Of a stretch of 64,000 nucleotides of DNA, positions 1 through 64,000 are shown piece by piece. Source of the DNA: a bacterium (GTDB taxonomy: Bacteria; ARS69); assembly GCA_025774805.1 (NCBI GenBank), contig JALGZR010000023.1, forward strand, positions 35,154 to 99,153, written 5' to 3'. The first letter of the stretch is position 1, and each line of letters starts with the position of its first letter. Made by a program: the position numbers and the translations under genes. The notes below the pieces were generated by a model. The model was given only the letters and a program-made list of their open reading frames with translations, was not told where the DNA came from and made no database searches.

Positions 1-34
1 GTCGAGTATCGTCGATCCGACGAGCGAGCTCCTG

Positions 35-2014
35 ATGCAGATCACGCACGTCGAGTCGCGGATTCCCTGGAAGACGGTCGGGGTGTTTCTGCTGGCGCTT
101 CTCTGGCTGCCGACGCTCGGAGGAATGACGGCCCGGCTCGATCCGGCTCCCGGTCCGGAGAGCGCCTGGGACGGCGTGCGTCCGGGCCCGGAGGCGGCGT
201 GGATCGCCGATGTCTTCGAGGATCGCCCGCTCGCCTCCCATGAATCGGTGCACGTGCGCGCCGCCAGCCGTTGGATGTGGTCCGCCTTTGGAGTGGACCC
301 CGAGGCCGGGCGCCCGCTCGGTGCGACGGGTCGCCGGGCGGTCCGGGTTCCCGGCGCGGTCGCGTCTTTTCTATCCCTGCTGTTGCTCCTCGCGCTGGGC
401 CGCGCAATCGCGGGTGACGCCGGCGGGCTGCTGGCCGCGAGCCTGGGAGCGGTCGTCGCGCCGTGGACGCGCGTGGGGGGCAGCGCCCTGCCGCTGGCGG
501 TGGGGGAGATGCTCGCGCTCGCGGGCGTGTGGCGGGCGGTCGCGGTTCAGGCGCGGCACCGCGAGGTCGAGGTGCCGGGGATCAGCGCGATCCGGATCGG
601 GTTCGCCGGGATCCTGCTCGGGCTCGCGGTCCTCTGGTCGCCGGCGAACGGCGGGACGCTCGTCGCCACCGTTCTGTTCTGGCTCCTCCTCGCGTTGCTC
701 CGTACGAGCTCCGAGCGCACCACGCTTCCCGTCGAGAGGCCGGGGGCCACGGCGTTCTACGGAGTGGCCGGCATGGTCACGCTCGGGGGAGCGGCGGTCT
801 TGAGTGCCTGGGGAGTGGAGCGGCTGGCCGGAGGGACGGGACTGACGTTTCTCGCGGGGCCGCGGCTCGGGCTCGCGGACGGGAGCGCGCTGTGGGTCGA
901 TCTCTACCGGGGACTGCTCTCCCCCGGTCCGGTCACCGACCGGCTGGTGCTGGTCGCGATCCCGGTGCTCGTTCTGGTGCGGGTCGTCGAGTGGTGGGCC
1001 GGAAAGCCGTGGCGGGCCTCCGGTCTTCTTCCGTGGGTCTTTCTCGGGCTGTACGCGCTCGCCTTCCTCCGGGGCGCCGTCGACGTCGGCCGTCTGATCG
1101 TCCCGCTCACCGTGCCGCCGCTGTTCGTCCTCGGGATCGGGTGGCTCGTTCTGCGGGGACTTCGCCCGGGACGGGTGCACCGGCAGGAGTACAGCTTTCT
1201 CCTCGTCTGGTTGGGAATCGCTCTCGGGATGGTGCCCCTGCTGCCGGCCCGCGCGCTCGGGGATCCCCGGCTGGCCGCGTGCGTGATGCTGCTTCCCCCA
1301 CTTCTGATCATGGCCGGCCGCACCGCGAGGGCGATTTGGGAGATGAACGAGCACCTCTCGACGCGAGTGATCATCCTCCTTCTCTCCTATCTTCCCGTGT
1401 TCGCGTTCGTGGTCGCGGCGGTGGGGGACCTCGCCGGCTCCGGCTCCCTTCCCGGTGCGTTCGCGGCGACCTTTGACGCCCGGATTCCTCACATCGTGCT
1501 CGGGATCGTGGTCCTGGGGATCCTCTCCGAGCTCGTCACGGTGCGGCCCGACGTGGTGTCGGTCCGGCCCCTGCAGGCCTCGCGCACCCGGGGGCGGCGG
1601 GGGCGCCGCTCGGGAGAACGGGGCGGCGAGGAGCGGGCCGCCGGCACCAAGGGCGGTGGACGCGAGGGGGAAGGCGGCCGCCGGGGCGGCAGGGGCGAGG
1701 ACGATCGAAAGCGGGGGCGTGGCAAGAGGAGGAAGGGGGAGAAGCGAAAGGACCGCGGTGAGAAGCGAGAGCGCGAGCCAAAGGATGGCCGCGACAAGCG
1801 TCGGGACGAGGGGAAAGGCGAGCGCGACCGACGCCGCGACCGGAAGGAGGGCGACCGCGACCGACGCCGTGATCGCTCGAAGAAGGGCTCCCGACGGGAT
1901 CGCCGGAGCCGCGACCGGGACTCGGACCGGGATCGCCCGACACCCTCTTCCGGTCGGGGCAGACGGCGCGGCGGTGGCCGGCGGAGCGGAGGGGACGAAG
2001 GAAAGCGCACGTGA
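35..2014 (+). CDS. GT39/ArnT-like polytopic membrane protein with long charged C-terminal tail
   Basis: The first ~510 residues are a polytopic membrane protein with about ten hydrophobic segments. The segment around residues 85-150 (R-x-P-G, a leucine-rich helix, then GRAIAGDAGGLLAASLG) resembles the start of family 39 lipid-linked sugar transferases (PMT/ArnT), which use polyprenyl-phosphate sugars at the membrane. The usual early acidic motif is not clear, so activity is uncertain. From about residue 515 to 659 the protein becomes a low-complexity tail almost entirely of R, K, D, E and G. The stop overlaps the MATE start by 4 bp (GTGA), so the two genes are probably co-transcribed. ATG 35 is the first start available; a start left of the window cannot be excluded. 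Confidence 0.65.
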   Translation: MQITHVESRIPWKTVGVFLLALLWLPTLGGMTARLDPAPGPESAWDGVRPGPEAAWIADVFEDRPLASHESVHVRAASRWMWSAFGVDPEAGRPLGATGRRAVRVPGAVASFLSLLLLLALGRAIAGDAGGLLAASLGAVVAPWTRVGGSALPLAVGEMLALAGVWRAVAVQARHREVEVPGISAIRIGFAGILLGLAVLWSPANGGTLVATVLFWLLLALLRTSSERTTLPVERPGATAFYGVAGMVTLGGAAVLSAWGVERLAGGTGLTFLAGPRLGLADGSALWVDLYRGLLSPGPVTDRLVLVAIPVLVLVRVVEWWAGKPWRASGLLPWVFLGLYALAFLRGAVDVGRLIVPLTVPPLFVLGIGWLVLRGLRPGRVHRQEYSFLLVWLGIALGMVPLLPARALGDPRLAACVMLLPPLLIMAGRTARAIWEMNEHLSTRVIILLLSYLPVFAFVVAAVGDLAGSGSLPGAFAATFDARIPHIVLGIVVLGILSELVTVRPDVVSVRPLQASRTRGRRGRRSGERGGEERAAGTKGGGREGEGGRRGGRGEDDRKRGRGKRRKGEKRKDRGEKREREPKDGRDKRRDEGKGERDRRRDRKEGDRDRRRDRSKKGSRRDRRSRDRDSDRDRPTPSSGRGRRRGGGRRSGGDEGKRT

Positions 2015-3399
2015 GTCGTCTCCCCCGCCGTCCGGGTGGACCTCGCGAGGTCTTCCTTCTCGCGTGGCCGGCCGTCGTCAACATGATGTCCATCACCCTC
2101 ATGGGGACGGCGGACACCTACTTCGTCGGAACGCTCGGCACCGCCCAGCAAGGGGCCGTCGGCTTCACGACGACCCTGATGTGGTCGGTCTTCTGCTTCT
2201 TCATCGGCACGCTCGAGATCGTGCAGACCTACGTGGCCCAGGCGACGGGCGCGGGGTCGCCGGAACGGGCCGCGCGGTGGGGAAGCTCCGGGTTGCACCT
2301 CGCGCTCGCCTTCTCGGTCGTGCCGCTGCCGCTCGCGCTCGCCGGCGAGTCGCTCTTCGCCGCGCTGGGCGTGGCTCCCGCCATGATCCCCTTCGCCGGG
2401 ACGTACTTCCGCATCCGGATCCTCGGGGCGGCGCCGATCTTCCTCTCGCGCATCGGCGACGGTTACTATCGGGGCCTCGGCGACACCGTGACCCCGATGA
2501 TCGTCGCGGGAATCGCGAACGTCCTGAACGTGATTCTCGACGCGCTGTGGATCCCCGGCGTTCCCGCGCTCGGCATCCCCTCGTTCGGAGTCGAGGGGGC
2601 GGCCTGGGCCACGATCGTCGCCACCTGCGTGCACACCGCGATCTACCTGGGACTGGCACGGCGCCGGAGGGCGCGCGGCGGTCCCGCTCCCCGGTATCGC
2701 GATCGCCTCGCTCCGGCCGATCAGCGCGAGCTGCTCCGCGTCGGCGCGCCGTCCGGTCTGCACTGGGCGGTCGACATCGCGGCGTGGACGCTGTTCACGG
2801 TCGCGGTCGCGCGGCTCGACGAGACACAGGCCGCCGCCAACGTGATCGGGCTGACGATCATTCGCGCTTCGTTCATGCCCGGCTTCGGCTTCAGTACCGC
2901 GGCCCAGACGCTCGTGGGTCAGTACCTCGGCGCGCGGGACGTCGCGTCCGCGCGGCGGTCGGGGTGGAACAGCACGTGGATCACGCTGGGCTACATGGGC
3001 GGTATGGGGCTGCTCTTTCTCCTCTTCCGCGAGACGCTCGTGGGGTTCTTCACCGACGACCCCGAGGTGATCCGGGTCGGCAGCCGGCTGCTGCTCTGGG
3101 GAGCGGCGTTCCAGATCGGCGACGGCCTGCAGCTCGTGATCGCGGGCGCCCTGCGCGGGGCCGGCGACACGCGCTTCGTCATGTGGACGGCCCTGGCCGG
3201 CTCGTGGGCGGTCTTCGCCCCGCTCACGTTCTGGCTCATGATCGTGCGGGGAATGGGCGCCGAGGCGGGATGGCTCGCGGTGAACGTCTGGGTCGCCGCG
3301 CTCGTAGTGCCGCTGATCGTCCGGTTCCGCGGCGACGCCTGGACGAAGGGCGGGATCAACCTCGAGCCGAGGCCGGTCCCGGAGGCGGAGGTGGCGTAG
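2011..3399 (+). CDS. MATE family efflux transporter
   Basis: A 462-residue protein with about twelve hydrophobic segments in two homologous halves, the size and layout of multidrug and toxin extrusion (MATE) carriers. Family-like stretches include PAVVNMMSITLMGTADTYFVG near residue 25 and the second-half equivalent around GFGFSTAAQTLVGQYLGARD. It starts with GTG overlapping the previous stop (GTGA). MATE proteins export cationic drugs or metabolites using Na+ or H+ gradients; the substrate here cannot be told. Coupling with a glycosyltransferase-like gene leaves open a role in envelope lipid or glycan export, but that is only context. Confidence 0.9.
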   Translation: MSRLPRRPGGPREVFLLAWPAVVNMMSITLMGTADTYFVGTLGTAQQGAVGFTTTLMWSVFCFFIGTLEIVQTYVAQATGAGSPERAARWGSSGLHLALAFSVVPLPLALAGESLFAALGVAPAMIPFAGTYFRIRILGAAPIFLSRIGDGYYRGLGDTVTPMIVAGIANVLNVILDALWIPGVPALGIPSFGVEGAAWATIVATCVHTAIYLGLARRRRARGGPAPRYRDRLAPADQRELLRVGAPSGLHWAVDIAAWTLFTVAVARLDETQAAANVIGLTIIRASFMPGFGFSTAAQTLVGQYLGARDVASARRSGWNSTWITLGYMGGMGLLFLLFRETLVGFFTDDPEVIRVGSRLLLWGAAFQIGDGLQLVIAGALRGAGDTRFVMWTALAGSWAVFAPLTFWLMIVRGMGAEAGWLAVNVWVAALVVPLIVRFRGDAWTKGGINLEPRPVPEAEVA

Positions 3400-3760
3400 G
3401 GCGGGCGCGAGGGATGTCGAGCAACGTCGCGCCACTTCGGCGTGCGTCCGATCTCGACCGAACGCCTTCTGACTCCACTTCGCTTCACCGAGACGCAGGA
3501 TTCCGGAGTCGAGGCTTCGGGACACGACATCCCCTTCGCTCTCCCTGCCGCGCCACCAGCGCATTCCGCCGACCGTCGGGCTACCCGATCACGCGAACTG
3601 CGGACCTCCGCGAGCTCGGGCGGACTGCCGTTCCCGGACAGACCGGATCAATGGTACGTCTGCGCCGGACCCGCGACTCTGACCGTGGAACTCGGGAAGC
3701 TTCGGCAGGCGGGCTCTGCCGACGGCAGACACGGGGCGAGAAGCGACGGTCCTCGAGATC
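3400..3760. other. Intergenic stretch, no gene seen
   Basis: About 360 bases between the MATE stop and the promoter of the TolC gene. Short open frames exist in several phases, but none has a ribosome-binding site, recognisable protein or compositional signal of coding. No clear terminator hairpin followed by T residues was found. Confidence 0.5.
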
Positions 3761-3788
3761 TTGACACGGCATTCCGGGGGCGCATACT
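3761..3788 (+). promoter_or_regulatory. Predicted sigma-70 promoter of the TolC-fusion gene
   Basis: A consensus -35 box TTGACA (3761-3766) is followed after 16 bases by CATACT (3783-3788), close to the -10 consensus TATAAT. This is the best housekeeping-type promoter in the window. Transcription would start near 3795, leaving a leader of about 95 bases before the preferred ATG at 3891. Confidence 0.6.
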
Positions 3789-3890
3789 GGTGGGCGATTT
3801 GCTCGAAGAGACAGAGCCCGCCTCTGGCATTTCGCAATGACGAAGCTGCGGGCGGTCCCCGCAATCGCGTGCCCCGCGCCAAGGGCATCT

Positions 3891-6284
3891 ATGAAGACCC
3901 CAGCCCGGATCTTCTGTGTCTTCCTACCGCTCACTCTCTTCTCGACCGTGACTGCTGCGCGAGAAGATCTTCCGACCGTCACCATCGGGGTCCTCTTGGA
4001 CGGTCCGTTGGCGCGCCTTCAGGAGGTCCCGGAGACCATCGAGCGTGAGATCACGAACCTGCTTTCGAGCGACTTCTCGGTCCGGATCCCGGCGCGGGAG
4101 CGGATCGAAGCCGACTGGACCGTGGCCGGGGTGACGAGCGGACTGGATCAGCTTCTCGCCGACCGCGAGGTGGACATGATCGTGGTTGTCGGATCTATCG
4201 GGACCCACGTCGCGACCCAGCGGGGAAGATTCGGCAAGCCGGTCGTCGCATTGCCCGTCTACCTGCCGCAGATCCAGGAGCTCGCCGCCCGGGAGGGAAG
4301 CGGAATCCGCAATCTTCACTTCCTCACGGTGACACAACGACCGGACATCGGGGTGCTCCGGGAGATCACGCCGTGCAGACGGGTCGCCGTGTTCATCGAA
4401 GGAGCCCTGGCGCGAGCGATTCCGGGGATCATCGACCGTATGGAGGAGGCCGCGAAGGAGTACGAGCTCTCTCTCCAGCTCATCGAGGTCGACACCACTA
4501 TCGAGCCCGCCCTCGAGGCTCTGGGTCCGGACGTGGAGGCCGTCTACGTTCTCCCCCTGCACCGCATTTCTCCGGCCGACTTCGGGCGTCTGGTGAGTGA
4601 GCTCCAAGCGCGGCAACTCCCGAGCTTTTCGTCGGTCGGGCGTCCCGAGGTGGATCTCGGGATCCTGGCCGGCCTCAAACCTCCCGATTTTCTGCGGTGG
4701 GTCGCGCGCAGGACGGCGCTGAACACGCAGCGGATCCTACAGGGGATCGATCCGCGTGAGATCCCCGTCGCGTTCTCGTCGCGGGAAGCGCTCTCGATCA
4801 ATATGGCGACGGCCCGGGCGATTGAGGTCTATCCCAAGTGGAAAGTCCTCACCGAGGCGGAGCTCGTGGAAGAGGACGTCCGCCGGGTGGGGCGGAAGAT
4901 CTCTCTGGAGGACGCGGTCCGCGAAGCGGTGGAGGTGAATCTCGAGCTTGCCGTGCGGGAGCGGGATTTGGCCGCCGGAGCGGAGGACGTTCGTCTCGCG
5001 ACCGCGAATCTCCTGCCGCAAATCGATGTCTCCGCAAACGGCGTGATCATCGATGAGGACCGAGCCGAGGCGAGCTTCGGCTCGGCGACCGAGAGGACCC
5101 TCACCGGGTCGGCGACGCTGACCCAGTTGCTTTACAGTGAGCCGGGATGGGCGAACCGTACGATCCAGAAGTCACTGCAGGAGGCGCGGGAGCTGGATCG
5201 CGACGCGCTCCGGCTCGACATCGCGTTCGACGCGGCCGTTACCTACCTTGACATCTTGAGGGCGAAGACGTTCGAGAGGATCCAGAGGGAGAACCTCGAT
5301 CTCACGCGGACGAATCTCGAGCTGGCCCGGGTCCGGGAGTCGATCGGGACCGCCACGCCGGGCGAGGTCTATCGCTGGGAGAACCAGATCGCGAATGCGC
5401 GGCAGGCGGTGATCGATGCCTCGGCCCAACGGAACCGGGCGGAGATCGAGCTGAACCGTCTTCTGCACCGGCCGCTCGAGGAGCCGTTTCGTACGACAGA
5501 TGCGTATCTGGAAGATCCCGTGCTCATGACCAGTCAGCGCGCGCTGTTCCGGTACATGGACAATCCGTGGGGCTTTCGCGTCTTCCGTCGCTTCATGGCG
5601 AAGGAAGCGTTGGAGTCAGCGCCCGAGCTTCGAGCGCTCGACGCGGCGGTCGCGGCCCAAGAGCGGGCGCTCGCGTCGGCTTCGCGCCGCTTCTGGATTC
5701 CGACGCTCGGCCTGCAAGTGAACGTGACCGAGACGATCGAGAGAGACGGCGCGGGCTCCGGGGAGTTCTCCGGCCTCGGGCTTCTCGATCTCCCGCGGGC
5801 CGACGACACGGACTGGTTCGTGGGGGTGAACCTCTCGTATCCGCTTTTCGAAGGGGGAGCGCGTTTCGCGGACAAGAAACAGGCGCAGGAGAACCTGGCC
5901 CGGATCGAGACCGAGCGCGAGGTAGTGGCGGAGCGCGTGGAGCAACGCGTACGGTCGGCGCTCCACGACATGGGAGCGTCGCTCGCGGGCATCGACCTCT
6001 CGAGTGACGCGGCCGAGGCGGCTCGCAAGAACTACGAGCTGGTGCTGGAGGCCTATCGTCGCGGGGCCATCTCGATCCTCGACCTACTGGATGCGCAGAA
6101 CGTGGCGCTGGTTTCGGACGAAGCGGCCGCCAATGCCGTGTACGCTTTCCTGATCGATCTGATGAGCGTGCAGCGAGCTGCGGGTCGCCTGGACTTCTTC
6201 TGCTCCGTGGAAGAGCGGCAGGCGTTCTTCGAACGGCTGGAGTCGTTCTTCAGGGAAGCCGGGGATGCTCCCGCGGGCAGATGA
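3891..6284 (+). CDS. TolC-family outer membrane protein with N-terminal ABC substrate-binding-like domain
   Basis: A 797-residue fusion. After a signal peptide, residues ~25-310 resemble the ABC_sub_bind family (periplasmic binding fold; TVTIGVLLDGP, then DMIVVVGSIGTHVA, then VAVFIEGALARA). Residues ~330-790 form two outer membrane efflux (OEP) repeats with long alpha-helical stretches and the typical closing motif YRRGAISILDLLDAQ. TolC proteins form the trimeric outer-membrane duct of efflux pumps and type I secretion. I prefer ATG 3891 to ATG 3837 because it gives a compact signal peptide (MKTPARIFCVFLPL) and has AAGG six bases upstream. No adaptor (HlyD) or inner-membrane pump lies next to it, so its partner is unknown. 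Confidence 0.85.
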   Translation: MKTPARIFCVFLPLTLFSTVTAAREDLPTVTIGVLLDGPLARLQEVPETIEREITNLLSSDFSVRIPARERIEADWTVAGVTSGLDQLLADREVDMIVVVGSIGTHVATQRGRFGKPVVALPVYLPQIQELAAREGSGIRNLHFLTVTQRPDIGVLREITPCRRVAVFIEGALARAIPGIIDRMEEAAKEYELSLQLIEVDTTIEPALEALGPDVEAVYVLPLHRISPADFGRLVSELQARQLPSFSSVGRPEVDLGILAGLKPPDFLRWVARRTALNTQRILQGIDPREIPVAFSSREALSINMATARAIEVYPKWKVLTEAELVEEDVRRVGRKISLEDAVREAVEVNLELAVRERDLAAGAEDVRLATANLLPQIDVSANGVIIDEDRAEASFGSATERTLTGSATLTQLLYSEPGWANRTIQKSLQEARELDRDALRLDIAFDAAVTYLDILRAKTFERIQRENLDLTRTNLELARVRESIGTATPGEVYRWENQIANARQAVIDASAQRNRAEIELNRLLHRPLEEPFRTTDAYLEDPVLMTSQRALFRYMDNPWGFRVFRRFMAKEALESAPELRALDAAVAAQERALASASRRFWIPTLGLQVNVTETIERDGAGSGEFSGLGLLDLPRADDTDWFVGVNLSYPLFEGGARFADKKQAQENLARIETEREVVAERVEQRVRSALHDMGASLAGIDLSSDAAEAARKNYELVLEAYRRGAISILDLLDAQNVALVSDEAAANAVYAFLIDLMSVQRAAGRLDFFCSVEERQAFFERLESFFREAGDAPAGR

Positions 6285-6441
6285 TCGGGACCACGCGCGG
6301 GGCAGTCACCGCGGGGGCGGGTGCGAGATCGAAGGCCCGGACTTCGATCTCCGAGGGCAGAATCTGTTGATTCCGTGCAAGAATCCGCCCGTCCTCGATT
6401 TCGGGGATGGCGGCCACGCGTTGGACTGAGGAGAGCACGTT

Positions 6442-8073
6442 CTGCATCCTACCCCACGATCGTACAGGATCGAGACCGAGGCGGCGGCGCAAGAGGTTCT
6501 GGCCCGTTTCCGGGCACGGTTCCGCACTCGGGACGAGGTCGACAGTCCCTCCGCCATCACGTACTACGACACGTTCGACTGGCGTCTCTACCGAAGGGGC
6601 GGTGTCCTCGCTCTCCAGCCCTCCGGAAACCGGTGGGATCTTTCGTGGGAATCGAGGGAGGGTCTGGTGCGCCACCGCCTCCGGGTTCCCGGGATTCCGG
6701 CCTTTTCCCGGGACCTGCCGGAGGGTCCGCTGCGAGAGGCCCTGACTCCGATGATCGAGATGCGCCGTCTGCTCCCCGTCGCGAGTGTCAGGCGGCAGGC
6801 GCGGAGTCTGGCCGTGCTCGATACGAACGGAAAGATCGTCACCCGACTCCGCGTGGACTGCCCCGCGGCCTCGCCGCCCGGTCGGCGGCGGCGGCGGCAA
6901 GCCATGTCTCCCCGCCTCACGATCATTCCGATCCGAGGATACGCACGGGCTTTTCGGGAGGCGCGCCGTTTCGCGGCGCGCGAGCTCGAGCTTCCGGAGT
7001 GCGATTCGCGGGAGATCGTGCTCGCCCTGGCGGCCCTCGGCCAGGTGGCGGGTCGATACTCGTCCAAACTCCGAATCGAGCTCGACGCGGGCATGCGCGC
7101 CGATTCGGCTGCAAAGACGATCCTCCGGGCGCTTCATGCGACGATCGTGGACAATGAGGACGGAACCCGCGCGAACCTGGATTCGGAGTTCCTCCACGAC
7201 TTTCGCGTGGCCGTCCGCCGAACGCGCTCCTGTCTGAGTCAGTTGAAGAGCCTCTTCCGGCCGAGGGGTTTGGGTAAGTTTCCAAAGGAGTTCGCCTGGC
7301 TCGCCCGTCTCACGGGCCCGACACGGGATCTCGACGTCTATCTGCTGAAGATGGAAGCCTATCGCAAGAGCCTTCCGAAGGCCGTACAGCGCGAGTTGGA
7401 GCCCCTCGAGGAGTTCCTCCGCGAACGGCAGGCGGTGGAGCACGAACGGCTCGCCACCGCGCTGGTATCGAAGCGGTATCGCGCGTTGATCCGGAACTGG
7501 AAGCGATTCATAGATACGGAGGTGGATGAGACGGAAGCCCCCGTCGACGCGAAGCGTCCGATCCTCGAAGTGGCCTCGGAGCGGATCGGCAAGTGCCATC
7601 GGCGAGTGATGAAACGGGGGAGGGCGATCGGGGCCGACGTGCCGGCCGAGAAGTTGCATCGGCTGCGGATCGAGTGCAAGAAACTCCGGTACCTCCTCGA
7701 GTTCTTCGCAAGCCTCTACGATCCTGCCACTCTCGGGGCACTCGTTCGAGAGCTCAAGCTCCTCCAGGACAACCTCGGTGACTTCAACGATCTCGAGGTG
7801 CAACAGGGCGCACTGCTGGACTTTGCGCACCAGATGCAGGAAGAGGGAAGCGCGACGGTCGAGATGTTGATGGCGATGGGACGTCTGCGAGAGCAATTGG
7901 AAGAGCGACAGGACGACGAACGGAAACGCTTCGCGAAGCGGTTTGCCCGGTTCTCGAGTCGGAAGAACCTGGCCCGCGTTCTGGAGTTGCTGCCCGCGAC
8001 CCCGGGTTCGCAAGTGGGCGCGGAGGCGGAGGATCCACCGGCTCCTCGAAGCGGGGAGGGCCGGGAATCATGA
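6442..8073 (+). CDS. CYTH-CHAD domain protein, probable polyphosphate-binding, CTG start
   Basis: The C-terminal ~330 residues are a CHAD domain: conserved histidines and basic helices, with LHDFRVAVRRTRSCLSQ, LTGPTRDLDVYLLKM and a second repeat LHRLRIECKKLRYLLEFF. CHAD proteins bind polyphosphate and localise to granules. The N-terminus resembles a short CYTH (triphosphate tunnel) domain, including YYDTFDWRLYRRG, but its first motif is IETEA rather than ExExK. This region is lost if the gene is started at GTG 6667. Coding continues upstream to a stop at 6427, where the only well-placed start is CTG 6442, eight bases after GAGGAG. The protein is then about 543 residues. It overlaps the ParA gene by 4 bp (ATGA). 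Confidence 0.8.
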   Translation: MHPTPRSYRIETEAAAQEVLARFRARFRTRDEVDSPSAITYYDTFDWRLYRRGGVLALQPSGNRWDLSWESREGLVRHRLRVPGIPAFSRDLPEGPLREALTPMIEMRRLLPVASVRRQARSLAVLDTNGKIVTRLRVDCPAASPPGRRRRRQAMSPRLTIIPIRGYARAFREARRFAARELELPECDSREIVLALAALGQVAGRYSSKLRIELDAGMRADSAAKTILRALHATIVDNEDGTRANLDSEFLHDFRVAVRRTRSCLSQLKSLFRPRGLGKFPKEFAWLARLTGPTRDLDVYLLKMEAYRKSLPKAVQRELEPLEEFLRERQAVEHERLATALVSKRYRALIRNWKRFIDTEVDETEAPVDAKRPILEVASERIGKCHRRVMKRGRAIGADVPAEKLHRLRIECKKLRYLLEFFASLYDPATLGALVRELKLLQDNLGDFNDLEVQQGALLDFAHQMQEEGSATVEMLMAMGRLREQLEERQDDERKRFAKRFARFSSRKNLARVLELLPATPGSQVGAEAEDPPAPRSGEGRES

Positions 8074-8843
8074 GAGTCCTCGCCACCTACAACATCAAGG
8101 GCGGGGTAGGGAAGACCGCCACCGCGGTCAATCTGGCGTATCTCTCGGCCAGGGAGGGGGCGCGCACCCTCGTGTGGGACCTCGATCCGCAGGGTGCCGC
8201 CACGTTCTACTTTCGCGTGAAGCCGAAGATGAAGGGCGGGTGGAAGCGTCTCGTTCGAGGCAGGAGCGACATCCGACGATCGATTCGCGGAACGGATTTC
8301 GGCGCCCTCGATCTCGTCCCGTCCGATTTTTCCTCGCGAAACTTGGATCTCTATCTCGACCGTTCGAAAAGGCCGTCGAAGCGGCTGGCGCGCCTCCTCA
8401 AACCGCTGGGGAAAGCCTACGATTTCGTCATTCTCGATTGCCCGCCGAGCATCTCGCTCGTCTCCGAGAGCATCTTCGGGGCGGCGGACGTCCTGCTGGT
8501 TCCGACGTTGCCGACGACCCTCTCGATCCGCGCCCACGAGCAGCTGCGAAACCACCTGTCGGACATGGGGCGCAACCGTCCGGCGCTTTTTCCTTTTCTC
8601 TGTCTCGTGGATCTTCGAAGATCTCTCCACCGGGAGATCTGCAAGCGGTTCCGAGATGAGGATCGCAACGTCCTCGAAGCCTGGATCCCTTACTCGAGCA
8701 CGGTGGAGCGGATGGGAGTCCATCGTGCCCCCCTCGGGACGTTCGCCGGAAAATCGCCTCCGGCTCTCGCGTACGAGCGCTTGTGGAACGAGATCCGAGC
8801 GAGGCTCTCCACCGGCGAAGCTGCGGCGGGGCGGGAATCTTGA
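8070..8843 (+). CDS. ParA/MinD-like ATPase
   Basis: A 257-residue ParA-superfamily ATPase. It has the deviant Walker A box KGGVGKT (residues 10-16, with signature lysine K10), switch region DLDPQG near residues 37-42 and Walker B VILDCPP around D123. There is no N-terminal helix-turn-helix, so it is the short orphan type that positions cargo (chromosome, plasmid, carboxysome, chemotaxis arrays) on nucleoid DNA. No parB or parS-like gene is next to it. It is translationally coupled to the CHAD gene and followed by ppk1, so polyphosphate granules are the obvious candidate cargo; that is inference. Confidence 0.88.
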   Translation: MRVLATYNIKGGVGKTATAVNLAYLSAREGARTLVWDLDPQGAATFYFRVKPKMKGGWKRLVRGRSDIRRSIRGTDFGALDLVPSDFSSRNLDLYLDRSKRPSKRLARLLKPLGKAYDFVILDCPPSISLVSESIFGAADVLLVPTLPTTLSIRAHEQLRNHLSDMGRNRPALFPFLCLVDLRRSLHREICKRFRDEDRNVLEAWIPYSSTVERMGVHRAPLGTFAGKSPPALAYERLWNEIRARLSTGEAAAGRES

Positions 8844-8929
8844 GGCGAACCGTCGTGTCTCAAGGCGGCCCTCCATTCCTCCCGTCTTTTCCGGCGTCCC
8901 GGAAGCACTCCTTGAACGTCCGTCCCGGG

Positions 8930-8935
8930 TATAAT
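8930..8935 (+). promoter_or_regulatory. Possible -10 box ahead of ppk1
   Basis: A perfect TATAAT lies 54 bases upstream of the ppk1 ATG, in the 145-base gap after the ParA gene. The nearest TTGAAC (8912-8917) is only 12 bases away, shorter than the usual 16-18, so this may be an internal promoter needing an activator, or chance. Confidence 0.3.
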
Positions 8936-8988
8936 GGGACGGCGCGGGGACGAAGGGGCCGGCGTCCGTCGGGCCGGAGGATCGGATC

Positions 8989-11193
8989 ATGACCGCCCGG
9001 AAGACCCCTCACGTCAAACTCAGCTCGCCGGAGATCTACTTCAATCGCGAGCTCAGTTGGTTGAGCTTCGCCCGTCGGGTGCTGGCTCAGGCCGAACGCG
9101 GAGACCTCCCGCTCCTGGAGCGCGTCAAGTTCGTCGGTATCGTCGGTATGCTCCACGACGAGTTCTTCATGAAGCGGATGAGCGGCCTGAAACGGCAGGT
9201 GGAACAGGGCTCGAAGAAGCCCTCTCTCGACGGCCGACTTCCCAAGGGCGAGTTCGCCGCCTGCCGGAAAGAGATGATCGCCCAGGTGCGGACACTTTCC
9301 GGGATTGTCAGCCGGGAGATCCGCCCCGCGCTCGCCCGAGAGAATCTGCCGGTTCTGGACCACGATGAGCTGGAGGGAAAGCAGAGGAAGAAGCTCCGGA
9401 AATACTTTCGCGAGACGGTTATGCCCGGCCTGACTCCGCTGGCCGTCGATTCGGAACACCCGTTCCCGTTCGTGGGCAATCTCTCACTGAGTCTCGCTGT
9501 CGTGTTCCGCAAGCGGCCACGCCGGCTCAAGCGCATTGTCCTGATGGAAGTGCCGTCGAACCAGCCTCGATGGATCCCGGTGCCGGACGGCGTCGGATTT
9601 ACCCCCCTGGAGCAAGTAATCGCGGCCAACTTGGATCTGCTCTACCGGGCGCCGGCACCGGAGGGCGTTCACCTCTTCCGGGTGACCCGCGGGGCGGAGG
9701 GAGACGCGTCCGACGTCCACGATCTTCCGCTGGAGGAGCCGGGGAGCATCGTCCAGCAGGTGAGCAGCGAGCTCAAGGCGAGGCGCTTTGCCGGAGTGGT
9801 GCGTCTCCAGATCGATGCCTCGATGCCCAAGTCGCTGAGGCGGTGGCTCCAGAAACAGCTCCGGGTGAACGCCAGCGACATCTACGTGTCGGAGCCTTTC
9901 CAGGGCATTCGGGACCTGGCCCAGATTCCCGCCGCTGACCGGGACGACCTTCGGCTGGCGCCCCATGTTCCCGTGGTCCACCCGCGATTGAGGGAGCTCG
10001 ATGCGGAGAGTCCGGAAGCCTTCTTTCGGGAGATTTCGCGAGGAGACATCCTCCTCCATCACCCCTACCACTGCTTCGACACGTCGGTTCTGAGGTTCAT
10101 CGAATCCGCCGCGCGGGATCCGGCGGTCACCGCCATCAAGCTGACGATTTACCGGACGAGCCCGGGCGTGGATTCCCCCATCCTCGGGGCGCTGATCGAC
10201 GCAGCGCGCCGGGGCAAGCAGGTTGCCGTACTGGTCGAGATCACGGCCCGGTTCGACGAGGCGCCCAACATCGCCTGGGGTCGGATGCTCGAGAACGAGG
10301 GAGTTCACGTGGCCTACGGAGTCGAGAGCCTCAAGACCCACGTCAAGCTCGCCCTGGTGGTGCGCAAGGAAGGGGAAGGCGTGCGCCAGTACGCGCACTT
10401 GGGAACCGGGAACTATCATCCGGGCACGGCGCGGGTGTATGAGGATCTCGGTATGCTGACGAGCGAACCGAGCGTCTGCGCCGAAGTGGGAATGGTCTTC
10501 AATGCTCTGACCGGCGCGGTTCCCTATGAAGGTGCCGGCAAGCTCATCGTGGCGCCCATGTCGATGCGGCGACACTTCACCCGGTTGATCCGCCGCGAGG
10601 CGGCTCACGGGAAGAGGGGCCGTCCCTGCGGCATCGACGCCAAGATGAACCAGCTCCAGGACTCCCAGATCATCCGTGAGCTCTACCGGGCGGGGAGAGC
10701 CGGCGTCCCGATCTCTCTGAACATCCGTGGTCTCTGTTGCCTTCGGCCCGGCGTGCCCGGACTGTCGGAGAACATCCGGGTATTCAGCGTCGTGGGGCGG
10801 TTCCTCGAGCACAGCCGCGTCTTCCGATTCGTCAACGGGGGGGAACCGGAGTACTTCATCGGCTCGGCGGACTGGATGAAGAGAAACCTCAGCCGCCGGG
10901 TCGAGACGGTCCTCCGTGTCCTCAGCGAGGAGTTGAAGCGAGAGCTCGACGCCTTCTTCGAAGTCTATGAACGCGACAACTCGAGCGCCTGGGACTGCGG
11001 CCCCGACGGGATCTACACATGCCGTTCTCCCGGAAGTGGCGAGGAGCCGCGAGCCGCGCAACAGAACTTCATAGACCGTCTGCGCGAGTCCGCGGCGCGA
11101 GAGGGGCTTCTCGAATCGATGCCGTTCGACGTCGGTGAGGTTCCGCCATCTTCTACGGAACGAAGTGAAATACCGGCCCCGAAGGACCCCTGA
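8989..11193 (+). CDS. ppk1: Polyphosphate kinase 1
   Basis: A full-length (734-residue) Ppk1, which reversibly makes inorganic polyphosphate from ATP. The N-terminal domain has FNRELSWLSFARRVL and PLLERVKFVGIV, followed by the head domain and two phospholipase-D-like catalytic domains. The phosphorylated histidine should be H477 in HLGTGNYHP; the second active-site histidine is H608 in LEHSRVF. SADWMKRNLSRRVE near the end is also typical. The gene follows the CHAD and ParA genes on the same strand after a 145-base gap with a possible promoter, forming a polyphosphate module. Confidence 0.97.
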   Translation: MTARKTPHVKLSSPEIYFNRELSWLSFARRVLAQAERGDLPLLERVKFVGIVGMLHDEFFMKRMSGLKRQVEQGSKKPSLDGRLPKGEFAACRKEMIAQVRTLSGIVSREIRPALARENLPVLDHDELEGKQRKKLRKYFRETVMPGLTPLAVDSEHPFPFVGNLSLSLAVVFRKRPRRLKRIVLMEVPSNQPRWIPVPDGVGFTPLEQVIAANLDLLYRAPAPEGVHLFRVTRGAEGDASDVHDLPLEEPGSIVQQVSSELKARRFAGVVRLQIDASMPKSLRRWLQKQLRVNASDIYVSEPFQGIRDLAQIPAADRDDLRLAPHVPVVHPRLRELDAESPEAFFREISRGDILLHHPYHCFDTSVLRFIESAARDPAVTAIKLTIYRTSPGVDSPILGALIDAARRGKQVAVLVEITARFDEAPNIAWGRMLENEGVHVAYGVESLKTHVKLALVVRKEGEGVRQYAHLGTGNYHPGTARVYEDLGMLTSEPSVCAEVGMVFNALTGAVPYEGAGKLIVAPMSMRRHFTRLIRREAAHGKRGRPCGIDAKMNQLQDSQIIRELYRAGRAGVPISLNIRGLCCLRPGVPGLSENIRVFSVVGRFLEHSRVFRFVNGGEPEYFIGSADWMKRNLSRRVETVLRVLSEELKRELDAFFEVYERDNSSAWDCGPDGIYTCRSPGSGEEPRAAQQNFIDRLRESAAREGLLESMPFDVGEVPPSSTERSEIPAPKDP

Positions 11194-11515
11194 ATCCGGT
11201 TGCGGTGGGAATTGTCACATTCGCCCTGCGAAGCGGCGGAGGCGGCCCACGAGCCGCGACCGATCGCCGCCGACACCCTGACCGATCGGTCGGTCGCGCT
11301 GCAAGTCGATGCCCCGACCGAAGGGCGGGTGCGGAAGTCCATCGAAGCCGAGCTGCGCGGGAGGGGTGGGGAGTGGCCCGTGCCGTCCCGGGGTGTTAAC
11401 TTCCCACAATGACCACGACCGGGGAAACCACGTCGGCGTCGGGAACGGCGCTCGCCGGGCACCGGTGCGGTTTCCCGTCTTCTTCGGATCCTCACCGTTT
11501 TCGTTGGAGGGTTGC
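11194..11515. other. Intergenic region upstream of the TonB-type operon
   Basis: About 320 bases with no convincing coding frame. A good ribosome-binding site (GGAGGG, about 11506-11511) sits just before the DUF3450 ATG. No clear promoter boxes or terminator hairpin were recognised, although the operon must be transcribed from here or from ppk1. Confidence 0.4.
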
Positions 11516-12313
11516 ATGACGAGGCACCCGCGGATCGCTCGGGGGCCAGGGCTGGGGGCGGCGATCGCCTTCGCGATGGGCGCGGCGATCTCCCCGGCAG
11601 GAGACCTCGATGCGGTCCTGAGCTCCGGCACGGAGAAGATCGAGCTGGCCCAGGCATCCCAGGCGCGGATCGACGAGATGGTCGAGGAGACCCGGGGACT
11701 GGAGAGCGAGTACACCCGGCTCATGAAAGAGATCGACGGGCTCGAGGTCTACAACGACTACATGGAGCGGCAGATCGCGGACCAGATCGCGGAGCTCGCG
11801 GAGCTCCGGCGTTCCATCGACGAGGTCAGCAACGTCGAGCGTCAGATCACGCCTCTGATGCTCCGCATGCTCGAGGGGCTGGAGCGCTTCGTCGAGCTGG
11901 ACGTCCCGTTCTTGAAGGAGGAGCGGCTCCGACGCGTCGCGAATCTGGAGGCCCTGATGGAGAAGGCGGACGTCTCCGCGGCCGAGAAGTTCCGCCGTCT
12001 GTTGGAGGCCTTCCAGATCGAGGTCGATTTCGGACGGACGATCGAGGCTTACAAGGACACGGTGCCCCTCGCGGGCGCGACCCTCGAGGTCAACGTCCTT
12101 CGTGTCGGGCGGGTGGGGTTGTACTTCCAGACGAACGACGCGAGCGCGACGGGCTCGTGGGATGGGGAGGCCGGAGAGTGGGTGCTTCTGACCGACGGCC
12201 GGTCCCGCAATCAGGTTCGTCAGGGACTGCGGATCGCACGGAAGCAGGTGGCGCCCGACCTCCTGCTGCTGCCGGTCCGCGCCCCGGAGCCGGCGGGGAA
12301 GGAATCCTCGTGA
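11516..12313 (+). CDS. DUF3450 family periplasmic coiled-coil protein
   Basis: A 265-residue exported protein. The start at ATG 11516 follows GGAGGG and gives a signal peptide (ARGPGLGAAIAFAMGAAI). The rest is mostly coiled coil (residues ~40-120) followed by the DUF3450 core with the motif EGLERFVELDVPF, then a small beta domain. DUF3450 proteins are encoded at the head of TonB2-type operons in gamma-proteobacteria, as here. The role is unknown, probably supporting the periplasmic side of the energiser complex. The stop overlaps the next start by 4 bp (GTGA). Confidence 0.85.
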   Translation: MTRHPRIARGPGLGAAIAFAMGAAISPAGDLDAVLSSGTEKIELAQASQARIDEMVEETRGLESEYTRLMKEIDGLEVYNDYMERQIADQIAELAELRRSIDEVSNVERQITPLMLRMLEGLERFVELDVPFLKEERLRRVANLEALMEKADVSAAEKFRRLLEAFQIEVDFGRTIEAYKDTVPLAGATLEVNVLRVGRVGLYFQTNDASATGSWDGEAGEWVLLTDGRSRNQVRQGLRIARKQVAPDLLLLPVRAPEPAGKESS

Positions 12314-13680
12314 GCGCCCGCACTCCGCGGCGGCTGGTCGCCGTCCTCGCCGCCGGCTGGCTGATCCCGGGCCCGACCGCGGGGCAAGAGGCCAAGACTC
12401 TCGACGAGCTGTTGCGGATGGTCGAGCAGGGCCGGGTCCGGGAAGAACAGGAGCACCGTGAGCGCGAATCGAGATTTCGCGAGGAGCGCGATCAGCAGGA
12501 ACGACTCCTGATCGAGGCGCGGGAGGCCCGAGCTGCCCAGGAGCGCCTCAGCGAGCGGCACGAGAACACGTACGACGAGAACGAGCTGAGGATCGTCGAT
12601 GTCACCGAGCAGCTGACCCGTCGCCTGGGCTCGCTGCGCGAGCTCTTCGGCGTCTTGCAGCAGGTGGCGGGGGACACCCAGGGCATCCTGGAGAGCTCGG
12701 TCACCACCGCGCAGTTCCCGGGACGAGGGGAGTTCCTGATCGAGCTGACCCGAAAGACGAGCTCGGCTTCCACGCTGCCCTCCATCGAGGAGATCGAGCG
12801 TCTCTGGTTCCTGGTGCAGCAGGAGATGACCGAGACCGGAAAGGTCGTTCGGTTCCGCGCGACCGTGATCACGGTGGACGGCCGTGAGGTGGAGCAGGAG
12901 GTCGCGCGCGTCGGAGGCTTCAACATCGTCTCCTCGGGGAAGTACCTGCAGTACACGCCGGAGACCGGGAATCTCTCCGAGCTCGGCCGGCAGCCCAAGC
13001 CCCGCTTCACCGGAACGACGCGTGAACTGCTGGAAGCGCGGGAAGGAACAGTGACCGTCGGGATCGATCCGACGCGGGGACAGATTCTCGCGGCGTACCT
13101 GGAGAGGCCCGGCCTCCGCGAGCGTGTCGACCAGGGTGGGGTCGTCGGGTACATCATCATCGCTCTCGGCGTGTTGGGTCTCCTGATCGCCCTGGAGCGA
13201 CTGGTCATGCTCGGGCGCGCGAGCGCGAAGGTCAGCGCGCAGCTCAGGACCGACGAGCCGCGGGAGGACAACCCGCTGGGTCGCGTCCTCCAGGTGGCAC
13301 GGGAACACGACAAGGCCGACGTGGAGACCCTGGAGCTGAAGCTCGGGGAGGCGGTTTTCCGGGAGACCCCGAAGCTGACCCGCGCGCTCCTGTTCCTCAA
13401 GATCATCAGCGTCGTCGCGCCGTTGCTCGGTCTCCTGGGCACCGTGACCGGGATGATCGTGACGTTTCAGGCGATCACGCTGTTCGGAACCGGCGATCCG
13501 AAGCTGATGGCGGGTGGGATCTCCCAGGCTCTCGTGACGACGGTTCTCGGTCTCACGGTGGCGATCCCGATGGTGCTGCTGCACACGCTGGTGAGCGGAC
13601 GCAGCCGGCGCATACTGCACGTACTGCAGGAGCAGAGCGCCGGGATCGTAGCCGAACGCTCGGAACAGGCGATGACCTGA
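12310..13680 (+). CDS. TtpC-like MotA/TolQ/ExbB proton channel protein with periplasmic extension
   Basis: A 456-residue protein starting at GTG 12310 in a GTGA overlap. It has a signal peptide (RLVAVLAAGWLIPGPTAG), a coiled-coil periplasmic domain (~25-270, very rich in E/R/Q), and then a MotA/TolQ/ExbB domain with three membrane segments, including VVAPLLGLLGTVTGMI and the long last segment LVTTVLGLTVAIPMVLLH. This is the arrangement of TtpC, the extra ExbB-like subunit of TonB2 systems. With ExbB, ExbD and TonB downstream it probably harvests proton-motive force to drive outer-membrane uptake. Confidence 0.88.
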   Translation: MSARTPRRLVAVLAAGWLIPGPTAGQEAKTLDELLRMVEQGRVREEQEHRERESRFREERDQQERLLIEAREARAAQERLSERHENTYDENELRIVDVTEQLTRRLGSLRELFGVLQQVAGDTQGILESSVTTAQFPGRGEFLIELTRKTSSASTLPSIEEIERLWFLVQQEMTETGKVVRFRATVITVDGREVEQEVARVGGFNIVSSGKYLQYTPETGNLSELGRQPKPRFTGTTRELLEAREGTVTVGIDPTRGQILAAYLERPGLRERVDQGGVVGYIIIALGVLGLLIALERLVMLGRASAKVSAQLRTDEPREDNPLGRVLQVAREHDKADVETLELKLGEAVFRETPKLTRALLFLKIISVVAPLLGLLGTVTGMIVTFQAITLFGTGDPKLMAGGISQALVTTVLGLTVAIPMVLLHTLVSGRSRRILHVLQEQSAGIVAERSEQAMT

Positions 13681-13687
13681 GGGCGCC

Positions 13688-14215
13688 ATGCAGATTCTCT
13701 TCGACGGTTACGTCGCCATCCGAGACTTCATGGAGCTGGGCGGCCCCGTGCTGAACGTCATTGCGGGAACGATCCTCTTGATGTGGATCCTCATCATCGA
13801 GAGGATCCTCTACTTCCGTACCGAGCACGGGACGAGAATGTCCGGGACGCTGGACGCCTGGGAGGCTCGGACGGAGCGTCGCTCCTGGCACGCTCATCAA
13901 ATCCGGGAAGCGCTTATCTCCCGCGTCAAAGTGGCGGCGACCGGACCGATTCCCCTCATCAGGTCTCTGGTCGCGCTCTGCCCCCTGTTGGGTCTCCTGG
14001 GCACGGTGACCGGAATGATCGAAGTCTTCGACGTGCTCGCCGTCTCGGGCGCGGCGAACGCCCGCTCCATGGCGGCCGGCGTCTCCCGCGCCACCGTTCC
14101 GACCATGGCCGGAATGGTCGGAGCGCTCTCCGGAGTCTTCGCCGCGACGCTGCTGGCGCGCGCGGTGAGTCGAGAGGTGGAGCGCCTGGACGAATCCCTC
14201 ACGATGGACCACTAG
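13688..14215 (+). CDS. exbB: ExbB-like proton channel subunit (MotA/TolQ/ExbB family)
   Basis: A short 175-residue ExbB2-type protein with three membrane segments: one near residues 20-40, then LVALCPLLGLLGTVTGMIEVF around 95-120, then TMAGMVGALSGVFAATLLAR around 140-160. The ATG lies 7 bases after the TtpC-like stop. ExbB forms the pentameric proton channel of the TonB energiser in the inner membrane. The small size matches the ExbB2 paralogue that works beside a TtpC protein. Confidence 0.92.
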   Translation: MQILFDGYVAIRDFMELGGPVLNVIAGTILLMWILIIERILYFRTEHGTRMSGTLDAWEARTERRSWHAHQIREALISRVKVAATGPIPLIRSLVALCPLLGLLGTVTGMIEVFDVLAVSGAANARSMAAGVSRATVPTMAGMVGALSGVFAATLLARAVSREVERLDESLTMDH

Positions 14216-14226
14216 AGGACGACGCC

Positions 14227-14643
14227 ATGAGAAACCGATTCACTGCCCAGCGCCAAGACGAAGACGAGCAGGAGATCAACATCACTCCGATGTTGGACGT
14301 CGTTTTCATCATGTTGATCTTCTTCGTCGTCACCGCCTCGTTCGTCAAGGAGGCGGGGATCGACGTGAACAAGCCGGAGGCCGTGACCGCGCAGGCGAAG
14401 GAGAAGGCGAACATCCTGATCGCGATCGATGCCGCCGGCGGAATCTGGATCGATCGGCGCAAGGTAGATCCCCGGGCCGTGCGCGCGAACATCGAGCGTC
14501 TCCACGCGGAGAACCCGCAGGGAACCATCGTGATCCAGGCGGACCGGGAGTCCAAGACAAAGGTCCTCGTGGACGTCATGGACTCGGCCCGCCTGGCGGG
14601 AGTCTACGACGTCGCCATCGCCGCGCAGCCGGAAGGCTCGTAG
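14227..14643 (+). CDS. exbD: ExbD-like biopolymer transport protein
   Basis: A 138-residue ExbD/TolR protein: a short cytoplasmic N-terminus, a single membrane helix with the essential aspartate in INITPMLDVVFIMLIFF (residues ~17-33), then a periplasmic ExbD domain. It starts at ATG 14227, 11 bases after exbB. A longer open frame upstream in the same phase overlaps exbB and has no support. It works with ExbB and TonB to couple proton flow to outer-membrane transport. Confidence 0.93.
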   Translation: MRNRFTAQRQDEDEQEINITPMLDVVFIMLIFFVVTASFVKEAGIDVNKPEAVTAQAKEKANILIAIDAAGGIWIDRRKVDPRAVRANIERLHAENPQGTIVIQADRESKTKVLVDVMDSARLAGVYDVAIAAQPEGS

Positions 14644-14647
14644 AGAG

Positions 14648-15253
14648 ATGATCGTGCGGCACGCGATCGCCGTCGTTCTTGGGACGCTCGTGACCCTCGG
14701 GGTCCTCTTCGTGATGCAGACGCTCATCGCGACCGCCCGGCAGGAGCTGGACGAGTCGGGAACGCGGCACTTCGTCGATTTCGTTCGAGTCGAGCGGGAG
14801 GAGACGGTGCAGCCCAAGGACCGCCGACCGGAGAAGCCGCCGAAGGCCGAGGCTCCGCCTCCCCAGACGATTCAGCCCCGGACGGATTCGGTGGAACCGA
14901 GGGGGAGCTCGATCCAAATCGCTCCCGTGGCGATGGAGACCGAGGTGTCGATCGGAGGCCTGGGGCTGGAGGCCGGGGACGGAGACTACCTGCCGATCGT
15001 GAAGATCGCTCCCGTGTATCCGTGGAAGGCGCAGGCGCAGGGCATCGAGGGTTATTGCGTCGTGGAGTACACCGTGTCGGCGAACGGCACGGTGAAGGAC
15101 GTCTTTGTCGTCGAAGCCGAGCCGGAAGGAGTGTTCGAGCGAACCTCCATCGATGCCGCGCTGAAGTTCAAGTACAAACCCCGCGTGGTGAACGGCGAGC
15201 CGATCGAGGTGAGGGGAGTGCGCAACCTGTTCCGATACACGCTCGAGGGATGA
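14648..15253 (+). CDS. tonB: TonB energy transducer
   Basis: A 201-residue TonB: N-terminal membrane anchor (residues ~5-27, AIAVVLGTLVTLGVLFVM), a short proline-rich linker (RPEKPPKAEAPPPQ) and a C-terminal TonB domain starting at VKIAPVYPWKAQAQGIEGY and ending FKYKPRVVNGEPIEVRGV. The domain contacts the TonB box of outer-membrane receptors. No TonB-dependent receptor is in the window, so the cargo is unknown. The 3' end overlaps the TPR gene (ATGA). Confidence 0.93.
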   Translation: MIVRHAIAVVLGTLVTLGVLFVMQTLIATARQELDESGTRHFVDFVRVEREETVQPKDRRPEKPPKAEAPPPQTIQPRTDSVEPRGSSIQIAPVAMETEVSIGGLGLEAGDGDYLPIVKIAPVYPWKAQAQGIEGYCVVEYTVSANGTVKDVFVVEAEPEGVFERTSIDAALKFKYKPRVVNGEPIEVRGVRNLFRYTLEG

Positions 15254-16536
15254 TGGAACGCCGCGGCCGGAGTCGAAAGCCGTTGCCGTGGGTGCGCGGA
15301 CTCCTCCTGACCGCGCTCGTGGTCGCGACGGTCGAGACCGGGGGCAGAGCCGCGATCGCCCAGTCCGCCGTCATGCGGGAACCGGTTTACAGGGAGCTGA
15401 GCAAAGCGGAGACGGCGGCCGAGGCGGGGGACTTCGAGGAGGCGCTGAAGGTGCTCGGGCGCCTCGAGAAGATGAAGGACCTCAGCAGCTACGAGCGGGC
15501 TCAGCTCTACGCGGCCTACGGCTTTCTCCACTTCTCACGGGAGAGCTACCGGGAGAGCATCGACTCCTACAATCGGGTGCTCGAGCAGGAGCCGCTCCCC
15601 GAGCAGATCGAGACGAGCACCCTCTACACGCTGGCCCAGCTCCAGTTCCAGGTCGAGGACTACCTCGCGGCGATCGAGCACCTCGACGAGTGGTTGGGCC
15701 GGACCGAGCGCCCGGGACCGGAGGCCTACATCCTCAAGGGCCAGGCCTACTATCAGCTCGAGCGATACCGGGACGCTCTCGAGCCCGTGAAGACCGCGAT
15801 CTCGATCGCCGAGGCCACCGACCGCAAGGTCGCCGAGAACTGGTATCTGCTGCTGCGCGTCCTGCACTACGAGCTCGAGGAGTGGGAAGAGGTCCTGGAC
15901 ATCCTCGAGATTCTCGTGACCCGGTATCCCAAGAGGGAATACTACGTGCAGCTCGGCGCGATGTACGGGCGGACCGGGTCCGCGGAGAGGCAGCTCGCCG
16001 CCTACGAGATGGCCTACCTGCAGGGTTTCCTGGAGCGGAGTGATGAGATCGTCCTTTACGCGCAGCTTCTTCTGCAGGCGGGAGTTCCCCACCGCGCTGC
16101 GAGAGTGCTGGAGGAGGGCATCGCCGACGGCCGGGTCGAGAAGAGCGTCGCGAATCTGCGATTGCTCTCCCAGGCGTGGATGCTCGCGGGAGAGGACGAT
16201 CAGGCGATCACGCCGCTGACGGAGGCCGCGGGCCTTTCCGACGACGGGGAGCTGGACGCACGACTGGCCCAGGCCTATGGGAATACCCGGGAATGGGAGA
16301 AGTCGGCGGAGGCGGCGCAGAGAGCACTGCGCAAAGGGGTGGATCGGGAATACGCGGTGCGGATCACCCTGGGCATGGCGCTCTTCGAGCTCGAGCGACG
16401 TGAGGAGGCCAGGTCTGCGTTCCGGGAGGCCGCAAACGCTCCCGAGGGGCGGGCCACCGCCACGCAGTGGATCCGGTACATCGAGAGCGAACAGGCGAGG
16501 CTCGCCGAGCTAGAGCGCTCGGTGGTCACACCGTAG
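15250..16536 (+). CDS. Exported TPR protein of the TonB2-type operon
   Basis: A 428-residue protein with a signal peptide (LLLTALVVATVETGGRAAIAQ) and about ten tetratricopeptide-like helical repeats from residue ~50 to the end. Two adjacent ATGs (15250, overlapping the tonB stop, and 15253) are both possible. A periplasmic TPR protein is the usual last member of DUF3450-TtpC-ExbB-ExbD-TonB operons and is thought to assist the complex. It ends the operon; the next gene is convergent. Confidence 0.85.
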   Translation: MMERRGRSRKPLPWVRGLLLTALVVATVETGGRAAIAQSAVMREPVYRELSKAETAAEAGDFEEALKVLGRLEKMKDLSSYERAQLYAAYGFLHFSRESYRESIDSYNRVLEQEPLPEQIETSTLYTLAQLQFQVEDYLAAIEHLDEWLGRTERPGPEAYILKGQAYYQLERYRDALEPVKTAISIAEATDRKVAENWYLLLRVLHYELEEWEEVLDILEILVTRYPKREYYVQLGAMYGRTGSAERQLAAYEMAYLQGFLERSDEIVLYAQLLLQAGVPHRAARVLEEGIADGRVEKSVANLRLLSQAWMLAGEDDQAITPLTEAAGLSDDGELDARLAQAYGNTREWEKSAEAAQRALRKGVDREYAVRITLGMALFELERREEARSAFREAANAPEGRATATQWIRYIESEQARLAELERSVVTP

Positions 16537-16655
16537 GGCGGTCGGAGCGCAGGAACGAGGCGACGTCTCCGCTCGGCAAGGCCACCCGTGATACGACTCA
16601 GCAGGAGTCCCGAAGCGCGCCCGCGGCCGGCGGCTGGCCGCGTCGCCCTACGAGA

Positions 16656-17180
16656 TCAGCCGGCGGCCACGATGTCCGAGATGATCCTCAGGTGATGGCG
16701 GTTGTGTATCCGCGTGAACCGCAGCGCCCGGTCCCGCGTGAGGACTCCGAAGACGAAGTGCCGGAACCAGGCCTGCGGATCCAGAGTCCGAACCTCGGTG
16801 AGCACTCTCTCGGATTCGTCGAGAAGGTCTCGAAGCTCGTCCGGGGAGATCTCGGGATCGGGAAGAACGACGTCGGCGGATCTCGCGCGTCCGCGGGGGA
16901 TGCGCCCGATGAGCAGGAGAAACGATCCCATCGCCGAGGGCCGGGATCGCGGCGGTGGCGGCGTCGAGTTGATCAGCGCACGGGAGACCCCGATCGTCGA
17001 GAGGCAACAGTGGTGAACGTGCATGCCGACCGACCACTGCGACACGGCCGACACGCGAACGTCGGCGCTCTCGAGGGACGCCCGAAGCCCGGTCAGACCG
17101 AAGCCTCGGGAGACGCTGGGGAGCTGTTTCGGCATGACCTGGTCCGGTTTGCCTCGCTCGTCGGTTTCGAGCCGCCTCAC
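16656..17180 (-). CDS. DinB/DUF1569-like putative metal-dependent protein
   Basis: A 174-residue protein of the DinB four-helix-bundle superfamily, closest by eye to DUF1569. Candidate metal ligands are in SVGMHVHHCC near residue 50 and the late motif IHNRHHLRII near residue 160. The family includes thiol-dependent transferases and many proteins of unknown function. The ATG overlaps the stop of the DUF1801 gene upstream, so the two small genes form an operon. It is convergent with the TPR gene, 119 bases away. Confidence 0.7.
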   Translation of the reverse strand: MRRLETDERGKPDQVMPKQLPSVSRGFGLTGLRASLESADVRVSAVSQWSVGMHVHHCCLSTIGVSRALINSTPPPPRSRPSAMGSFLLLIGRIPRGRARSADVVLPDPEISPDELRDLLDESERVLTEVRTLDPQAWFRHFVFGVLTRDRALRFTRIHNRHHLRIISDIVAAG

Positions 17181-17641
17181 TTGCGCCGCCGGGAGACGCC
17201 CCCGCGGGCGTTTGCGTACAGCTCTATGAACTCGTCCACTCCGAGCGCCGCAATGGCCTCGCCGATGAGCGGAAGAGGCAGATCCTCGAGCTTCCGAAAC
17301 CGGACACAGGACTTCCCCACGTCGTATCTCTTTCCGGTCGCCCTGTAGTCAGACTCGAACTTCTTCCGCATCCTCTCCGACGAGTAGATGCCCGAGAGAT
17401 AGACCGCCATGTGGTTCTTCTGGGAGGCGAGGGCGGCGTACATCAGAGGCTGCCCGTTGTAGGTTTCGGGGTAGGTCCTCAGCGGGATCTGGTAGGTGAT
17501 CATCCCCCAGTTCATGGCCTCCTGGTATCCCTTCGGAAGGTTCTTTCGGATGACGGTGCGCACCGCCTTGATCGCCTTCCGGCGCTCCTCGGGAAGTCCG
17601 TCGATGTACTCCTTCACCGTGGCTGCTACGGATCTCAACAC
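17177..17641 (-). CDS. DUF1801 (YdhG-like) family protein
   Basis: About 154 residues with the DUF1801 pattern: EYIDGLPEERRKAIKAVR at the start, EAMNWGMITYQIP in the middle, then KNHMAVYL and FRKLEDLPLPLI. The fold is small alpha/beta and the function is not known. A longer open frame begins at 17719, but the ribosome-binding site ATAGGGAG points to GTG 17641 or TTG 17638, which also match the normal family N-terminus. It is translationally coupled to the DinB-like gene. Confidence 0.8.
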   Translation of the reverse strand: MLRSVAATVKEYIDGLPEERRKAIKAVRTVIRKNLPKGYQEAMNWGMITYQIPLRTYPETYNGQPLMYAALASQKNHMAVYLSGIYSSERMRKKFESDYRATGKRYDVGKSCVRFRKLEDLPLPLIGEAIAALGVDEFIELYANARGGVSRRRK

Positions 17642-17690
17642 GACACTCCCTATTCCGCAAGTCCTTTCCGCGAGTCCGGTTCCGGAAACG

Positions 17691-18251
17691 TCAGGCCGGC
17701 CACAACCACCCGAAGACACCGCCGGTTCCGAGTCCGTAGAGAAGCCCGTCGAACGTCGATTTGAGCGTGGTGCTCCACTTGCGCTTGTACCAGATCGAGT
17801 TTTGGAGGAGGGCGAGGGTGTAGCAGGCGAACGCCGTCGTTCCGGAAAAGCGGAAGATCGTGAGGTATTCCGTCCCGGGGCCGAAGGCCCGCCCCGTCAC
17901 GTACGCGGCGAAGACTCCGACGAGAACCGAGTAGAGAAACCACTGCACCAGGCTCTTGCCCATCGTCGGAGGCCCCGGAGGCATGAACGTCACGAAGGCC
18001 ACGGGGCCCTTCGTGGTCTTCTCGACGTACTCGGGAGAGCTCATCTCCTTCGCCGATCCGGCGCAGGGAATCACGTACTCGCCCGGAGGGATGTCGAACT
18101 TCCGGAGCGATTCCATGACTTCGTCCTCTCGAGGGATCTTCCCGAAGTCGGAGCGATGGTACGTGAGCATCATGTGAATGATCGAGCTGATGACGAAGAC
18201 GGCGACGGCGGAGAGGAGAATCGGCAACCAGAGGGACAGGATCGGGACCAT
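17691..18251 (-). CDS. Conserved inner-membrane protein of unknown function
   Basis: A 186-residue protein with one N-terminal membrane helix (residues ~5-28), a soluble stretch of ~75 residues (IPPGEYVIPCAGSAKEM), and about three further membrane segments at the C-terminal end, finishing in a glycine/tryptophan-rich helix (GTGGVFGWLWP). I do not recognise a named family. It sits 49 bases upstream of the DUF1801 gene on the same strand and could be the first gene of that small operon. Confidence 0.65.
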   Translation of the reverse strand: MVPILSLWLPILLSAVAVFVISSIIHMMLTYHRSDFGKIPREDEVMESLRKFDIPPGEYVIPCAGSAKEMSSPEYVEKTTKGPVAFVTFMPPGPPTMGKSLVQWFLYSVLVGVFAAYVTGRAFGPGTEYLTIFRFSGTTAFACYTLALLQNSIWYKRKWSTTLKSTFDGLLYGLGTGGVFGWLWPA

Positions 18252-18459
18252 GTGAACCTCCTGGGTAGGCTCGGTGAATGCGAGTCCGAGCGGGCGGCGC
18301 GATGGAAGAGCGGAAAAGGACGTCGAAATGTTGAGCCGGGGAGCGGATCGCGCAATATTGTAACACAGAGGTCTTCGGTCCCCGAGGACTTTTCGGGATA
18401 CCGAGGAGACATCCGGCGACGTCGGATTACTGGGCCGCCCAGTCGAGAGCGCCTCGGAT

Positions 18460-18990
18460 CTACGGCTCTCCGCTCTCGACCTCTTCCACTTCCTTCATCA
18501 CCTCGGCCCGAACGGCGTCCTCGGCTTTGGAGAAGTGCTGCTGCATCATCAGCCACCGGCCGTCGGTCTTCTGCAGGACACCGGTCCACCGGACGTCTAC
18601 CCAGTTCCAGGGGGTGCCGGCCCACTCACCCCAGTCGTCCAGCAGACAGGAGAACCAGGCCACGTCTCCCGACCGGGAGAAGACGATCCGGAGCTCCCGG
18701 ATGGTCGACCCCTGGGGCTGGCACTCGTCGACCATGAACACGCGTTCCGAGTACCGCCGGAAGGCCTCGAAGCCGTCGACAGTCGCTCTCGAGTCGGGCT
18801 GGAACATGAAGAACGTGGAGTCGTTCACCACGGAGCCGTGGAGACGCTCCCGGCTCTTCTCCGGAAAGCACCACTTGATATTGGTCTCGATCGCTCGGGC
18901 CACTCGGGCCCTCTCGCCCTCGTCGGCGCCGGCCCTGGTTCCGGCGACGACCAGGGCGGTCAGCATCAGGGGCAAGAGAACGCGGCGCAT
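18460..18990 (-). CDS. Exported NTF2-like (SnoaL/DUF4440-type) protein
   Basis: A 176-residue protein with a signal peptide (VLLPLMLTALVVAGTRA) and an NTF2-like cone-fold domain: an N-terminal helix pair, FMFQPDSRATVDGFEAFRRY in the middle, and a closing VRWTGVLQKTDGRWLMMQQHFS strand-helix typical of the DUF4440/SnoaL_3 group. Such proteins bind small ligands or act as accessory domains; no specific role can be assigned. It stands alone. Confidence 0.75.
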   Translation of the reverse strand: MRRVLLPLMLTALVVAGTRAGADEGERARVARAIETNIKWCFPEKSRERLHGSVVNDSTFFMFQPDSRATVDGFEAFRRYSERVFMVDECQPQGSTIRELRIVFSRSGDVAWFSCLLDDWGEWAGTPWNWVDVRWTGVLQKTDGRWLMMQQHFSKAEDAVRAEVMKEVEEVESGEP

Positions 18991-19132
18991 GCCTCCTCCC
19001 TTCGGGGGGGTGACGGGGAAGGCGGGCGGGGAAGTTCCACTCTACCCCAACATCCCGCCGACGGCGCGCCTTTGATGATGATCCGGCTCGATGAGCAAAC
19101 CGGCCGGTCGCGGCCGAACGGGGGGGGAGCGC

Positions 19133-19946
19133 CTAGCCGATGAGGAGCCCGGTGGCCACCAGCACCGGGACCAGGATGCAGACGAGCACGTTCAGCCCCA
19201 TCAGGGGAACGAGTCGCTCCATGTCCTCCGCGTGCCGGTAGGCGCCGACGATGACGGGGCCGGCCGGCGCGAAGGCGAGGAGCGCAATGAGGCACATCCG
19301 GGGGAGGTGTCCCCACGCGACCGCGAGGACGATCGACAGCGCGGCCGCGAGAAGGAATGCGGCGTAGACCAGGCTGCTCGCCCGTCTCCCGATCAAGATG
19401 GGGAGGTGCCGGCGGCCCACGGTCCGATCCGCCTCCACATCGGGGAACTGATTCAGTAGCAGCAGATCGCTGACCAGAAAGAAGGGCACGCACGTGGCGG
19501 CGAGCGCCGTCCACGAGTAGCGGCCGGTCAGGGCGAGATCGGTGCCCACGACCATGAGCCCGAACCCCAACCCGGGGGCGACGAGACAGAGCAGGGGGCT
19601 GCGCGTGGAAGTAGATTCCGATCCCAGCGGTGATCCCGAGGGTCACGAGCGCGATGGTGAGAGTGCTGTGGGCCAGCTCCGGTCTTCCGGGGAGGGTGCC
19701 GCTCCCGCCGCTGAACGGGGTCCTCTTCGTGATCGCGTCGAGTCCGCTCTTGAAATCCCCGTACTCGTTGAACGCATTGACGCTCATGTGCGCGCAGAGA
19801 GCTCCGAGAAGGGCCAGTCCGACGTAGACCGGCTTCACTCCGTCGGTCGTCCAGACGGCGGTCGCGAGTCCGAGCAGTACGCAGGCGAGCGCGAGCACGA
19901 GAAACGGAGGACGTACGGTCGCCAGGAGATCCGTCGGATTCCGCAT
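19133..19946 (-). pseudogene. UbiA-family prenyltransferase, frameshifted
   Basis: Two overlapping frames together encode a complete UbiA prenyltransferase, which joins a polyprenyl chain to an aromatic quinone precursor (MenA/UbiA role). The N-terminal part carries the first Asp-rich motif in NAFNEYGDFKSGLD. The C-terminal part carries the second, NQFPDVEADRTVGRRH. The phase changes near 19594-19598, a run of five G (five C on the coding strand); with four, the protein reads through HAQPLLCLVAPGLGFGL and is about 270 residues with normal helices. The start is ATG 19946, 11 bases after the polyprenyl synthase gene. It may be a real lesion or a homopolymer error. Confidence 0.8.
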
Positions 19947-19957
19947 GGTCTCGTTCC

Positions 19958-21076
19958 TCAGTTCGATCCGGGGTTCGCCCGGCGCGCATGCTCCGCGATC
20001 TTGTCGGCGAAGACCACGAGCTGGTTCCGCCAGACTCCCTCCGGGAGGCGACGAATCGCTGCGTGTGCCGCCGCAGTACACTCCAAGGCCAGATCGCGCG
20101 CCGCGGTGAAGGCGTCCAACCGGGCCATGCGCATGTGAAGGCCCGCCCGGATTCGCGCTTCGTCCCCGTCCTCGGAGCGCCAGAGCTCGAGAATCGACTC
20201 GCGCAGTGTCGGATCCCGGTCGAGCGCGATCGCCACCGGCGGCGTCACGCAACCGCTTGCGAGATCCATGCCGACCGGTTTCCCGAGTGAGGCCGGGTCG
20301 CCGCAGAAGTCGAGGAGATCGTCGGCGAGCTGAAAGGCCTCGCCCAGCGCCGTCCCGTACGCTTGCGCCGCGGACACGATCTCGGAGTCGGCCGCGGCGA
20401 GAATTGCCCCGGCCTCCGCCGCATAGCGGAAGAGCGCGGCGGTCTTCAGTCGGTTGACGTGACGGGCGTGGTCCAGATCGGCCGCCACGTCGAAGAGACG
20501 CTCGCGCTCCAGCGCTTCGCCCGTGCAGACGTCCCTCACCGCGGTGCTGAGGCTGGTCCAGAGTTGGGGTGGGGCTTTTGCGGCGCGCTCGAAGGCGATT
20601 GTCAGAAGCACGTCCCCGGCGAGGATGGCGGTCGACACGTCGAAAACGAGGTGCGCCGCGGGGCGGCCTCGACGCATCTCGGCCCCGTCGATGATGTCAT
20701 CGTGGAGAAGGCTGCCGGCGTGCGCGAGCTCCACTGCGGTCAGTACGTCCATGAGAGAGGAGGGATCGTGGTCCAGGGCCCGGAGCATGACGCACGTCAG
20801 CATGGGCCGCGCCCTCTTCCCGCCCTGGAGGAGAACGTGACGAGCGGCCTCCTCGATGCGGCCGTCGCATCCGGCGCACACCCGGCCCAGGCTCTCTTCG
20901 ATGGCGGCGAGATCGCGTGCAAGCTCCGTGCGGGTTCCCCGGAGGAGCATGGCATCCAGCCGGGCAAGGCGACTCGCGCGCATCCGCTCGGGCGTCCTCG
21001 CGTCCGCGCTCGACGCCCCCGCCGCGCGGGGAGCGCGGGGTCTCGAGTTCGGGAGACCGGCCGCCTGCGGCGTCAC
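19958..21076 (-). CDS. Polyprenyl diphosphate synthase
   Basis: A 372-residue trans-isoprenyl diphosphate synthase. The first aspartate-rich motif is DDIID (126-130, in LLHDDIID) and the second DDLLD (251-255, in FQLADDLLD); LLQGGKRARPML is the substrate-binding motif upstream. It would build the polyprenyl chain of the quinone side chain, feeding the UbiA enzyme encoded 11 bases downstream. The N-terminal ~50 residues are a poorly conserved Ala/Arg-rich extension. The GTG start overlaps the regulator's stop (GTGA), so expression is coupled to it. Confidence 0.93.
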   Translation of the reverse strand: MTPQAAGLPNSRPRAPRAAGASSADARTPERMRASRLARLDAMLLRGTRTELARDLAAIEESLGRVCAGCDGRIEEAARHVLLQGGKRARPMLTCVMLRALDHDPSSLMDVLTAVELAHAGSLLHDDIIDGAEMRRGRPAAHLVFDVSTAILAGDVLLTIAFERAAKAPPQLWTSLSTAVRDVCTGEALERERLFDVAADLDHARHVNRLKTAALFRYAAEAGAILAAADSEIVSAAQAYGTALGEAFQLADDLLDFCGDPASLGKPVGMDLASGCVTPPVAIALDRDPTLRESILELWRSEDGDEARIRAGLHMRMARLDAFTAARDLALECTAAAHAAIRRLPEGVWRNQLVVFADKIAEHARRANPGSN

Positions 21077-21630
21077 GACCCCCGCCCCTTGCGAACCGAT
21101 CGCGCCTCTCCGACGATCTTCGTGAGCTGACGTCCCATGCTGAGTACGCGTCGCTGCGAATCGGGCGAGAGCGTTCGTATCTGGTCGTACCAGGTCCCGA
21201 TCAGCTCGAGGACCTCGAGCAGGCCCTGCATGCGGTCCAGGATGAACGCGTCCCGGCCGTGATCCGCCTCGTGTCGGGCGATGCAGTCGCGAAGCACGTC
21301 GACGGTCGGATCGACCTCGCGCCGCTTCCGCTGTTCCAGGATGGTGAGGAACATCGTCCAGACTTCGGAGACGGCCTCGTAGTAGTCGCGGCGATCTCCG
21401 AGCTGGTGAACCACCCGCACGATTCCCCAGGCCTGGAGCTCACGCAGGCTGTTGCTGACGTTGGAGCGCGCGAGGGAGAGTTCCGCGGAGATCTGCGCGG
21501 CGTTCAGAGGTTTTTCGGAGAGGTAGAGCAGCGCATGGATCTGGGCCACGCTCCGATTGATCCCCCACCAGCTGCTCATCTGGCCCCAGTGGAGGATGAA
21601 CTCGCGCTTCGCCGAACTGGTCCCGGTCAC
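21073..21630 (-). CDS. GbsR/MarR family transcriptional regulator
   Basis: A winged-helix regulator of about 185 residues: WGINRSVAQIHALLYLSEKPLNAAQIS leads into the recognition helix LARSNVSNSLRELQAWGIV, the wing follows (LGDRRDYYE), and a helical C-terminal half ends the protein. This is the GbsR type. A longer frame begins at 21747, but AAGGGG six bases ahead of GTG 21630 and normal family length favour the shorter form. It heads the operon with polyprenyl synthase and UbiA, and a palindrome in front suggests autoregulation. Confidence 0.88.
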   Translation of the reverse strand: MTGTSSAKREFILHWGQMSSWWGINRSVAQIHALLYLSEKPLNAAQISAELSLARSNVSNSLRELQAWGIVRVVHQLGDRRDYYEAVSEVWTMFLTILEQRKRREVDPTVDVLRDCIARHEADHGRDAFILDRMQGLLEVLELIGTWYDQIRTLSPDSQRRVLSMGRQLTKIVGEARSVRKGRGS

Positions 21631-21652
21631 CGACGACCCCTTCTGACAGTTG

Positions 21653-21670
21653 TTTCTGAACATACAGAAA
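21653..21670. promoter_or_regulatory. Palindromic operator-like site upstream of the GbsR gene
   Basis: A perfect inverted repeat, TTTCTG-AACATA-CAGAAA (6-base arms, 6-base spacer), starts 23 bases upstream of the regulator's GTG 21630. It is AT-rich compared with its surroundings. The likeliest binder is the GbsR-type regulator itself. Confidence 0.55.
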
Positions 21671-21867
21671 TCCACGGATAGGGTCAACGCTCTCCCCGGG
21701 TACGGCTCCAAGGGGTTGTCGGAAGGGGAGTTGGGGCTTGCCTGCATCTCTCGCCGGGCTCGTGGCGGCGGGCTCGAGGATCTCCGCGCCGATCAGACGT
21801 AGCGCCGTGGTCGTTCCGTCGACCCCGTCGAGCCGATCGATCCGAGAGCCGTGCACCACTGCGGGTC

Positions 21868-23697
21868 TCACCGCAGAACGATCAGCCGTTGCCGCGCGAC
21901 CTTTCGATCACCGGCCGAGAGAACCATGAGGTAGACGCCCCCCGGAACGGGACTCCCCTCGTGGTCGGTGAGGTTCCAGGTCACGGGGGACGGCCCCAGG
22001 GGAACGGTCCAAACGGGGCGACCCCGAATGTCGTAGGCCGTGAGACGCGGGTCGAGTGGTCGCGTTCCGTCGAGACGAAAGCGGGCTCGGTCCCGCACCG
22101 GATTTCCCAGCAGGCGGAGCCGGACAACGTCGCTCTCGGTACCGCCGGGAATCCTCGCGACCGCGGTGGGATCCTGTCCTCGAATGTGGAAGGCGGCGCC
22201 GACGTCGACCACCCTCTGCCCCGCCTGCCTCAGCGTCACGCGGACGTGCGCCTGGTCGGTCGCGATCGCCGGGACGATCCACTGATGGTGTCCACCGTCC
22301 GCCAAGTCATGGGCGACGGGAGTCCACGGACCCCCCGGGCCGTCTACGGAGAGATCCAGGTCGATGGAGGCCGGTTGGGTGCCGATCTGGGCCGCGGTCC
22401 AGCGGAGCGTCTGAACCGACCCGACGAGGAATCTCTCCTGGCCCCGCGGGAACGACATCGCGACGGATCGCTGCGTGGGGACGGTCGTCTCCCGGATCAC
22501 GTGCAAGTGGTTCTGGTACGTCGGCCACGATCCCTCGTTCTGGACGAACACGACGTCGGGGAGACCGTTGTGGTCGATGTCCCCACCCACTTCGAGCGCG
22601 GCGGTTCCGGAGGCCGAGCCGCTGTCGAAGCCCCCGCCGGGTGCCCAGGCTCCCGTTCCGTCACCCAGCCACACCGAAAAGAGCCCGTCGCCGAGGGCCG
22701 CAACGTCCAGATCCCCATCGGCGTTCATGTCGGCGAGCGCAGCCAGGTCGTAGCTCCCGCTCGCGGGTAGGCCCGTCGAGATCGACACCCAGTGGTCCGA
22801 CCACCACCCATAGACACGGACGCCGCCGTTCCGGCAAAAGGCCAGATCGGCGGCACCGTCGCCGTCGACGTCCCCGAGCGCCACGCCCGCATGGCCGAGA
22901 ATCGGAGGGGAGGGAAGACCGGAGTCCGCGGGCGCGAATCCTCCCTCACCGTCGCCCAGGAAGACGGTTCCGTTCTGGTAGGTCGCGGCGATGTCCGGAT
23001 GTCCGTCGCCGTTCACGTCCCCGAAGCAGAGCCGCGCGTCGGCATTGCCCCCCGTCATCGCCCAGGTCTGGGTCCAGCTACCGTCTCCCTCGTTCCGGTA
23101 GACGTGAATCCCGTTCCCGGCCCCGAACGAGTTGGACGCGACGTCCAGATCGCCGTCGGCATCGATGTCGGCGAAGTCGGTCGCGAACATTCCGTAAGTC
23201 TCGCCGTTCGTCGCGAGACCATCGTCCCAGGGAGTCCAGGACGTTCCGGTACCGTCACCGAGAGCGACCTCGATGAGCTGATCGCCGAAGTCCGTTCCGG
23301 AGTAGTCGTGGTGCATCCCGTAGCCGACGTCGAGGAGACCGTCGTTGTCCACGTCTCCGACCGCAATCCCCCCGTAGCCGAAGTTACCTTCCATGTGGAT
23401 CGACCAGCTTCCCTGCCCGTCCCCGAAGTACACCATGATGCCGTGCTGAGTCGTGTTGATGTAAGGGGATCCGTGGTCGCCGATGCTGACGAAGTCCACG
23501 TGGCCGTCCGCATCGACGTCGGCGAAGCGCAGTCCGGTATCGCCCCCGTCCCACTGGGGGAATTCAGCGCCGGTGGGCGAGGAGTCCACGTATTCGAGCG
23601 CGCATACGGGCCCGGCGGTCAATCCGGAGATCGTGGTGAAGGCGATCACGGTCGACCCGATCGTGCACGGCAACCGGAAGAGAGATCCTCGAGCCAT
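21868..23697 (-). CDS. Secreted FG-GAP/VCBS repeat protein with FlgD-like C-terminal domain
   Basis: A 609-residue exported protein with a signal peptide (LFRLPCTIGSTVIAFTTISG). Residues ~45-390 form a beta-propeller of FG-GAP/VCBS repeats with many calcium-binding-like D-x-D-x-D-G loops (DVDADGHVDF, DVDNDGLLDV, DVNGDGHPDI, DMNADGDLDV). A beta domain follows, then a FlgD-like tail (PVPGGVYLMVL...RQRLIVLR). Such tails serve as secretion/sorting signals in many FCB bacteria. ATG 23697 gives the signal peptide; the open frame extends further upstream without support. The role is probably cell-surface binding or adhesion. Confidence 0.85.
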   Translation of the reverse strand: MARGSLFRLPCTIGSTVIAFTTISGLTAGPVCALEYVDSSPTGAEFPQWDGGDTGLRFADVDADGHVDFVSIGDHGSPYINTTQHGIMVYFGDGQGSWSIHMEGNFGYGGIAVGDVDNDGLLDVGYGMHHDYSGTDFGDQLIEVALGDGTGTSWTPWDDGLATNGETYGMFATDFADIDADGDLDVASNSFGAGNGIHVYRNEGDGSWTQTWAMTGGNADARLCFGDVNGDGHPDIAATYQNGTVFLGDGEGGFAPADSGLPSPPILGHAGVALGDVDGDGAADLAFCRNGGVRVYGWWSDHWVSISTGLPASGSYDLAALADMNADGDLDVAALGDGLFSVWLGDGTGAWAPGGGFDSGSASGTAALEVGGDIDHNGLPDVVFVQNEGSWPTYQNHLHVIRETTVPTQRSVAMSFPRGQERFLVGSVQTLRWTAAQIGTQPASIDLDLSVDGPGGPWTPVAHDLADGGHHQWIVPAIATDQAHVRVTLRQAGQRVVDVGAAFHIRGQDPTAVARIPGGTESDVVRLRLLGNPVRDRARFRLDGTRPLDPRLTAYDIRGRPVWTVPLGPSPVTWNLTDHEGSPVPGGVYLMVLSAGDRKVARQRLIVLR

Positions 23698-23818
23698 CGA
23701 GCGTTCTCCCGTAACGGGGCCGCTCCTGCCCCGGAGCCAGGATAGAGAATCGAGCACGCGATCTCCAGACATGTCTTCTGATTGATTTCCATGCCTTCCC
23801 CACGTAGCGTCTCCGCCG

Positions 23819-25163
23819 ATGCGCCTTCCCGATCTTCTCGCCACTCGCCGTGGCCGCCTGGCGGCGTTCTTCCTCCTGTACGTGACCGAGGGAATCCCCT
23901 CGGGATTCTCCACCGTCGCCGTGGCCGCCACGATGCGTCGCCAGGGGCTGGAGCCCGCCGCCATCGGGGCCTTCGTCGGCGCCCTCTACCTTCCCTGGGC
24001 ATTGAAGTGGGCCCTGGGCCCGTTCGTAGACGTCCTGTCGTCCGACCGTTGGGGGAGGCGACGCCTGTGGATCCTCATCACCCAGACCATGATGGCGGTG
24101 ACGCTCCTCATCGCCATGCCCGTCGACATCACGGCCAGCCTCGGCCTGTTCACGGCGTTGCTCCTGATTCACAACGTCTTCGCCGCAACACAGGACGTGG
24201 CCATCGACGCGCTGGCGGTGAACACGCTGCGGACGGAGGAGCGCGGCCTGGCCAACGGGTTGATGTTCGGCGGACAATCTCTCGGCATCGCCCTCGGCGG
24301 ATCGGGCGTGTTGCTTCTGACGCCGTGGATCGGCTTCAAGACGTCGTTCCTCCTCGTGGCCGGGGTGATCGCGCTCGTGACGCTGCTGGTTCGTGACGCT
24401 GCTGGTTCCCTATCCGATGAAGGAGCCTCCGGGCCCGCCCCGGGCGGTACGAGTCGGCTCGCGCGCGGCGGCGGTGGGTCGCGAGTTGCTGCAGTTCGTG
24501 AAGGACACGGCGAGAGCGTTCACCGGAAGCCGCTCCGCCTTCGTCGCGATCTTCCTGGCGCTGCTTCCCATGGGTGCCTACTCCCTCGGATTGGCGCTGC
24601 AGTCCAACGTGGCCGTCGAGCTGGGACTCGGTGACCGGGAGATCGGCACGTTGGGCCTCATCGGTATGCTCTGCTCCGCCGGGTTCTGTGTTCTCGGGGG
24701 CTGGCTGTCGGACCGATTCGGGCGTCGGCGGACGCTGGCGGTGTTCATCGTGGCCACGACGATCCCCGTGCTCATTCTGTCCGTGGTCATGAGGAACTTC
24801 GGATGGGTCCTGCCGATCGACACGACGGCCGTGGATCGCCCGGTCGCGCCGGCAGAGCTCGTCACGTGGTTCTGGGTCCTCGTCATCGGCTACAGCGTGG
24901 CGCAGGGACTGATGTTCGGCGTGGGAACGGCCATCTTCATGGACGTGACGACGCCGACCGTCGCGGCCACGCAGTTCACGGCCTACATGGCGCTGTGCAA
25001 CGTGGTCTACTCCTACAGCGCCACGTGGCAGGGGCGGTCGATCGAGTCGTGGGGCTATCCGGTGACGCTCGCACTCGACGCGGCATTCGGACTGATCAGT
25101 CTTCTCGTCCTGGCGCTCATGGGGAAGGTCGAACGGGCGTCCCGGTCCGGTTCGACTGCCTGA
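23819..25163 (+). pseudogene. AmpG-like MFS transporter disrupted by a 16-bp tandem duplication
   Basis: Two frames add up to one 12-helix major facilitator of the AmpG/PAT type (first half: YVTEGIPSGFSTVAVAATM and NVFAATQDVAIDALAVN; second half from 24393: GGWLSDRFGRRRTLAVF). The first frame runs out of phase after ALVTLLV because CGTGACGCTGCTGGTT is present twice in tandem (24376-24407). Removing one copy restores a single frame reading ALVTLLVPYPMKEPPG. AmpG proteins import muropeptides; the exact substrate is not certain. As it stands, only the first half would be made. The 3' end overlaps the convergent thioredoxin-like gene by 47 bases. Confidence 0.85.
24376..24407. repeat. 16-bp direct tandem duplication inside the MFS gene
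   Basis: Two identical copies of CGTGACGCTGCTGGTT lie head to tail at 24376-24391 and 24392-24407. The 16-base insertion shifts the reading frame of the transporter. Slipped-strand events can gain or lose such units. Confidence 0.95.
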
Positions 25164-25653
25164 TTCGGCGCAGGAGTCGGTCGAGCTCGGGCGGATCGAT
25201 CCCCCGGACCGCGCACTGGTGAACGAGTCGGCCGGCCGCATCGAAGAGGGCGATGTTCAACCGATCCTCCTGGAACGAGTAGGTCCTCGCGAAGAGGCCC
25301 TTCCAGTCGAGAAGGACCCAAGCCTCCTTCTCGCGCGGGAACTTCTTCTTCACGCGACCCTTGACAAAGAAGGGAACGCCGCGAAGGTCCGCGACCTCGA
25401 GAATCCGAACCTCGGTGGGTCGATCTTCGGACCGGAGTGAGTCCCGTAACGTGTCCCGCCACGACCCGAGATACCGGCTTCCCTCGCGGTCGCCGCAGAG
25501 AAGGAGGACGGGACGGGAGTGCAGCTCGGCCTCCGAGTGGACCCGATCGAACTGGTCCTCGATCCGGAAAGGGACGAGAGACCTCTCGATCTCTTCGGCC
25601 ACGGACGAGATCGCGAGTCCTCCGGCAATTGTGAGAGAAAGGAGCGGTCTCAC
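25117..25653 (-). CDS. Exported thioredoxin-fold-like protein of unknown function
   Basis: A 178-residue protein starting at GTG 25653, inside the Lnt stop (GTGA). It has a signal peptide (RPLLSLTIAGGLAISSVA), then an alpha/beta domain with RPVLLLCGDREGSRYLGSWRD, VPFFVKGRVKKKFP and WVLLDWKGLFARTY, which resembles YtfJ-like or AhpC/TlpA-type folds. There is no CxxC pair, so redox activity is unlikely. The frame extends upstream to 25782 inside lnt, but without a ribosome-binding site. It is the third gene of the TetR-Lnt operon. Confidence 0.65.
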   Translation of the reverse strand: MRPLLSLTIAGGLAISSVAEEIERSLVPFRIEDQFDRVHSEAELHSRPVLLLCGDREGSRYLGSWRDTLRDSLRSEDRPTEVRILEVADLRGVPFFVKGRVKKKFPREKEAWVLLDWKGLFARTYSFQEDRLNIALFDAAGRLVHQCAVRGIDPPELDRLLRRIRQSNRTGTPVRPSP

Positions 25654-27176
25654 CGCGCGGACCTCCCGGGTGCGGTGCGTCCGGAAACCACGAGGACGAG
25701 CAGACCGAGGGTGCACAGCCAAGCGAAGAGATTCCCGAGGTGGCTGTAGGGCGGGAACATGCGGAACCTCGGAACGTGACACACCATCACGTTGCCGTCG
25801 GGACCGTGGTCCCTCTGCGATGCGAAGATCCTCCCGAGGGGATCCACCGCGAGGGAGAGGCCGTTTTCACAGGGCCGTACCAGAGAGCAGCCATTCTCCA
25901 CGGCGCGTGCAATCGCCATCCGGGCATGGAGAGGAGTGATGTCCGGCCAGTCGGCCGAGGGGGCGAGCAGTGCCAAGACGTTCTCCTGGCCGACCGGTCG
26001 GATGAAATCGGGGAAGTCCAGGTCGTGGCAGATGACCACGGCGAATCGGGCGTCCGGCGAACCGATGATCCGGGGTCGCGAATCGCCCGTCTCGACGAGA
26101 GAGGTCTCCCGTCCCACGATGGGCTTGGCCTTGAAGTAGTGCTCCGGGCGATCCCCCTCGGCCGAGACGACGACGGCCTTGTTCTCGAACGACGGCTGCC
26201 CGTGAGGGCGCCAGACGCCCAAGCCCATCACGATCGTTGCGTCGAATTCGCGGGCGATTCCCTGGACTTGTCGCACCAGGAGGGCTTCGGTCTCGCGGGT
26301 GACCGCGCCGGCGTGCTCCGACCAGACGATCAGATCCGAACCCGCACGGGCCTCGCCTCGGGTCTTCTCCAGGAGATCCGCGTTGATCCGGTTCGCGATG
26401 TCGTCCCGATTCGTCCCCACGACTCCGTTCCCCGGGCTCGAGACCGGGGTCTTCGACATCGAGTTCCGGAGATCGGAGGTGAGTCGAGCCGACGGCGTGA
26501 TCCCGGCCACTCGGAAGGTCGGGACGTCCCGGGGGACCGTGCGGATTCGCATCGCGCCGGCGAACCAGACGATCAGGAAGACACCCAGATAGACGCTTGC
26601 GACGCGGAGGAGGGACGCACTTCGCTTGCGGCTGTGCCATGCCCGGGAGCAGACGGCCGCGAACCAGAGCATGAGGAAGTGGACTCCGGCGACTCCGGTC
26701 CAGCTCGTGAGTTGCAGGAGAGGCAGTCGGTCCACCTGGGTGTATGCGAGCGAGGCCCAGCTCCCGTAAGGGCTGGCGAATCTCTGGAAGAGGAACTCGA
26801 TCGCCACCCAGGCGGTGGGCAGAACGAGCGTCGATCGCACCCCCGGCAGACGGTGGGCCGCTCCCCGATGAATGGCAAAGGGCACGAAGTAGACGACCGC
26901 GTAGACGGCGGTGACGAGGAAGTACCAGACTCCCGGCGCGGGGATCATGCCCTGCCAGTTCCACGAGAACGCCGCGAGCTGAGCGAGAAAGCCGAGGCCG
27001 AGTCCGACCCGGGGCGGGCGGGACTGAACGAAGAGAAGGAGGAATGTCGGCGCGAGCCACCCTGCGAAAGGGAGAATCCAACGTCCGTTGGCCACGGCGA
27101 GAAAGAGGATCGCGGCGGTCAGAAAGAGCCAGGAGAGCACCGGCCTGTCGGCCCGGACCGTCCCTTGCCCGTTCAC
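25650..27176 (-). CDS. lnt: Apolipoprotein N-acyltransferase
   Basis: A 508-residue Lnt. The N-terminal half has six to seven membrane helices, including the conserved region AIEFLFQRFASPYGSWASLAYTQ in split form around residues 123-147. The C-terminal half is a periplasmic nitrilase domain with the catalytic triad E287 (IVWSEHAG), K349 (YFKAKPIVGRE) and C383 (VVICHDLDF), and a last membrane helix. Lnt adds the third acyl chain to lipoproteins. The cysteine is followed by H rather than the Y usual in this motif. The GTG start overlaps the TetR stop and the stop overlaps the next gene. Confidence 0.92.
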   Translation of the reverse strand: MNGQGTVRADRPVLSWLFLTAAILFLAVANGRWILPFAGWLAPTFLLLFVQSRPPRVGLGLGFLAQLAAFSWNWQGMIPAPGVWYFLVTAVYAVVYFVPFAIHRGAAHRLPGVRSTLVLPTAWVAIEFLFQRFASPYGSWASLAYTQVDRLPLLQLTSWTGVAGVHFLMLWFAAVCSRAWHSRKRSASLLRVASVYLGVFLIVWFAGAMRIRTVPRDVPTFRVAGITPSARLTSDLRNSMSKTPVSSPGNGVVGTNRDDIANRINADLLEKTRGEARAGSDLIVWSEHAGAVTRETEALLVRQVQGIAREFDATIVMGLGVWRPHGQPSFENKAVVVSAEGDRPEHYFKAKPIVGRETSLVETGDSRPRIIGSPDARFAVVICHDLDFPDFIRPVGQENVLALLAPSADWPDITPLHARMAIARAVENGCSLVRPCENGLSLAVDPLGRIFASQRDHGPDGNVMVCHVPRFRMFPPYSHLGNLFAWLCTLGLLVLVVSGRTAPGRSAR

Positions 27177-27832
27177 CGTCCGTCCCCGACCGGACCGACG
27201 GCTTTGTCGGAGTCGGAGCGAGGCTCGAATCCCTTCCAGAGAAACTCACGACTCCGCTCGAAGAGGCGGAGCGGGGTGATGTCCGCTTCCGGGAACGGGA
27301 GGGACTCGCGGAAGTCACAGGCCATGAGAACGGTGACGATCCCGTGAACCCGAGACCAGAGAAGGAACGCGGCGAGATCGGGATCTCCCTTGCGGATCGC
27401 ACCGGAATCCATCGCTTCGGCCACGCACTCCCGCAGCAACCGGTAGCCCCCCTCGCCCGGAAGGTCACGGAGACGGGTCGGATCCGGTCGAACCGGCGTG
27501 AAGAGGATCTTGAAGTGCTCCGGTCTCTCCGTGGCGAATTGGATGTACGCGGCCCCCAGCGCGATCACTCTGTCGAACGAGCCGGGCGCGAGGGGGGTGA
27601 TCGCGCGTGCGAGCTCGGCCTCGAAATCCTCCAGGGCGGAGAGACAGACGTGGTCCACGAGGTGACGCTTGTTGGCGAAGTGCTTGTAGATCGCCCCGGC
27701 CGTGATGCCGGCCTCGGCGGCCACCGCCCGCATCGAGATCGACCGGTAATCGCCGCGGGCCAGAAGGGTGCGTGTGGCATCCACGATGCGGTGCAGGGTC
27801 GTCGCGGCTCTTGTTCCGGTGGAGGAGGGCAC
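27173..27832 (-). CDS. TetR/AcrR family transcriptional regulator
   Basis: A 219-residue TetR protein. The DNA-binding domain is at residues ~12-60: IVDATRTLLARGDYRSISM, then AVAAEAGITAGAIYKHFANK. The C-terminal ligand domain has YIQFATERPEHFKILF, typical of the WHG-type group. The start is GTG 27832. A perfect palindrome lies 33 bases upstream. The gene overlaps lnt by 4 bp, so an envelope acyltransferase is placed directly under a repressor, an unusual arrangement for lnt. Confidence 0.92.
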   Translation of the reverse strand: MPSSTGTRAATTLHRIVDATRTLLARGDYRSISMRAVAAEAGITAGAIYKHFANKRHLVDHVCLSALEDFEAELARAITPLAPGSFDRVIALGAAYIQFATERPEHFKILFTPVRPDPTRLRDLPGEGGYRLLRECVAEAMDSGAIRKGDPDLAAFLLWSRVHGIVTVLMACDFRESLPFPEADITPLRLFERSREFLWKGFEPRSDSDKAVGPVGDGR

Positions 27833-27864
27833 TCGGGGGCCTTTCGAAAACGCAGTTCATCTAT

Positions 27865-27881
27865 GGTAAACGCTGTTTACC
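27865..27881. promoter_or_regulatory. Perfect palindromic TetR-type operator
   Basis: GGTAAAC-GCT-GTTTACC, 7-base arms with a 3-base spacer, centred about 40 bases upstream of the TetR start codon. This is the size and symmetry expected for a TetR dimer and implies autoregulation of the tetR-lnt operon. Confidence 0.7.
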
Positions 27882-28069
27882 TCCGTGTCAACCCGCTCGC
27901 ACGTGGAATTCGTCAAAGGAAGCAGGAGCGGACCGAGGGGGGTGGCGTCTCACAAGTCATTGGCATGGCAGCGGTTCACTGCTCAACGATTGGCCCGACC
28001 CGGTGTCGAGTCGCGGGTGAACTCCGGCCAGTCCTCCCGCGTCCCCGGGAGTCGAAGGACGCCAGGACC

Positions 28070-28402
28070 CTACTTGCTCGGCCGGTACGCGGCCGCCACG
28101 CTCGCGGCCTTCTTCAGAGCGGACACCCACTGGTCGCCCGACAGCAGCTTCGTCGTCTTCCCGGACCGCACGGCACCGCCGGCAGCCACCGCCGCCGCGA
28201 CGGCGGCAATGGCCTCGTCGTCCGGAGCCTCGACGAGGAGTGCCACGTCGTATTCCCCGAAGGAGAAGCCGCCGCCGAGGAGCTTCCCCCCGACCGCCTC
28301 GAGCACGGGGAGAGCGGCCGTCTTCAATCGGTCCTGGGGGTTCTTGATCTGGGCGGCCATGGATTCGGAAGTGTAGGAGAGCTGATAGAGATACTGAGGC
28401 AT
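28070..28402 (-). CDS. GYD domain protein
   Basis: A small (110-residue) protein of the GYD family (PF08734): it starts PQYLYQLSYTSES, has GGKLLGGGFSFGEYDVALLVEAPD in the middle, and an alanine-rich C-terminal helix. GYD proteins are small ferredoxin-like-fold proteins of unknown function. ATG 28402 is seven bases after AAGG; a GTG one codon upstream is also possible. It stands alone. Confidence 0.88.
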   Translation of the reverse strand: MPQYLYQLSYTSESMAAQIKNPQDRLKTAALPVLEAVGGKLLGGGFSFGEYDVALLVEAPDDEAIAAVAAAVAAGGAVRSGKTTKLLSGDQWVSALKKAASVAAAYRPSK

Positions 28403-28414
28403 CACATCACCTTG

Positions 28415-28958
28415 TCTTTATCACGGGGAGAACATCGGCGGTGAACTTCGGAAGGTTTGCCGTGCGTCTTGAAGATCCGCAGCATAAGAACACCCGAGCT
28501 CTCCGGTCAACGAGTTCGTGAACCCGGGTGAGCTTCCGCCGTCGTTCGTGGATTGTCGATGTCCCGGTCATGAAATGTAGGGACCGCTCGACGTCGCTCC
28601 AAGGTCGTTGACCGCACACGTGGTCTCCACGCGGAAGCCACGAACCCCCGGGTGAACCCCGTCTCGGCGAAAGGGACAACCGTAGCGAGGCCTTGAACAA
28701 TCGACGCAACAGTCCAAAATGCGAATGGGTGAATCACGAGTCCGATGTTCCTTTTCATGTCACGGATTGTCGCTGCGTACGCTTTGTGTTCGATGAGTGC
28801 CCGTGCCTTCCGCACGACGCACGATGTCGCCTCCCGACACGCCGTCGGGCCATCGGGAAGCGGGTCGGCTGATCCGATCCCGTCCGTGAACGTCTTCGGG
28901 TCATCGGGCGGAGTGGCGTCCGGGTGCGGGGCCCGACTGTCGCGGGGGTCCCACCCGG
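28415..28958. other. Intergenic stretch, no convincing gene
   Basis: About 540 bases, less GC-rich than the surroundings. Short frames exist on the minus strand, one with a hydrophobic start near 28754 (MKRNIGLVIHPFAFW), but they lack support further along and could be decayed sequence. No hairpin, repeat or promoter was recognised. Confidence 0.4.
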
Positions 28959-31649
28959 CTAAGTCCCGTCCTCGCTCGCCTCGCGAATCCGCCTCGCGCG
29001 GGCCTCGACCTCTTCGGCCGCCGCCACCTGCCCGGTTGTCCGGAGTAACTTGCCGTACTCCTCCAGGGTCTCGGCCACACTCGGGTGGTCCGGGCCCTGA
29101 TGTTCCTCCTGCAACCCGCGCGCGCGCTCGAAGAGCGCCCGCGCCCGCTCGTGATCACCCGCATCCCGCCGCAGACACGCGAGGTGGAACGAGAGAGTCG
29201 CCCGGACGTCCGGACTGCCGTCGGCGGATTCGAAGACCGCCAGCGACCTTTCGAGGAAGGGCTCGGCACGCGTCCGCTCGCCCAGGTCCAGATAGAGCAG
29301 AGCGAGATTCGCACGATTCCTGGCGAGAAGCGGGTTGTCGGGCGGGAAGACCTTCTCGTAGATCGCGACGGAGCGTTCCATCAGAGGACGCGCTGCCTCG
29401 AGATCGCCGGTCAGGTGGTGCAGGAAGCCGAGATTGCCGACGAGCTGAGCGACGTCGCGGTGCTCGGGCCCTAGGACCCTCTCGTTGATGGCCAATGCGC
29501 GCTCGAAGTGGGCTCGCGCCCCGTCGAAGTCGCCGAACTCGGCCAGAATGATCGCGTTGCTGTTCAGCGAGAGCGCCACTTCGTGGTGGTCGGGTCCGAG
29601 AGCTTCCTCGAAGACCGCGAGGGATTCCTCGAAGAGGGGCCGCGCTCCCTCCAGGTCACCCAGGATGCGGAGGAGCTCTGCGTAGTTCGCCGTCACCCGG
29701 GCCCGGCTGAGCTTCCAGCTAACCGGTGCATCGCGCAAGATGGCGAGGGCTCTCTCGTAGAGGGGCTTCGCCGCTTCCGGATCGCCGCTGTCCTTGAGCA
29801 CGATCGCGAGACTGCTCAGGCTGTTCGCGACGTCGGGATGCTCGGGACCCAGGCTCTTCTCCCGGATCGCCAGAGCGCGCCGATTCAACTCAATGGCCGG
29901 GGCGTAATCGCCACTCCTCTCGTGCACGACGGCGAGACCTTCGAGGATGCGGGCGACTTCGGGATGATCCGGCCCCTGTGCTCTCTCCTGGATCGAGAGC
30001 GCCCGTTCGTAGTGGGCCCGAGCCTCGGCATAGTCACCGGTGTTCCATTTCAGATTCGCGATGTCGGTCAGGCTCTCCGCCACACTCGGATCCCGGGCGC
30101 CGTACTCCCGCTCGCGGATCGCAAGGGCCCGCCGCATGGGGGTCTCCGATTGCTCGTACAGTCCGAGCGCCTTGTAGACCTTGCCCACCGTACTCTGGAG
30201 TCGGGCCTCGATGAGCGGTCGCTCCTCGAACTCGCTCCCGATCTCTTTGGCGGCCTCGTCGAGCACCTCCCGTACGGTCACGTCCCGTCCCTGCCGGTCG
30301 GGATCGACCGCGGCGAGCATGTCGGAGAGGAAGGCGGTGACCGATTCCGATTCCTGCCGGGCCCTCTCCGCCTGCGTGTAGAGCACGCTCATCCACACAC
30401 CGAATCCGGCGACGAGAGCGATGATCATGGATCCGAACGCGACCGGCACCCGGTTTCGAGCCACGAGCTTGCTCAGTTGATAGATCGTGCTCGGTGGACG
30501 GCCCGAAATGGGCTGGCTTGCGAGGTAACGCTCGACGTCCTCGGAAAGTGCCGCCGCGCTGGGATAGCGGCGATCGGGATCCTTCTCGAGGGCCTTGCCG
30601 ACGATCGTTTCGAGTTCGCCGTCGGCGCGGCGCACCACGTCGCGAAGCGGTCGGGGCGGTTTCTCACAGATGACACGGACCGCTTCCATGATCGAGGACC
30701 GATCGGGGTCCAGTGGCCGTCGGTGCGAGAGCATCTCGTAGAGAAGCACCCCTAGCGAGTAAATGTCCGTACGAAGGTCGACCTCGTGCGGGTTGCCCCT
30801 CGCCTGCTCCGGGCTCATGTACGGGAGCGTGCCCTTGATCGCACCCGTGTAGCTCATCACCGTGACGGCGCCGGTGTCGGCATCGGTGATGCGCGCGAGA
30901 CCGAAGTCGAGGATCTTCACCTCGTCGTCCGCGGTCACCACGATGTTCGACGGCTTCAGGTCGCGGTGGATCACACCCCGCTGGTGGGCGTAGTTCACCG
31001 CATTGCAGATCGTGCGGAAGAGGCGGAGACGATGATGGATCTCGTCCTTCGTGAGATTGGGCTCACTCCGCCGACGAAGGTAGCGATCCAGCGTCTCCCC
31101 CCGGACGAGCTCCATGGCGAAGTAGTGCTGTCCGTCTTCCGTGCGCCCGGACTCGTGGATCGCCCCGATGTTGGGATGCTTGAGTCTCCCGAGGGTCTCC
31201 GCCTCGCGCTCGAACATCTTGAGGGACATGTCGTCGATGAACCGTCCCCCACGCACCACCTTGAGGGCGACTCTCCGCTTTGGGCTGCGCTGCTCGGCCT
31301 CGTAAACGATCCCCATCCCCCCTTCCCCGAGCTTCCCCACGATGGAGTAGTTGCCGATGGAGCCGGGAATGGACGACGGTACGAAGGGAGACGATGGATG
31401 GGGCGGCTCGGCGGGCGGGACCCGTCGGTCCGCAGGGACGGTGGGGCCCGCCCCGCCGGCGAGAGCTGGCGGCAGGGAAGCGAGCCGGGCGCCCGGCGTC
31501 TCCAGCGTGCCGAGGAAGGACTCGACGCCCGAGCGAAGGTCCGGATCGTCCCGGCACCGCTCCTCGAGGAAGGCGGCCCGCGAGGATTCGTCCAAGCCGA
31601 GCGCGGCGTCGAGCACGCCACGTATCGTCTTCCAGCGTTCGACATCCAT
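28959..31649 (-). CDS. Membrane Ser/Thr protein kinase with C-terminal TPR array
   Basis: An 896-residue kinase. An N-terminal helical segment (~residues 1-70, DVERWKTIRGVLDAALGL) is typical of this group of kinases. The kinase domain (~100-370) has glycine loop GKLGEGGMGIVYEA, lysine K130, HRD 228-230 (VIHRDLKPSN) and DFG 248-250. A single membrane helix follows at ~402-424, then about ten kinesin-light-chain-like TPRs (GPDHPEVARILEGLAVVHERSG pattern) to the end, presumably periplasmic sensors of protein partners. Start ATG 31649 is preferred; another ATG lies five codons upstream. Confidence 0.93.
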   Translation of the reverse strand: MDVERWKTIRGVLDAALGLDESSRAAFLEERCRDDPDLRSGVESFLGTLETPGARLASLPPALAGGAGPTVPADRRVPPAEPPHPSSPFVPSSIPGSIGNYSIVGKLGEGGMGIVYEAEQRSPKRRVALKVVRGGRFIDDMSLKMFEREAETLGRLKHPNIGAIHESGRTEDGQHYFAMELVRGETLDRYLRRRSEPNLTKDEIHHRLRLFRTICNAVNYAHQRGVIHRDLKPSNIVVTADDEVKILDFGLARITDADTGAVTVMSYTGAIKGTLPYMSPEQARGNPHEVDLRTDIYSLGVLLYEMLSHRRPLDPDRSSIMEAVRVICEKPPRPLRDVVRRADGELETIVGKALEKDPDRRYPSAAALSEDVERYLASQPISGRPPSTIYQLSKLVARNRVPVAFGSMIIALVAGFGVWMSVLYTQAERARQESESVTAFLSDMLAAVDPDRQGRDVTVREVLDEAAKEIGSEFEERPLIEARLQSTVGKVYKALGLYEQSETPMRRALAIREREYGARDPSVAESLTDIANLKWNTGDYAEARAHYERALSIQERAQGPDHPEVARILEGLAVVHERSGDYAPAIELNRRALAIREKSLGPEHPDVANSLSSLAIVLKDSGDPEAAKPLYERALAILRDAPVSWKLSRARVTANYAELLRILGDLEGARPLFEESLAVFEEALGPDHHEVALSLNSNAIILAEFGDFDGARAHFERALAINERVLGPEHRDVAQLVGNLGFLHHLTGDLEAARPLMERSVAIYEKVFPPDNPLLARNRANLALLYLDLGERTRAEPFLERSLAVFESADGSPDVRATLSFHLACLRRDAGDHERARALFERARGLQEEHQGPDHPSVAETLEEYGKLLRTTGQVAAAEEVEARARRIREASEDGT

Positions 31650-32032
31650 GTGCCAATGATACAACCGGATGCGTCCTCGAATCGCTCCGGCTCCATCGTC
31701 CGCCAGCCCGCGGAAGGGTCCCGCGGCTCCGGTGCTCTGGTCCGCCAGGAACGGGATGGAGTCGAGGGAATCACGAAAGGCGGAGTGCCCTGCGAATCAA
31801 AGACTTCCAAATCCCCGCGGGAGTGCGGGCGTGGAACTCGAGCTCGGATTCCGAGCAAAGGTCTGCAACGCGCAAAGTAGAGGACCGGATGCTCGGGAAA
31901 TTGTATTCGGGGCGCACAATTGTCGCTTGGAGACTCCGATGAACTCGATATCGGTCCCGGGAAGTCCCGTGCCGTCTTTCCGCTGACGGTCCGGGAAGAG
32001 CCGCCCGAGAGGGCGGACCGAGGTCGCTCCGA
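31650..32032. other. Leader between two kinase genes
   Basis: About 380 bases between two minus-strand kinase genes. It contains an AT-rich patch around 31895-31925 with TACAAT on the minus strand, possibly a -10 box, but no matching -35. No coding frame is convincing. Confidence 0.35.
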
Positions 32033-34300
32033 TCAGAGAGCGTCCGCCGCCCGTAGATCCGGGATCGCACCGAGCTTTTCGAATACCCCGCGGGCGGCGC
32101 GCAGCTCGAGCTCGGCGCCCTCCGTGTCCCCGGTCTCGCGATAGGCCCGCGCCAGCAGGACCCTCGCCCGCGCGGCCTGATACGGCAAGTCCAGGTCGTT
32201 CCAGGTGCGCCAGGCCGACTTGAGGACCGTCGCCGCCTCCTCGGCTTCGCCCTTCACCAGCAGGAGGGATCCATGGCCCTGGTCGGCGGCCGCCTCGTAC
32301 GCCGGGCAATGGAACTCGCGGGCGATCTTCCCCAGCTCCGCGACGGCGGTGTCCGCGGTCGCGAGGTCCCGGGCCGCCACGGCGACCTCGATCCGCGCCG
32401 GGAGGAGCCGCGCCCGGGACAGCGGCTTCTTCGTCTCGACGAGCGCTCGCTGGAGAAGGCCCGAAGCGGCCTCGGTCTTCCCCTGGGCGAAGCGCAAGAG
32501 AGGGAGACCGGGAACGGGATCGCGTCCGAGCTCGTGGGCTTTGCGGAAGGACTCCTCGGCGCCGTCCCAGTCACCGCGTTGGAGTCGGATCTCACCGATC
32601 TTGTAGTGAGCCTCCGCGCTGATCTCGGCCGACCAATCGGCGAGCTCCCGACACGCGTTTCGGATGTGCTCCTCCGCCGCCTCCCATTGCCCGCGCTGGT
32701 GGAGCACTTCGCCCTGGTGAACGAGACAGATCCCGGGGTACGCGGAGTCGGTGTGCGGCTCACACCATGTTCGAGCCGCCTCGCTCCATTCGGCGGCGCG
32801 ACGGTAGTCCGCCAGCTCGTCGCACGTGGTCATCATGTTGCAGTAGAGTCGGCCCGTGTCGTGCAGATTCAGCTCGCCGCTCGTCACGCCCGTCATCGCC
32901 TCGTCGATCAGCGCCAAGCCCTCCTCGACCCGTCCCAGGCCGATGAGGCTCCGGCCCCGATCCTGGAGTCCGATGCACTCCAGGCCGCGATGGCCATGTT
33001 CCCTCGCGATCCGTATCGTCACCTCGGAGAGCTCCAGGGCCCGTTTCGGATCGTCCATGACGATGCGCGTTCGGAAGCGGTTCAGGACGCCGAACTCCAG
33101 GGTGCTGCGGTGACCCTCCAGGAGGCGCTCGGCTCGCTGACACCACCCTCGGCTCACGACCTCGGAACCGATGCCGTGGTAATGCTCAGCCAGCTCGGTG
33201 GCGACGGAGCCCGCTTCGAGCTCGTCGCCCAACCGCACGTATTCCGCATAGGCGCTCTCGAGGGCTTTGCGGGATACGGTCACCTCTCCGATCCACCAAG
33301 CGGCCTCCGCGAACCGCCTCAGGTCATCGGGTGCGAGGGGATTCGCCTCGTTGGCCCGCCCGAGAAGGTCGAACGCTTCGCTCCAGTCCTGGCGCTCGAA
33401 GGCGGCAAGACCCCGGCAGCGGAGGTCGTCCTCGGTTCGGGAGGCCGGTGGGGACGAACGCAGCGTCTCCTTCAACGCCATGAGCTCTTGCTTGAGCTCG
33501 CCCGCGTTCGCGTACCGCCGATCGGGGTCCTTCTGGAGACACCGTGAGAGGATCGAGCCGAGTGCTTGACCGGTTGCGGGTTCGAGGTCGGCGCAGGGCG
33601 GAGGATCGTCCCGAAGGATCGCGCTCAGCCTCTGGGCCGGATTCTCCCCGGGGAAAGGATGTCGTCCTGTCGCCAGCTCGTAGATGAGGATGCCGAGGGA
33701 GAAGAGGTCGGATCGCGGGTCCACGGCCCGTCCCTGAAGCTGCTCGGGAGACATGTAGGCGAGAGTGCCGCCGACCGGTTCGGTGCCTGCCATGGACCGC
33801 GTCGCATCTTCAGAAGTTGCCGTGGTATCCGACCGGAGCCGCGCCACCCCGAAGTCCAGCAGCTTCACGCGGCCGTCCGTGCTCACCATCACGTTGGCCG
33901 GTTTGAGATCGCAGTGCACGAGGCTGCGCCCGTGGGCGGCCTCGAGCGCATCCACCAGGGAAAGCAGAATGTCGCACACTCTCTCGGGGTGGGGCCGATT
34001 GTCCTTCAGAAGTCGGGACAGAGTCTGCCCCTCGACGAGCTCCATCGTGAGGAACCGGATCTTCCCCTCCTCCTCGATCGAGTGAATCGTCACGATGTTC
34101 GAGTGATTCAGCGAGGCGACCGCCTTGGCCTCTTGCTCGAAGCGTCGCCGGCGTACAGGGTCGTCCGCGTAGTCGGGAGGCAAGATCTTGAGCGCGACAT
34201 CGCGACCGAGCTTCGTGTCCGTGGCCCGGTACACCTCGCCCATACCTCCGGCGCCGATTTTCTCGATGATCTTGTAGTGGGCCAGGGTCCTGCCGATCAC
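32033..34300 (-). CDS. Ser/Thr protein kinase (HCD variant) with TPR-like C-terminal half
   Basis: About 755 residues. The kinase domain (~residues 5-270) has glycine loop EKIGAGGMGEVYRA, K38, catalytic loop VHCDLKPANV (129-131, cysteine in place of the HRD arginine) and DFG 149-151. The C-terminal ~470 residues are TPR-like helical repeats (for example AEEHIRNACRELADWS). No membrane helix is evident, so it may be cytoplasmic. The frame extends to a TTG at 34339, but AAGGA seven bases before GTG 34300 marks that as the likely start. The catalytic aspartate is present, so it should be active but of the non-RD type. Confidence 0.9.
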   Translation of the reverse strand: MIGRTLAHYKIIEKIGAGGMGEVYRATDTKLGRDVALKILPPDYADDPVRRRRFEQEAKAVASLNHSNIVTIHSIEEEGKIRFLTMELVEGQTLSRLLKDNRPHPERVCDILLSLVDALEAAHGRSLVHCDLKPANVMVSTDGRVKLLDFGVARLRSDTTATSEDATRSMAGTEPVGGTLAYMSPEQLQGRAVDPRSDLFSLGILIYELATGRHPFPGENPAQRLSAILRDDPPPCADLEPATGQALGSILSRCLQKDPDRRYANAGELKQELMALKETLRSSPPASRTEDDLRCRGLAAFERQDWSEAFDLLGRANEANPLAPDDLRRFAEAAWWIGEVTVSRKALESAYAEYVRLGDELEAGSVATELAEHYHGIGSEVVSRGWCQRAERLLEGHRSTLEFGVLNRFRTRIVMDDPKRALELSEVTIRIAREHGHRGLECIGLQDRGRSLIGLGRVEEGLALIDEAMTGVTSGELNLHDTGRLYCNMMTTCDELADYRRAAEWSEAARTWCEPHTDSAYPGICLVHQGEVLHQRGQWEAAEEHIRNACRELADWSAEISAEAHYKIGEIRLQRGDWDGAEESFRKAHELGRDPVPGLPLLRFAQGKTEAASGLLQRALVETKKPLSRARLLPARIEVAVAARDLATADTAVAELGKIAREFHCPAYEAAADQGHGSLLLVKGEAEEAATVLKSAWRTWNDLDLPYQAARARVLLARAYRETGDTEGAELELRAARGVFEKLGAIPDLRAADAL

Positions 34301-34444
34301 GGCGCGGTCCTTCCGACGGGGAGAAACGAGAGGGGGCAAATGTAACGGCTCATGCGAGGATGCGGCCAGGCCAGAAGAAAAGTGGATGCGGGAGTCAGGT
34401 ACCAGTGCTTCTCGAGTCGCCCGAATCCCCCTCCTGACTCTCTA

Positions 34445-34605
34445 GCCCGGACTATTCATGAACGACCTGCTGCGATCGCGGATCCGCACCACCGGACGGG
34501 CGTCCTCGCGTCTCGCACCCTGCGACGTATCGTTCAGATACGCCTCGGGTTCGAGCGGTGGGCGTCTCCACGATCTCGCGACGGCCCTTCATGAATAGTC
34601 CGGGC
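34445..34605. mobile_element. MITE-like element with 18-bp terminal inverted repeats
   Basis: GCCCGGACTATTCATGAA at 34445-34462 is matched by its exact reverse complement at 34588-34605. The 161-base element has no coding capacity, and the inner parts of the arms are also partly complementary (CGACC..GCGATCGCGG against the opposite arm). It fills the gap between two minus-strand genes. The structure fits a non-autonomous IS derivative (MITE) or a large RNA hairpin; no target duplication is visible. Confidence 0.6.
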
Positions 34606-34611
34606 AGGGCT

Positions 34612-37275
34612 CTAACGTATCCGCAGCACCTTGCCATGCACGGACTCTTCCCCGGCGCGAACGCGGAAGAAGTACGTGCCGGCCGTGACCCTTCGTCCGC
34701 CGTCGTTCCGGCCGTCCCAGACGACTCGATGCGGCCCGGCCGGAAGCCCGCCGCGAGTGACGGTGCGCACCCGGGCGCCGCGCACGTCGTAGATCGCGAG
34801 ATCGACGGGGCCCGACCGGGGCAGCTCGAAGCGGAGAGTGGTCGACTCGCGGAAGGGATTCGGAGCGGCGGGATGCACCGTCAGGCCGGTCGCAGCGGAT
34901 GCGAGCGGCGTCACGTCGACGACCGTCCCCAGCAGATCGTGCACGTAAGCTCCCTGCCCGTGGGTGGCGACACGCAGCGTGCGGTCCGCGGGCGATACGC
35001 TGAGATCATGGACGAGGACCGCCTCTGGGAGACCATCGCTGAGCTGGATCCAGTTCTCGCCGTCGTCCACCGTGAAGTAGACGCCGATGTCGTTGCCGAC
35101 GTAGACGTGATGCGGGAACAGGGGGTCCACGGCGACGGCGGTCGTCGGCACGTCGGGCAAGATCCCGGCGTCGAGGTCGGCCCAGCTCGCACCGTAGTTC
35201 GTCGTCTTGAACACGTGAGAGCTGCCGAAGCCGGACATCGTGAGGTAGACCGTCGCCTCGTCGGTCGGGTCGACGATCATGTCCCCGGGGTAGCGGTCCG
35301 GCAGCGAACCGGTGATCTCGGTGAAGTTGGAGCCTCCATCCGTCGTGACGTGGACCTTGCCGCGGCTCACGACCGGATAGGTCGCGACGTACAAAACGTC
35401 GTCGTTCGTATCGGCGACGGCGAGGAGCAAGACGGCGTTTCCGTCGATCTCGGTGCCGCCCTGCGCGATGTACCACAGGTTCGCGCCGTCGAACGTCTTG
35501 AACACGTAGTTGCTGGCGGCGTAGAGGATCTGGGGATTCTGCTGCGAGATGACGATCGGCGCGAGAAACGCCACCGGTCCCCCCAGATCGGGGGGGCTGA
35601 CGACGGACCAGGAGTTCCCGCCGTCCACGGACTTTCCCATGTAGAGCCACTGGGCAGTCCCGTAGACGACTTCTTGATTCGTGTTGACGACGGCGGTCCA
35701 GCCGCCGTCGCCGCCGAGCAAGTGGACCTGCCACTCCGGTCCACCCCGGTAGATCAGGCTGGAATTGTCCTGCAGTCCACCGAGGTAGAAGTCGGAGTCG
35801 GTGGGGAAGCTCTGCGTTCCGTTGTAGAACTGCGTCGTGCGGTAGCCGCCGTTGAGACCGGCGAACGTCACCCCGAGATCGGTCGTCCGGAAGATGCCGC
35901 CGTCATTGGCGAAGTAGATCGTGTTCGGATCGGTCGGATGCCATACGACGTCGTGATGATCCGCGTGGGAGTACAGAATTCCAGAGTAGCCCGAGCTCCA
36001 TTGAGACCTCTGCACGAGCGTGCCGCCCCCGTTTATGGATCTCCAGATGTCGATTCCGACGCAGAAGACGATGTTGAAGTGGGCGGGATGTACGGCGACG
36101 TCGTGCGAATACCAGCCCTGCCACTTGGAGTAGTCGACCGTGCTCCGGAGGGTCCAGGTCTCGCCGAAGTCGACCGACCGGAAGAGCCACGTGAAGTGAT
36201 TCCCGTCGTTCGGATACTCGAAGCCGTTACCGATGCTGGCGTAGAGGTAGTTCGCGTTCTGGGGAGTCGACGCGAATTGGATCTTTCCCAGGAAGTCGGC
36301 CGGGATCCCGCCCGCCGTGCTTTGAGTCCAGGTGGTGCCGCCGTCCGTGGTCCGGTAGATGCCTCGGCCGGACGACCCGAAGTTCCCACAGGCCGCGATC
36401 ACGGTATCGGGGCTCGACTGGTGCACGAGAAGGTCGATCGCCATGATGACCGGGAGCTTCCGGCTCCAGGTCGCCCCGGAGTCCGTCGACTTGTAGACCC
36501 CCTCGGTCGTCGCGGCCCAGACCGTGCTCGGAGTGAGCGGATCGACACGCACCGCCCAGACGCCGCGTCGTTGCTGGTAGGACCAGTCGAGGCTGTGCGC
36601 CCACGTGGCGCCGCCGTCGGTCGTCTTCAGAACCCCGATTCCGTAGCTGCCGCGGGTCCGGCGATGGGCCTCGAGATCCCCGGCGGTGAGGTGGCTGTAG
36701 ACTTCGCCCGTCCCGATGTAGAAGACGCTCGAGCTTCCCGGCTCGAACGCGACCGTGGAGACGCCGAGCTCGGGGAATCCGGTCGTGACGCGCTCCCAGG
36801 CCGCGGCGCCCACGCCGCCGGTCGTGCTCCGCCAGAGCCCGCCGCTCGCGGACCCCGCGTAAATCGTGTTGGCGTCGTTCGGATCGAAGGCGAGGGTGAG
36901 CGTGCGTCCCCCGATGTTCGTCGGGCCCATCGTCTGCCACCCGCTCACGCGAAGCCCGCTCCGGGCCGGCGGGGCGAAGGCCTCCTCCACGGGGCGCTGG
37001 AGCACGGCCCTCGAGTACTCCCAGCCCTGCATCATCGCGTCCCGCGGAATGTCCCGTTCAGGATAGGCCCGCGAGTCGCCCCAGAAGCTCAGGGCCCGAT
37101 ACGCACCCGAGACCTTCGGCCTCCCCGTCTCACTCCCGTCGAAGGGGTGCACAACGACGAACGCCGCCGCGCCGATCGCCGTCCCGACCGCAACGAGTCT
37201 CCCCGTTCGGCGACGGAAGAAGCGTGGGGGGGAGGGCTCGCCCTCGCCCCGGCGGGAATGCGACGGAGCCGTCAT
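34612..37275 (-). CDS. Exported BNR/sortilin-type beta-propeller protein with FlgD-like tail
   Basis: An 887-residue protein with an N-terminal membrane/signal segment (LVAVGTAIGAAAFVVV, ~25-42). It has a long array of BNR/VPS10-like blades, each with a S-x-D-x-G-x-x-W Asp-box (KTTDGGATW, KSTDSGATW, RTTDGGTTW, TVDDGENW), from ~110 to 790, probably two propellers. A FlgD-like domain (~800-887) ends RVRAGEESVHGKVLRIR. Asp-box propellers occur in sialidases, but no catalytic residues are recognisable; binding of glycans or proteins at the surface is more likely. It is divergently transcribed from the DUF5916 gene. Confidence 0.88.
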   Translation of the reverse strand: MTAPSHSRRGEGEPSPPRFFRRRTGRLVAVGTAIGAAAFVVVHPFDGSETGRPKVSGAYRALSFWGDSRAYPERDIPRDAMMQGWEYSRAVLQRPVEEAFAPPARSGLRVSGWQTMGPTNIGGRTLTLAFDPNDANTIYAGSASGGLWRSTTGGVGAAAWERVTTGFPELGVSTVAFEPGSSSVFYIGTGEVYSHLTAGDLEAHRRTRGSYGIGVLKTTDGGATWAHSLDWSYQQRRGVWAVRVDPLTPSTVWAATTEGVYKSTDSGATWSRKLPVIMAIDLLVHQSSPDTVIAACGNFGSSGRGIYRTTDGGTTWTQSTAGGIPADFLGKIQFASTPQNANYLYASIGNGFEYPNDGNHFTWLFRSVDFGETWTLRSTVDYSKWQGWYSHDVAVHPAHFNIVFCVGIDIWRSINGGGTLVQRSQWSSGYSGILYSHADHHDVVWHPTDPNTIYFANDGGIFRTTDLGVTFAGLNGGYRTTQFYNGTQSFPTDSDFYLGGLQDNSSLIYRGGPEWQVHLLGGDGGWTAVVNTNQEVVYGTAQWLYMGKSVDGGNSWSVVSPPDLGGPVAFLAPIVISQQNPQILYAASNYVFKTFDGANLWYIAQGGTEIDGNAVLLLAVADTNDDVLYVATYPVVSRGKVHVTTDGGSNFTEITGSLPDRYPGDMIVDPTDEATVYLTMSGFGSSHVFKTTNYGASWADLDAGILPDVPTTAVAVDPLFPHHVYVGNDIGVYFTVDDGENWIQLSDGLPEAVLVHDLSVSPADRTLRVATHGQGAYVHDLLGTVVDVTPLASAATGLTVHPAAPNPFRESTTLRFELPRSGPVDLAIYDVRGARVRTVTRGGLPAGPHRVVWDGRNDGGRRVTAGTYFFRVRAGEESVHGKVLRIR

Positions 37276-37427
37276 GGCCCGATTTTACCCGACCGGCCGT
37301 CTCGGATTCCAACCTGCCGAATCCCTCGCGGGTCCGATATCGAGGCTTGAACAAATCGGTGCGGGCTGGTCAGATGGGGGCCCCCACTCGCCCCCCCTTC
37401 CCGTACGTGCGGGGAGGAGGAGCTTCG

Positions 37428-40226
37428 ATGGATCCTCGCCCGGGTCATCCGGCTCGGTCCCATGACCGGACTCCTGCGAAGCGCAGGAGAGAGGCGGCTT
37501 CGCGTTTCGACATTCCTCTCTATTCCCGGCTCCGCCTTTTCCTGGGCGTGTTCGGGTGCACCGCAGCCGGGTCTGTCGGGTCCGGTGCCGCGACCGAGCC
37601 CGCGCCCCCGAAGAACGGGCCGGAAGTACCGGTCTATGTGCAGGCGGGAATCGAGCCGGCTGCGCAGGTTCAGGCCGTTCGGCTCTCGGGCTCGGTAAGG
37701 GTCGACGGCGTTCTCGAGGAGTCCGTGTGGGACAGGGCGAGTGTCGCGCCTCTGATCCAGAACGATCCGGACAACGGCCATCCACCCCGAAACCGGACGG
37801 ACTGGTGGGTGGCCTACGACGACGAGGCTCTCTACGTCGCCGCCCGCATGCACGAGACCGCTCCGGAATCGATCGTCTGCAATCTGGGTCGCCGCGATAC
37901 CTGGCCCGCGGGCGACTGGATCTTCCTCAACCTGGACACCTTCAACGACGACCGCAACTCCTTCTCCTTCTCCCTGAATCCCGGGGGCTGTCGGGGGGAC
38001 GCCCGGCTGTACAACGACGGCTGGGACGATCACTCCTGGGACGGAGTCTGGGACTGTGGCACCCGGATCGACGATCGGGGATGGACCGCCGAGCTCCGGG
38101 TGCCGTTCTCCCAGCTCGATTTCCCCGATCGGGAAGAGCAGATCTGGGGCATCAACTTCAGCCGTCGAACGTTTCGATACCAGGAACGCGATGAGCTCTT
38201 CCACAAGCCCCGCGAAGAATCGGGTTACATGCGGCGCTTCCCCGACCTGGTCGGCATTCGCGGGATTCGACCCGGCCGGCAGGTGGAGGTCCTGGCCTAC
38301 ATGGTCGGCAAGTCGGAGATGCTCGAGGTCTCTCCGGACCATCCCTTCGAGGACGAGACGGAATGGGAGGGAAAGCTCGGGGCCGACATCATCTGGGGCC
38401 TCTCCAATGACCTCGGGCTGAACGGGACCTTCAATCCCGATTTCGGCCAGGTGGAAGTGGATCCGGCGGTGGTCAACCTTTCCGACTTCGAGACCTTCTT
38501 CGAGGAGCGCCGGCCCTTCTTCGTCAAGGACGCGAACATCTTCCGGTACGGCCAGGAGGGCACGAACAACAACTGGAACTTCAACTGGATGGATCCCTTG
38601 CTCTTTTACAGCCGCCGGGTGGGCCGGGCCCCGCAGATCTCCCTCGAGGATCACGACTAGGTCCCGGCGATCTCGACCATTCTGGGCGCGGGCAAGATGA
38701 GCGGGAAGATCGGCAGGACCTCCGTCGGTCTGCTCAGCGCGGTGACCGCGGAAGAGACGGCCGACCTCGACCTGGACGGCGCGAGGAGCGAGCAGGTGGT
38801 GGAGCCGCTCACGAGCTACACCGTCCTGAGGCTCAGACAGACCGGGGCGGGCGGAAGGCGTGGCTTGGGCTTCCTGGGCACCGGCACGCTGCGCGATCTG
38901 TCCGATCGTCGGGCGCGAGAGGAAGTGTCGCGGAATGCCCTGGCCGGAGGATTCGACGGCTGGATCACGCTGGATGAAGACGCGGTCTGGGCCATGCGGG
39001 GATATCTGGCCGGCAGTCACGTGCGGGGCGACGAGGTGGCCATCGACGCCTTGCAGAAGTCGTCCACCCGTTACCTCGAGCGACCGGACGCGGACCACAT
39101 CGACTATGACCCGTCCCGGACCTCGCTGAGCGGATGGAACGGGCGAGTCATGCTGAACAAGGAATCGGGGAACGTCACCCTGAACACCGCCATCGGGGGG
39201 GTATCGCCCGGATTCGAGATCAACGACGTGGGATTCCAATACCGGGCCGACAACGTCAACTGGCACCTCGCGGCGGGGTATCGGTGGCTCGAGCCGAACG
39301 GTGCGTTTCGCGAACGCGCCGTCAGCCTCGCCACCTACCGGACCTGGGATTTCGGCGGCATTCCCGATGCGTATGGCTACGGTCTCTTCTACAGCGCGCA
39401 GTTCACGAACTACTGGAGCGTGAACGGCATGGCCTTCTACAACCCGCCTCGCAACAGCCTGAGGGCTACCCGGGGGGGACCCTCCGTACGGCTGAAGTAC
39501 AACGTCGAAACCAACCTCGGGGTCAGCACCGATTACCGGAAGGATGTCTCCGCTCACGCCGAGGGCCGTGTGTCCCGGCAGGGGGATGGGTCCGAGAGCG
39601 CGTCCGGCGGGGTCACCCTCCGTCTCCGACCTCGCGGTTCGCTATCCATTGAGCTGGGGCCGCAGCTCTCCTGGTTCGTCGACACCGCGAAGTGGATCGA
39701 AAACGTCGAGGATCCGGAGATGATCGAGACCTTCGGGATGAGGCATGTCTTCGGGAATCTCGAGTACCGTGAGTTCAGCCTGACGACCCGTGTCGACTGG
39801 ACCTTTACACCCAAGCTGACGCTGCAGACCTATCTGCAACCGCTGTTCGCCGTCGGTCGGTACGACTCCTTCAGCGAGTTCGCGCGGCCAAGCACTTTCG
39901 AGTTCGACCGGTACGGCGAGGAGAACGGCTCCACGATTGTGTACGACGCGGACTCGGCCGAATACACGATCGATCCCGATGGTTCCGGGCCGGCCGAGGC
40001 GTTCACGCTCGACGATCCGGACTTCAACTTCAAATCGCTCAAGGTGAACCTGGTTCTCCGATGGGAGTACCGGCCGGGATCGACCGCCTATCTCGTTTGG
40101 ACCCAAGAGCGGACGAACTCCGATGACCCGGGGGACTTCGAGTTGGGTCGTGACGCGGAGTCCCTGCTGAAATCTCAGAGCGAAGACATCGTCCTGCTCA
40201 AGGTCACCACTTGGTTCGATCTGTAG
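37428..40226 (+). pseudogene. DUF5916/CBM9-like outer-membrane protein interrupted by an in-frame amber stop
   Basis: One reading frame spans the whole region and matches a DUF5916 protein: a CBM9-like domain after the signal (VRLSGSVRVDGVLEESVWDRA), then NPDFGQVEVDPAVVNLSDFETFFEERRPFFV and a C-terminal beta-barrel ending LLKVTTWFDL. A TAG at 38658-38660 splits it after FYSRRVGRAPQISLEDHD; the next in-frame residues, VPAISTILGAGKMSG, are exactly the expected continuation. Read through, the protein would be ~932 residues, normal for the family. ATG 37428 has GGAGGAGG in front; a 39-kDa fragment would be made otherwise. DUF5916 proteins are outer-membrane proteins of unknown function. Confidence 0.8.
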
Positions 40227-40340
40227 GAGCTTTGCCGAGGGAGATGGAGGCCGGCGCCGTCGTTCCGGTCATCCCGCCACCGGCACATCGCACGGAGTGC
40301 CGCGGCCTCGGGAGAATGGGGTGAATCAACCAGCGTCGGC

Positions 40341-41756
40341 TCACCGACCCACCGGCGCATCGCGCACGGTAACGACATCGGCCCCCGTCGGGAGGCCGGT
40401 GCCTCGGCCCGAGGCCGGGACGCCCTTCCCCGTCTTCCGACTCCCGATTTCGTGCACCCCCCACCATTCCGCCGCCTGCCCCGCGGTCCAGGGAGGTCCC
40501 ACCCGGCACCTCGCCAGCCGCCGCGACAGCTCGTGGGCGGAGGGGATACGATCGTCCGGGTTCTTCTGGAGACAGGTGAGCACGAGGAGTTCCAGATCGC
40601 GCGGAATGGAGCGGCCCGATCTGCGGGACAGAGGATCGGGACGGTCGTGGAGGTGGTGGGACAGCATCTCCATCAGGGAGTCGGCCTCGAAGACCTTCTG
40701 CCCCGTGAGCATCCAGTACGCGACGCACCCGAGCGAGTAGATGTCCGTGCGCGGATCCACGTTCCGTCCCCGTGCGATCTCCGGCGCCATGTACGCGGGG
40801 GTCCCACCGACCGAATCCTCGTTGGGATCGGAGGAGTCCTGGTACGCGCCTTCCGTGGAAATCTCCGCTCTCCCGATCTCCGCCACCATTCCGAAGTCGA
40901 GCACCTTCACGAAGTCGTGCTGGATGCCCTTGCGGCAGACATAGATGTTCGCCGGCTTGATGTCGCGGTGGATGAAGTCCCTCTGGTGGGCCTCCGCGAG
41001 AGAGATGCAGACCTGACGGAGGAGATACACGACGCGGGCCGGGTCCATGGGACCATGGGACCGCACGAGTGTCTCCAGGTCGAGCCCCTCCAGGAACTCC
41101 ATGACGTAGCAGAGAGATCCGTCGGCCGTGACCCCGAAGTCGTAGATCTCGATCGTGTGAGGAGAGCTCAGCTGAGTAGTCGCCCGGGCCTCCTTCCGGA
41201 ATCGCGCGATCGCGTCGGAAGAAGCTCCCCCGGCACCGCCCCCGAGCGCCTCGGGGAGGACGAACTTGACCGCGGCGGGTCGGGGGAGAAGCCGGTGACG
41301 CGCGCGCCACACCTCTCCCATTCCTCCCCGTCCCAGGCAATCCTCGAGATGGTAGTTGCCGAGCTCCCGGGCTTCCTCGACGTCTCTCTCGAGGCCCCGC
41401 ACGACCTGCGCGGCCGCGCGGGCGCCGATCGCCAGAAACAGAATCGACGCCAGTCCGAGGGCGAAACCGAGGACCGGCGCCGGGAGGACGCCCGAGGTCC
41501 ACAGGAGCGAGGCCGCGAGGGTGGCGATTCCGGCCGCGAAGGGAACTCGGGCCGCGCGGAGCGACCCCCGGCTCCCCGTCTCCACCTTCGCCGCCGCCGA
41601 CAGTACCCCGGCCAACGATCCGGACCGGCGAAGAGCGACGGTTCCGTCCCTCTCACGCGGTTCCTCGCCTTCAATCATGATCGGATCCACCTCCAGGAGA
41701 GGGGAGGCCGTGCCACGGCGCCTGACCTCAGGGGAAGGCTCCGGGGGTGCGGCCAT
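40341..41756 (-). CDS. Ser/Thr protein kinase with N-terminal membrane anchor
   Basis: A 471-residue kinase with an unusual order: a charged N-terminus, two membrane helices (~residues 71-89 and 93-113), then the kinase domain (~135-405) with GRGGMGEVW, K164, IHRDIKPAN (HRD 263-265) and LDFG (287-289). There is no extra sensor domain. The last ~60 residues are low-complexity. With the two helices first, the protein can sit in the inner membrane with the kinase facing the cytoplasm. It is divergent from the propeller kinase at 41898, with 141 bases between them. Confidence 0.9.
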   Translation of the reverse strand: MAAPPEPSPEVRRRGTASPLLEVDPIMIEGEEPRERDGTVALRRSGSLAGVLSAAAKVETGSRGSLRAARVPFAAGIATLAASLLWTSGVLPAPVLGFALGLASILFLAIGARAAAQVVRGLERDVEEARELGNYHLEDCLGRGGMGEVWRARHRLLPRPAAVKFVLPEALGGGAGGASSDAIARFRKEARATTQLSSPHTIEIYDFGVTADGSLCYVMEFLEGLDLETLVRSHGPMDPARVVYLLRQVCISLAEAHQRDFIHRDIKPANIYVCRKGIQHDFVKVLDFGMVAEIGRAEISTEGAYQDSSDPNEDSVGGTPAYMAPEIARGRNVDPRTDIYSLGCVAYWMLTGQKVFEADSLMEMLSHHLHDRPDPLSRRSGRSIPRDLELLVLTCLQKNPDDRIPSAHELSRRLARCRVGPPWTAGQAAEWWGVHEIGSRKTGKGVPASGRGTGLPTGADVVTVRDAPVGR

Positions 41757-41897
41757 CCCTCCCTTACTTTTCGGGAGATTCGGGGACGGGCCTGAATGGG
41801 AAGCGGCCCCGCCCCGTCAACCCGTTGGACGCCAGGCAACTCCGCCCCGTAGACTCTCCGCCGGAAGTCCCTCGAACCCCCGGACCCCGGAGAAGCC

Positions 41898-44810
41898 GTG
41901 CCCCGGACCCTCCAGCCCGAGGACCGGATCGCCCACTTCCGCGTCGTCGGCCCGCTCGGCGCCGGCGGCATGGGCGAGGTCTACATCGCCCAGGACCAAA
42001 GCCTGGAGCGGAGCGTCGCCCTCAAGGTCCTGCCCCCGAACCTCGTCAAGAACGAGGAGCGTGTCCGCCGCTTCGTCACCGAGGCGAAGTCGGCGTCGTC
42101 CCTGAGCCACCCGCACATCGTCACCATCTACGAGATCGGCCACGACCACGTGCGCACCGGCGAGGGCGACGAGGTGGATCCCGGCTCCGATCCCGTCCAC
42201 TACATCTCCATGGAGCTCGTCACCGGTGAAACGCTCCAGAACAAGATCCACCATGAGAAGACGGATCTCCGCCCACTGCTCGGCTACCTGGTGCAGGCGG
42301 CGGAGGGGCTGGCGAAGGCGCACGCATCCGGGATCGTCCACCGCGACTTGAAGCCGTCCAACATCATGATCAGTCGTGACGGGTACGCGAAAGTGCTCGA
42401 CTTCGGCCTGGCGAAGCTGATCGAGCGCGAGGGGTCGGGCGAGGACGCCACAAGTGCCGCCACGGAGATTGCGGACCGCACCGGCAGGGGGGCCGTCCTC
42501 GGCACGGTCGGCTACATGAGCCCGGAGCAGGTGCGCGCGAAGTCGGTGGACCACCGCTCCGACATCTTCAGTTTCGGCTGCATCCTCTACGAGGCCGCCA
42601 CGCGAACGCGTCCGTTCGTCGCCGACTCCGACGTGGAGACCATGCATCACATCCTCCACCAGCAACCCGAGGCGGTGGAACAGATCTCCCCGGAGACGCC
42701 GAACGCGCTGCGTCGCCTGATCGGCCGCTGCCTGCAGAAGAACCCGGACCAGCGCCTGCAGTCCATGAAGGACCTGGCGATCGAGCTGCAGGAGATCGTG
42801 GACGAGTTCGACTCGCTGGCGTCGGCGGGCGGCACCGGATCGGCGACCTCGGCGGCCGCGGCCGCGACGGTCGTGCGGAGGGGCAGGATCTCGCTGGCCG
42901 TCGCGATCGGCATCGTCGCCGTCAGCTTCGCAGGACTCGGCCTCGGCTTCTGGGCACTCTCCCGACGCGTCGGGGGGGAACGTGATGCGCCGTCGTCCAC
43001 CGTGTCCGGGCCCCCGCCCTTCCAGACCATGACGATGACCAGTCTCGTCAGTGCGGAGAGGATCGCCTTTCCTGCGCTCTCGGCCGACGGCCGCTACCTG
43101 ACCTACGTCAGCGGCCCCGTCGCCGAGCGCAGCCTCTGGGTGCGACAGATCGCCACCGGCAGCCAGGTGCGCGCCGCGGGGCCGCTGCGGTCGCTCTCTT
43201 CGACGACGATCAGCCCGGACGGCAACTACGTATTCTTCCGGAGCCGCGACCCGGAGACCCCACTGTACAGTGCCATCTTCTCCGTGCCGTCGCTCGGCGG
43301 AACGCCCCGCAAGCGGATCTTCGACGTGGACACCGCGGTGACGCATTCGCCGGACGGCAAGCGTGTCGCCTTCCGCCGCGGCCTGCCACAGTTCGGCCAG
43401 GACAATCTCGTCGTCGTGGACCTGGACACGGGCGAGGAGCGGGTACTGGCCAGCCTCGATCATCTTCCCGGCTATCAGGACATGGCATGGTCGCCCGACG
43501 GGGAGCGGATCGCGGCAACCGTTTTGCACCTTGCCGGAGGACTCCGGGTCGAGCTCGTCAGCTACCGTGCGGACACCGGCGAACCCGAGCGCGTGGAGCA
43601 GCCGGAGATCTTCCCGGACGAGATCGCCTGGCTTCCTGACGGGCGCACGTTGGCCGCGATCGGCCGGCGCGCCCGCGTGGTCTCGGACCCGCAGGTCTGG
43701 CTGGTGGAATTTCCCGGGGGCCGCACGCAGCGCGTGACGAATGACCTCAACGAATACTCCGACATCAGTGTGGGAGAGGATGGCCGCGCAATCGCCGCCA
43801 TTCGGAAAACCATCACCGCGAACCTCTGGACGGTTCCCGCGGACGGATCCACCGCGCCCCGCCAGATCACGTTCGGTGCGGGGAGCGCCGAGGCCATCCT
43901 CGGCGTGAACATCGCGCCGGACGGCGCGCTGATCTTCGGCCGGGACGAAGCGGACTGGGCGCACATTTGGAGCATGCGTCCGGACGGTTCGGAAAGCCGC
44001 CCCCTCACGACGGGAGCCACCATCAACTTCGATCCCCTCGTGGAGGGGGGTCCCGTGGTCTTCGGGCGGGCCGGGGAGGATATGGTTCCGCACCTGTGGC
44101 GGATCGATCTCGACGGAGGCAATCCCATTCAGCTGACCCACGGCACCGGGGAGGTCCCGAAGGCGATTTCACCGGACGGGAAGGTCGTGATCTTCGCGCG
44201 AACGGAGGAGTTCGACAGGCTCTGGGCCGTACCCGTGAGCGGCGGGGAGGCAAGGCCCGTCACCGATGGTTCCTCGATCCAGGGCGGCGTGGGGTTCTCG
44301 CCCGACGGGCGCCGCTTCCTCTGCGGAAGGCGGGAGGAGACGGAGGGCGGCCGCCTCGTTTCCGCGCTGGCAATCGTCCCGGCCGAGGGAGGCGACCCCG
44401 TCGCCACGCTCCGTGAACCGCCGGGCGCCGGCGACTTCGAGTGGGCTCCGGACGGTTCGGCGCTCACGTTCTGCCGCGCTGTCGACGGGGTCGGAAACGT
44501 CTATCGCTTCTCGCCCGGGAATCCGGAGCCCGTCGCCCTGACGAGCTTCCGCGAGGGACGGGATCTCAGTCACGAGTGGAGCCCCGACGGTTCCCGGATG
44601 CTCGTGCAACGCCGGATCGGGTCCGGGTCGGAGCTATGGGTCGTCCGGATGCCCGACGGCCGGCCGGCCGGACCGGACGACGTCACGCGGCTCGCGAGCT
44701 TCGCCACCGGCTCCATCTACCGGCAGGACTGGATGCCCGACGGCGCGAGCGTGGTCTTCTCCTACGGAAGCGAGTCGCGCGACGTGGTGGCGATCCGCGA
44801 TTTCCGATAG
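41898..44810 (+). CDS. Ser/Thr protein kinase with C-terminal WD40/TolB-like propeller
   Basis: A 970-residue kinase. The cytoplasmic kinase domain (~15-300) has GAGGMGEVY, K43, IVHRDLKPSN (HRD 148-150) and LDFG (168-170). One membrane helix is at ~331-353. The C-terminal ~600 residues, predicted to be outside the membrane, form a beta-propeller of WD40-like/PD40 (TolB-type) blades with repeated SPDG motifs (SPDGKRVAF, SPDGERIAA, SPDGSRMLV). This architecture (kinase-TM-PD40) is common in Acidobacteria and related groups; the propeller probably senses an extracytoplasmic ligand. Confidence 0.93.
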   Translation: MPRTLQPEDRIAHFRVVGPLGAGGMGEVYIAQDQSLERSVALKVLPPNLVKNEERVRRFVTEAKSASSLSHPHIVTIYEIGHDHVRTGEGDEVDPGSDPVHYISMELVTGETLQNKIHHEKTDLRPLLGYLVQAAEGLAKAHASGIVHRDLKPSNIMISRDGYAKVLDFGLAKLIEREGSGEDATSAATEIADRTGRGAVLGTVGYMSPEQVRAKSVDHRSDIFSFGCILYEAATRTRPFVADSDVETMHHILHQQPEAVEQISPETPNALRRLIGRCLQKNPDQRLQSMKDLAIELQEIVDEFDSLASAGGTGSATSAAAAATVVRRGRISLAVAIGIVAVSFAGLGLGFWALSRRVGGERDAPSSTVSGPPPFQTMTMTSLVSAERIAFPALSADGRYLTYVSGPVAERSLWVRQIATGSQVRAAGPLRSLSSTTISPDGNYVFFRSRDPETPLYSAIFSVPSLGGTPRKRIFDVDTAVTHSPDGKRVAFRRGLPQFGQDNLVVVDLDTGEERVLASLDHLPGYQDMAWSPDGERIAATVLHLAGGLRVELVSYRADTGEPERVEQPEIFPDEIAWLPDGRTLAAIGRRARVVSDPQVWLVEFPGGRTQRVTNDLNEYSDISVGEDGRAIAAIRKTITANLWTVPADGSTAPRQITFGAGSAEAILGVNIAPDGALIFGRDEADWAHIWSMRPDGSESRPLTTGATINFDPLVEGGPVVFGRAGEDMVPHLWRIDLDGGNPIQLTHGTGEVPKAISPDGKVVIFARTEEFDRLWAVPVSGGEARPVTDGSSIQGGVGFSPDGRRFLCGRREETEGGRLVSALAIVPAEGGDPVATLREPPGAGDFEWAPDGSALTFCRAVDGVGNVYRFSPGNPEPVALTSFREGRDLSHEWSPDGSRMLVQRRIGSGSELWVVRMPDGRPAGPDDVTRLASFATGSIYRQDWMPDGASVVFSYGSESRDVVAIRDFR

Positions 44811-45054
44811 GTCTCGATACCGCCTGAATCCACGGGGTCATCGGTCTGTGACCCTCGTCGCAGTCGAGTCCGCACAGTCTCGATCCCCCGGGCGGAACGG
44901 GGTTCTTGGCGAAATCCGGGACTCACCGCGAAAGACCCCTCTCCCGGCGGATTCGACGCGGGAGCCGGGGACCGGACCGAGCCACATGACCGGGCGGTCA
45001 GGAACCTTCGGCGCCGATTCCCCACGATCTCCGGGATCCCTGCGACGCTCTCGC

Positions 45055-45083
45055 TTGCGTAGGAAACCGAAACCGTGTATCAA
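45055..45083 (+). promoter_or_regulatory. Predicted sigma-70 promoter upstream of the redox/envelope genes
   Basis: TTGCGT (45055-45060), a 17-base spacer and TATCAA (45078-45083) form a reasonable housekeeping promoter about 100 bases ahead of ATG 45181. The -10 box lies inside a small palindrome, CGTGT-ATCAA-ACACG (45074-45088). The rest of the 44811-45180 gap shows no gene. Confidence 0.45.
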
Positions 45084-45180
45084 ACACGATTCCGGGACAC
45101 GGGGGGCGGGCGATGCTCGGGCACTGGGGGCCGCGCACGCATGTCTCCTGGCACGAACCACTTTCGTGGAGAGGTCACGC

Positions 45181-45966
45181 ATGCGGCACGAGAGAGTCCT
45201 CTGCGCCTGCCTGGTGGCGGTTCTGACGGGGATTGCGGATTCGATGAACGAGGCGACCGCCGACGAGCGTCTCTTCACGTACTCCTACGAACCCAAGGTG
45301 CTCCCGAAGGGTGCCATCGAATTCGAGCAATGGGCGACCATGCGAAACGGTCACGAGAGCTCCCTGTTCACACGATGGGACATTCGTACGGAGTTCGAGG
45401 CGGGCCTGACCGACCGACTGACGACGGCCCTCTACATGAACTGGACGAACAAGTGGGAGCCCGACAAGGGTACCGATGTGACGAACTTCAGTGGGGTGTC
45501 GTCCGAGTGGAAGTACAAGGTGTGGGATCCGACGGCCGACCCGATCGGTGTATTGCTGTATGGTGAGTTCAGCGTCGATCGACGCGAGTGGGAAGGGGAG
45601 GCGAAGCTCGTCCTCGGCAGAAACATCGGACCTTTCGTGCTGGCCGCGAATGCAGTCTTCGAGAACGAGTGGAAAACGAAAGTCGACCCTGCGGATCCCA
45701 GTGAGTCGGATACCGAGACGGAACAGGTGTTCGAGACCACGGCCGGGGCCTCTCGGCGTTTCGGCGACGTTGCCCTCGGAATGGAAGCGCGGTCTCATAC
45801 CAAGTACGAGGACGGTGAATCACATCACGCCTTCTTCGTCGGCCCCGTGCTGCATGCCAGTTCGGAGCGCTGGTGGGCATCGGCGACCGTTCTGGTTCAG
45901 ACGACCGACGATCTCGAGGAGCACGAGCGCACGGAGACGCGTCTCATTCTCGGAATTCACCTGTGA
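45181..45966 (+). CDS. Outer-membrane beta-barrel protein
   Basis: A 261-residue exported protein with a signal peptide (residues ~1-27). It then consists of alternating amphipathic strands such as ALYMNWTNKWEPD, VLLYGEFSVDRREWEGEAKLVLGR and WWASATVLVQTTDDLEEHERTETRLILGIHL, ending in a strand with a terminal hydrophobic residue, as expected of an outer-membrane barrel of 10-12 strands. I cannot name the family with certainty. The gene overlaps the cytochrome lipoprotein by 4 bp (GTGA), so they are probably made together. Confidence 0.75.
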   Translation: MRHERVLCACLVAVLTGIADSMNEATADERLFTYSYEPKVLPKGAIEFEQWATMRNGHESSLFTRWDIRTEFEAGLTDRLTTALYMNWTNKWEPDKGTDVTNFSGVSSEWKYKVWDPTADPIGVLLYGEFSVDRREWEGEAKLVLGRNIGPFVLAANAVFENEWKTKVDPADPSESDTETEQVFETTAGASRRFGDVALGMEARSHTKYEDGESHHAFFVGPVLHASSERWWASATVLVQTTDDLEEHERTETRLILGIHL

Positions 45967-46274
45967 TCCGCCGGTGGTTTTCGGGCGCGGCGTGGATTCT
46001 GGCACTGGGCTGCGCGGGCAGCCTCCCGCAGGTCACCGTCGAAGATGCGGAGGGGACCGGGATCCCCTTGGGGGACCTGAGAGCAGGGAGGGAACGGTAC
46101 GTCGCCAAGTGCAGCGGCTGCCACGAGCTTCATCCTCCCGGGGCGTACGACGACGCCCGGTGGGCTCGGGAGGTGGAGGCCATGGCGGAGCGCGTACGCT
46201 TGGAAGACCAGGACCGTCGGGCGATTCTCCTGTATCTTCAATCGATGAACGCGGATACGATTGGCAACGGATGA
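45963..46274 (+). CDS. Monohaem c-type cytochrome lipoprotein
   Basis: A 103-residue protein starting at GTG 45963. The N-terminus is a lipoprotein signal with lipobox-like ALGC (WILALGCAGS). One haem c motif, CSGCH, is at about residues 45-49 (RERYVAKCSGCHELH), and the C-terminal helix is RAILLYLQSMNAD. It should be anchored to a membrane and transfer electrons in the periplasm. A longer frame upstream overlaps the barrel gene and is not needed. It sits between an outer-membrane barrel and a metal exporter. Confidence 0.8.
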   Translation: MIRRWFSGAAWILALGCAGSLPQVTVEDAEGTGIPLGDLRAGRERYVAKCSGCHELHPPGAYDDARWAREVEAMAERVRLEDQDRRAILLYLQSMNADTIGNG

Positions 46275-46287
46275 ATGAAGTGAGTGG

Positions 46288-47268
46288 ATGTCCGCCGCGT
46301 ACCGCCGTTCCCAACGAGACTGCACACGAATGAGGTCCCACGCAATAGGGCTCAAGGTCTCCGGTGTGAGTCTCGGGCTGAATCTGGTCCTGGCCGTCAT
46401 CAAGATCACGGCGGGGATCATCGGGAATGCCTACGCTCTCGTCGCGGATGGGATCGAGTCCACGATCGACGTGATCTCGTCGTTGATCGTCTGGAGCGGC
46501 CTCCGCATTTCCACCCGGCCACCCGACACGTCGCACCCTTACGGACACGGCAAGGCGGAATCCATCGCCGCCGTGGTCGTCGCCCTGATGCTGCTCGGGG
46601 CCGGGATACTGATCGCGGTTCAGAGCGTCCGGGAAATCCTCACTCCGCATCACGCACCCGCGTGGTACACGCTGGTCGTACTTGTCGGCGTGGTGGTGCT
46701 CAAAGAGGGCATGTTCCGGTACGTCCACCAGGCCGGGGAAGAGCTCAACAGCGGGGCGCTCCGGGGTGACGCTTGGCATCACCGGTCGGATGCCATCACG
46801 TCCGCGGCCGCCTTCGTCGGAATCAGCATTGCGCTGATCGGCGGGCCAGGATACGAGGAGGCGGATGACTGGGCGGCGCTCGCGGCGTGTGTCGTCATCC
46901 TGTTCAACGCGACACGACTCCTGATTCCGGCCTTCAACGAAGTGATGGATGCGTCGGTTCCGGTCGCGATCGAGACCAGGCTCCGGGAGTTGGCCGAGAC
47001 CGTGGCGGGCGTCGACACCGTGGAAAAGTGCCGGGTGCGGAAGAGCGGGACGGGACTCCTGATGGACATCCACATCCAGGTCGACGGAAGCATGACCGTA
47101 CGGGAGGGCCACGAGATCGCCCACCGGGCCAAGGATCGAATCCTCGCGGGAGATCTCGGCGTCGTCGATGTCCTAGTCCACATCGAGCCGGCCCCGGCGG
47201 GGCGGTCGCGTCGGAGTAGAGCTCCTGAGGACCCCTCTCGATCGGTCTCTCCCTCCGAAACACCTTGA
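46288..47268 (+). CDS. Cation diffusion facilitator (CDF) family metal exporter
   Basis: A 326-residue CDF transporter with six membrane helices and a C-terminal cytoplasmic metallochaperone-like domain (~215-310). The metal-site motifs appear in NAYALVADGIESTIDV (helix II), YGHGKAESIAA and HHRSDAITSAAA (helix V, HxxxD). CDF proteins exchange Zn, Fe, Co or Mn for protons. The last ~20 residues are an unrelated charged tail. Start 46288 is used, but ATG 46330 is equally possible. The gene follows the cytochrome lipoprotein by 13 bases. Confidence 0.93.
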   Translation: MSAAYRRSQRDCTRMRSHAIGLKVSGVSLGLNLVLAVIKITAGIIGNAYALVADGIESTIDVISSLIVWSGLRISTRPPDTSHPYGHGKAESIAAVVVALMLLGAGILIAVQSVREILTPHHAPAWYTLVVLVGVVVLKEGMFRYVHQAGEELNSGALRGDAWHHRSDAITSAAAFVGISIALIGGPGYEEADDWAALAACVVILFNATRLLIPAFNEVMDASVPVAIETRLRELAETVAGVDTVEKCRVRKSGTGLLMDIHIQVDGSMTVREGHEIAHRAKDRILAGDLGVVDVLVHIEPAPAGRSRRSRAPEDPSRSVSPSETP

Positions 47269-47280
47269 CCCGTCCTGAGC

Positions 47281-47315
47281 CCGTGTCGAAGGGGTTTTCA
47301 ATAAGCTCGACATGG
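47281..47315. terminator. Stem-loop after the CDF gene
   Basis: CCGTGTCGA (47281-47289) can pair with TCGACATGG (47307-47315) with one G-T pair, enclosing a 17-base loop. There is no T run after it, so it is a weak terminator candidate or part of a dispersed intergenic repeat. Confidence 0.3.
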
Positions 47316-47483
47316 CGCGTCGCGGAGCGTCACTCCGTGCGTATTTCTCGTCACCAGGCGACGTCTGTTCCGTCATAGCCATTGGGGAGTCTACGCCCGG
47401 CGGTTGGGCCTCCTTCTCCACGTTCGTCTGCCCGGGCTCACCTCGCGGAGTGAACCGATCAGAGTGCACGGAAGGAGGTGTTC

Positions 47484-48626
47484 ATGCACGTTCGCGGGTG
47501 GCTTCTCGGGGGTGCAATCTGCACCGCCCTTCTGACGGGGGCCGTGGAGGCGACGCCCCGCTATTCGATGATGGTCGGCCAGAGGTGCAATCTCTGCCAC
47601 CAAAACCCCACGGGCGGAGGCCAGAGAGATCCGTACGCCAGCGAGTATCTGGTCGGTAGTGGGCTCGCCATGCAACTCGGGGCCGGCGGCGACGCGGGTT
47701 CGGGTTCCGAGATCGGCGACGATCTCGTCGTGGGCGCGGATCTACGGACGATCTGGTTGAACCGGGACGATCGAGATACGGGCAACAACTTCCGGCAAAT
47801 GCAGGGATCGATCTACCTGACACTCCGCCTGGACGATCCACGCTACTCGATCTACGTGCAGGAGGAGCTCGGCCAGCGAAACGAGGCTTTCGAGATCTGG
47901 GGGATGGGCTACGTGCTTCCGGCGAACGGGTACGTGAAGGTCGGCAGGTTCGTGCCCGCGTTCGGATGGAAGCTCCCGGATCACCGGGTGTTCTCCCGTC
48001 GGGATTTCGTGTTCCTGCCGGCGTTCCCGCCCCACAGTGACACCGGGATCGAGATCGGGCTCCACCCGGGAAACTTCGCGATCGAGGGTTCCGTCCTGAA
48101 CGGCCAGTTTCAGTCGATCCTCGATAGAGACGACGACCTGGCATTCACTGGTCGCGGCTCGTGGCGCTGGACCAGGGAACCGTTCCATCTGGTCGTGGGT
48201 GGCTCCTGGTACGGTCGGGACGGAGAGGGGGAGGATCTGGATGCCGGCGGTCCGTTCGCCGGCGCACGCTGGGGTCCGCTCGTATGGCTCGGCGAACTCG
48301 ACTGGACCCGGAGAGAGCCAGTCGGGGACCGCGTGACGAAGGGGTTCGTCACCACTCAGGAGCTCACGCTGAACATCGTCCAAGGGTTGAACTTGGTCGG
48401 GACCTGGGACTTCTTCGATCCGGATCTGGACCTCAAGACGGGATCCGTGACCCGGATCGGAGCGGGGCTGGATGCCCTCGTCTATCCGTTCCTCCAGGTC
48501 GCGGGAAAGGTGAACGTCTTCATCGTGGAGGATGGAGACGGGATCGACGACGCTCTGGAACCGAGTCCCGAGATTCGAGCGGACGACTTCGTGCAGACCC
48601 AGCTGCAGATCCACTTCCTTTACTGA
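47484..48626 (+). CDS. Porin-like outer-membrane protein with an N-terminal haem c motif
   Basis: About 380 residues with a signal peptide (MHVRGWLLGGAICTALLTGA). The mature N-terminus carries GQRCNLCHQNPTGGG, a single CxxCH haem c site, followed by DPYASEYLV. The rest is a series of amphipathic strands (IYVQEELGQRNEAFEIWGMG, GGSWYGRDGEGEDLD, TQLQIHFLY) suggestive of an outer-membrane barrel. A barrel with a built-in cytochrome could pass electrons across the outer membrane. ATG 47484 is used because the ribosome-binding site AAGGAGGT (47472-47479) precedes it. Confidence 0.75.
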   Translation: MHVRGWLLGGAICTALLTGAVEATPRYSMMVGQRCNLCHQNPTGGGQRDPYASEYLVGSGLAMQLGAGGDAGSGSEIGDDLVVGADLRTIWLNRDDRDTGNNFRQMQGSIYLTLRLDDPRYSIYVQEELGQRNEAFEIWGMGYVLPANGYVKVGRFVPAFGWKLPDHRVFSRRDFVFLPAFPPHSDTGIEIGLHPGNFAIEGSVLNGQFQSILDRDDDLAFTGRGSWRWTREPFHLVVGGSWYGRDGEGEDLDAGGPFAGARWGPLVWLGELDWTRREPVGDRVTKGFVTTQELTLNIVQGLNLVGTWDFFDPDLDLKTGSVTRIGAGLDALVYPFLQVAGKVNVFIVEDGDGIDDALEPSPEIRADDFVQTQLQIHFLY

Positions 48627-48649
48627 CCCCCCGGAAAGTGAGGTCCTCG

Positions 48650-49351
48650 GTGCGTTGCCCGATCATCCTGTGCGCTGCCTCGGTGTTGGCCGCTGACCCC
48701 TCGGGCGCGTCCCGTTTCGAGGTCGGGCCCGAAAGCGGCGACAACCGCGTGGTCTTCGTGTCGAAGGCCCCGCTGGAGAGTTTCGAAGGAAAGACGGCGC
48801 GGGTGATCGGCTCCGTCGTTCTCGATCCCGCCACCATCGGTGAGGCGCTCGAGATCCGAGTGCAGGTGGCCATGGCGAGTCTGGACACGGGCATCGGTCT
48901 CCGGAACCGCCACATGCGTGAGAATCATCTCCACACCGATCGCTTTCCGCATGCGACGTTTACCGGGGGAGAAGTTTTGCACGGGGCGGGAGTCGATCTC
49001 CGCGACGGACGGCCCCATGAAGTCCTGTTGAGAGGTCAGATGGAGCTGCACGGTGTCAGGCGAGCGATCGAGGTGCCCCTCCGCCTCACCTATCGGGACG
49101 AGGGACCAGGTCGGCTCCAACTCTGGAGCGAGTTCGAGATCTCGCTGTCCGACTACGAGATTCCGAGACCGAGATTCCTAATGCTCAAGCTAGGTGAAGT
49201 GCAAAAGGTGAGGGTGGACCTCACGGCCGTACCCGTGTCGCGCGTCGGTACGGGCGGTCGCGCGGTTCCTTCGCATCGCCCCGTCCGGTGTATCCGGGCC
49301 GGCCTCACCGGCCCGCGAGACACACCTTTCCCGGGACACCGGCGTATCTGA
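48650..49351 (+). CDS. YceI family periplasmic protein
   Basis: About 233 residues: a signal peptide (RCPIILCAASVLAA) followed by the YceI lipocalin-like barrel (RFEVGPESGDNRVVFVSKAP, HMRENHLHTDRFPHATFTG, LHGVRRAIEVPLRL). YceI proteins bind long isoprenoids such as polyprenyl compounds or quinones. The domain ends near residue 200 and the last ~35 residues are unlike the family. GTG 48650, after GTGAGGT, is the best start; an earlier GTG is at 48638. It lies 23 bases after the haem porin gene. Confidence 0.88.
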   Translation: MRCPIILCAASVLAADPSGASRFEVGPESGDNRVVFVSKAPLESFEGKTARVIGSVVLDPATIGEALEIRVQVAMASLDTGIGLRNRHMRENHLHTDRFPHATFTGGEVLHGAGVDLRDGRPHEVLLRGQMELHGVRRAIEVPLRLTYRDEGPGRLQLWSEFEISLSDYEIPRPRFLMLKLGEVQKVRVDLTAVPVSRVGTGGRAVPSHRPVRCIRAGLTGPRDTPFPGHRRI

Positions 49352-49480
49352 ATCGGCCTCCGGTCGTCCGTGAAGACACGAGCCGGGAGGGCGAAGAATC
49401 GGCCGCCTGCTCTGAACGAACGTGGGCGTCGACAGCGTCCCGGGACACCCCCTCGGAATCTGGAAAGGAGCCCCAGAGGC

Positions 49481-50707
49481 ATGACACGAATCCTCGCGCT
49501 CGCGCTCTCCCTGACCTTGGTGAGTGGGGCGGCGGCGCAGACTTGGATGCCACAGAACAGCGGAACCTCGAACTTGCTCGAAGCAGTTTGGTTCACGAAT
49601 CAACAGGACGGCTGGATCGTGGGTGACGCCGGAACTTCACTGTTCACCAACGATGGTGGCGGGACTTGGACCGGCATCGTGCTCACGGCGGATGACCTGG
49701 GTGACGTGTCGTTTCGCGACGCGTCCACGGGTCTGATCGTCGGGGACAACGGAATCGTGTTTCGGACGGTGAACGGGGGAATCACATGGGTTCCCGTCGC
49801 CAGTGGCACGGGAAACAACCTTCTCAATGTTGCGTTCGGGGGCCCAGGTCTCGCGCACGCCTCGGGACGCGACGGGACGATCCTGCGCTCGACCGACGAC
49901 GGCGCGACCTGGAGTCTTGTCGAGACGGGGGCGACGCGCTACCGCAGCACCGCGGCGCAGGGCATGAGAGCCTGGCACGTCGGCGACGGCGGGGCGATCC
50001 GGGCGACGGCGGACGGAGGGTCGACCTGGGCCGATCAGACCAGCGGCACGACGAACGACCTGCACGGTGTGCACTTCGTCTCCACGACCGAGGGTTGGAT
50101 CGCGGGACAGAACAACACACTCCTCTACACCAACGACGGGGGGGCGACCTGGGTCCCGCGAAACGCAGGCGTCTTGGTAGGTTTGGACGACGTGTTCTTC
50201 GTGAGCTCGACTCTCGGGTGGGTGATCGGCGACGCGGGCACAATCCTTCGATCCACCGACGGGGGGCTCAGCTGGCTGCCCGAGGCCAGCGGAACGAACG
50301 TGGCGCTCAACGGCATGTACTTCGCCGGCTCCGCGCGGGGCTGGGTCGTCGGAGACCAGGGGACCGTGCTCGTCCGAATCGACCCCACCGCCGTCGAACC
50401 GATCGCCGGAGACGCGACGCGCGGGGAGGCCGAGCTTCTGGGAAACGTGCCCAATCCCTTCCGCCCGTCGACCCGGATTCGCTACTCCCTTCCGAACTCC
50501 ATCGACTCGCGAGTGGTGTTGAGCGTGCACGACACCGGGGGTCGCCTGGTGCGAACCCTCGTGGATGGTCCGCAGCCCGGCGGCACGCATGCGGCGACGT
50601 GGGACGGGCGGGACGAGTCCGGGTCGCCCGCCGCCAGCGGGGTGTACTTCTACCGACTGTCGTGGGACGGACAGAGTCGAGTCGGGAGAATGGTACTCAT
50701 CCGTTGA
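49481..50707 (+). CDS. Secreted YCF48/BNR-like propeller protein with FlgD-like tail
   Basis: A 408-residue protein with a signal peptide (RILALALSLTLVSGAAAQ). Repeated blades with the pattern WIVGDAGTSLFTNDGGGTW, GRDGTILRSTDDGATW and GWVVGDQGTVLVRI (~20-310) match the YCF48/BNR-type propeller. The last ~90 residues are a FlgD-like domain (GSPAASGVYFYRLSWDG...RMVLIR). It is predicted to be exported to or beyond the outer membrane. ATG 49481 gives the signal peptide; the open frame is longer upstream. Confidence 0.87.
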   Translation: MTRILALALSLTLVSGAAAQTWMPQNSGTSNLLEAVWFTNQQDGWIVGDAGTSLFTNDGGGTWTGIVLTADDLGDVSFRDASTGLIVGDNGIVFRTVNGGITWVPVASGTGNNLLNVAFGGPGLAHASGRDGTILRSTDDGATWSLVETGATRYRSTAAQGMRAWHVGDGGAIRATADGGSTWADQTSGTTNDLHGVHFVSTTEGWIAGQNNTLLYTNDGGATWVPRNAGVLVGLDDVFFVSSTLGWVIGDAGTILRSTDGGLSWLPEASGTNVALNGMYFAGSARGWVVGDQGTVLVRIDPTAVEPIAGDATRGEAELLGNVPNPFRPSTRIRYSLPNSIDSRVVLSVHDTGGRLVRTLVDGPQPGGTHAATWDGRDESGSPAASGVYFYRLSWDGQSRVGRMVLIR

Positions 50708-51324
50708 GCAGGGAAGTGAAAGATGACGCGTGCGGCGACTGGCCGCGCACGCGCTCGAGGCGAGGGCTGCGACCGTGGTCCTCGCCTTTCGACGCCCGGT
50801 GCCGCTGCACCCCCAAGCGTCGTGACTCGGCCGCGGTGTGGGACAAACCGGTGGGAATCCCCATGGGAGTTCCGTGGCGGGCGGCCCGCGAGACGGGGGG
50901 GAGTAATCGATCATCGAGTGGACGGGTGACAAACGGAATGAATTCCGAACCACCGCTCGGCCAGTGCCGAAGAGCAACGATCACAGAAGAAATGGGAGAA
51001 GGGCCCGGCCCCGTTCCGGTTGTCGATCCCGGATGTCCCTCCGGTATCTCCAGTTCGGAGGTCGGGACCGGGCGGCGGAGACGTCCAACCCTAGGCATGG
51101 ATCGAATCGTCTCGTTTGAGGTCGGGACATCGCGGGCACCACCCTGCGGGATTTCGTGACCGGGGACCGACCTCTTGCCCCACGGACGAAAGTTCGTGGC
51201 CGCTGATACGTCTGGGCCCCGGTTTCGTATCACGAGTACTCCCCGACCGTCTGTCGGGAGCATGACGATCCCCGACCTCCCGATGCGGGAGGCCTCCCCA
51301 ACATGAACCCTGGGAAAGACGCCC
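50708..51324. other. Long intergenic region before the CHRD gene
   Basis: About 620 bases. Open frames in this stretch are continuations of off-frame reading from the flanking gene and show no protein features. The sequence near 51200-51245 (GATACG and TTTCGTATCACGAG) could hold a promoter for the CHRD gene, but the boxes are weak. No RNA gene or repeat was recognised. Confidence 0.4.
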
Positions 51325-52407
51325 ATGACACACCCTCGACTCGTGGCCCTGACGGCTTCCGCCTCCCTCTTCCTCGCTCATCCGGCCTTCGGAATGGCGC
51401 ATCTCCGGGCCGTGATGGACGGATCGCAAGAGGTTCCGCCCTCCGGTTCGCCCGCGGTCGGCCTCGGACAGACCCTGATCGACACCAACACGAACACCCT
51501 CTTCTATCACATCTCCTATTCCGGACTCGTCGGAACCGAGACGGCGGCGCACATTCATGGATTCTCGCCCCCCGGAGTCAACTCGGGCGTCGTGCACACG
51601 CTTCCGGCGGGGAACCCCAAAGTCGGCGCATGGGTCTACACCAATGCTCAAGAGGCGAGCATTCTCGCCGGCCTCACGTACATCAACATTCACACCACCG
51701 CGAACCCGGGGGGCGAGATCCGCGGCCAGATCCTGGTGGATCCATCCACCGACCTGGTGGCTCTCATCGATCCGGGACAGGAGGTCCCCCCGAACCCTCC
51801 CGGCGGTCTGGGTATCGGGGTCTTCGACATCGACACGGCGGCGAACACGCTCGCCTACGACATCCGATTCGGAAATCTCACCGGAACCGAGACCGCCGCC
51901 CACATCCACGGCCCGGCACCTCCGGGGGTCAACGCAGGCGTTCTTCACGGTCTCGGAACAGGGAGTCCGAAGATCGGCGTGTGGAACTACCTGCCCGCCG
52001 AAGAGCCTCACATTCTCGGAGGATTGACCTATGTCAACATCCACACCACGTTTGACGCCGGCGGTGAGATTCGTGGACAGATCCTGGGGTCGAGCCCGAC
52101 CGTAGGAGTGAGCGAACTCCCCCCCAGGGCGGACGCTCTCGGGCTGCATGCGGTTCCGAATCCGGTGCGTGAGGGGTCGACCGTGCTGTTCTACCGTGTG
52201 CCGGTCGCCGGAAAGATCGAGGTGACGATTCACGACGTCCACGGGCGAGTCGTCCGGCGGCTCCTCGAGCGCTCGACCGAGACCTCCGGCACTCTGGCCT
52301 GGGACCTTCGGCAAGACGGGGGAACCCGGGTCGGTGCGGGAGTCTACTTCGCCAAGCTGCGGAGCGCGGAAGGGGAGAAGGTCACTCGCATCACCGTTCT
52401 CCACTAA
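51325..52407 (+). CDS. Secreted protein with two CHRD domains and FlgD-like tail
   Basis: A 360-residue exported protein. The signal peptide (ALTASASLFLAHPAFG) is followed by two tandem CHRD domains, residues ~26-145 and ~146-265, each with the hallmark AAHIHG and a closing NIHTT...GGEIRGQI. The tail (~275-360) is a FlgD-like domain ending KVTRITVLH. CHRD domains occur in chordin and in bacterial surface proteins; the function is unknown, and the conserved histidines suggest metal binding. ATG 51325 is used. Confidence 0.92.
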   Translation: MTHPRLVALTASASLFLAHPAFGMAHLRAVMDGSQEVPPSGSPAVGLGQTLIDTNTNTLFYHISYSGLVGTETAAHIHGFSPPGVNSGVVHTLPAGNPKVGAWVYTNAQEASILAGLTYINIHTTANPGGEIRGQILVDPSTDLVALIDPGQEVPPNPPGGLGIGVFDIDTAANTLAYDIRFGNLTGTETAAHIHGPAPPGVNAGVLHGLGTGSPKIGVWNYLPAEEPHILGGLTYVNIHTTFDAGGEIRGQILGSSPTVGVSELPPRADALGLHAVPNPVREGSTVLFYRVPVAGKIEVTIHDVHGRVVRRLLERSTETSGTLAWDLRQDGGTRVGAGVYFAKLRSAEGEKVTRITVLH

Positions 52408-52424
52408 CGGTGGGAGAAGTCCGA

Positions 52425-53177
52425 ATGGTCCGTTCCCCTTCGAACTCGAGCCGTGGCCGGGGGAGGCTCTTGCCCCCGGCCGCGCTCTTCGCGGGCCCAC
52501 TGCTCGCGGGTCTCGCCCTCGCCATCGTTCCCGGATGCACGGATCGGGGAGGGACGGCTCCGATCGGCCTGCAGGATGCGGGTTCGTCCGGGGACGATGA
52601 CGGGGGCGGGGACCGTGGTCCGATTCCCACGATCGAGGAGATCGTTCCCGCTCGCACGGTCGTCGGGGATACCGTCGTCGTCGTCGGTCGGGATTTCGGA
52701 GACGGACAGGGGTCCTCCCTCGTCTTCTCCACCTCTTCCCGGTCGATGAGCTCGGAGGCCGAGATCCTGAGCTGGTCCGCGGCCGAGATCGTCGCGGTGG
52801 TCCCCCCGGACGCGGCCCGTGGTGAGGTGCGCGTCCGGGTCGAGAGTCGAGAGTCCCTGGGGAGGACGTTCGACGTCGCTCCGCGGGTCGTTTCGTACGC
52901 CGCGGACGTGACTCCGCTCTTCCAGGTCTTCGGCTGCGTTTCCTGCCACGGAGGAAGCGGGGGCTTGAGCGTGCTCCCGTATGAAGCCCTGATGAGCGGC
53001 AACTCCGCCAACGGCCCGGTGGTCATCCCCCGGCGGAGCGGTGCGAGCCTCCTTCTCGGGCGGCTTCTGCCGAGCACACCTACCTCCCTTCGCATGCCCC
53101 AGGGCGGGCCCTACCTCGATGCCCGGCAGATTCTCATCCTCGCCGACTGGATCGATCAGAATGCACGGAACAACTGA
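52425..53177 (+). CDS. Lipoprotein with IPT/TIG domain and C-terminal haem c domain
   Basis: About 250 residues. Signal peptide with lipobox-like IVPGC, an acidic/glycine linker (SSGDDDGGGDRG), an IPT/TIG immunoglobulin-like domain (IEEIVPARTVVGDTVVVVG, ~75-160), and a small cytochrome domain with CVSCH and a late methionine in LRMPQGG as candidate axial ligand, similar to the planctomycete-type PSCyt1 domain. It is probably an exported electron-transfer or surface protein. The start at ATG 52425 follows GGGAG. It lies directly after the CHRD gene. Confidence 0.8.
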   Translation: MVRSPSNSSRGRGRLLPPAALFAGPLLAGLALAIVPGCTDRGGTAPIGLQDAGSSGDDDGGGDRGPIPTIEEIVPARTVVGDTVVVVGRDFGDGQGSSLVFSTSSRSMSSEAEILSWSAAEIVAVVPPDAARGEVRVRVESRESLGRTFDVAPRVVSYAADVTPLFQVFGCVSCHGGSGGLSVLPYEALMSGNSANGPVVIPRRSGASLLLGRLLPSTPTSLRMPQGGPYLDARQILILADWIDQNARNN

Positions 53178-53239
53178 CGCCCCGAATGGGGTAATCTCGA
53201 CCGGCGCCGAGACCATTGGTGTCACTTCCCGGAGAAGCG

Positions 53240-53866
53240 GTGAAATCTCCCCGAGGGCGATCGGCGACGCCGGCCGTCACCGCCCGGCGCGGGCAGCTGG
53301 AGAGGCTCCCGGACGCGGAACTGGCCGACCTGTGCGCCGAAGGAAACCAGCGAGCCTGGGAGGCCTTCGTACGCCGCTATCGGCGGTTGATCTACGCGAT
53401 CCCGAACCGGGCCGGCCTGGACGAGAACGAGGTGGAAGAGGTCTTTCACCAGACCTTCGCCCGGCTTGCGGAGAGAATCACGACGATTCGGGAACGGGGC
53501 CGGATCCGCGCCTGGATCGTCACGACAGCGCGAAGACTCACGATCGACTGCATCCGAGGCCACCGGGATTCGCGAGAGACCGAGGTCCCGGAGGAGGTGT
53601 GGGAAGGATTCGCGGATTCTGGTGAATCCGCCCTGGAGTCCCTGGAACGACTCGAAAAGCAGCACGCCGTCCGGCAAGCCATGCAGGGGATCGGGCCCCG
53701 TTGTCGTCGGTTGCTCTCCATGCTCTTCTACCATCGATCTCCCGAGCCGCCCTCGTACGAGATGATCAGCGAAGAGCTCCGGCTTCCGGTCGGCTCGATC
53801 GGGCCCACCCGAGCGCGCTGTCTCCGACGGCTGCGGGACGAATACGTCCGCATTCAGGCAGATTGA
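53240..53866 (+). CDS. ECF-type RNA polymerase sigma factor
   Basis: About 208 residues. Region 2 is RAWEAFVRRYRRLIYAIPNRAG, followed by VEEVFHQTFARLAE and RIRAWIVTTARRLTIDCIR. Region 4 contains SYEMISEELRLPVGSIGPTRARCLRRLRDEY, including the helix-turn-helix. This is the minimal sigma-70 (ECF) architecture that responds to an anti-sigma factor, here encoded downstream (54028). GTG 53240 is the start, with GGAG five bases ahead. It begins the sigma/anti-sigma/CHAT locus. Confidence 0.93.
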   Translation: MKSPRGRSATPAVTARRGQLERLPDAELADLCAEGNQRAWEAFVRRYRRLIYAIPNRAGLDENEVEEVFHQTFARLAERITTIRERGRIRAWIVTTARRLTIDCIRGHRDSRETEVPEEVWEGFADSGESALESLERLEKQHAVRQAMQGIGPRCRRLLSMLFYHRSPEPPSYEMISEELRLPVGSIGPTRARCLRRLRDEYVRIQAD

Positions 53867-54027
53867 GGCCGGAAGGGCCGATGCGATCCCCGAAGGGGGG
53901 CGGGGGCAAGGGCACAGGAGACGCGGGCGGGCCCCGAAACCGGCCCGGGGGGAGTCCCGTACAGTTTTCGCGAGGACGTATCTGACGGGAGACCATTCTG
54001 TCTGTCGGATCGGGAAAGGGGAGTGGA
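53867..54027. other. Spacer between sigma and anti-sigma genes
   Basis: A 161-base gap with no gene. A purine-rich stretch (GGAAAGGGGAGTGGA, around 54009-54024) ahead of ATG 54028 provides the ribosome-binding site. The region could hold an internal promoter recognised by the ECF factor, but I cannot identify the boxes. Confidence 0.35.
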
Positions 54028-54663
54028 ATGCATCCGACGGAACGCCAGCTGATCGACTACCTCCTCGAAACGGGCCTCCCCCGCGGGGAGCGAGGCATGA
54101 TCCAGCATCACCTGGACGGTCACTGCCCGGAGTGCGCCCGGGTCGTCGCACAGTTCCGGGAGCTCGTCGAGCTCATGCGTACGGATGAATGCGCGGAGCC
54201 GCCCGCGGAGTGGGTGGAGAGGGCCAAGGTCCTCGGACGGCCTTCACCGTGGGTGGCGAAGCTCGGGGAGTGGGGAGGGAAGCTCCAACAGGAAATCGGG
54301 CGCCTGGTCTTCGACTCGTTCGCGGCCTCCGATCTCGCCACCGCGGGCGTGCGCAACGTGGAGACCGAAAGGCGCATGAGGTTCGAATCGGGGCAGGTGG
54401 AACTGGACCTGCGCGTGGAACCCCACGGCCGGGGTGGGGTCGTCACCGGGCAGTTCGTGAAGCTCCGTCCCGATCTCGAGCCACTGGGGAACGCACGCTA
54501 CCTCGTCACCGCCGGAGACGCGGATGCGATCACCGGCACCGCCGACGATTTCGGCGAGTTCACGGAAAGCGTCCCCGATCTCTCGAGCCTGCGGATCCGG
54601 GTGATCGCGGAGGATCGAATCGCGACCTTCGAGGTTCCTGACCCGGTTCCCCCGGACGAATGA
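54028..54663 (+). CDS. Putative zinc-finger anti-sigma factor
   Basis: A 211-residue soluble protein. The N-terminal ~50 residues look like an anti-sigma domain with zinc ligands in QHHLDGHCPECARVV (histidines 27/28/32, cysteines 33 and 36). The H-to-C spacing is longer than the usual HxxxCxxC, so this is an atypical ZAS domain. No membrane helix is visible. The C-terminal half (~90-211) is beta-rich and not recognisable. It overlaps the CHAT gene by 4 bp (ATGA), so both are coupled. Confidence 0.75.
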   Translation: MHPTERQLIDYLLETGLPRGERGMIQHHLDGHCPECARVVAQFRELVELMRTDECAEPPAEWVERAKVLGRPSPWVAKLGEWGGKLQQEIGRLVFDSFAASDLATAGVRNVETERRMRFESGQVELDLRVEPHGRGGVVTGQFVKLRPDLEPLGNARYLVTAGDADAITGTADDFGEFTESVPDLSSLRIRVIAEDRIATFEVPDPVPPDE

Positions 54664-57545
54664 GCTCGATGAGCATTCACCTCGATGTGCTGAACGCGCC
54701 CGACCGGGAATCCGTGCACCGAATCCTGCGTGACTCGTCTTCGACCGAGCTTCGGGGCGCGGTCGAGCCGCTGGCCACCGAGGTCCTCCGGCTTCTGCGG
54801 GTGGATCCGCGGAAGGCATTCGAAGCGGCCGAGCGCGCCGAGATTCTCGCCGAACGGGTCCAGGAAACGGAGCCCAAGGCGCGCGTCCGATGGATCAAGG
54901 GGCACGCCCATTCCGCATTCTCGCAATTGCACGAGGCAGCGTCCTGCTACGAGGAGGCCGCCGAGCTCTACGAAGAGCTCGGAAGAAGAGCCGAGGTCGC
55001 CCGAATCGCGATCGGCCAAGTCAACGTGCTGACATACATGGGTGAGTACCGCAAGGCCCTGGCCGTAGGGGAGCGCGCACGAGACGTGTTGAGCCGAACC
55101 GGGCAGCGACCGGCCGCCGCCCGCATGGATCTCAATCTCGGAAACATCTATTACCGAATCGAGCAGCCGCGACGAGCGCTCTCCCGATACGATCGGGCCC
55201 TCCGGTTCGCGCGTCGATCCAAAGACCCGGGAATGACCCACATGATCCAGGTGAACCGGGGGACGGTTCTGTCCGCGCTGGGAGACCTGGATCGTGCCGA
55301 GAAGCTGCTGCGCGCGGCGGAGGACGAGGCGCGACTCGCCGGCGAGAGACGCATCCAGGCGATCGCCCGATTCAATCTCGGATACATCTTCTTTCAGCGG
55401 GGAGAGTACGGGGAGGCCTTCGATACTCTGGAAGCGGCTCGGGCCGCCTTCGAAGACCTCGGGGACGAGCACTATCTGACGAACACGCTCATCGACCTCA
55501 CCGAGCTGTTGATCGAGGTGAACGACTTCCGTCGTGCGCCCCGCATCGCCTCGGAAGCGAGAGCCCGCGCGCAGAAGCTGGGACTGCCCTTCGAAACCGG
55601 TCGTACTGCGCTCTTCCAGGGTGTGGCCGCCCTCGCCGGCGGGGCGATGAAGAGTGCCCAGAGCTTTCTGGAAGAGGCGCGGGAGACGTTTCGCGAGGGC
55701 GGGCACTTCTCTTCCCAGGCTCTCTGTGAGGTCTACCTCGCGCGGGTGGCCGCCCGTCAGGATGAGGGATCGGCGGCTTCCCGCATGCTCCGTCGGGCCG
55801 CCGCGGTCTTTCGCGAGGAGGGTATGCGTCTTCACGAGGCGGCGGCGCGGCTGTCGCAGGCGTCGGTGGACCTGACCCGGGGGCGGCGCAAGACCGCGCG
55901 GGCCAGCCTGGACTCGGCGGCCCGGTCTCTTCGGGGGGTGCCTTCTCCCTGGCTGCGGGCGCGACTCGCCCACCTGCGGGGACGGCTCGCCGAGGTCGAG
56001 GGGCGAGACGGCTGGGCGATTCGGCACTATCGGAGGGCCGTGGACACGATCGAATCGATTCGAGGCAGGATCGGGATCGACGAATTCCGCGTGAGCTTCG
56101 CGGAGGACAAAGCTCCCGTCTATGCGGACCTCGTCCACGCGATCCTCCGCCGAGGAGGGAAGGACAGCGTGGCGGAGGCCTTCTCCGCCGTCGAGCGGGC
56201 CCGATCTCGTGCCCTCGTGGATCTGTTGGCCGGCCGCTTGCGTCCCGCGGCGCGGGCCGCCGATCCGGAGACGCGGCGCCTCATCGAGCGGATGAACAAG
56301 CTGCGGGCGGAGATCAATCGGCTCTCCGGCTTCGGTCCGGCTTCGCCGGGCAAGCGAACCGGCTTCCGTCGCCGCGGAGTCGACACGTCCCGGCTGCGCG
56401 ATCGAGAGAGCAGGATGATCGACACGATTCGGCGCCTCGAGCGAAGGGACACCCGACTCGGGGCGCTGGCGGTCGGAGAGACGATCACGCTCGCCGAAGC
56501 ACAGGACGGACTGCCCTCCGAGGCCACGATGGTGGAGTACTTCCTGGGCACGACGACTTCGTGCGCTTTCGTCATTCGTCGTGACGAAGTCCGGGTGGTC
56601 GAGCTCCCGCTCACCCTTCGGGAGGCCGAGCGCAAAGTCGCCCACCTGAGATTCCAGATCGAGAAGCGGAGTTACGGTGAGGACTACACCCGGGCTCGCT
56701 CAGAGCTCTTGAATCGTGGAGTCAGACGACATCTGGAGTACCTGTCCGAGACCGTTTGGGAACCGCTCGCGATACGGGACCGGCGGGTGGTCATCGTTCC
56801 CCATGGGGCCCTCCATGCCGTTCCCTTCGCGGCCCTTCCGGTCGCCACCGGGGGGCAGGTGCTCGATCACCACGTCGTCTCCTATCTTCCGAGCGCGAGT
56901 TGCCGTCGGTACCTGCCGGGTTTGCGGGCCGGAGACCGGTCGGGATCCGACGGACGGAACGGGACGGCGGCGCACGGAGACCCGCGTCTCCTGGCCGTGG
57001 AGATGGACGACGAGGACATCCCCGAGGTTCGACGCGAGGTGCGGGAGGTTCGACGGGTCTTTCGCCGGGCTCGAGTTCTCACGGGAGACCGGGCGACGCG
57101 CGATGCATTCCGAAAGGCGGCCCGACACGCCGACGTGATCCACGTTGCGACGCACGGGCTCTTCCGGGGCGACGAGCCGGGATTTTCGTCGCTGAGGCTC
57201 GCGGATGGTTGGATGAGTCTCTACGACGTGTACGGGCTGACCCTGGACGCCCCTCTCGTCTGCCTGAGCGCTTGCCAGACGGGAAGAAGCCTCGTGGGTC
57301 CGGGCGACGAGCTCGTCGGGTTGAGCCGGGGTTTTCTCCATGCCGGCGCCTCCTCCCTGCTCGTGAGCCTGTGGCCCGTTCATGATCGATCGACAGCGGA
57401 TTTGATGATCGCCTTTTACAGGAAACTCAAGGCGAGAAGCCCCGCGAGCGAGTGCCTGCGGGACGCGATGCGGGAGGCGCGGGGAGGAGTCGAGCATCCC
57501 TATTCCTGGGGTGCGTTCATCCTGATCGGGGGTCCATCGGTCTGA
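54660..57545 (+). CDS. TPR-CHAT caspase-like protease
   Basis: A 961-residue protein. The first ~500 residues are TPR repeats (for example MDLNLGNIYYRIEQPRRALSRYDRAL in pieces). A helical linker follows, then a CHAT peptidase domain (~620-961) with the catalytic histidine at H832 in HVATHGLF and cysteine at C872 in LSACQTG, the caspase/separase-like dyad. CHAT proteases act on protein partners in defence and regulation; the TPR arm usually senses or binds. Encoded directly after an anti-sigma factor and before a subtilisin-like protease, it might cleave the anti-sigma factor. Confidence 0.93.
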   Translation: MSSMSIHLDVLNAPDRESVHRILRDSSSTELRGAVEPLATEVLRLLRVDPRKAFEAAERAEILAERVQETEPKARVRWIKGHAHSAFSQLHEAASCYEEAAELYEELGRRAEVARIAIGQVNVLTYMGEYRKALAVGERARDVLSRTGQRPAAARMDLNLGNIYYRIEQPRRALSRYDRALRFARRSKDPGMTHMIQVNRGTVLSALGDLDRAEKLLRAAEDEARLAGERRIQAIARFNLGYIFFQRGEYGEAFDTLEAARAAFEDLGDEHYLTNTLIDLTELLIEVNDFRRAPRIASEARARAQKLGLPFETGRTALFQGVAALAGGAMKSAQSFLEEARETFREGGHFSSQALCEVYLARVAARQDEGSAASRMLRRAAAVFREEGMRLHEAAARLSQASVDLTRGRRKTARASLDSAARSLRGVPSPWLRARLAHLRGRLAEVEGRDGWAIRHYRRAVDTIESIRGRIGIDEFRVSFAEDKAPVYADLVHAILRRGGKDSVAEAFSAVERARSRALVDLLAGRLRPAARAADPETRRLIERMNKLRAEINRLSGFGPASPGKRTGFRRRGVDTSRLRDRESRMIDTIRRLERRDTRLGALAVGETITLAEAQDGLPSEATMVEYFLGTTTSCAFVIRRDEVRVVELPLTLREAERKVAHLRFQIEKRSYGEDYTRARSELLNRGVRRHLEYLSETVWEPLAIRDRRVVIVPHGALHAVPFAALPVATGGQVLDHHVVSYLPSASCRRYLPGLRAGDRSGSDGRNGTAAHGDPRLLAVEMDDEDIPEVRREVREVRRVFRRARVLTGDRATRDAFRKAARHADVIHVATHGLFRGDEPGFSSLRLADGWMSLYDVYGLTLDAPLVCLSACQTGRSLVGPGDELVGLSRGFLHAGASSLLVSLWPVHDRSTADLMIAFYRKLKARSPASECLRDAMREARGGVEHPYSWGAFILIGGPSV

Positions 57546-57602
57546 ACGGTATCGAATCCCGCGACGGATTCCCCGGGATGGCGACCATGTAATCAACTAT
57601 GT

Positions 57603-57616
57603 GGTAAGCAGTTACC
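57603..57616. promoter_or_regulatory. Short palindrome upstream of the subtilase gene
   Basis: GGTAA-GCAG-TTACC, 5-base arms and a 4-base spacer, in an AT-rich patch (57585-57625) of the 198-base gap between the CHAT gene and the protease gene. It resembles the arms of the TetR operator at 27865-27881 but has a different spacing. A regulatory role is possible. Confidence 0.35.
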
Positions 57617-57743
57617 TTGCATTGAGGGTAGATCCGGACGGGTCGTTTTGGGTACGATCCCTTCGTATCATTCGAGGCCGTTCTTCGTCTGTCGAAGTTG
57701 AAGCGATCTTCAGCGACGCCGCATTGCCCGCAGGGAGGTCTCC

Positions 57744-59114
57744 ATGAGATCCGGGAACACCGGAATCGTCGGCTTGGCAATCCTAGCTCTCGCGCAGACT
57801 GGATGCGGTGAACACTCTCCGGTCGCTCCTTCCTCCGACTCCGCCGGCTCGGCCATCGATCCGCAGTCGATCATGGTGGCGGACGTCGCCGCTGGCGGCG
57901 CGCCGGGTGGAGTCGGATACCCCTCCGTCCCCGTCGTGCCCGACCAGGTCGTCGTCCGGCTTGCCGACGGCCTCGACCTTCCGACCTTCAATGACGTTTG
58001 GGGGACGAGCACCGTCCTCGAGTTGGAGGGGGGAGACTATGCTCTCGTGAGCTCGCCGGCGGGGCTCAATCCCTGGTACCTCGGGGAGAGCATGGAGGTT
58101 TCCGGAGATTGCCTCGTGGCGGAGCCGAACTTCGAGGTGGAGTCTCCCGAGTCGAATCAGGGGGTCGTGGCGTTCTACGAAGCCGGGAAGGTCTATGCGG
58201 ACGTTCTCGATCAGGATGCCATCCTCCGCATCGGAACGCCGCAGGCCCACCTGACCGCCACCGGTTCGGGTGTGGTCGTGGCGATCGTGGACACGGGTAT
58301 CGACGGCACCCATCCCGATCTCACCGGGCACGTATCTCCCGGATGGGATTTCGTCGACGGGGACCCGGATCCGATGGACATCGCGGATGGCATCGATCAA
58401 GACGGTGACGGGTTGGTGGACGAGGCTGCCGGTCACGGCACGCACGTGGCCGGAATCGTCCGGACGGTCGCCCCCGGAGCGAGTCTCCTTCCGGTCCGCG
58501 TGCTGAACACGGAGGGGGTCGGGACCTCGGTCGACGTCGCACGGGGCGTCCGATACGCAGTAGACCAAGGGGCCCACGTCATCAACCTCAGCCTCGGAAT
58601 GAACGCCGTCGCGGACGTGATCAAGGACGCGATCCAGTACGCGGAAGGCGTCGGCGTACTCGTCACGAGCTCCGCCGGCAACCGGGGCGTCGAGGACAAC
58701 CACCACTTCCCCGCGAGGATCAGCCAGGCCATGTCCGTCGCCGCCACGAACGCGGCCGACTTGAAGGCGAGCTTCTCCAGCTACGGTTCTCCGGTTTCGA
58801 TCTGCGCCCCCGGCGAGGGGATTCTATCCACCTACCTCGATCACGAGTTCGCCGTCTGGAGCGGCACGTCCTTCTCCACCCCGATGGTCTCCGGAGCGGC
58901 CGCTCTCTGGTTGGAGATCTCGCCGGGCAGTTCTCCTTCCAGCACCGTCGACGTCATTGAGGAGACCTCTCTCGCCCTCGACTTCTCCGGGTTCTGGTAT
59001 GACGGCAAGATGGGGGAGGGTCGGCTGGACGTCGCCGCACTGGTGGGTGAGTCGGGCTCGAGTTCGGATTCGGGGGACGAATACGAACCGGAGGGCCGCT
59101 TCCGCATTCGCTAG
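57744..59114 (+). CDS. Subtilisin-like serine protease lipoprotein (S8)
   Basis: A 456-residue lipoprotein. Signal peptide with the lipobox region AQTGC, then a propeptide-like stretch, then the S8 domain with the complete triad D183 (AIVDTGID), H231 (GHGTHVAG) and S376 (SGTSFSTP); the oxyanion Asn is in SSAGNRG. An aspartate-rich insert (DGDPDPMDIADGIDQDGDG) between D and H may bind calcium. It belongs to the sigma/anti-sigma/CHAT locus by order and strand, but is separated by a 198-base gap with its own ribosome-binding site GGGAGGT. It should be anchored in the membrane with its active domain outside the cytoplasm. Confidence 0.95.
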   Translation: MRSGNTGIVGLAILALAQTGCGEHSPVAPSSDSAGSAIDPQSIMVADVAAGGAPGGVGYPSVPVVPDQVVVRLADGLDLPTFNDVWGTSTVLELEGGDYALVSSPAGLNPWYLGESMEVSGDCLVAEPNFEVESPESNQGVVAFYEAGKVYADVLDQDAILRIGTPQAHLTATGSGVVVAIVDTGIDGTHPDLTGHVSPGWDFVDGDPDPMDIADGIDQDGDGLVDEAAGHGTHVAGIVRTVAPGASLLPVRVLNTEGVGTSVDVARGVRYAVDQGAHVINLSLGMNAVADVIKDAIQYAEGVGVLVTSSAGNRGVEDNHHFPARISQAMSVAATNAADLKASFSSYGSPVSICAPGEGILSTYLDHEFAVWSGTSFSTPMVSGAAALWLEISPGSSPSSTVDVIEETSLALDFSGFWYDGKMGEGRLDVAALVGESGSSSDSGDEYEPEGRFRIR

Positions 59115-59115
59115 C

Positions 59116-59165
59116 CCGCATTTCTCACCAGGCTCGTCACGGGGCTGCGGATAGTCGTGTCTGGC
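59116..59165 (+). repeat. 50-bp intergenic repeat, inverted partner at 63831
   Basis: This sequence directly after the subtilase stop matches the reverse complement of 63831-63880 at about 43 of 50 positions by eye; shared cores are CCGCATTTCTCA, GGCTCGTC, CTGCGGAT and GTCGTGTCTGGC. It does not code for anything obvious and is likely a member of a dispersed repeat family. Confidence 0.6.
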
Positions 59166-59220
59166 GAAGAGATGGGGGTATCTGGAGTGGGCGCCCGGCG
59201 TCTGTCTTCATGCGAAGCGC

Positions 59221-59364
59221 CTGGTTGGCAACTTCGACAACGACGGGGACCCGACCCGGGACGCCGCGGACAGCGACGGCCGCCGGGTTCGCCCGGGCGT
59301 CTACTTCGCGCGGCTGGAGGGCGTGAGCCCTGGAATGACGAGCAAGGTGGTCTACGTTCGATGA
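59221..59364 (+). pseudogene. Remnant of a FlgD-like C-terminal sorting domain
   Basis: Reading from about 59221 in frame gives LVGNFDNDGDPTRDAADSDG, followed by RRVRPGVYFARLEG and ending KVVYVR with a TGA at 59362-59364. This is the last part of the same kind of domain that ends the intact secreted proteins here (DGRDESGSPAASGVYFYRL and MVLIR in the 49481 gene). Upstream, no coding frame continues, so it is a fragment of a lost gene. Confidence 0.65.
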
Positions 59365-59386
59365 ACCCGGGAGAGGAGGATCGATC

Positions 59387-60847
59387 ATGAGCCGTAGTCA
59401 CCGGGCCGCGGGCCTCGGGGTCTTGCTGGGAATCGTCTGCGCGATCGGATTCTCCGCGCCGATCGTGGGCGCCCAGTCCATCTGTGGGGAGTGGATGCCG
59501 GTCGAGGTACCGGCGGGTTTCCAGACCCTCACCGACGTCACGGCCAGCTCGCCCTCGGCTGCGTGGGCCCTGGCCGGGTACGCGAACGCCGTCCACTGGG
59601 ACGGCTCCGCGTGGAGCGAGTTTGCCCTGCCCGACCTCAGCGATCTGGGAACCGCGTTCGACCTGCGCGCGACGGCCTCGTTGGCTCCGTCGCACTTCTT
59701 CGTGGCCGGAATCCTCCAGACCAGCGTCTGGACCACCGAGCAGCTCCTGCTGATTTGGGACGGCTCCGACTGGGACCGGATCGAGTCGGTGGAGCTGGAG
59801 CCGAACATCGCGGGGGCGCCCCGCTACGGCTCTCCCTCGGCGATCGCCGCCGCCACCCCGGACGACCTCTGGATCATCGGTCTGGCCAGCGGATCGGGGG
59901 ACGGTGTCAGCGGAGCGCCCATCCTTACGGTCCACTGGGACGGGTCGCAGTTGACCGAAGTCCACACGCCGGGTGTCGGGAACCGCCAGAACAACATGGA
60001 GGACGCGGTGGCCATTGCCTCGGACGACATGTGGGCCGTGGGCAGTTACAACAACACGGGGGTGGGGGACTACGCGTTCCACGGCATGACATACCACTAC
60101 GACGGCAGCAGCTGGAACCACGTCCCGAGTCCGACGCAGAGCATCGACTCTTCCCATCTAAACGCCGTGGCGGCGATTGCCACCGACGACGTCTGGGCCG
60201 CCGGCGACTCTCCGGCCGGGCCGCTCTTCATGCACTGGGACGGGGGCTCGTGGACGATCGTTCCGGGCCCACCGGGAGTCACGGGCACGGTCCACGGGCT
60301 GGCGGCGATCGCCACCGACGACGTCTGGGCCGTGGACTTCCCCTGGCAGGTTCCGGTGATTGGCAAGTACTACCACTGGGACGGAACGGCCTGGAGCGTG
60401 GTGTTGCCGGAGGTCGCGGGGGCCACGCAAATCGCCCGGCACGGGGGGCTGGCCGCCGTCGGCGAGTGCGACGTCTGGGCCGTGGGTAACATCAACTTCG
60501 GATCGGGAGCCGAGGCCTTCATCGAGCGGCTCCAGGCCGGGGCCGGGATGACGGCCGCGCCGTCCGTCACGGCGGGCGTCTCCTCTCTCGAGGTGCTCCC
60601 GAACCCGATGCGTCACTCCGCCCGGATCCGCTTCGCGATGCCCGGCGACGTTCCGAGTCACGCTCACATCTACAACGTTCGGGGGCGCCGGGTCCGCGCG
60701 CTCTTCGAGGAGCCCGTCTCGGGGAGCACGGTCACCTGGGACGGCCGGGACGACGCGGGCGAGCGCGTGCCCGCGGGCGTGTATTTGCTGAGAGTCGAGT
60801 CGAACGACGGCGAAGCGCTCACGAAGAAGCTGACGGTCGTGCGATGA
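59387..60847 (+). CDS. Secreted beta-propeller protein with FlgD-like tail
   Basis: A 486-residue protein with a signal peptide (LGVLLGIVCAIGFSAPIVGAQ). Residues ~35-390 contain repeated blades with the pattern TDDVWAVG...HWDGSSW (for example MHWDGGSWTIVPGPPG), a propeller type common in secreted proteins of soil bacteria. The last ~85 residues are a FlgD-like domain (RVPAGVYLLRVES...KLTVVR). ATG 59387 is preceded by GAGGAGG. The domain remnant at 59221-59364 ends 22 bases upstream. Confidence 0.85.
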   Translation: MSRSHRAAGLGVLLGIVCAIGFSAPIVGAQSICGEWMPVEVPAGFQTLTDVTASSPSAAWALAGYANAVHWDGSAWSEFALPDLSDLGTAFDLRATASLAPSHFFVAGILQTSVWTTEQLLLIWDGSDWDRIESVELEPNIAGAPRYGSPSAIAAATPDDLWIIGLASGSGDGVSGAPILTVHWDGSQLTEVHTPGVGNRQNNMEDAVAIASDDMWAVGSYNNTGVGDYAFHGMTYHYDGSSWNHVPSPTQSIDSSHLNAVAAIATDDVWAAGDSPAGPLFMHWDGGSWTIVPGPPGVTGTVHGLAAIATDDVWAVDFPWQVPVIGKYYHWDGTAWSVVLPEVAGATQIARHGGLAAVGECDVWAVGNINFGSGAEAFIERLQAGAGMTAAPSVTAGVSSLEVLPNPMRHSARIRFAMPGDVPSHAHIYNVRGRRVRALFEEPVSGSTVTWDGRDDAGERVPAGVYLLRVESNDGEALTKKLTVVR

Positions 60848-61000
60848 GCGAACGGTCGGCCCGGCGGGGACTGTGAGATACCCGTCCACGCGCTCTCATC
60901 GCCACCCCGGCATTGGGCGGGATTCGGATGTCTCGCGTCAGACTCATGGTCCGGTCTTCGTTCATGCCTGCCCCTCTGCCTTTGAGGCGCGCGAGCCGCC

Positions 61001-63391
61001 CTACTCGAGCGACAGCACCCGATCGATGCTCTCCGTCCGTCGGCCCCACAGGCTGTCCTGCTCCGCGGCGTACCGGATCAATACCGATGTCGGTACACTG
61101 CCAGCGTCGCGCATGCCTCCGCTCGAAAGGTACCCGCCCCACCTCCCCCAGGGAGTGACGCGCAGGGATCCTTGGTAGAAGCGGGTGTCCTTGACGTCCG
61201 AATCGCCCGCGACGCGCACCCGGAGCCCGGGCCAGGCCACGAGAAGGAACCCGTCTTCTCGCCGGAACAACCCCCGGAAGTTGTCGGGGGTCAGGACCTC
61301 GAACCCTTCCTCACGCAGTCGCCCGTGCATCAGGGAGCGCATGAAGTGGACCGTGGAGCCTCGATAGGCCTTCCGTCGTGCAGCTTCCCACTCGGCTTCC
61401 TCCTCAGGGCTCGAGGGAGGCACCTCTTCGGTCCGGTTGACTCCGTAGGGTCCCGAAAAGAAGGACGGTCCATCCGCGGTCATACCTCGTGCGGTGAGGA
61501 GTTTTCTCGAGCCGTAGAGCCGGTTCACGATCCGGAGCGTGTCCGACGGAAGCGTTCCGGCCAGAATGTGGTCGTAGAACAGTCCCCGGTGCAGGGAGAG
61601 CGCCTCGGGATTCTCGAACATCGCCTTCGGACCGAGGTACTCGTCCCGGAAGCGATCGAGAAGACGATCCCATCCGGGTCGGCCCGGGAGAACCGTCTCT
61701 CGGACCTGCAGGGGCCCGGGATCCATGAGCGCGCCCGGGAACCCGCTCAACTGCCGCCAGACCAACACGGCGAAGAGTGCCACGCAGAGGAAACCGGGGA
61801 CACGGGCGAGCGCGCGCCTGTCCGTTAGAGCCTGGACGAACTTGGCGCGCGGGGTCGTACCGGCCGAGGCCCCCCGCCACCGTCGGCGGATCTCGAGAAC
61901 TTGGGTTCGCGAGAGTATATCCGCGACGTGCCAGCGCCTCGGGTGCAGGTACGGCATCAGGAGAAGGGCAATTACCCAGATTCGCACGAGCAACCAGGGG
62001 ACATTGGCGTCGCGAGCGGCGGGCGGCCAATCGGTCTGGATCGACATCCCGAGCGCGACCGGGGCCCAGATCGTCAGGGCCCGCACCGTCCGCCGGCCGC
62101 GAGTCGGAGCGTCGTCCTCTCGCGTCGCGGTGCGGACTCCCTCCATCCGCTGGCCGACCGACCGTCCCTCCCGATCCGTCAGCAATGCGGAGTACGCGGT
62201 CGGCCAGACCAGCAGGATCAGTCCGAGAAGTGCACGGCCCGGCCCGGAATCGTACAGAAGGGTCGTGGGGAAGTACCCGGTGATCGCCTGAAAGACGGCC
62301 CAGGATGCCACGATCGGAAGCCCGATGAGCAGGAGGTCCAGCGCTCCCGCCCATTGACGTCGCTCGACATTCGCCGGAACGAGTTCCCCGGGTGCGGCCT
62401 CCTCGATCTCGTGCCGGAGCTCCTCGCAGCTCGGATGGCGATCGGCGGGGTCCTTCGCCATCATCCGCCGGACCAGCTTCCGCACCTCCTCGCCGCACGC
62501 GATCTCCGGCGGGATCTCCGGCACCGGTTTGAGAAGGCGATCGGTCAGGACCGCCAACGGGTTTGTTCCCTCGAACGGAGACTTCCCGGTCAGCAGCGCG
62601 AACAGAACCTGCCCCGTCGAATGGATGTCGGAGCGGTGATCCACCGTTTCGCCTCGCGCCTGCTCCGGGGAGACGTAGTGCGGCGTTCCCAAAAACGTCC
62701 CCGTCGCCGTCGCGCCCGCGTCGAATGCAACCGAACGCGCGATCCCGAAGTCCAGGATCTTCACCACCCCGTCCCGGGTCACCATGACGTTGGACGGCTT
62801 GATGTCGCGGTGGACGATTCCGGCCCGGTGTGCCGCCTGCAAGCCGATGGCCACCTGCCGAATCATCTCCAACGCCGATGCCACCGGAACCGGCCCTCGC
62901 CGCAGCCGTGCCTCCAGGCTCTCTCCGTCGATCCACTCCATGGCGAAGAAGAGCCGTCCCTCCGACCGCCCCACGAAATGGATCTGCGGGAGGTTCGGGT
63001 GCGCCATCCGGGCGATGAGGCGCGCCTCCCGCACGAAGCGGTCGCGGAGCTCGGAATCCGCGCTCAGCTCGTCCGCCAGCACCTTCACCGCCACCTGGCG
63101 ATCGAGAAGCGTGTCCTGAGCCCGGTAAACCGTACCCATCCCCCCCCGGCCGATCTCCTCCTGCAGCCGGTAGTGAGCGAGAAACGTCTCACCCTCCCGC
63201 GGTCGGACCAGGGAGTCCAACGTTCCCAGACCCGCCGGAAGGTCACGCGAACCAGGGTCCCCTGCTTCCGGTCCCGGCGCCGGGAGACGGATGGGGGTCG
63301 TGCGCTCGTCGGCAGATGGGAATGGGGGGCGGGATTCGATCGGTGTCGTGGGTTGATCCGGGGGACGTGCAGGTCCGTCCTCTTCGTTCAT
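61001..63391 (-). CDS. Ser/Thr protein kinase fused to an RDD membrane domain and a Bacteroidota-type exported domain
   Basis: A 796-residue kinase. The cytoplasmic kinase domain (~75-330) has GRGGMGTVY, K103, IVHRDIKPSN (HRD 194-196) and LDFG (214-216). Residues ~345-495 look like an RDD domain with about four helices (DREGRSVGQRMEGVRTAT). Another membrane helix is at ~530-546. The final ~235 residues include FRDEYLGPKAMFENPEALSL and WEAARRKAYRGSTVHFMRSL. These resemble a domain in Bacteroidota proteins annotated as carboxypeptidase-regulatory-like (pattern W-E-x-N-R-x-x-A-Y-x-G-S-x-x-H-F-L-R-S-L). I know of no kinase with this domain. The gene is convergent with the propeller gene on its left. 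Confidence 0.85.
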   Translation of the reverse strand: MNEEDGPARPPDQPTTPIESRPPFPSADERTTPIRLPAPGPEAGDPGSRDLPAGLGTLDSLVRPREGETFLAHYRLQEEIGRGGMGTVYRAQDTLLDRQVAVKVLADELSADSELRDRFVREARLIARMAHPNLPQIHFVGRSEGRLFFAMEWIDGESLEARLRRGPVPVASALEMIRQVAIGLQAAHRAGIVHRDIKPSNVMVTRDGVVKILDFGIARSVAFDAGATATGTFLGTPHYVSPEQARGETVDHRSDIHSTGQVLFALLTGKSPFEGTNPLAVLTDRLLKPVPEIPPEIACGEEVRKLVRRMMAKDPADRHPSCEELRHEIEEAAPGELVPANVERRQWAGALDLLLIGLPIVASWAVFQAITGYFPTTLLYDSGPGRALLGLILLVWPTAYSALLTDREGRSVGQRMEGVRTATREDDAPTRGRRTVRALTIWAPVALGMSIQTDWPPAARDANVPWLLVRIWVIALLLMPYLHPRRWHVADILSRTQVLEIRRRWRGASAGTTPRAKFVQALTDRRALARVPGFLCVALFAVLVWRQLSGFPGALMDPGPLQVRETVLPGRPGWDRLLDRFRDEYLGPKAMFENPEALSLHRGLFYDHILAGTLPSDTLRIVNRLYGSRKLLTARGMTADGPSFFSGPYGVNRTEEVPPSSPEEEAEWEAARRKAYRGSTVHFMRSLMHGRLREEGFEVLTPDNFRGLFRREDGFLLVAWPGLRVRVAGDSDVKDTRFYQGSLRVTPWGRWGGYLSSGGMRDAGSVPTSVLIRYAAEQDSLWGRRTESIDRVLSLE

Positions 63392-63830
63392 CCGCTCGTT
63401 CCTTCGACCACACCGGGACAGGGTGCGCCGCTCTCCGGACTGGACGATGCGACGTGATGATACGGGATCTTCGGGGGCGACAGGGACACGGATGCGCGGG
63501 TACCTCGGGTCGATGGCGACGGCCTCGATTTCCCCACCCCTCGCCGGCTGGGAGGACTACACCGGCGACCTGCCCCGGGAAGCCTGGCCCTTCAACGGCT
63601 CGTCGCTCACGACGGCCGGTTCTTCAAGTCCGGGGAATGGCTACCGAATTCCGCGCCCCGCATCGCGCCGGGAGAGTACATACGGTAGGCGGGCTTGAGG
63701 TGCCCTCGCCCGCATATCCCACCAGCCACTGCTGCGACAGCGGCTCGCAGCGCCTGGCTTCGTCCTCGGCGCGCTTCCGCCCTGCGATGGGGCTATGGCC
63801 CCGCCTCGGGCGAAAGCCCCCAATCCCCTT
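63392..63830. other. Intergenic region, no convincing gene
   Basis: About 440 bases between the kinase start and the diverged repeat. Several short frames occur on both strands; one on the plus strand contains GWEDYTGDLPREAWPF but no recognisable domain. The area from 63650 to 63830 looks like decayed sequence. Confidence 0.4.
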
Positions 63831-63880
63831 GCCAGACACGACGATCCGCAGTCTCACGACGAGCCGGATGAGAAATGCGG
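63831..63880 (-). repeat. Inverted partner of the 59116 repeat
   Basis: The reverse complement of this 50-base segment matches 59116-59165 at about 43 positions. It sits in the last non-coding stretch of the window, upstream of a small gene start. Confidence 0.6.
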
Positions 63881-63925
63881 CCTACCATCTTCGGCGGCGC
63901 CGCTTGACCCTGCAGGAAGAGGGTA

Positions 63926-63945
63926 CTATTCTATAATAAGAATAG
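63926..63945. promoter_or_regulatory. Palindrome overlapping a -10 box at the right edge
   Basis: CTATTCT-ATAATA-AGAATAG (7-base arms) contains TATAAT at 63932-63937. A TTGACC at 63904-63909 is 22 bases from it, too long for a simple promoter. The palindrome overlapping the -10 box suggests a repressor-controlled promoter of the gene starting at 63956. Confidence 0.4.
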
Positions 63946-63955
63946 GAGTTTATCG

Positions 63956-64000
63956 ATGGGACCGACCCCAGGGGTAGATCAGATCGAGAAGCTGGGACTC
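63956..64000 (+). CDS. Start of a gene cut by the window edge
   Basis: ATG 63956 lies seven bases after GGAG and opens a frame MGPTPGVDQIEKLGL that reads to the last base. Fifteen codons are too few to recognise a family. The AT-rich promoter and palindrome upstream support a real gene start. Confidence 0.45.
   Translation, partial: MGPTPGVDQIEKLGL

Follow-up and report, generated by a model that had tools for sequence, protein, structure and literature searches.

A conserved gene cassette of an ECF sigma factor, an anti-sigma factor, a TPR-CHAT protease and a subtilase as a candidate protease-gated sigma switch

What does a TPR-CHAT protease do when its gene lies between an anti-sigma factor gene and a subtilase gene? 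This question is raised by a stretch of bacterial DNA of 64,000 nucleotides (the window), in which four genes follow each other on the + strand between 53240 and 59114. Inspection of the open reading frames confirmed the gene order and positions proposed in the initial annotation: an ECF-type sigma factor (SIG, 53240..53866; GTG start, alternative TTG at 53216 possible), an anti-sigma factor of 211 aa (ANTI, 54028..54663), a TPR-CHAT protease of 961 aa (54660..57545) and an S8 subtilase of 456 aa (57744..59114). The 4-bp overlap claimed for the ANTI and CHAT genes is the ATGA at 54660-54663, and the proposed catalytic residues, H832/C872 in the CHAT protein and D183/H231/S376 in the subtilase, were found in place. 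SIG is preceded on the same strand by a gene for a secreted protein that contains two CHRD domains and ends in a weak sorting tail (51325..52407) and by a gene for an exported protein with a TIG match and a weak PSCyt1 (cytochrome-like) match (52410..53177). Downstream of the S8 gene, gene 59387 (59387..60847, +) encodes a secreted protein with a FlgD-like sorting tail and a weak propeller match. Start codons of the cassette genes were picked by script, and scans for sigma-70 promoters and terminators gave no signal above chance level.

SIG matches Pfam Sigma70_r2 (4e-9) and the NCBIfam profile sigma70-ECF TIGR02937 (4.4e-21, residues 47-209), and it consists of sigma2 and sigma4 regions only, which together with the ECF profile match identifies it as an ECF sigma factor. 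Its region 4.2 carries the signature GSIGPTRxRCL. The signature is present in 36/48 sigma factors of the cassette compared to 1/14 sigma factors beside generic anti-sigma factors, and the single exception proved to be a truncated cassette itself.

The TPR-CHAT protein contains a CHAT domain (PF12770, 1e-56), whose His/Cys dyad is intact in all 39 copies readable through that region. Its AF2 model (pLDDT 83.8) shows a long arm of helical repeats and, at the C-terminus, a caspase-like region, and human separase (7e-19) and Csx29 (8eey_B, 7.5e-18) are among the best Foldseek matches of this model. In VIA, it aligned to Csx29 with Z 29.9 and rmsd 9.1 over 603 residues and to separase with Z 29.0 and rmsd 3.1 over 315 residues. 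Against the Csx29 family NF041237 it scored 35.3 bits, far under the cut-off of 300. A simple hydropathy test detected a signal peptide in 0/47 CHAT copies, the window's protein included. Two further positions are well kept, E793 (40/40) and D909 (36/37). They were considered as counterparts of the S1 aspartate of separase, but a residue-by-residue alignment to separase was not achieved and an arginine specificity of the CHAT protease is therefore not claimed. A link to the membrane anti-sigma factor DdvA was also considered; it appeared in Foldseek but is missing among the VIA matches listed, and the link is not claimed.

ANTI has no match in Pfam. Compared with solved ZAS anti-sigma factors, the ANTI profile matches RsiW (4e-5) and RslA (9e-5) over residues ~12-74, and its residues ~111-200 match an Ig-like stretch of NOMO2. 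The AF2 model (pLDDT 84.6) has helices at residues 5-85 followed by strands at 87-202, and a ZAS domain (residues ~1-70) and a beta-sandwich (~87-203) are distinguished. The N-terminal helical domain carries the motif H2, H28, C33, C36, by which ANTI is assigned to the ZAS type. Foldseek gave nothing at E <= 0.001 for ANTI, and the VIA matches of the beta-domain (best copper protein CrdA, Z 9.4, rmsd 2.2, 91 aligned) were set aside as generic beta-sandwiches. None of the ANTI homologues has a clear membrane segment (maximal 19-aa hydropathy across all 1.71). R109 (codon 54352-54354, +) is invariant in 50/50 homologues, and D96 is kept in 47/50. R109 is located in a low-confidence, flexible loop of residues 97-114 (54316..54369, +), after the strand LVFDS, and this loop is a candidate cleavage site. 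R109 could also be a docking or structural residue. Some ANTI proteins, like those at L178 and at a Nonomuraea locus (L182), have no recognisable ZAS domain, so that sigma binding by these proteins is only conjectural; the Nonomuraea protein has the same loop (AGVRGG). Nonomuraea gerenzanensis is a culturable species that has the cassette, with an ANTI of this kind.

A search for close homologues in genome contigs gave two loci only, and conservation was therefore derived from a wider genome search. The initial annotation had made its proposal dependent on a gene order conserved outside this genome. Such conservation exists: in neighbourhood scans with profiles built in this analysis, the complete order SIG-ANTI-CHAT-S8 was found at 24 loci in 22 genomes and 11 families, and SIG-ANTI-CHAT at 38 loci in 14 families, several loci being cut off by contig borders. 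The recurrence of the full order in 22 genomes shows that the four-gene arrangement is not due to chance. The cassette is spread over at least five phyla, and a related set occurs at one Actinomycetota locus. CHAT and anti-sigma searches, followed by anti-sigma alignments, revealed homologues in 4/5 genomes of the window's own phylum, in 19/47 genomes of the phylum of G201, in 26/291 genomes of the phylum of G297 (zinc-only matches among them) and in the two small phyla of G105 and G140. Among the relatives of the CHAT protein, two come from MAGs, one of which is described as a 'Gemmatimonadetes bacterium'. The gap between ANTI and CHAT is at most 25 bp in 37/45 cases, with an exact 4-bp overlap in 13. 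Variation occurs as well, like a tandem duplication of the whole four-gene unit in G201, the order SIG-CHAT-ANTI-S8 at L174 and L179, and a divergent SIG at L168 and L171. Mirror-tree correlations are 0.85 for SIG-CHAT and 0.83 for beta-domain and CHAT; they were obtained without a species-tree baseline and hence are not proof.

Plasmids were also searched. ANTI gave no tblastn match there and the CHAT matches were generic, and the search with SIG led to the Nonomuraea locus, which is arranged S8-SIG-beta-domain-CHAT. Two sigma relatives on Streptomyces plasmids have no cassette around them. On a Miltoncostaea oceani plasmid (L181), a related sigma gene is followed directly by a gene for a cytoplasmic-looking S8 protein, without CHAT or ANTI. 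Other combinations were seen in genomes. L148 (G395:C159) has one CHAT gene between two facing sigma/anti-sigma pairs. Elsewhere in the window's genome, a second type of sigma/CHAT pairing, which faces the envelope, occurs as two tandem units at L074 (G000:C253:55000-73988, positions 5309-15932). In each unit the sigma factor is accompanied by a TPR-CHAT protein whose N-terminus is of the export type and by an anti-sigma factor that contains a membrane segment. At L084 (G000:C51, 979-4670) a small Cys-containing ORF lies just 5' of another exported TPR-CHAT gene, and this may be a third sigma/CHAT-type unit of the same genome.

A two-block motif recurs in the locus. It precedes ANTI by ~22 bp (GTATC-N17-GTCTGTC, 53978..54006, +) and S8 by ~50 bp (57665..57693, +), and it is also located before the CHRD gene (51227..51255, +), of whose run SIG is the third gene, and before gene 59387 (59178..59206, +). 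The 5.1-Mb genome contains four matches of the pattern GTATCN{16,18}GTCTGTC, on one strand and always within 8 kb of the locus, compared to one match of the reversed-pattern control. We regard it, on sequence-level evidence, as the putative promoter box of the cassette's sigma factor, with the CHRD gene and gene 59387 as further putative targets. The N17 form is common to the regions 5' of ANTI in the window's relatives; in G004 a box also precedes the orthologue of gene 59387 (G004:C611), and in G001 genes for exported proteins are preceded by two boxes. A two-block pattern was found 5' of ANTI in 24/50 cassettes (shuffle mean 0.4, max 5), 5' of CHAT in 0/49 and 5' of SIG in 0/48, counts that are descriptive, since the pattern was picked after viewing these same sequences. 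The lineage forms GTATCA-N-CCACCT, GTATTT-N-GCAT and GTATCA-N-GAC gave 13, 8 and 11 matches in the loci compared to 0, 2 and 0 in reversed sequence. Boxes of these forms also precede glycosyltransferase and secreted-protein genes, and glycosyltransferase genes flank the cassette at 11 and 7 loci. In one family, a box copy inside the sigma gene is conserved at the DNA level; the codon before it varies (Gly, Ser, Arg), with GT as its last two letters in every case.

Several further box-related observations were made. At window position 47341 a weaker box-like sequence (GTATT...GTCTG) lies ~0.1 kb before the secreted protein gene 47478, a possible further target. A second sigma-box 5' of the sigma gene at L082 and L143-L146 does not face this gene but a divergent one, which encodes a glycosyltransferase at L082. 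Just past the S8 stop codon (59115-59370), another frame contains what is left of a FlgD-type sorting tail (RVRPGVYFARLEGV...), which encloses the box before gene 59387 and is perhaps a decayed gene.

The subtilase (PF00082, 2.5e-44) has an intact Asp/His/Ser triad wherever S8 is present, and a hydrophobic, export-type N-terminus was found in 34/38 copies. Its description as a lipoprotein holds in part: the N-terminus is hydrophobic and some relatives have a good lipobox, but the window's own lipobox, QTGC, is non-canonical. It had been left undecided whether the subtilase is an effector or an upstream protease. As it carries an export signal and its gene is preceded by a separate copy of the sigma-box, S8 is most likely an output of the sigma switch.

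We favor an ECF sigma switch that is gated by a protease, feeds back positively on its own genes and controls a small exported regulon; we assign this model a probability of about 60%. As in its family, the N-terminal ZAS-type domain of ANTI would keep the sigma factor inactive. The co-translated, cytoplasmic, separase/Csx29-like TPR-CHAT cysteine protease would recognise the beta-sandwich of ANTI. Some partner, presumably sensed by the TPR superhelix, would set off cleavage of the exposed ANTI loop at or near R109. The remnant of ANTI would then be lost, and the freed sigma factor could bind the GTATC-N16..18-GTCTGTC boxes. This would drive ANTI-CHAT, the exported S8 and secreted proteins as well as, in other lineages, genes for glycosyltransferases. 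SIG itself may also be transcribed from the box ahead of the CHRD gene. Exported or surface components would make up the small regulon that forms the output, with S8 acting downstream. For separase, arginine at P1 is established (PMC10317155); for TPR-CHAT it is only suggested. Csx29 cuts Csx30 at residues 427-429 without a single essential residue, so CHAT proteases do not necessarily require arginine.

The same boxes are open to another explanation, in which TPR-CHAT and S8 are co-regulated effectors (e.g., a pair of cell-damage or processing proteases) and ANTI is freed by another signal, like partner binding or a ligand of the beta-domain. ANTI, CHAT and S8 all lie behind sigma-boxes, which makes all of them sigma outputs. 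In addition, L083 has a beta-domain ANTI with the Arg loop retained beside S8, without CHAT nearby, a locus that is counted against the protease-gated switch. However, translation of CHAT is coupled to that of ANTI, and its gene tracks the beta-domain specifically. Among matches gathered by ANTI similarity alone and with sufficient downstream sequence, a CHAT gene adjoins 47/48 beta-domain ANTI genes compared to 1/14 zinc-only matches (Fisher 2e-11, descriptive since related loci are not independent); as the initial ANTI query family had been drawn from neighbours of CHAT, the comparison shows only that the beta-domain marks the CHAT-linked type. A mere effector role would also leave the invariant Arg loop of ANTI unneeded. 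We consider co-regulation alone a possible but clearly less probable explanation than cleavage of ANTI by the protease.

It is the beta-sandwich, rather than the zinc site, that tracks the CHAT gene. In another reading, the zinc site acts as a redox or metal switch as in RsrA or ChrR, with the proteases being secondary. The arrangement of H2, H28, C33 and C36 and the RsiW/RslA profile matches would fit such a switch, and the ligands are largely kept among the homologues (H28 42/49, C33 41/46, C36 41/47). But ~9/50 homologues lack H28, C33 and C36 altogether and still have the sigma factor, CHAT and S8, and a zinc switch appears improbable.

The closest described neighbourhood belongs to the sigma factor group ECF54, which reportedly appears in Huang 2015 and Casas-Pastor 2021. 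Its conserved neighbours contain carboxypeptidase, subtilase and CHAT domains, and the group was described as a system that degrades the sigma factor and has no anti-sigma factor (PMC8999054), a precedent that the initial annotation had omitted. CHAT and S8 are conserved in our cassette too, and the Nonomuraea locus, with its actinobacterial S8-SIG-beta-domain-CHAT order, connects the ECF54 report with it. In contrast to ECF54, compared here by its description, the beta-domain protein of the cassette bears a ZAS domain, and a regulon marked by sigma-boxes can be seen; the ECF54 'carboxypeptidase' is probably the ANTI beta-domain, i.e., an anti-sigma factor. Following the published proposal, CHAT and/or S8 might degrade the sigma factor itself and keep it off, with ANTI as an adaptor. 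This proposal presumed that there is no anti-sigma factor, but a ZAS-type protein exists here, and export would put S8 beyond the reach of the sigma factor, which makes degradation of sigma quite improbable. That S8, although exported and conserved beside the cassette, is an envelope-side protease starting the cascade is very improbable given its own sigma-box and an ANTI without a clear membrane segment.

The proposed cleavage of ANTI by TPR-CHAT resembles the Craspase system, in which Csx30 binds a sigma factor through its N-domain and is cut by Csx29 within a small flexible loop of the C-domain (PMC10028731). Both systems combine a TPR and separase-like CHAT protease with a two-domain sigma inhibitor and sigma sites in their own locus. 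The Craspase-like logic suggested initially is partly supported, by the CHAT fold and by the flexible loop in the C-terminal domain of ANTI, but not by family membership: the inhibitor is of the ZAS type and CHAT stays under the Csx29 family cut-off. As stated in the initial annotation, gRAMP is absent; PF03787 (RAMP), and with it Cas7-11/gRAMP, has no match in the 5.1-Mb draft genome (96% complete, 5% contamination). Csx30 is absent among the sequence and fold matches of ANTI, which is weak evidence. In the CalpL/CalpT/CalpS system, a cytoplasmic protease releases a sigma factor from its inhibitor, similar to the proposed switch. This type III CRISPR protease is, however, Lon-type and switched by cyclic oligoadenylate, and the protein families are unrelated (PMC11417357). 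RsiW, matched by the N-domain of ANTI, and RseA undergo regulated proteolysis as well, but these anti-sigma factors sit in the membrane and are substrates of site-1/site-2 proteases. Separase shares the TPR-like arm and the caspase-like domain but is eukaryotic and cuts cohesin. PADLOC matches were weak or generic (BovA 5e-6, a generic subtilase), and a role in anti-phage defence is not claimed. Besides ECF54 and Craspase, no description of such a gene set was found in the literature searched.

New are the identification of the anti-sigma factor, the spread of its ZAS-bearing form outside the Actinomycetota, the sigma-box together with the regulon close to the locus, and the loop proposed as cut site. 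These findings give the ECF54-type neighbourhood a new reading, in which the subtilase would be an output and the supposed carboxypeptidase probably an anti-sigma factor. The cassette may represent a widespread CRISPR-free class whose TPR-CHAT proteases cut anti-sigma factors of the beta-sandwich type after an invariant arginine, with the Csx29/Csx30/sigma arm as one CRISPR-captured example of an older logic; we hold this generalisation to be slightly short of an even chance. The analysis names a likely substrate, R109 as the candidate site of the cut, the putative promoter of the sigma factor and a small number of targets, so that one reporter suffices to test the circuit in E. coli. The cassette also offers a setting independent of CRISPR in which to ask about the role of TPR-CHAT proteases in ordinary bacteria.
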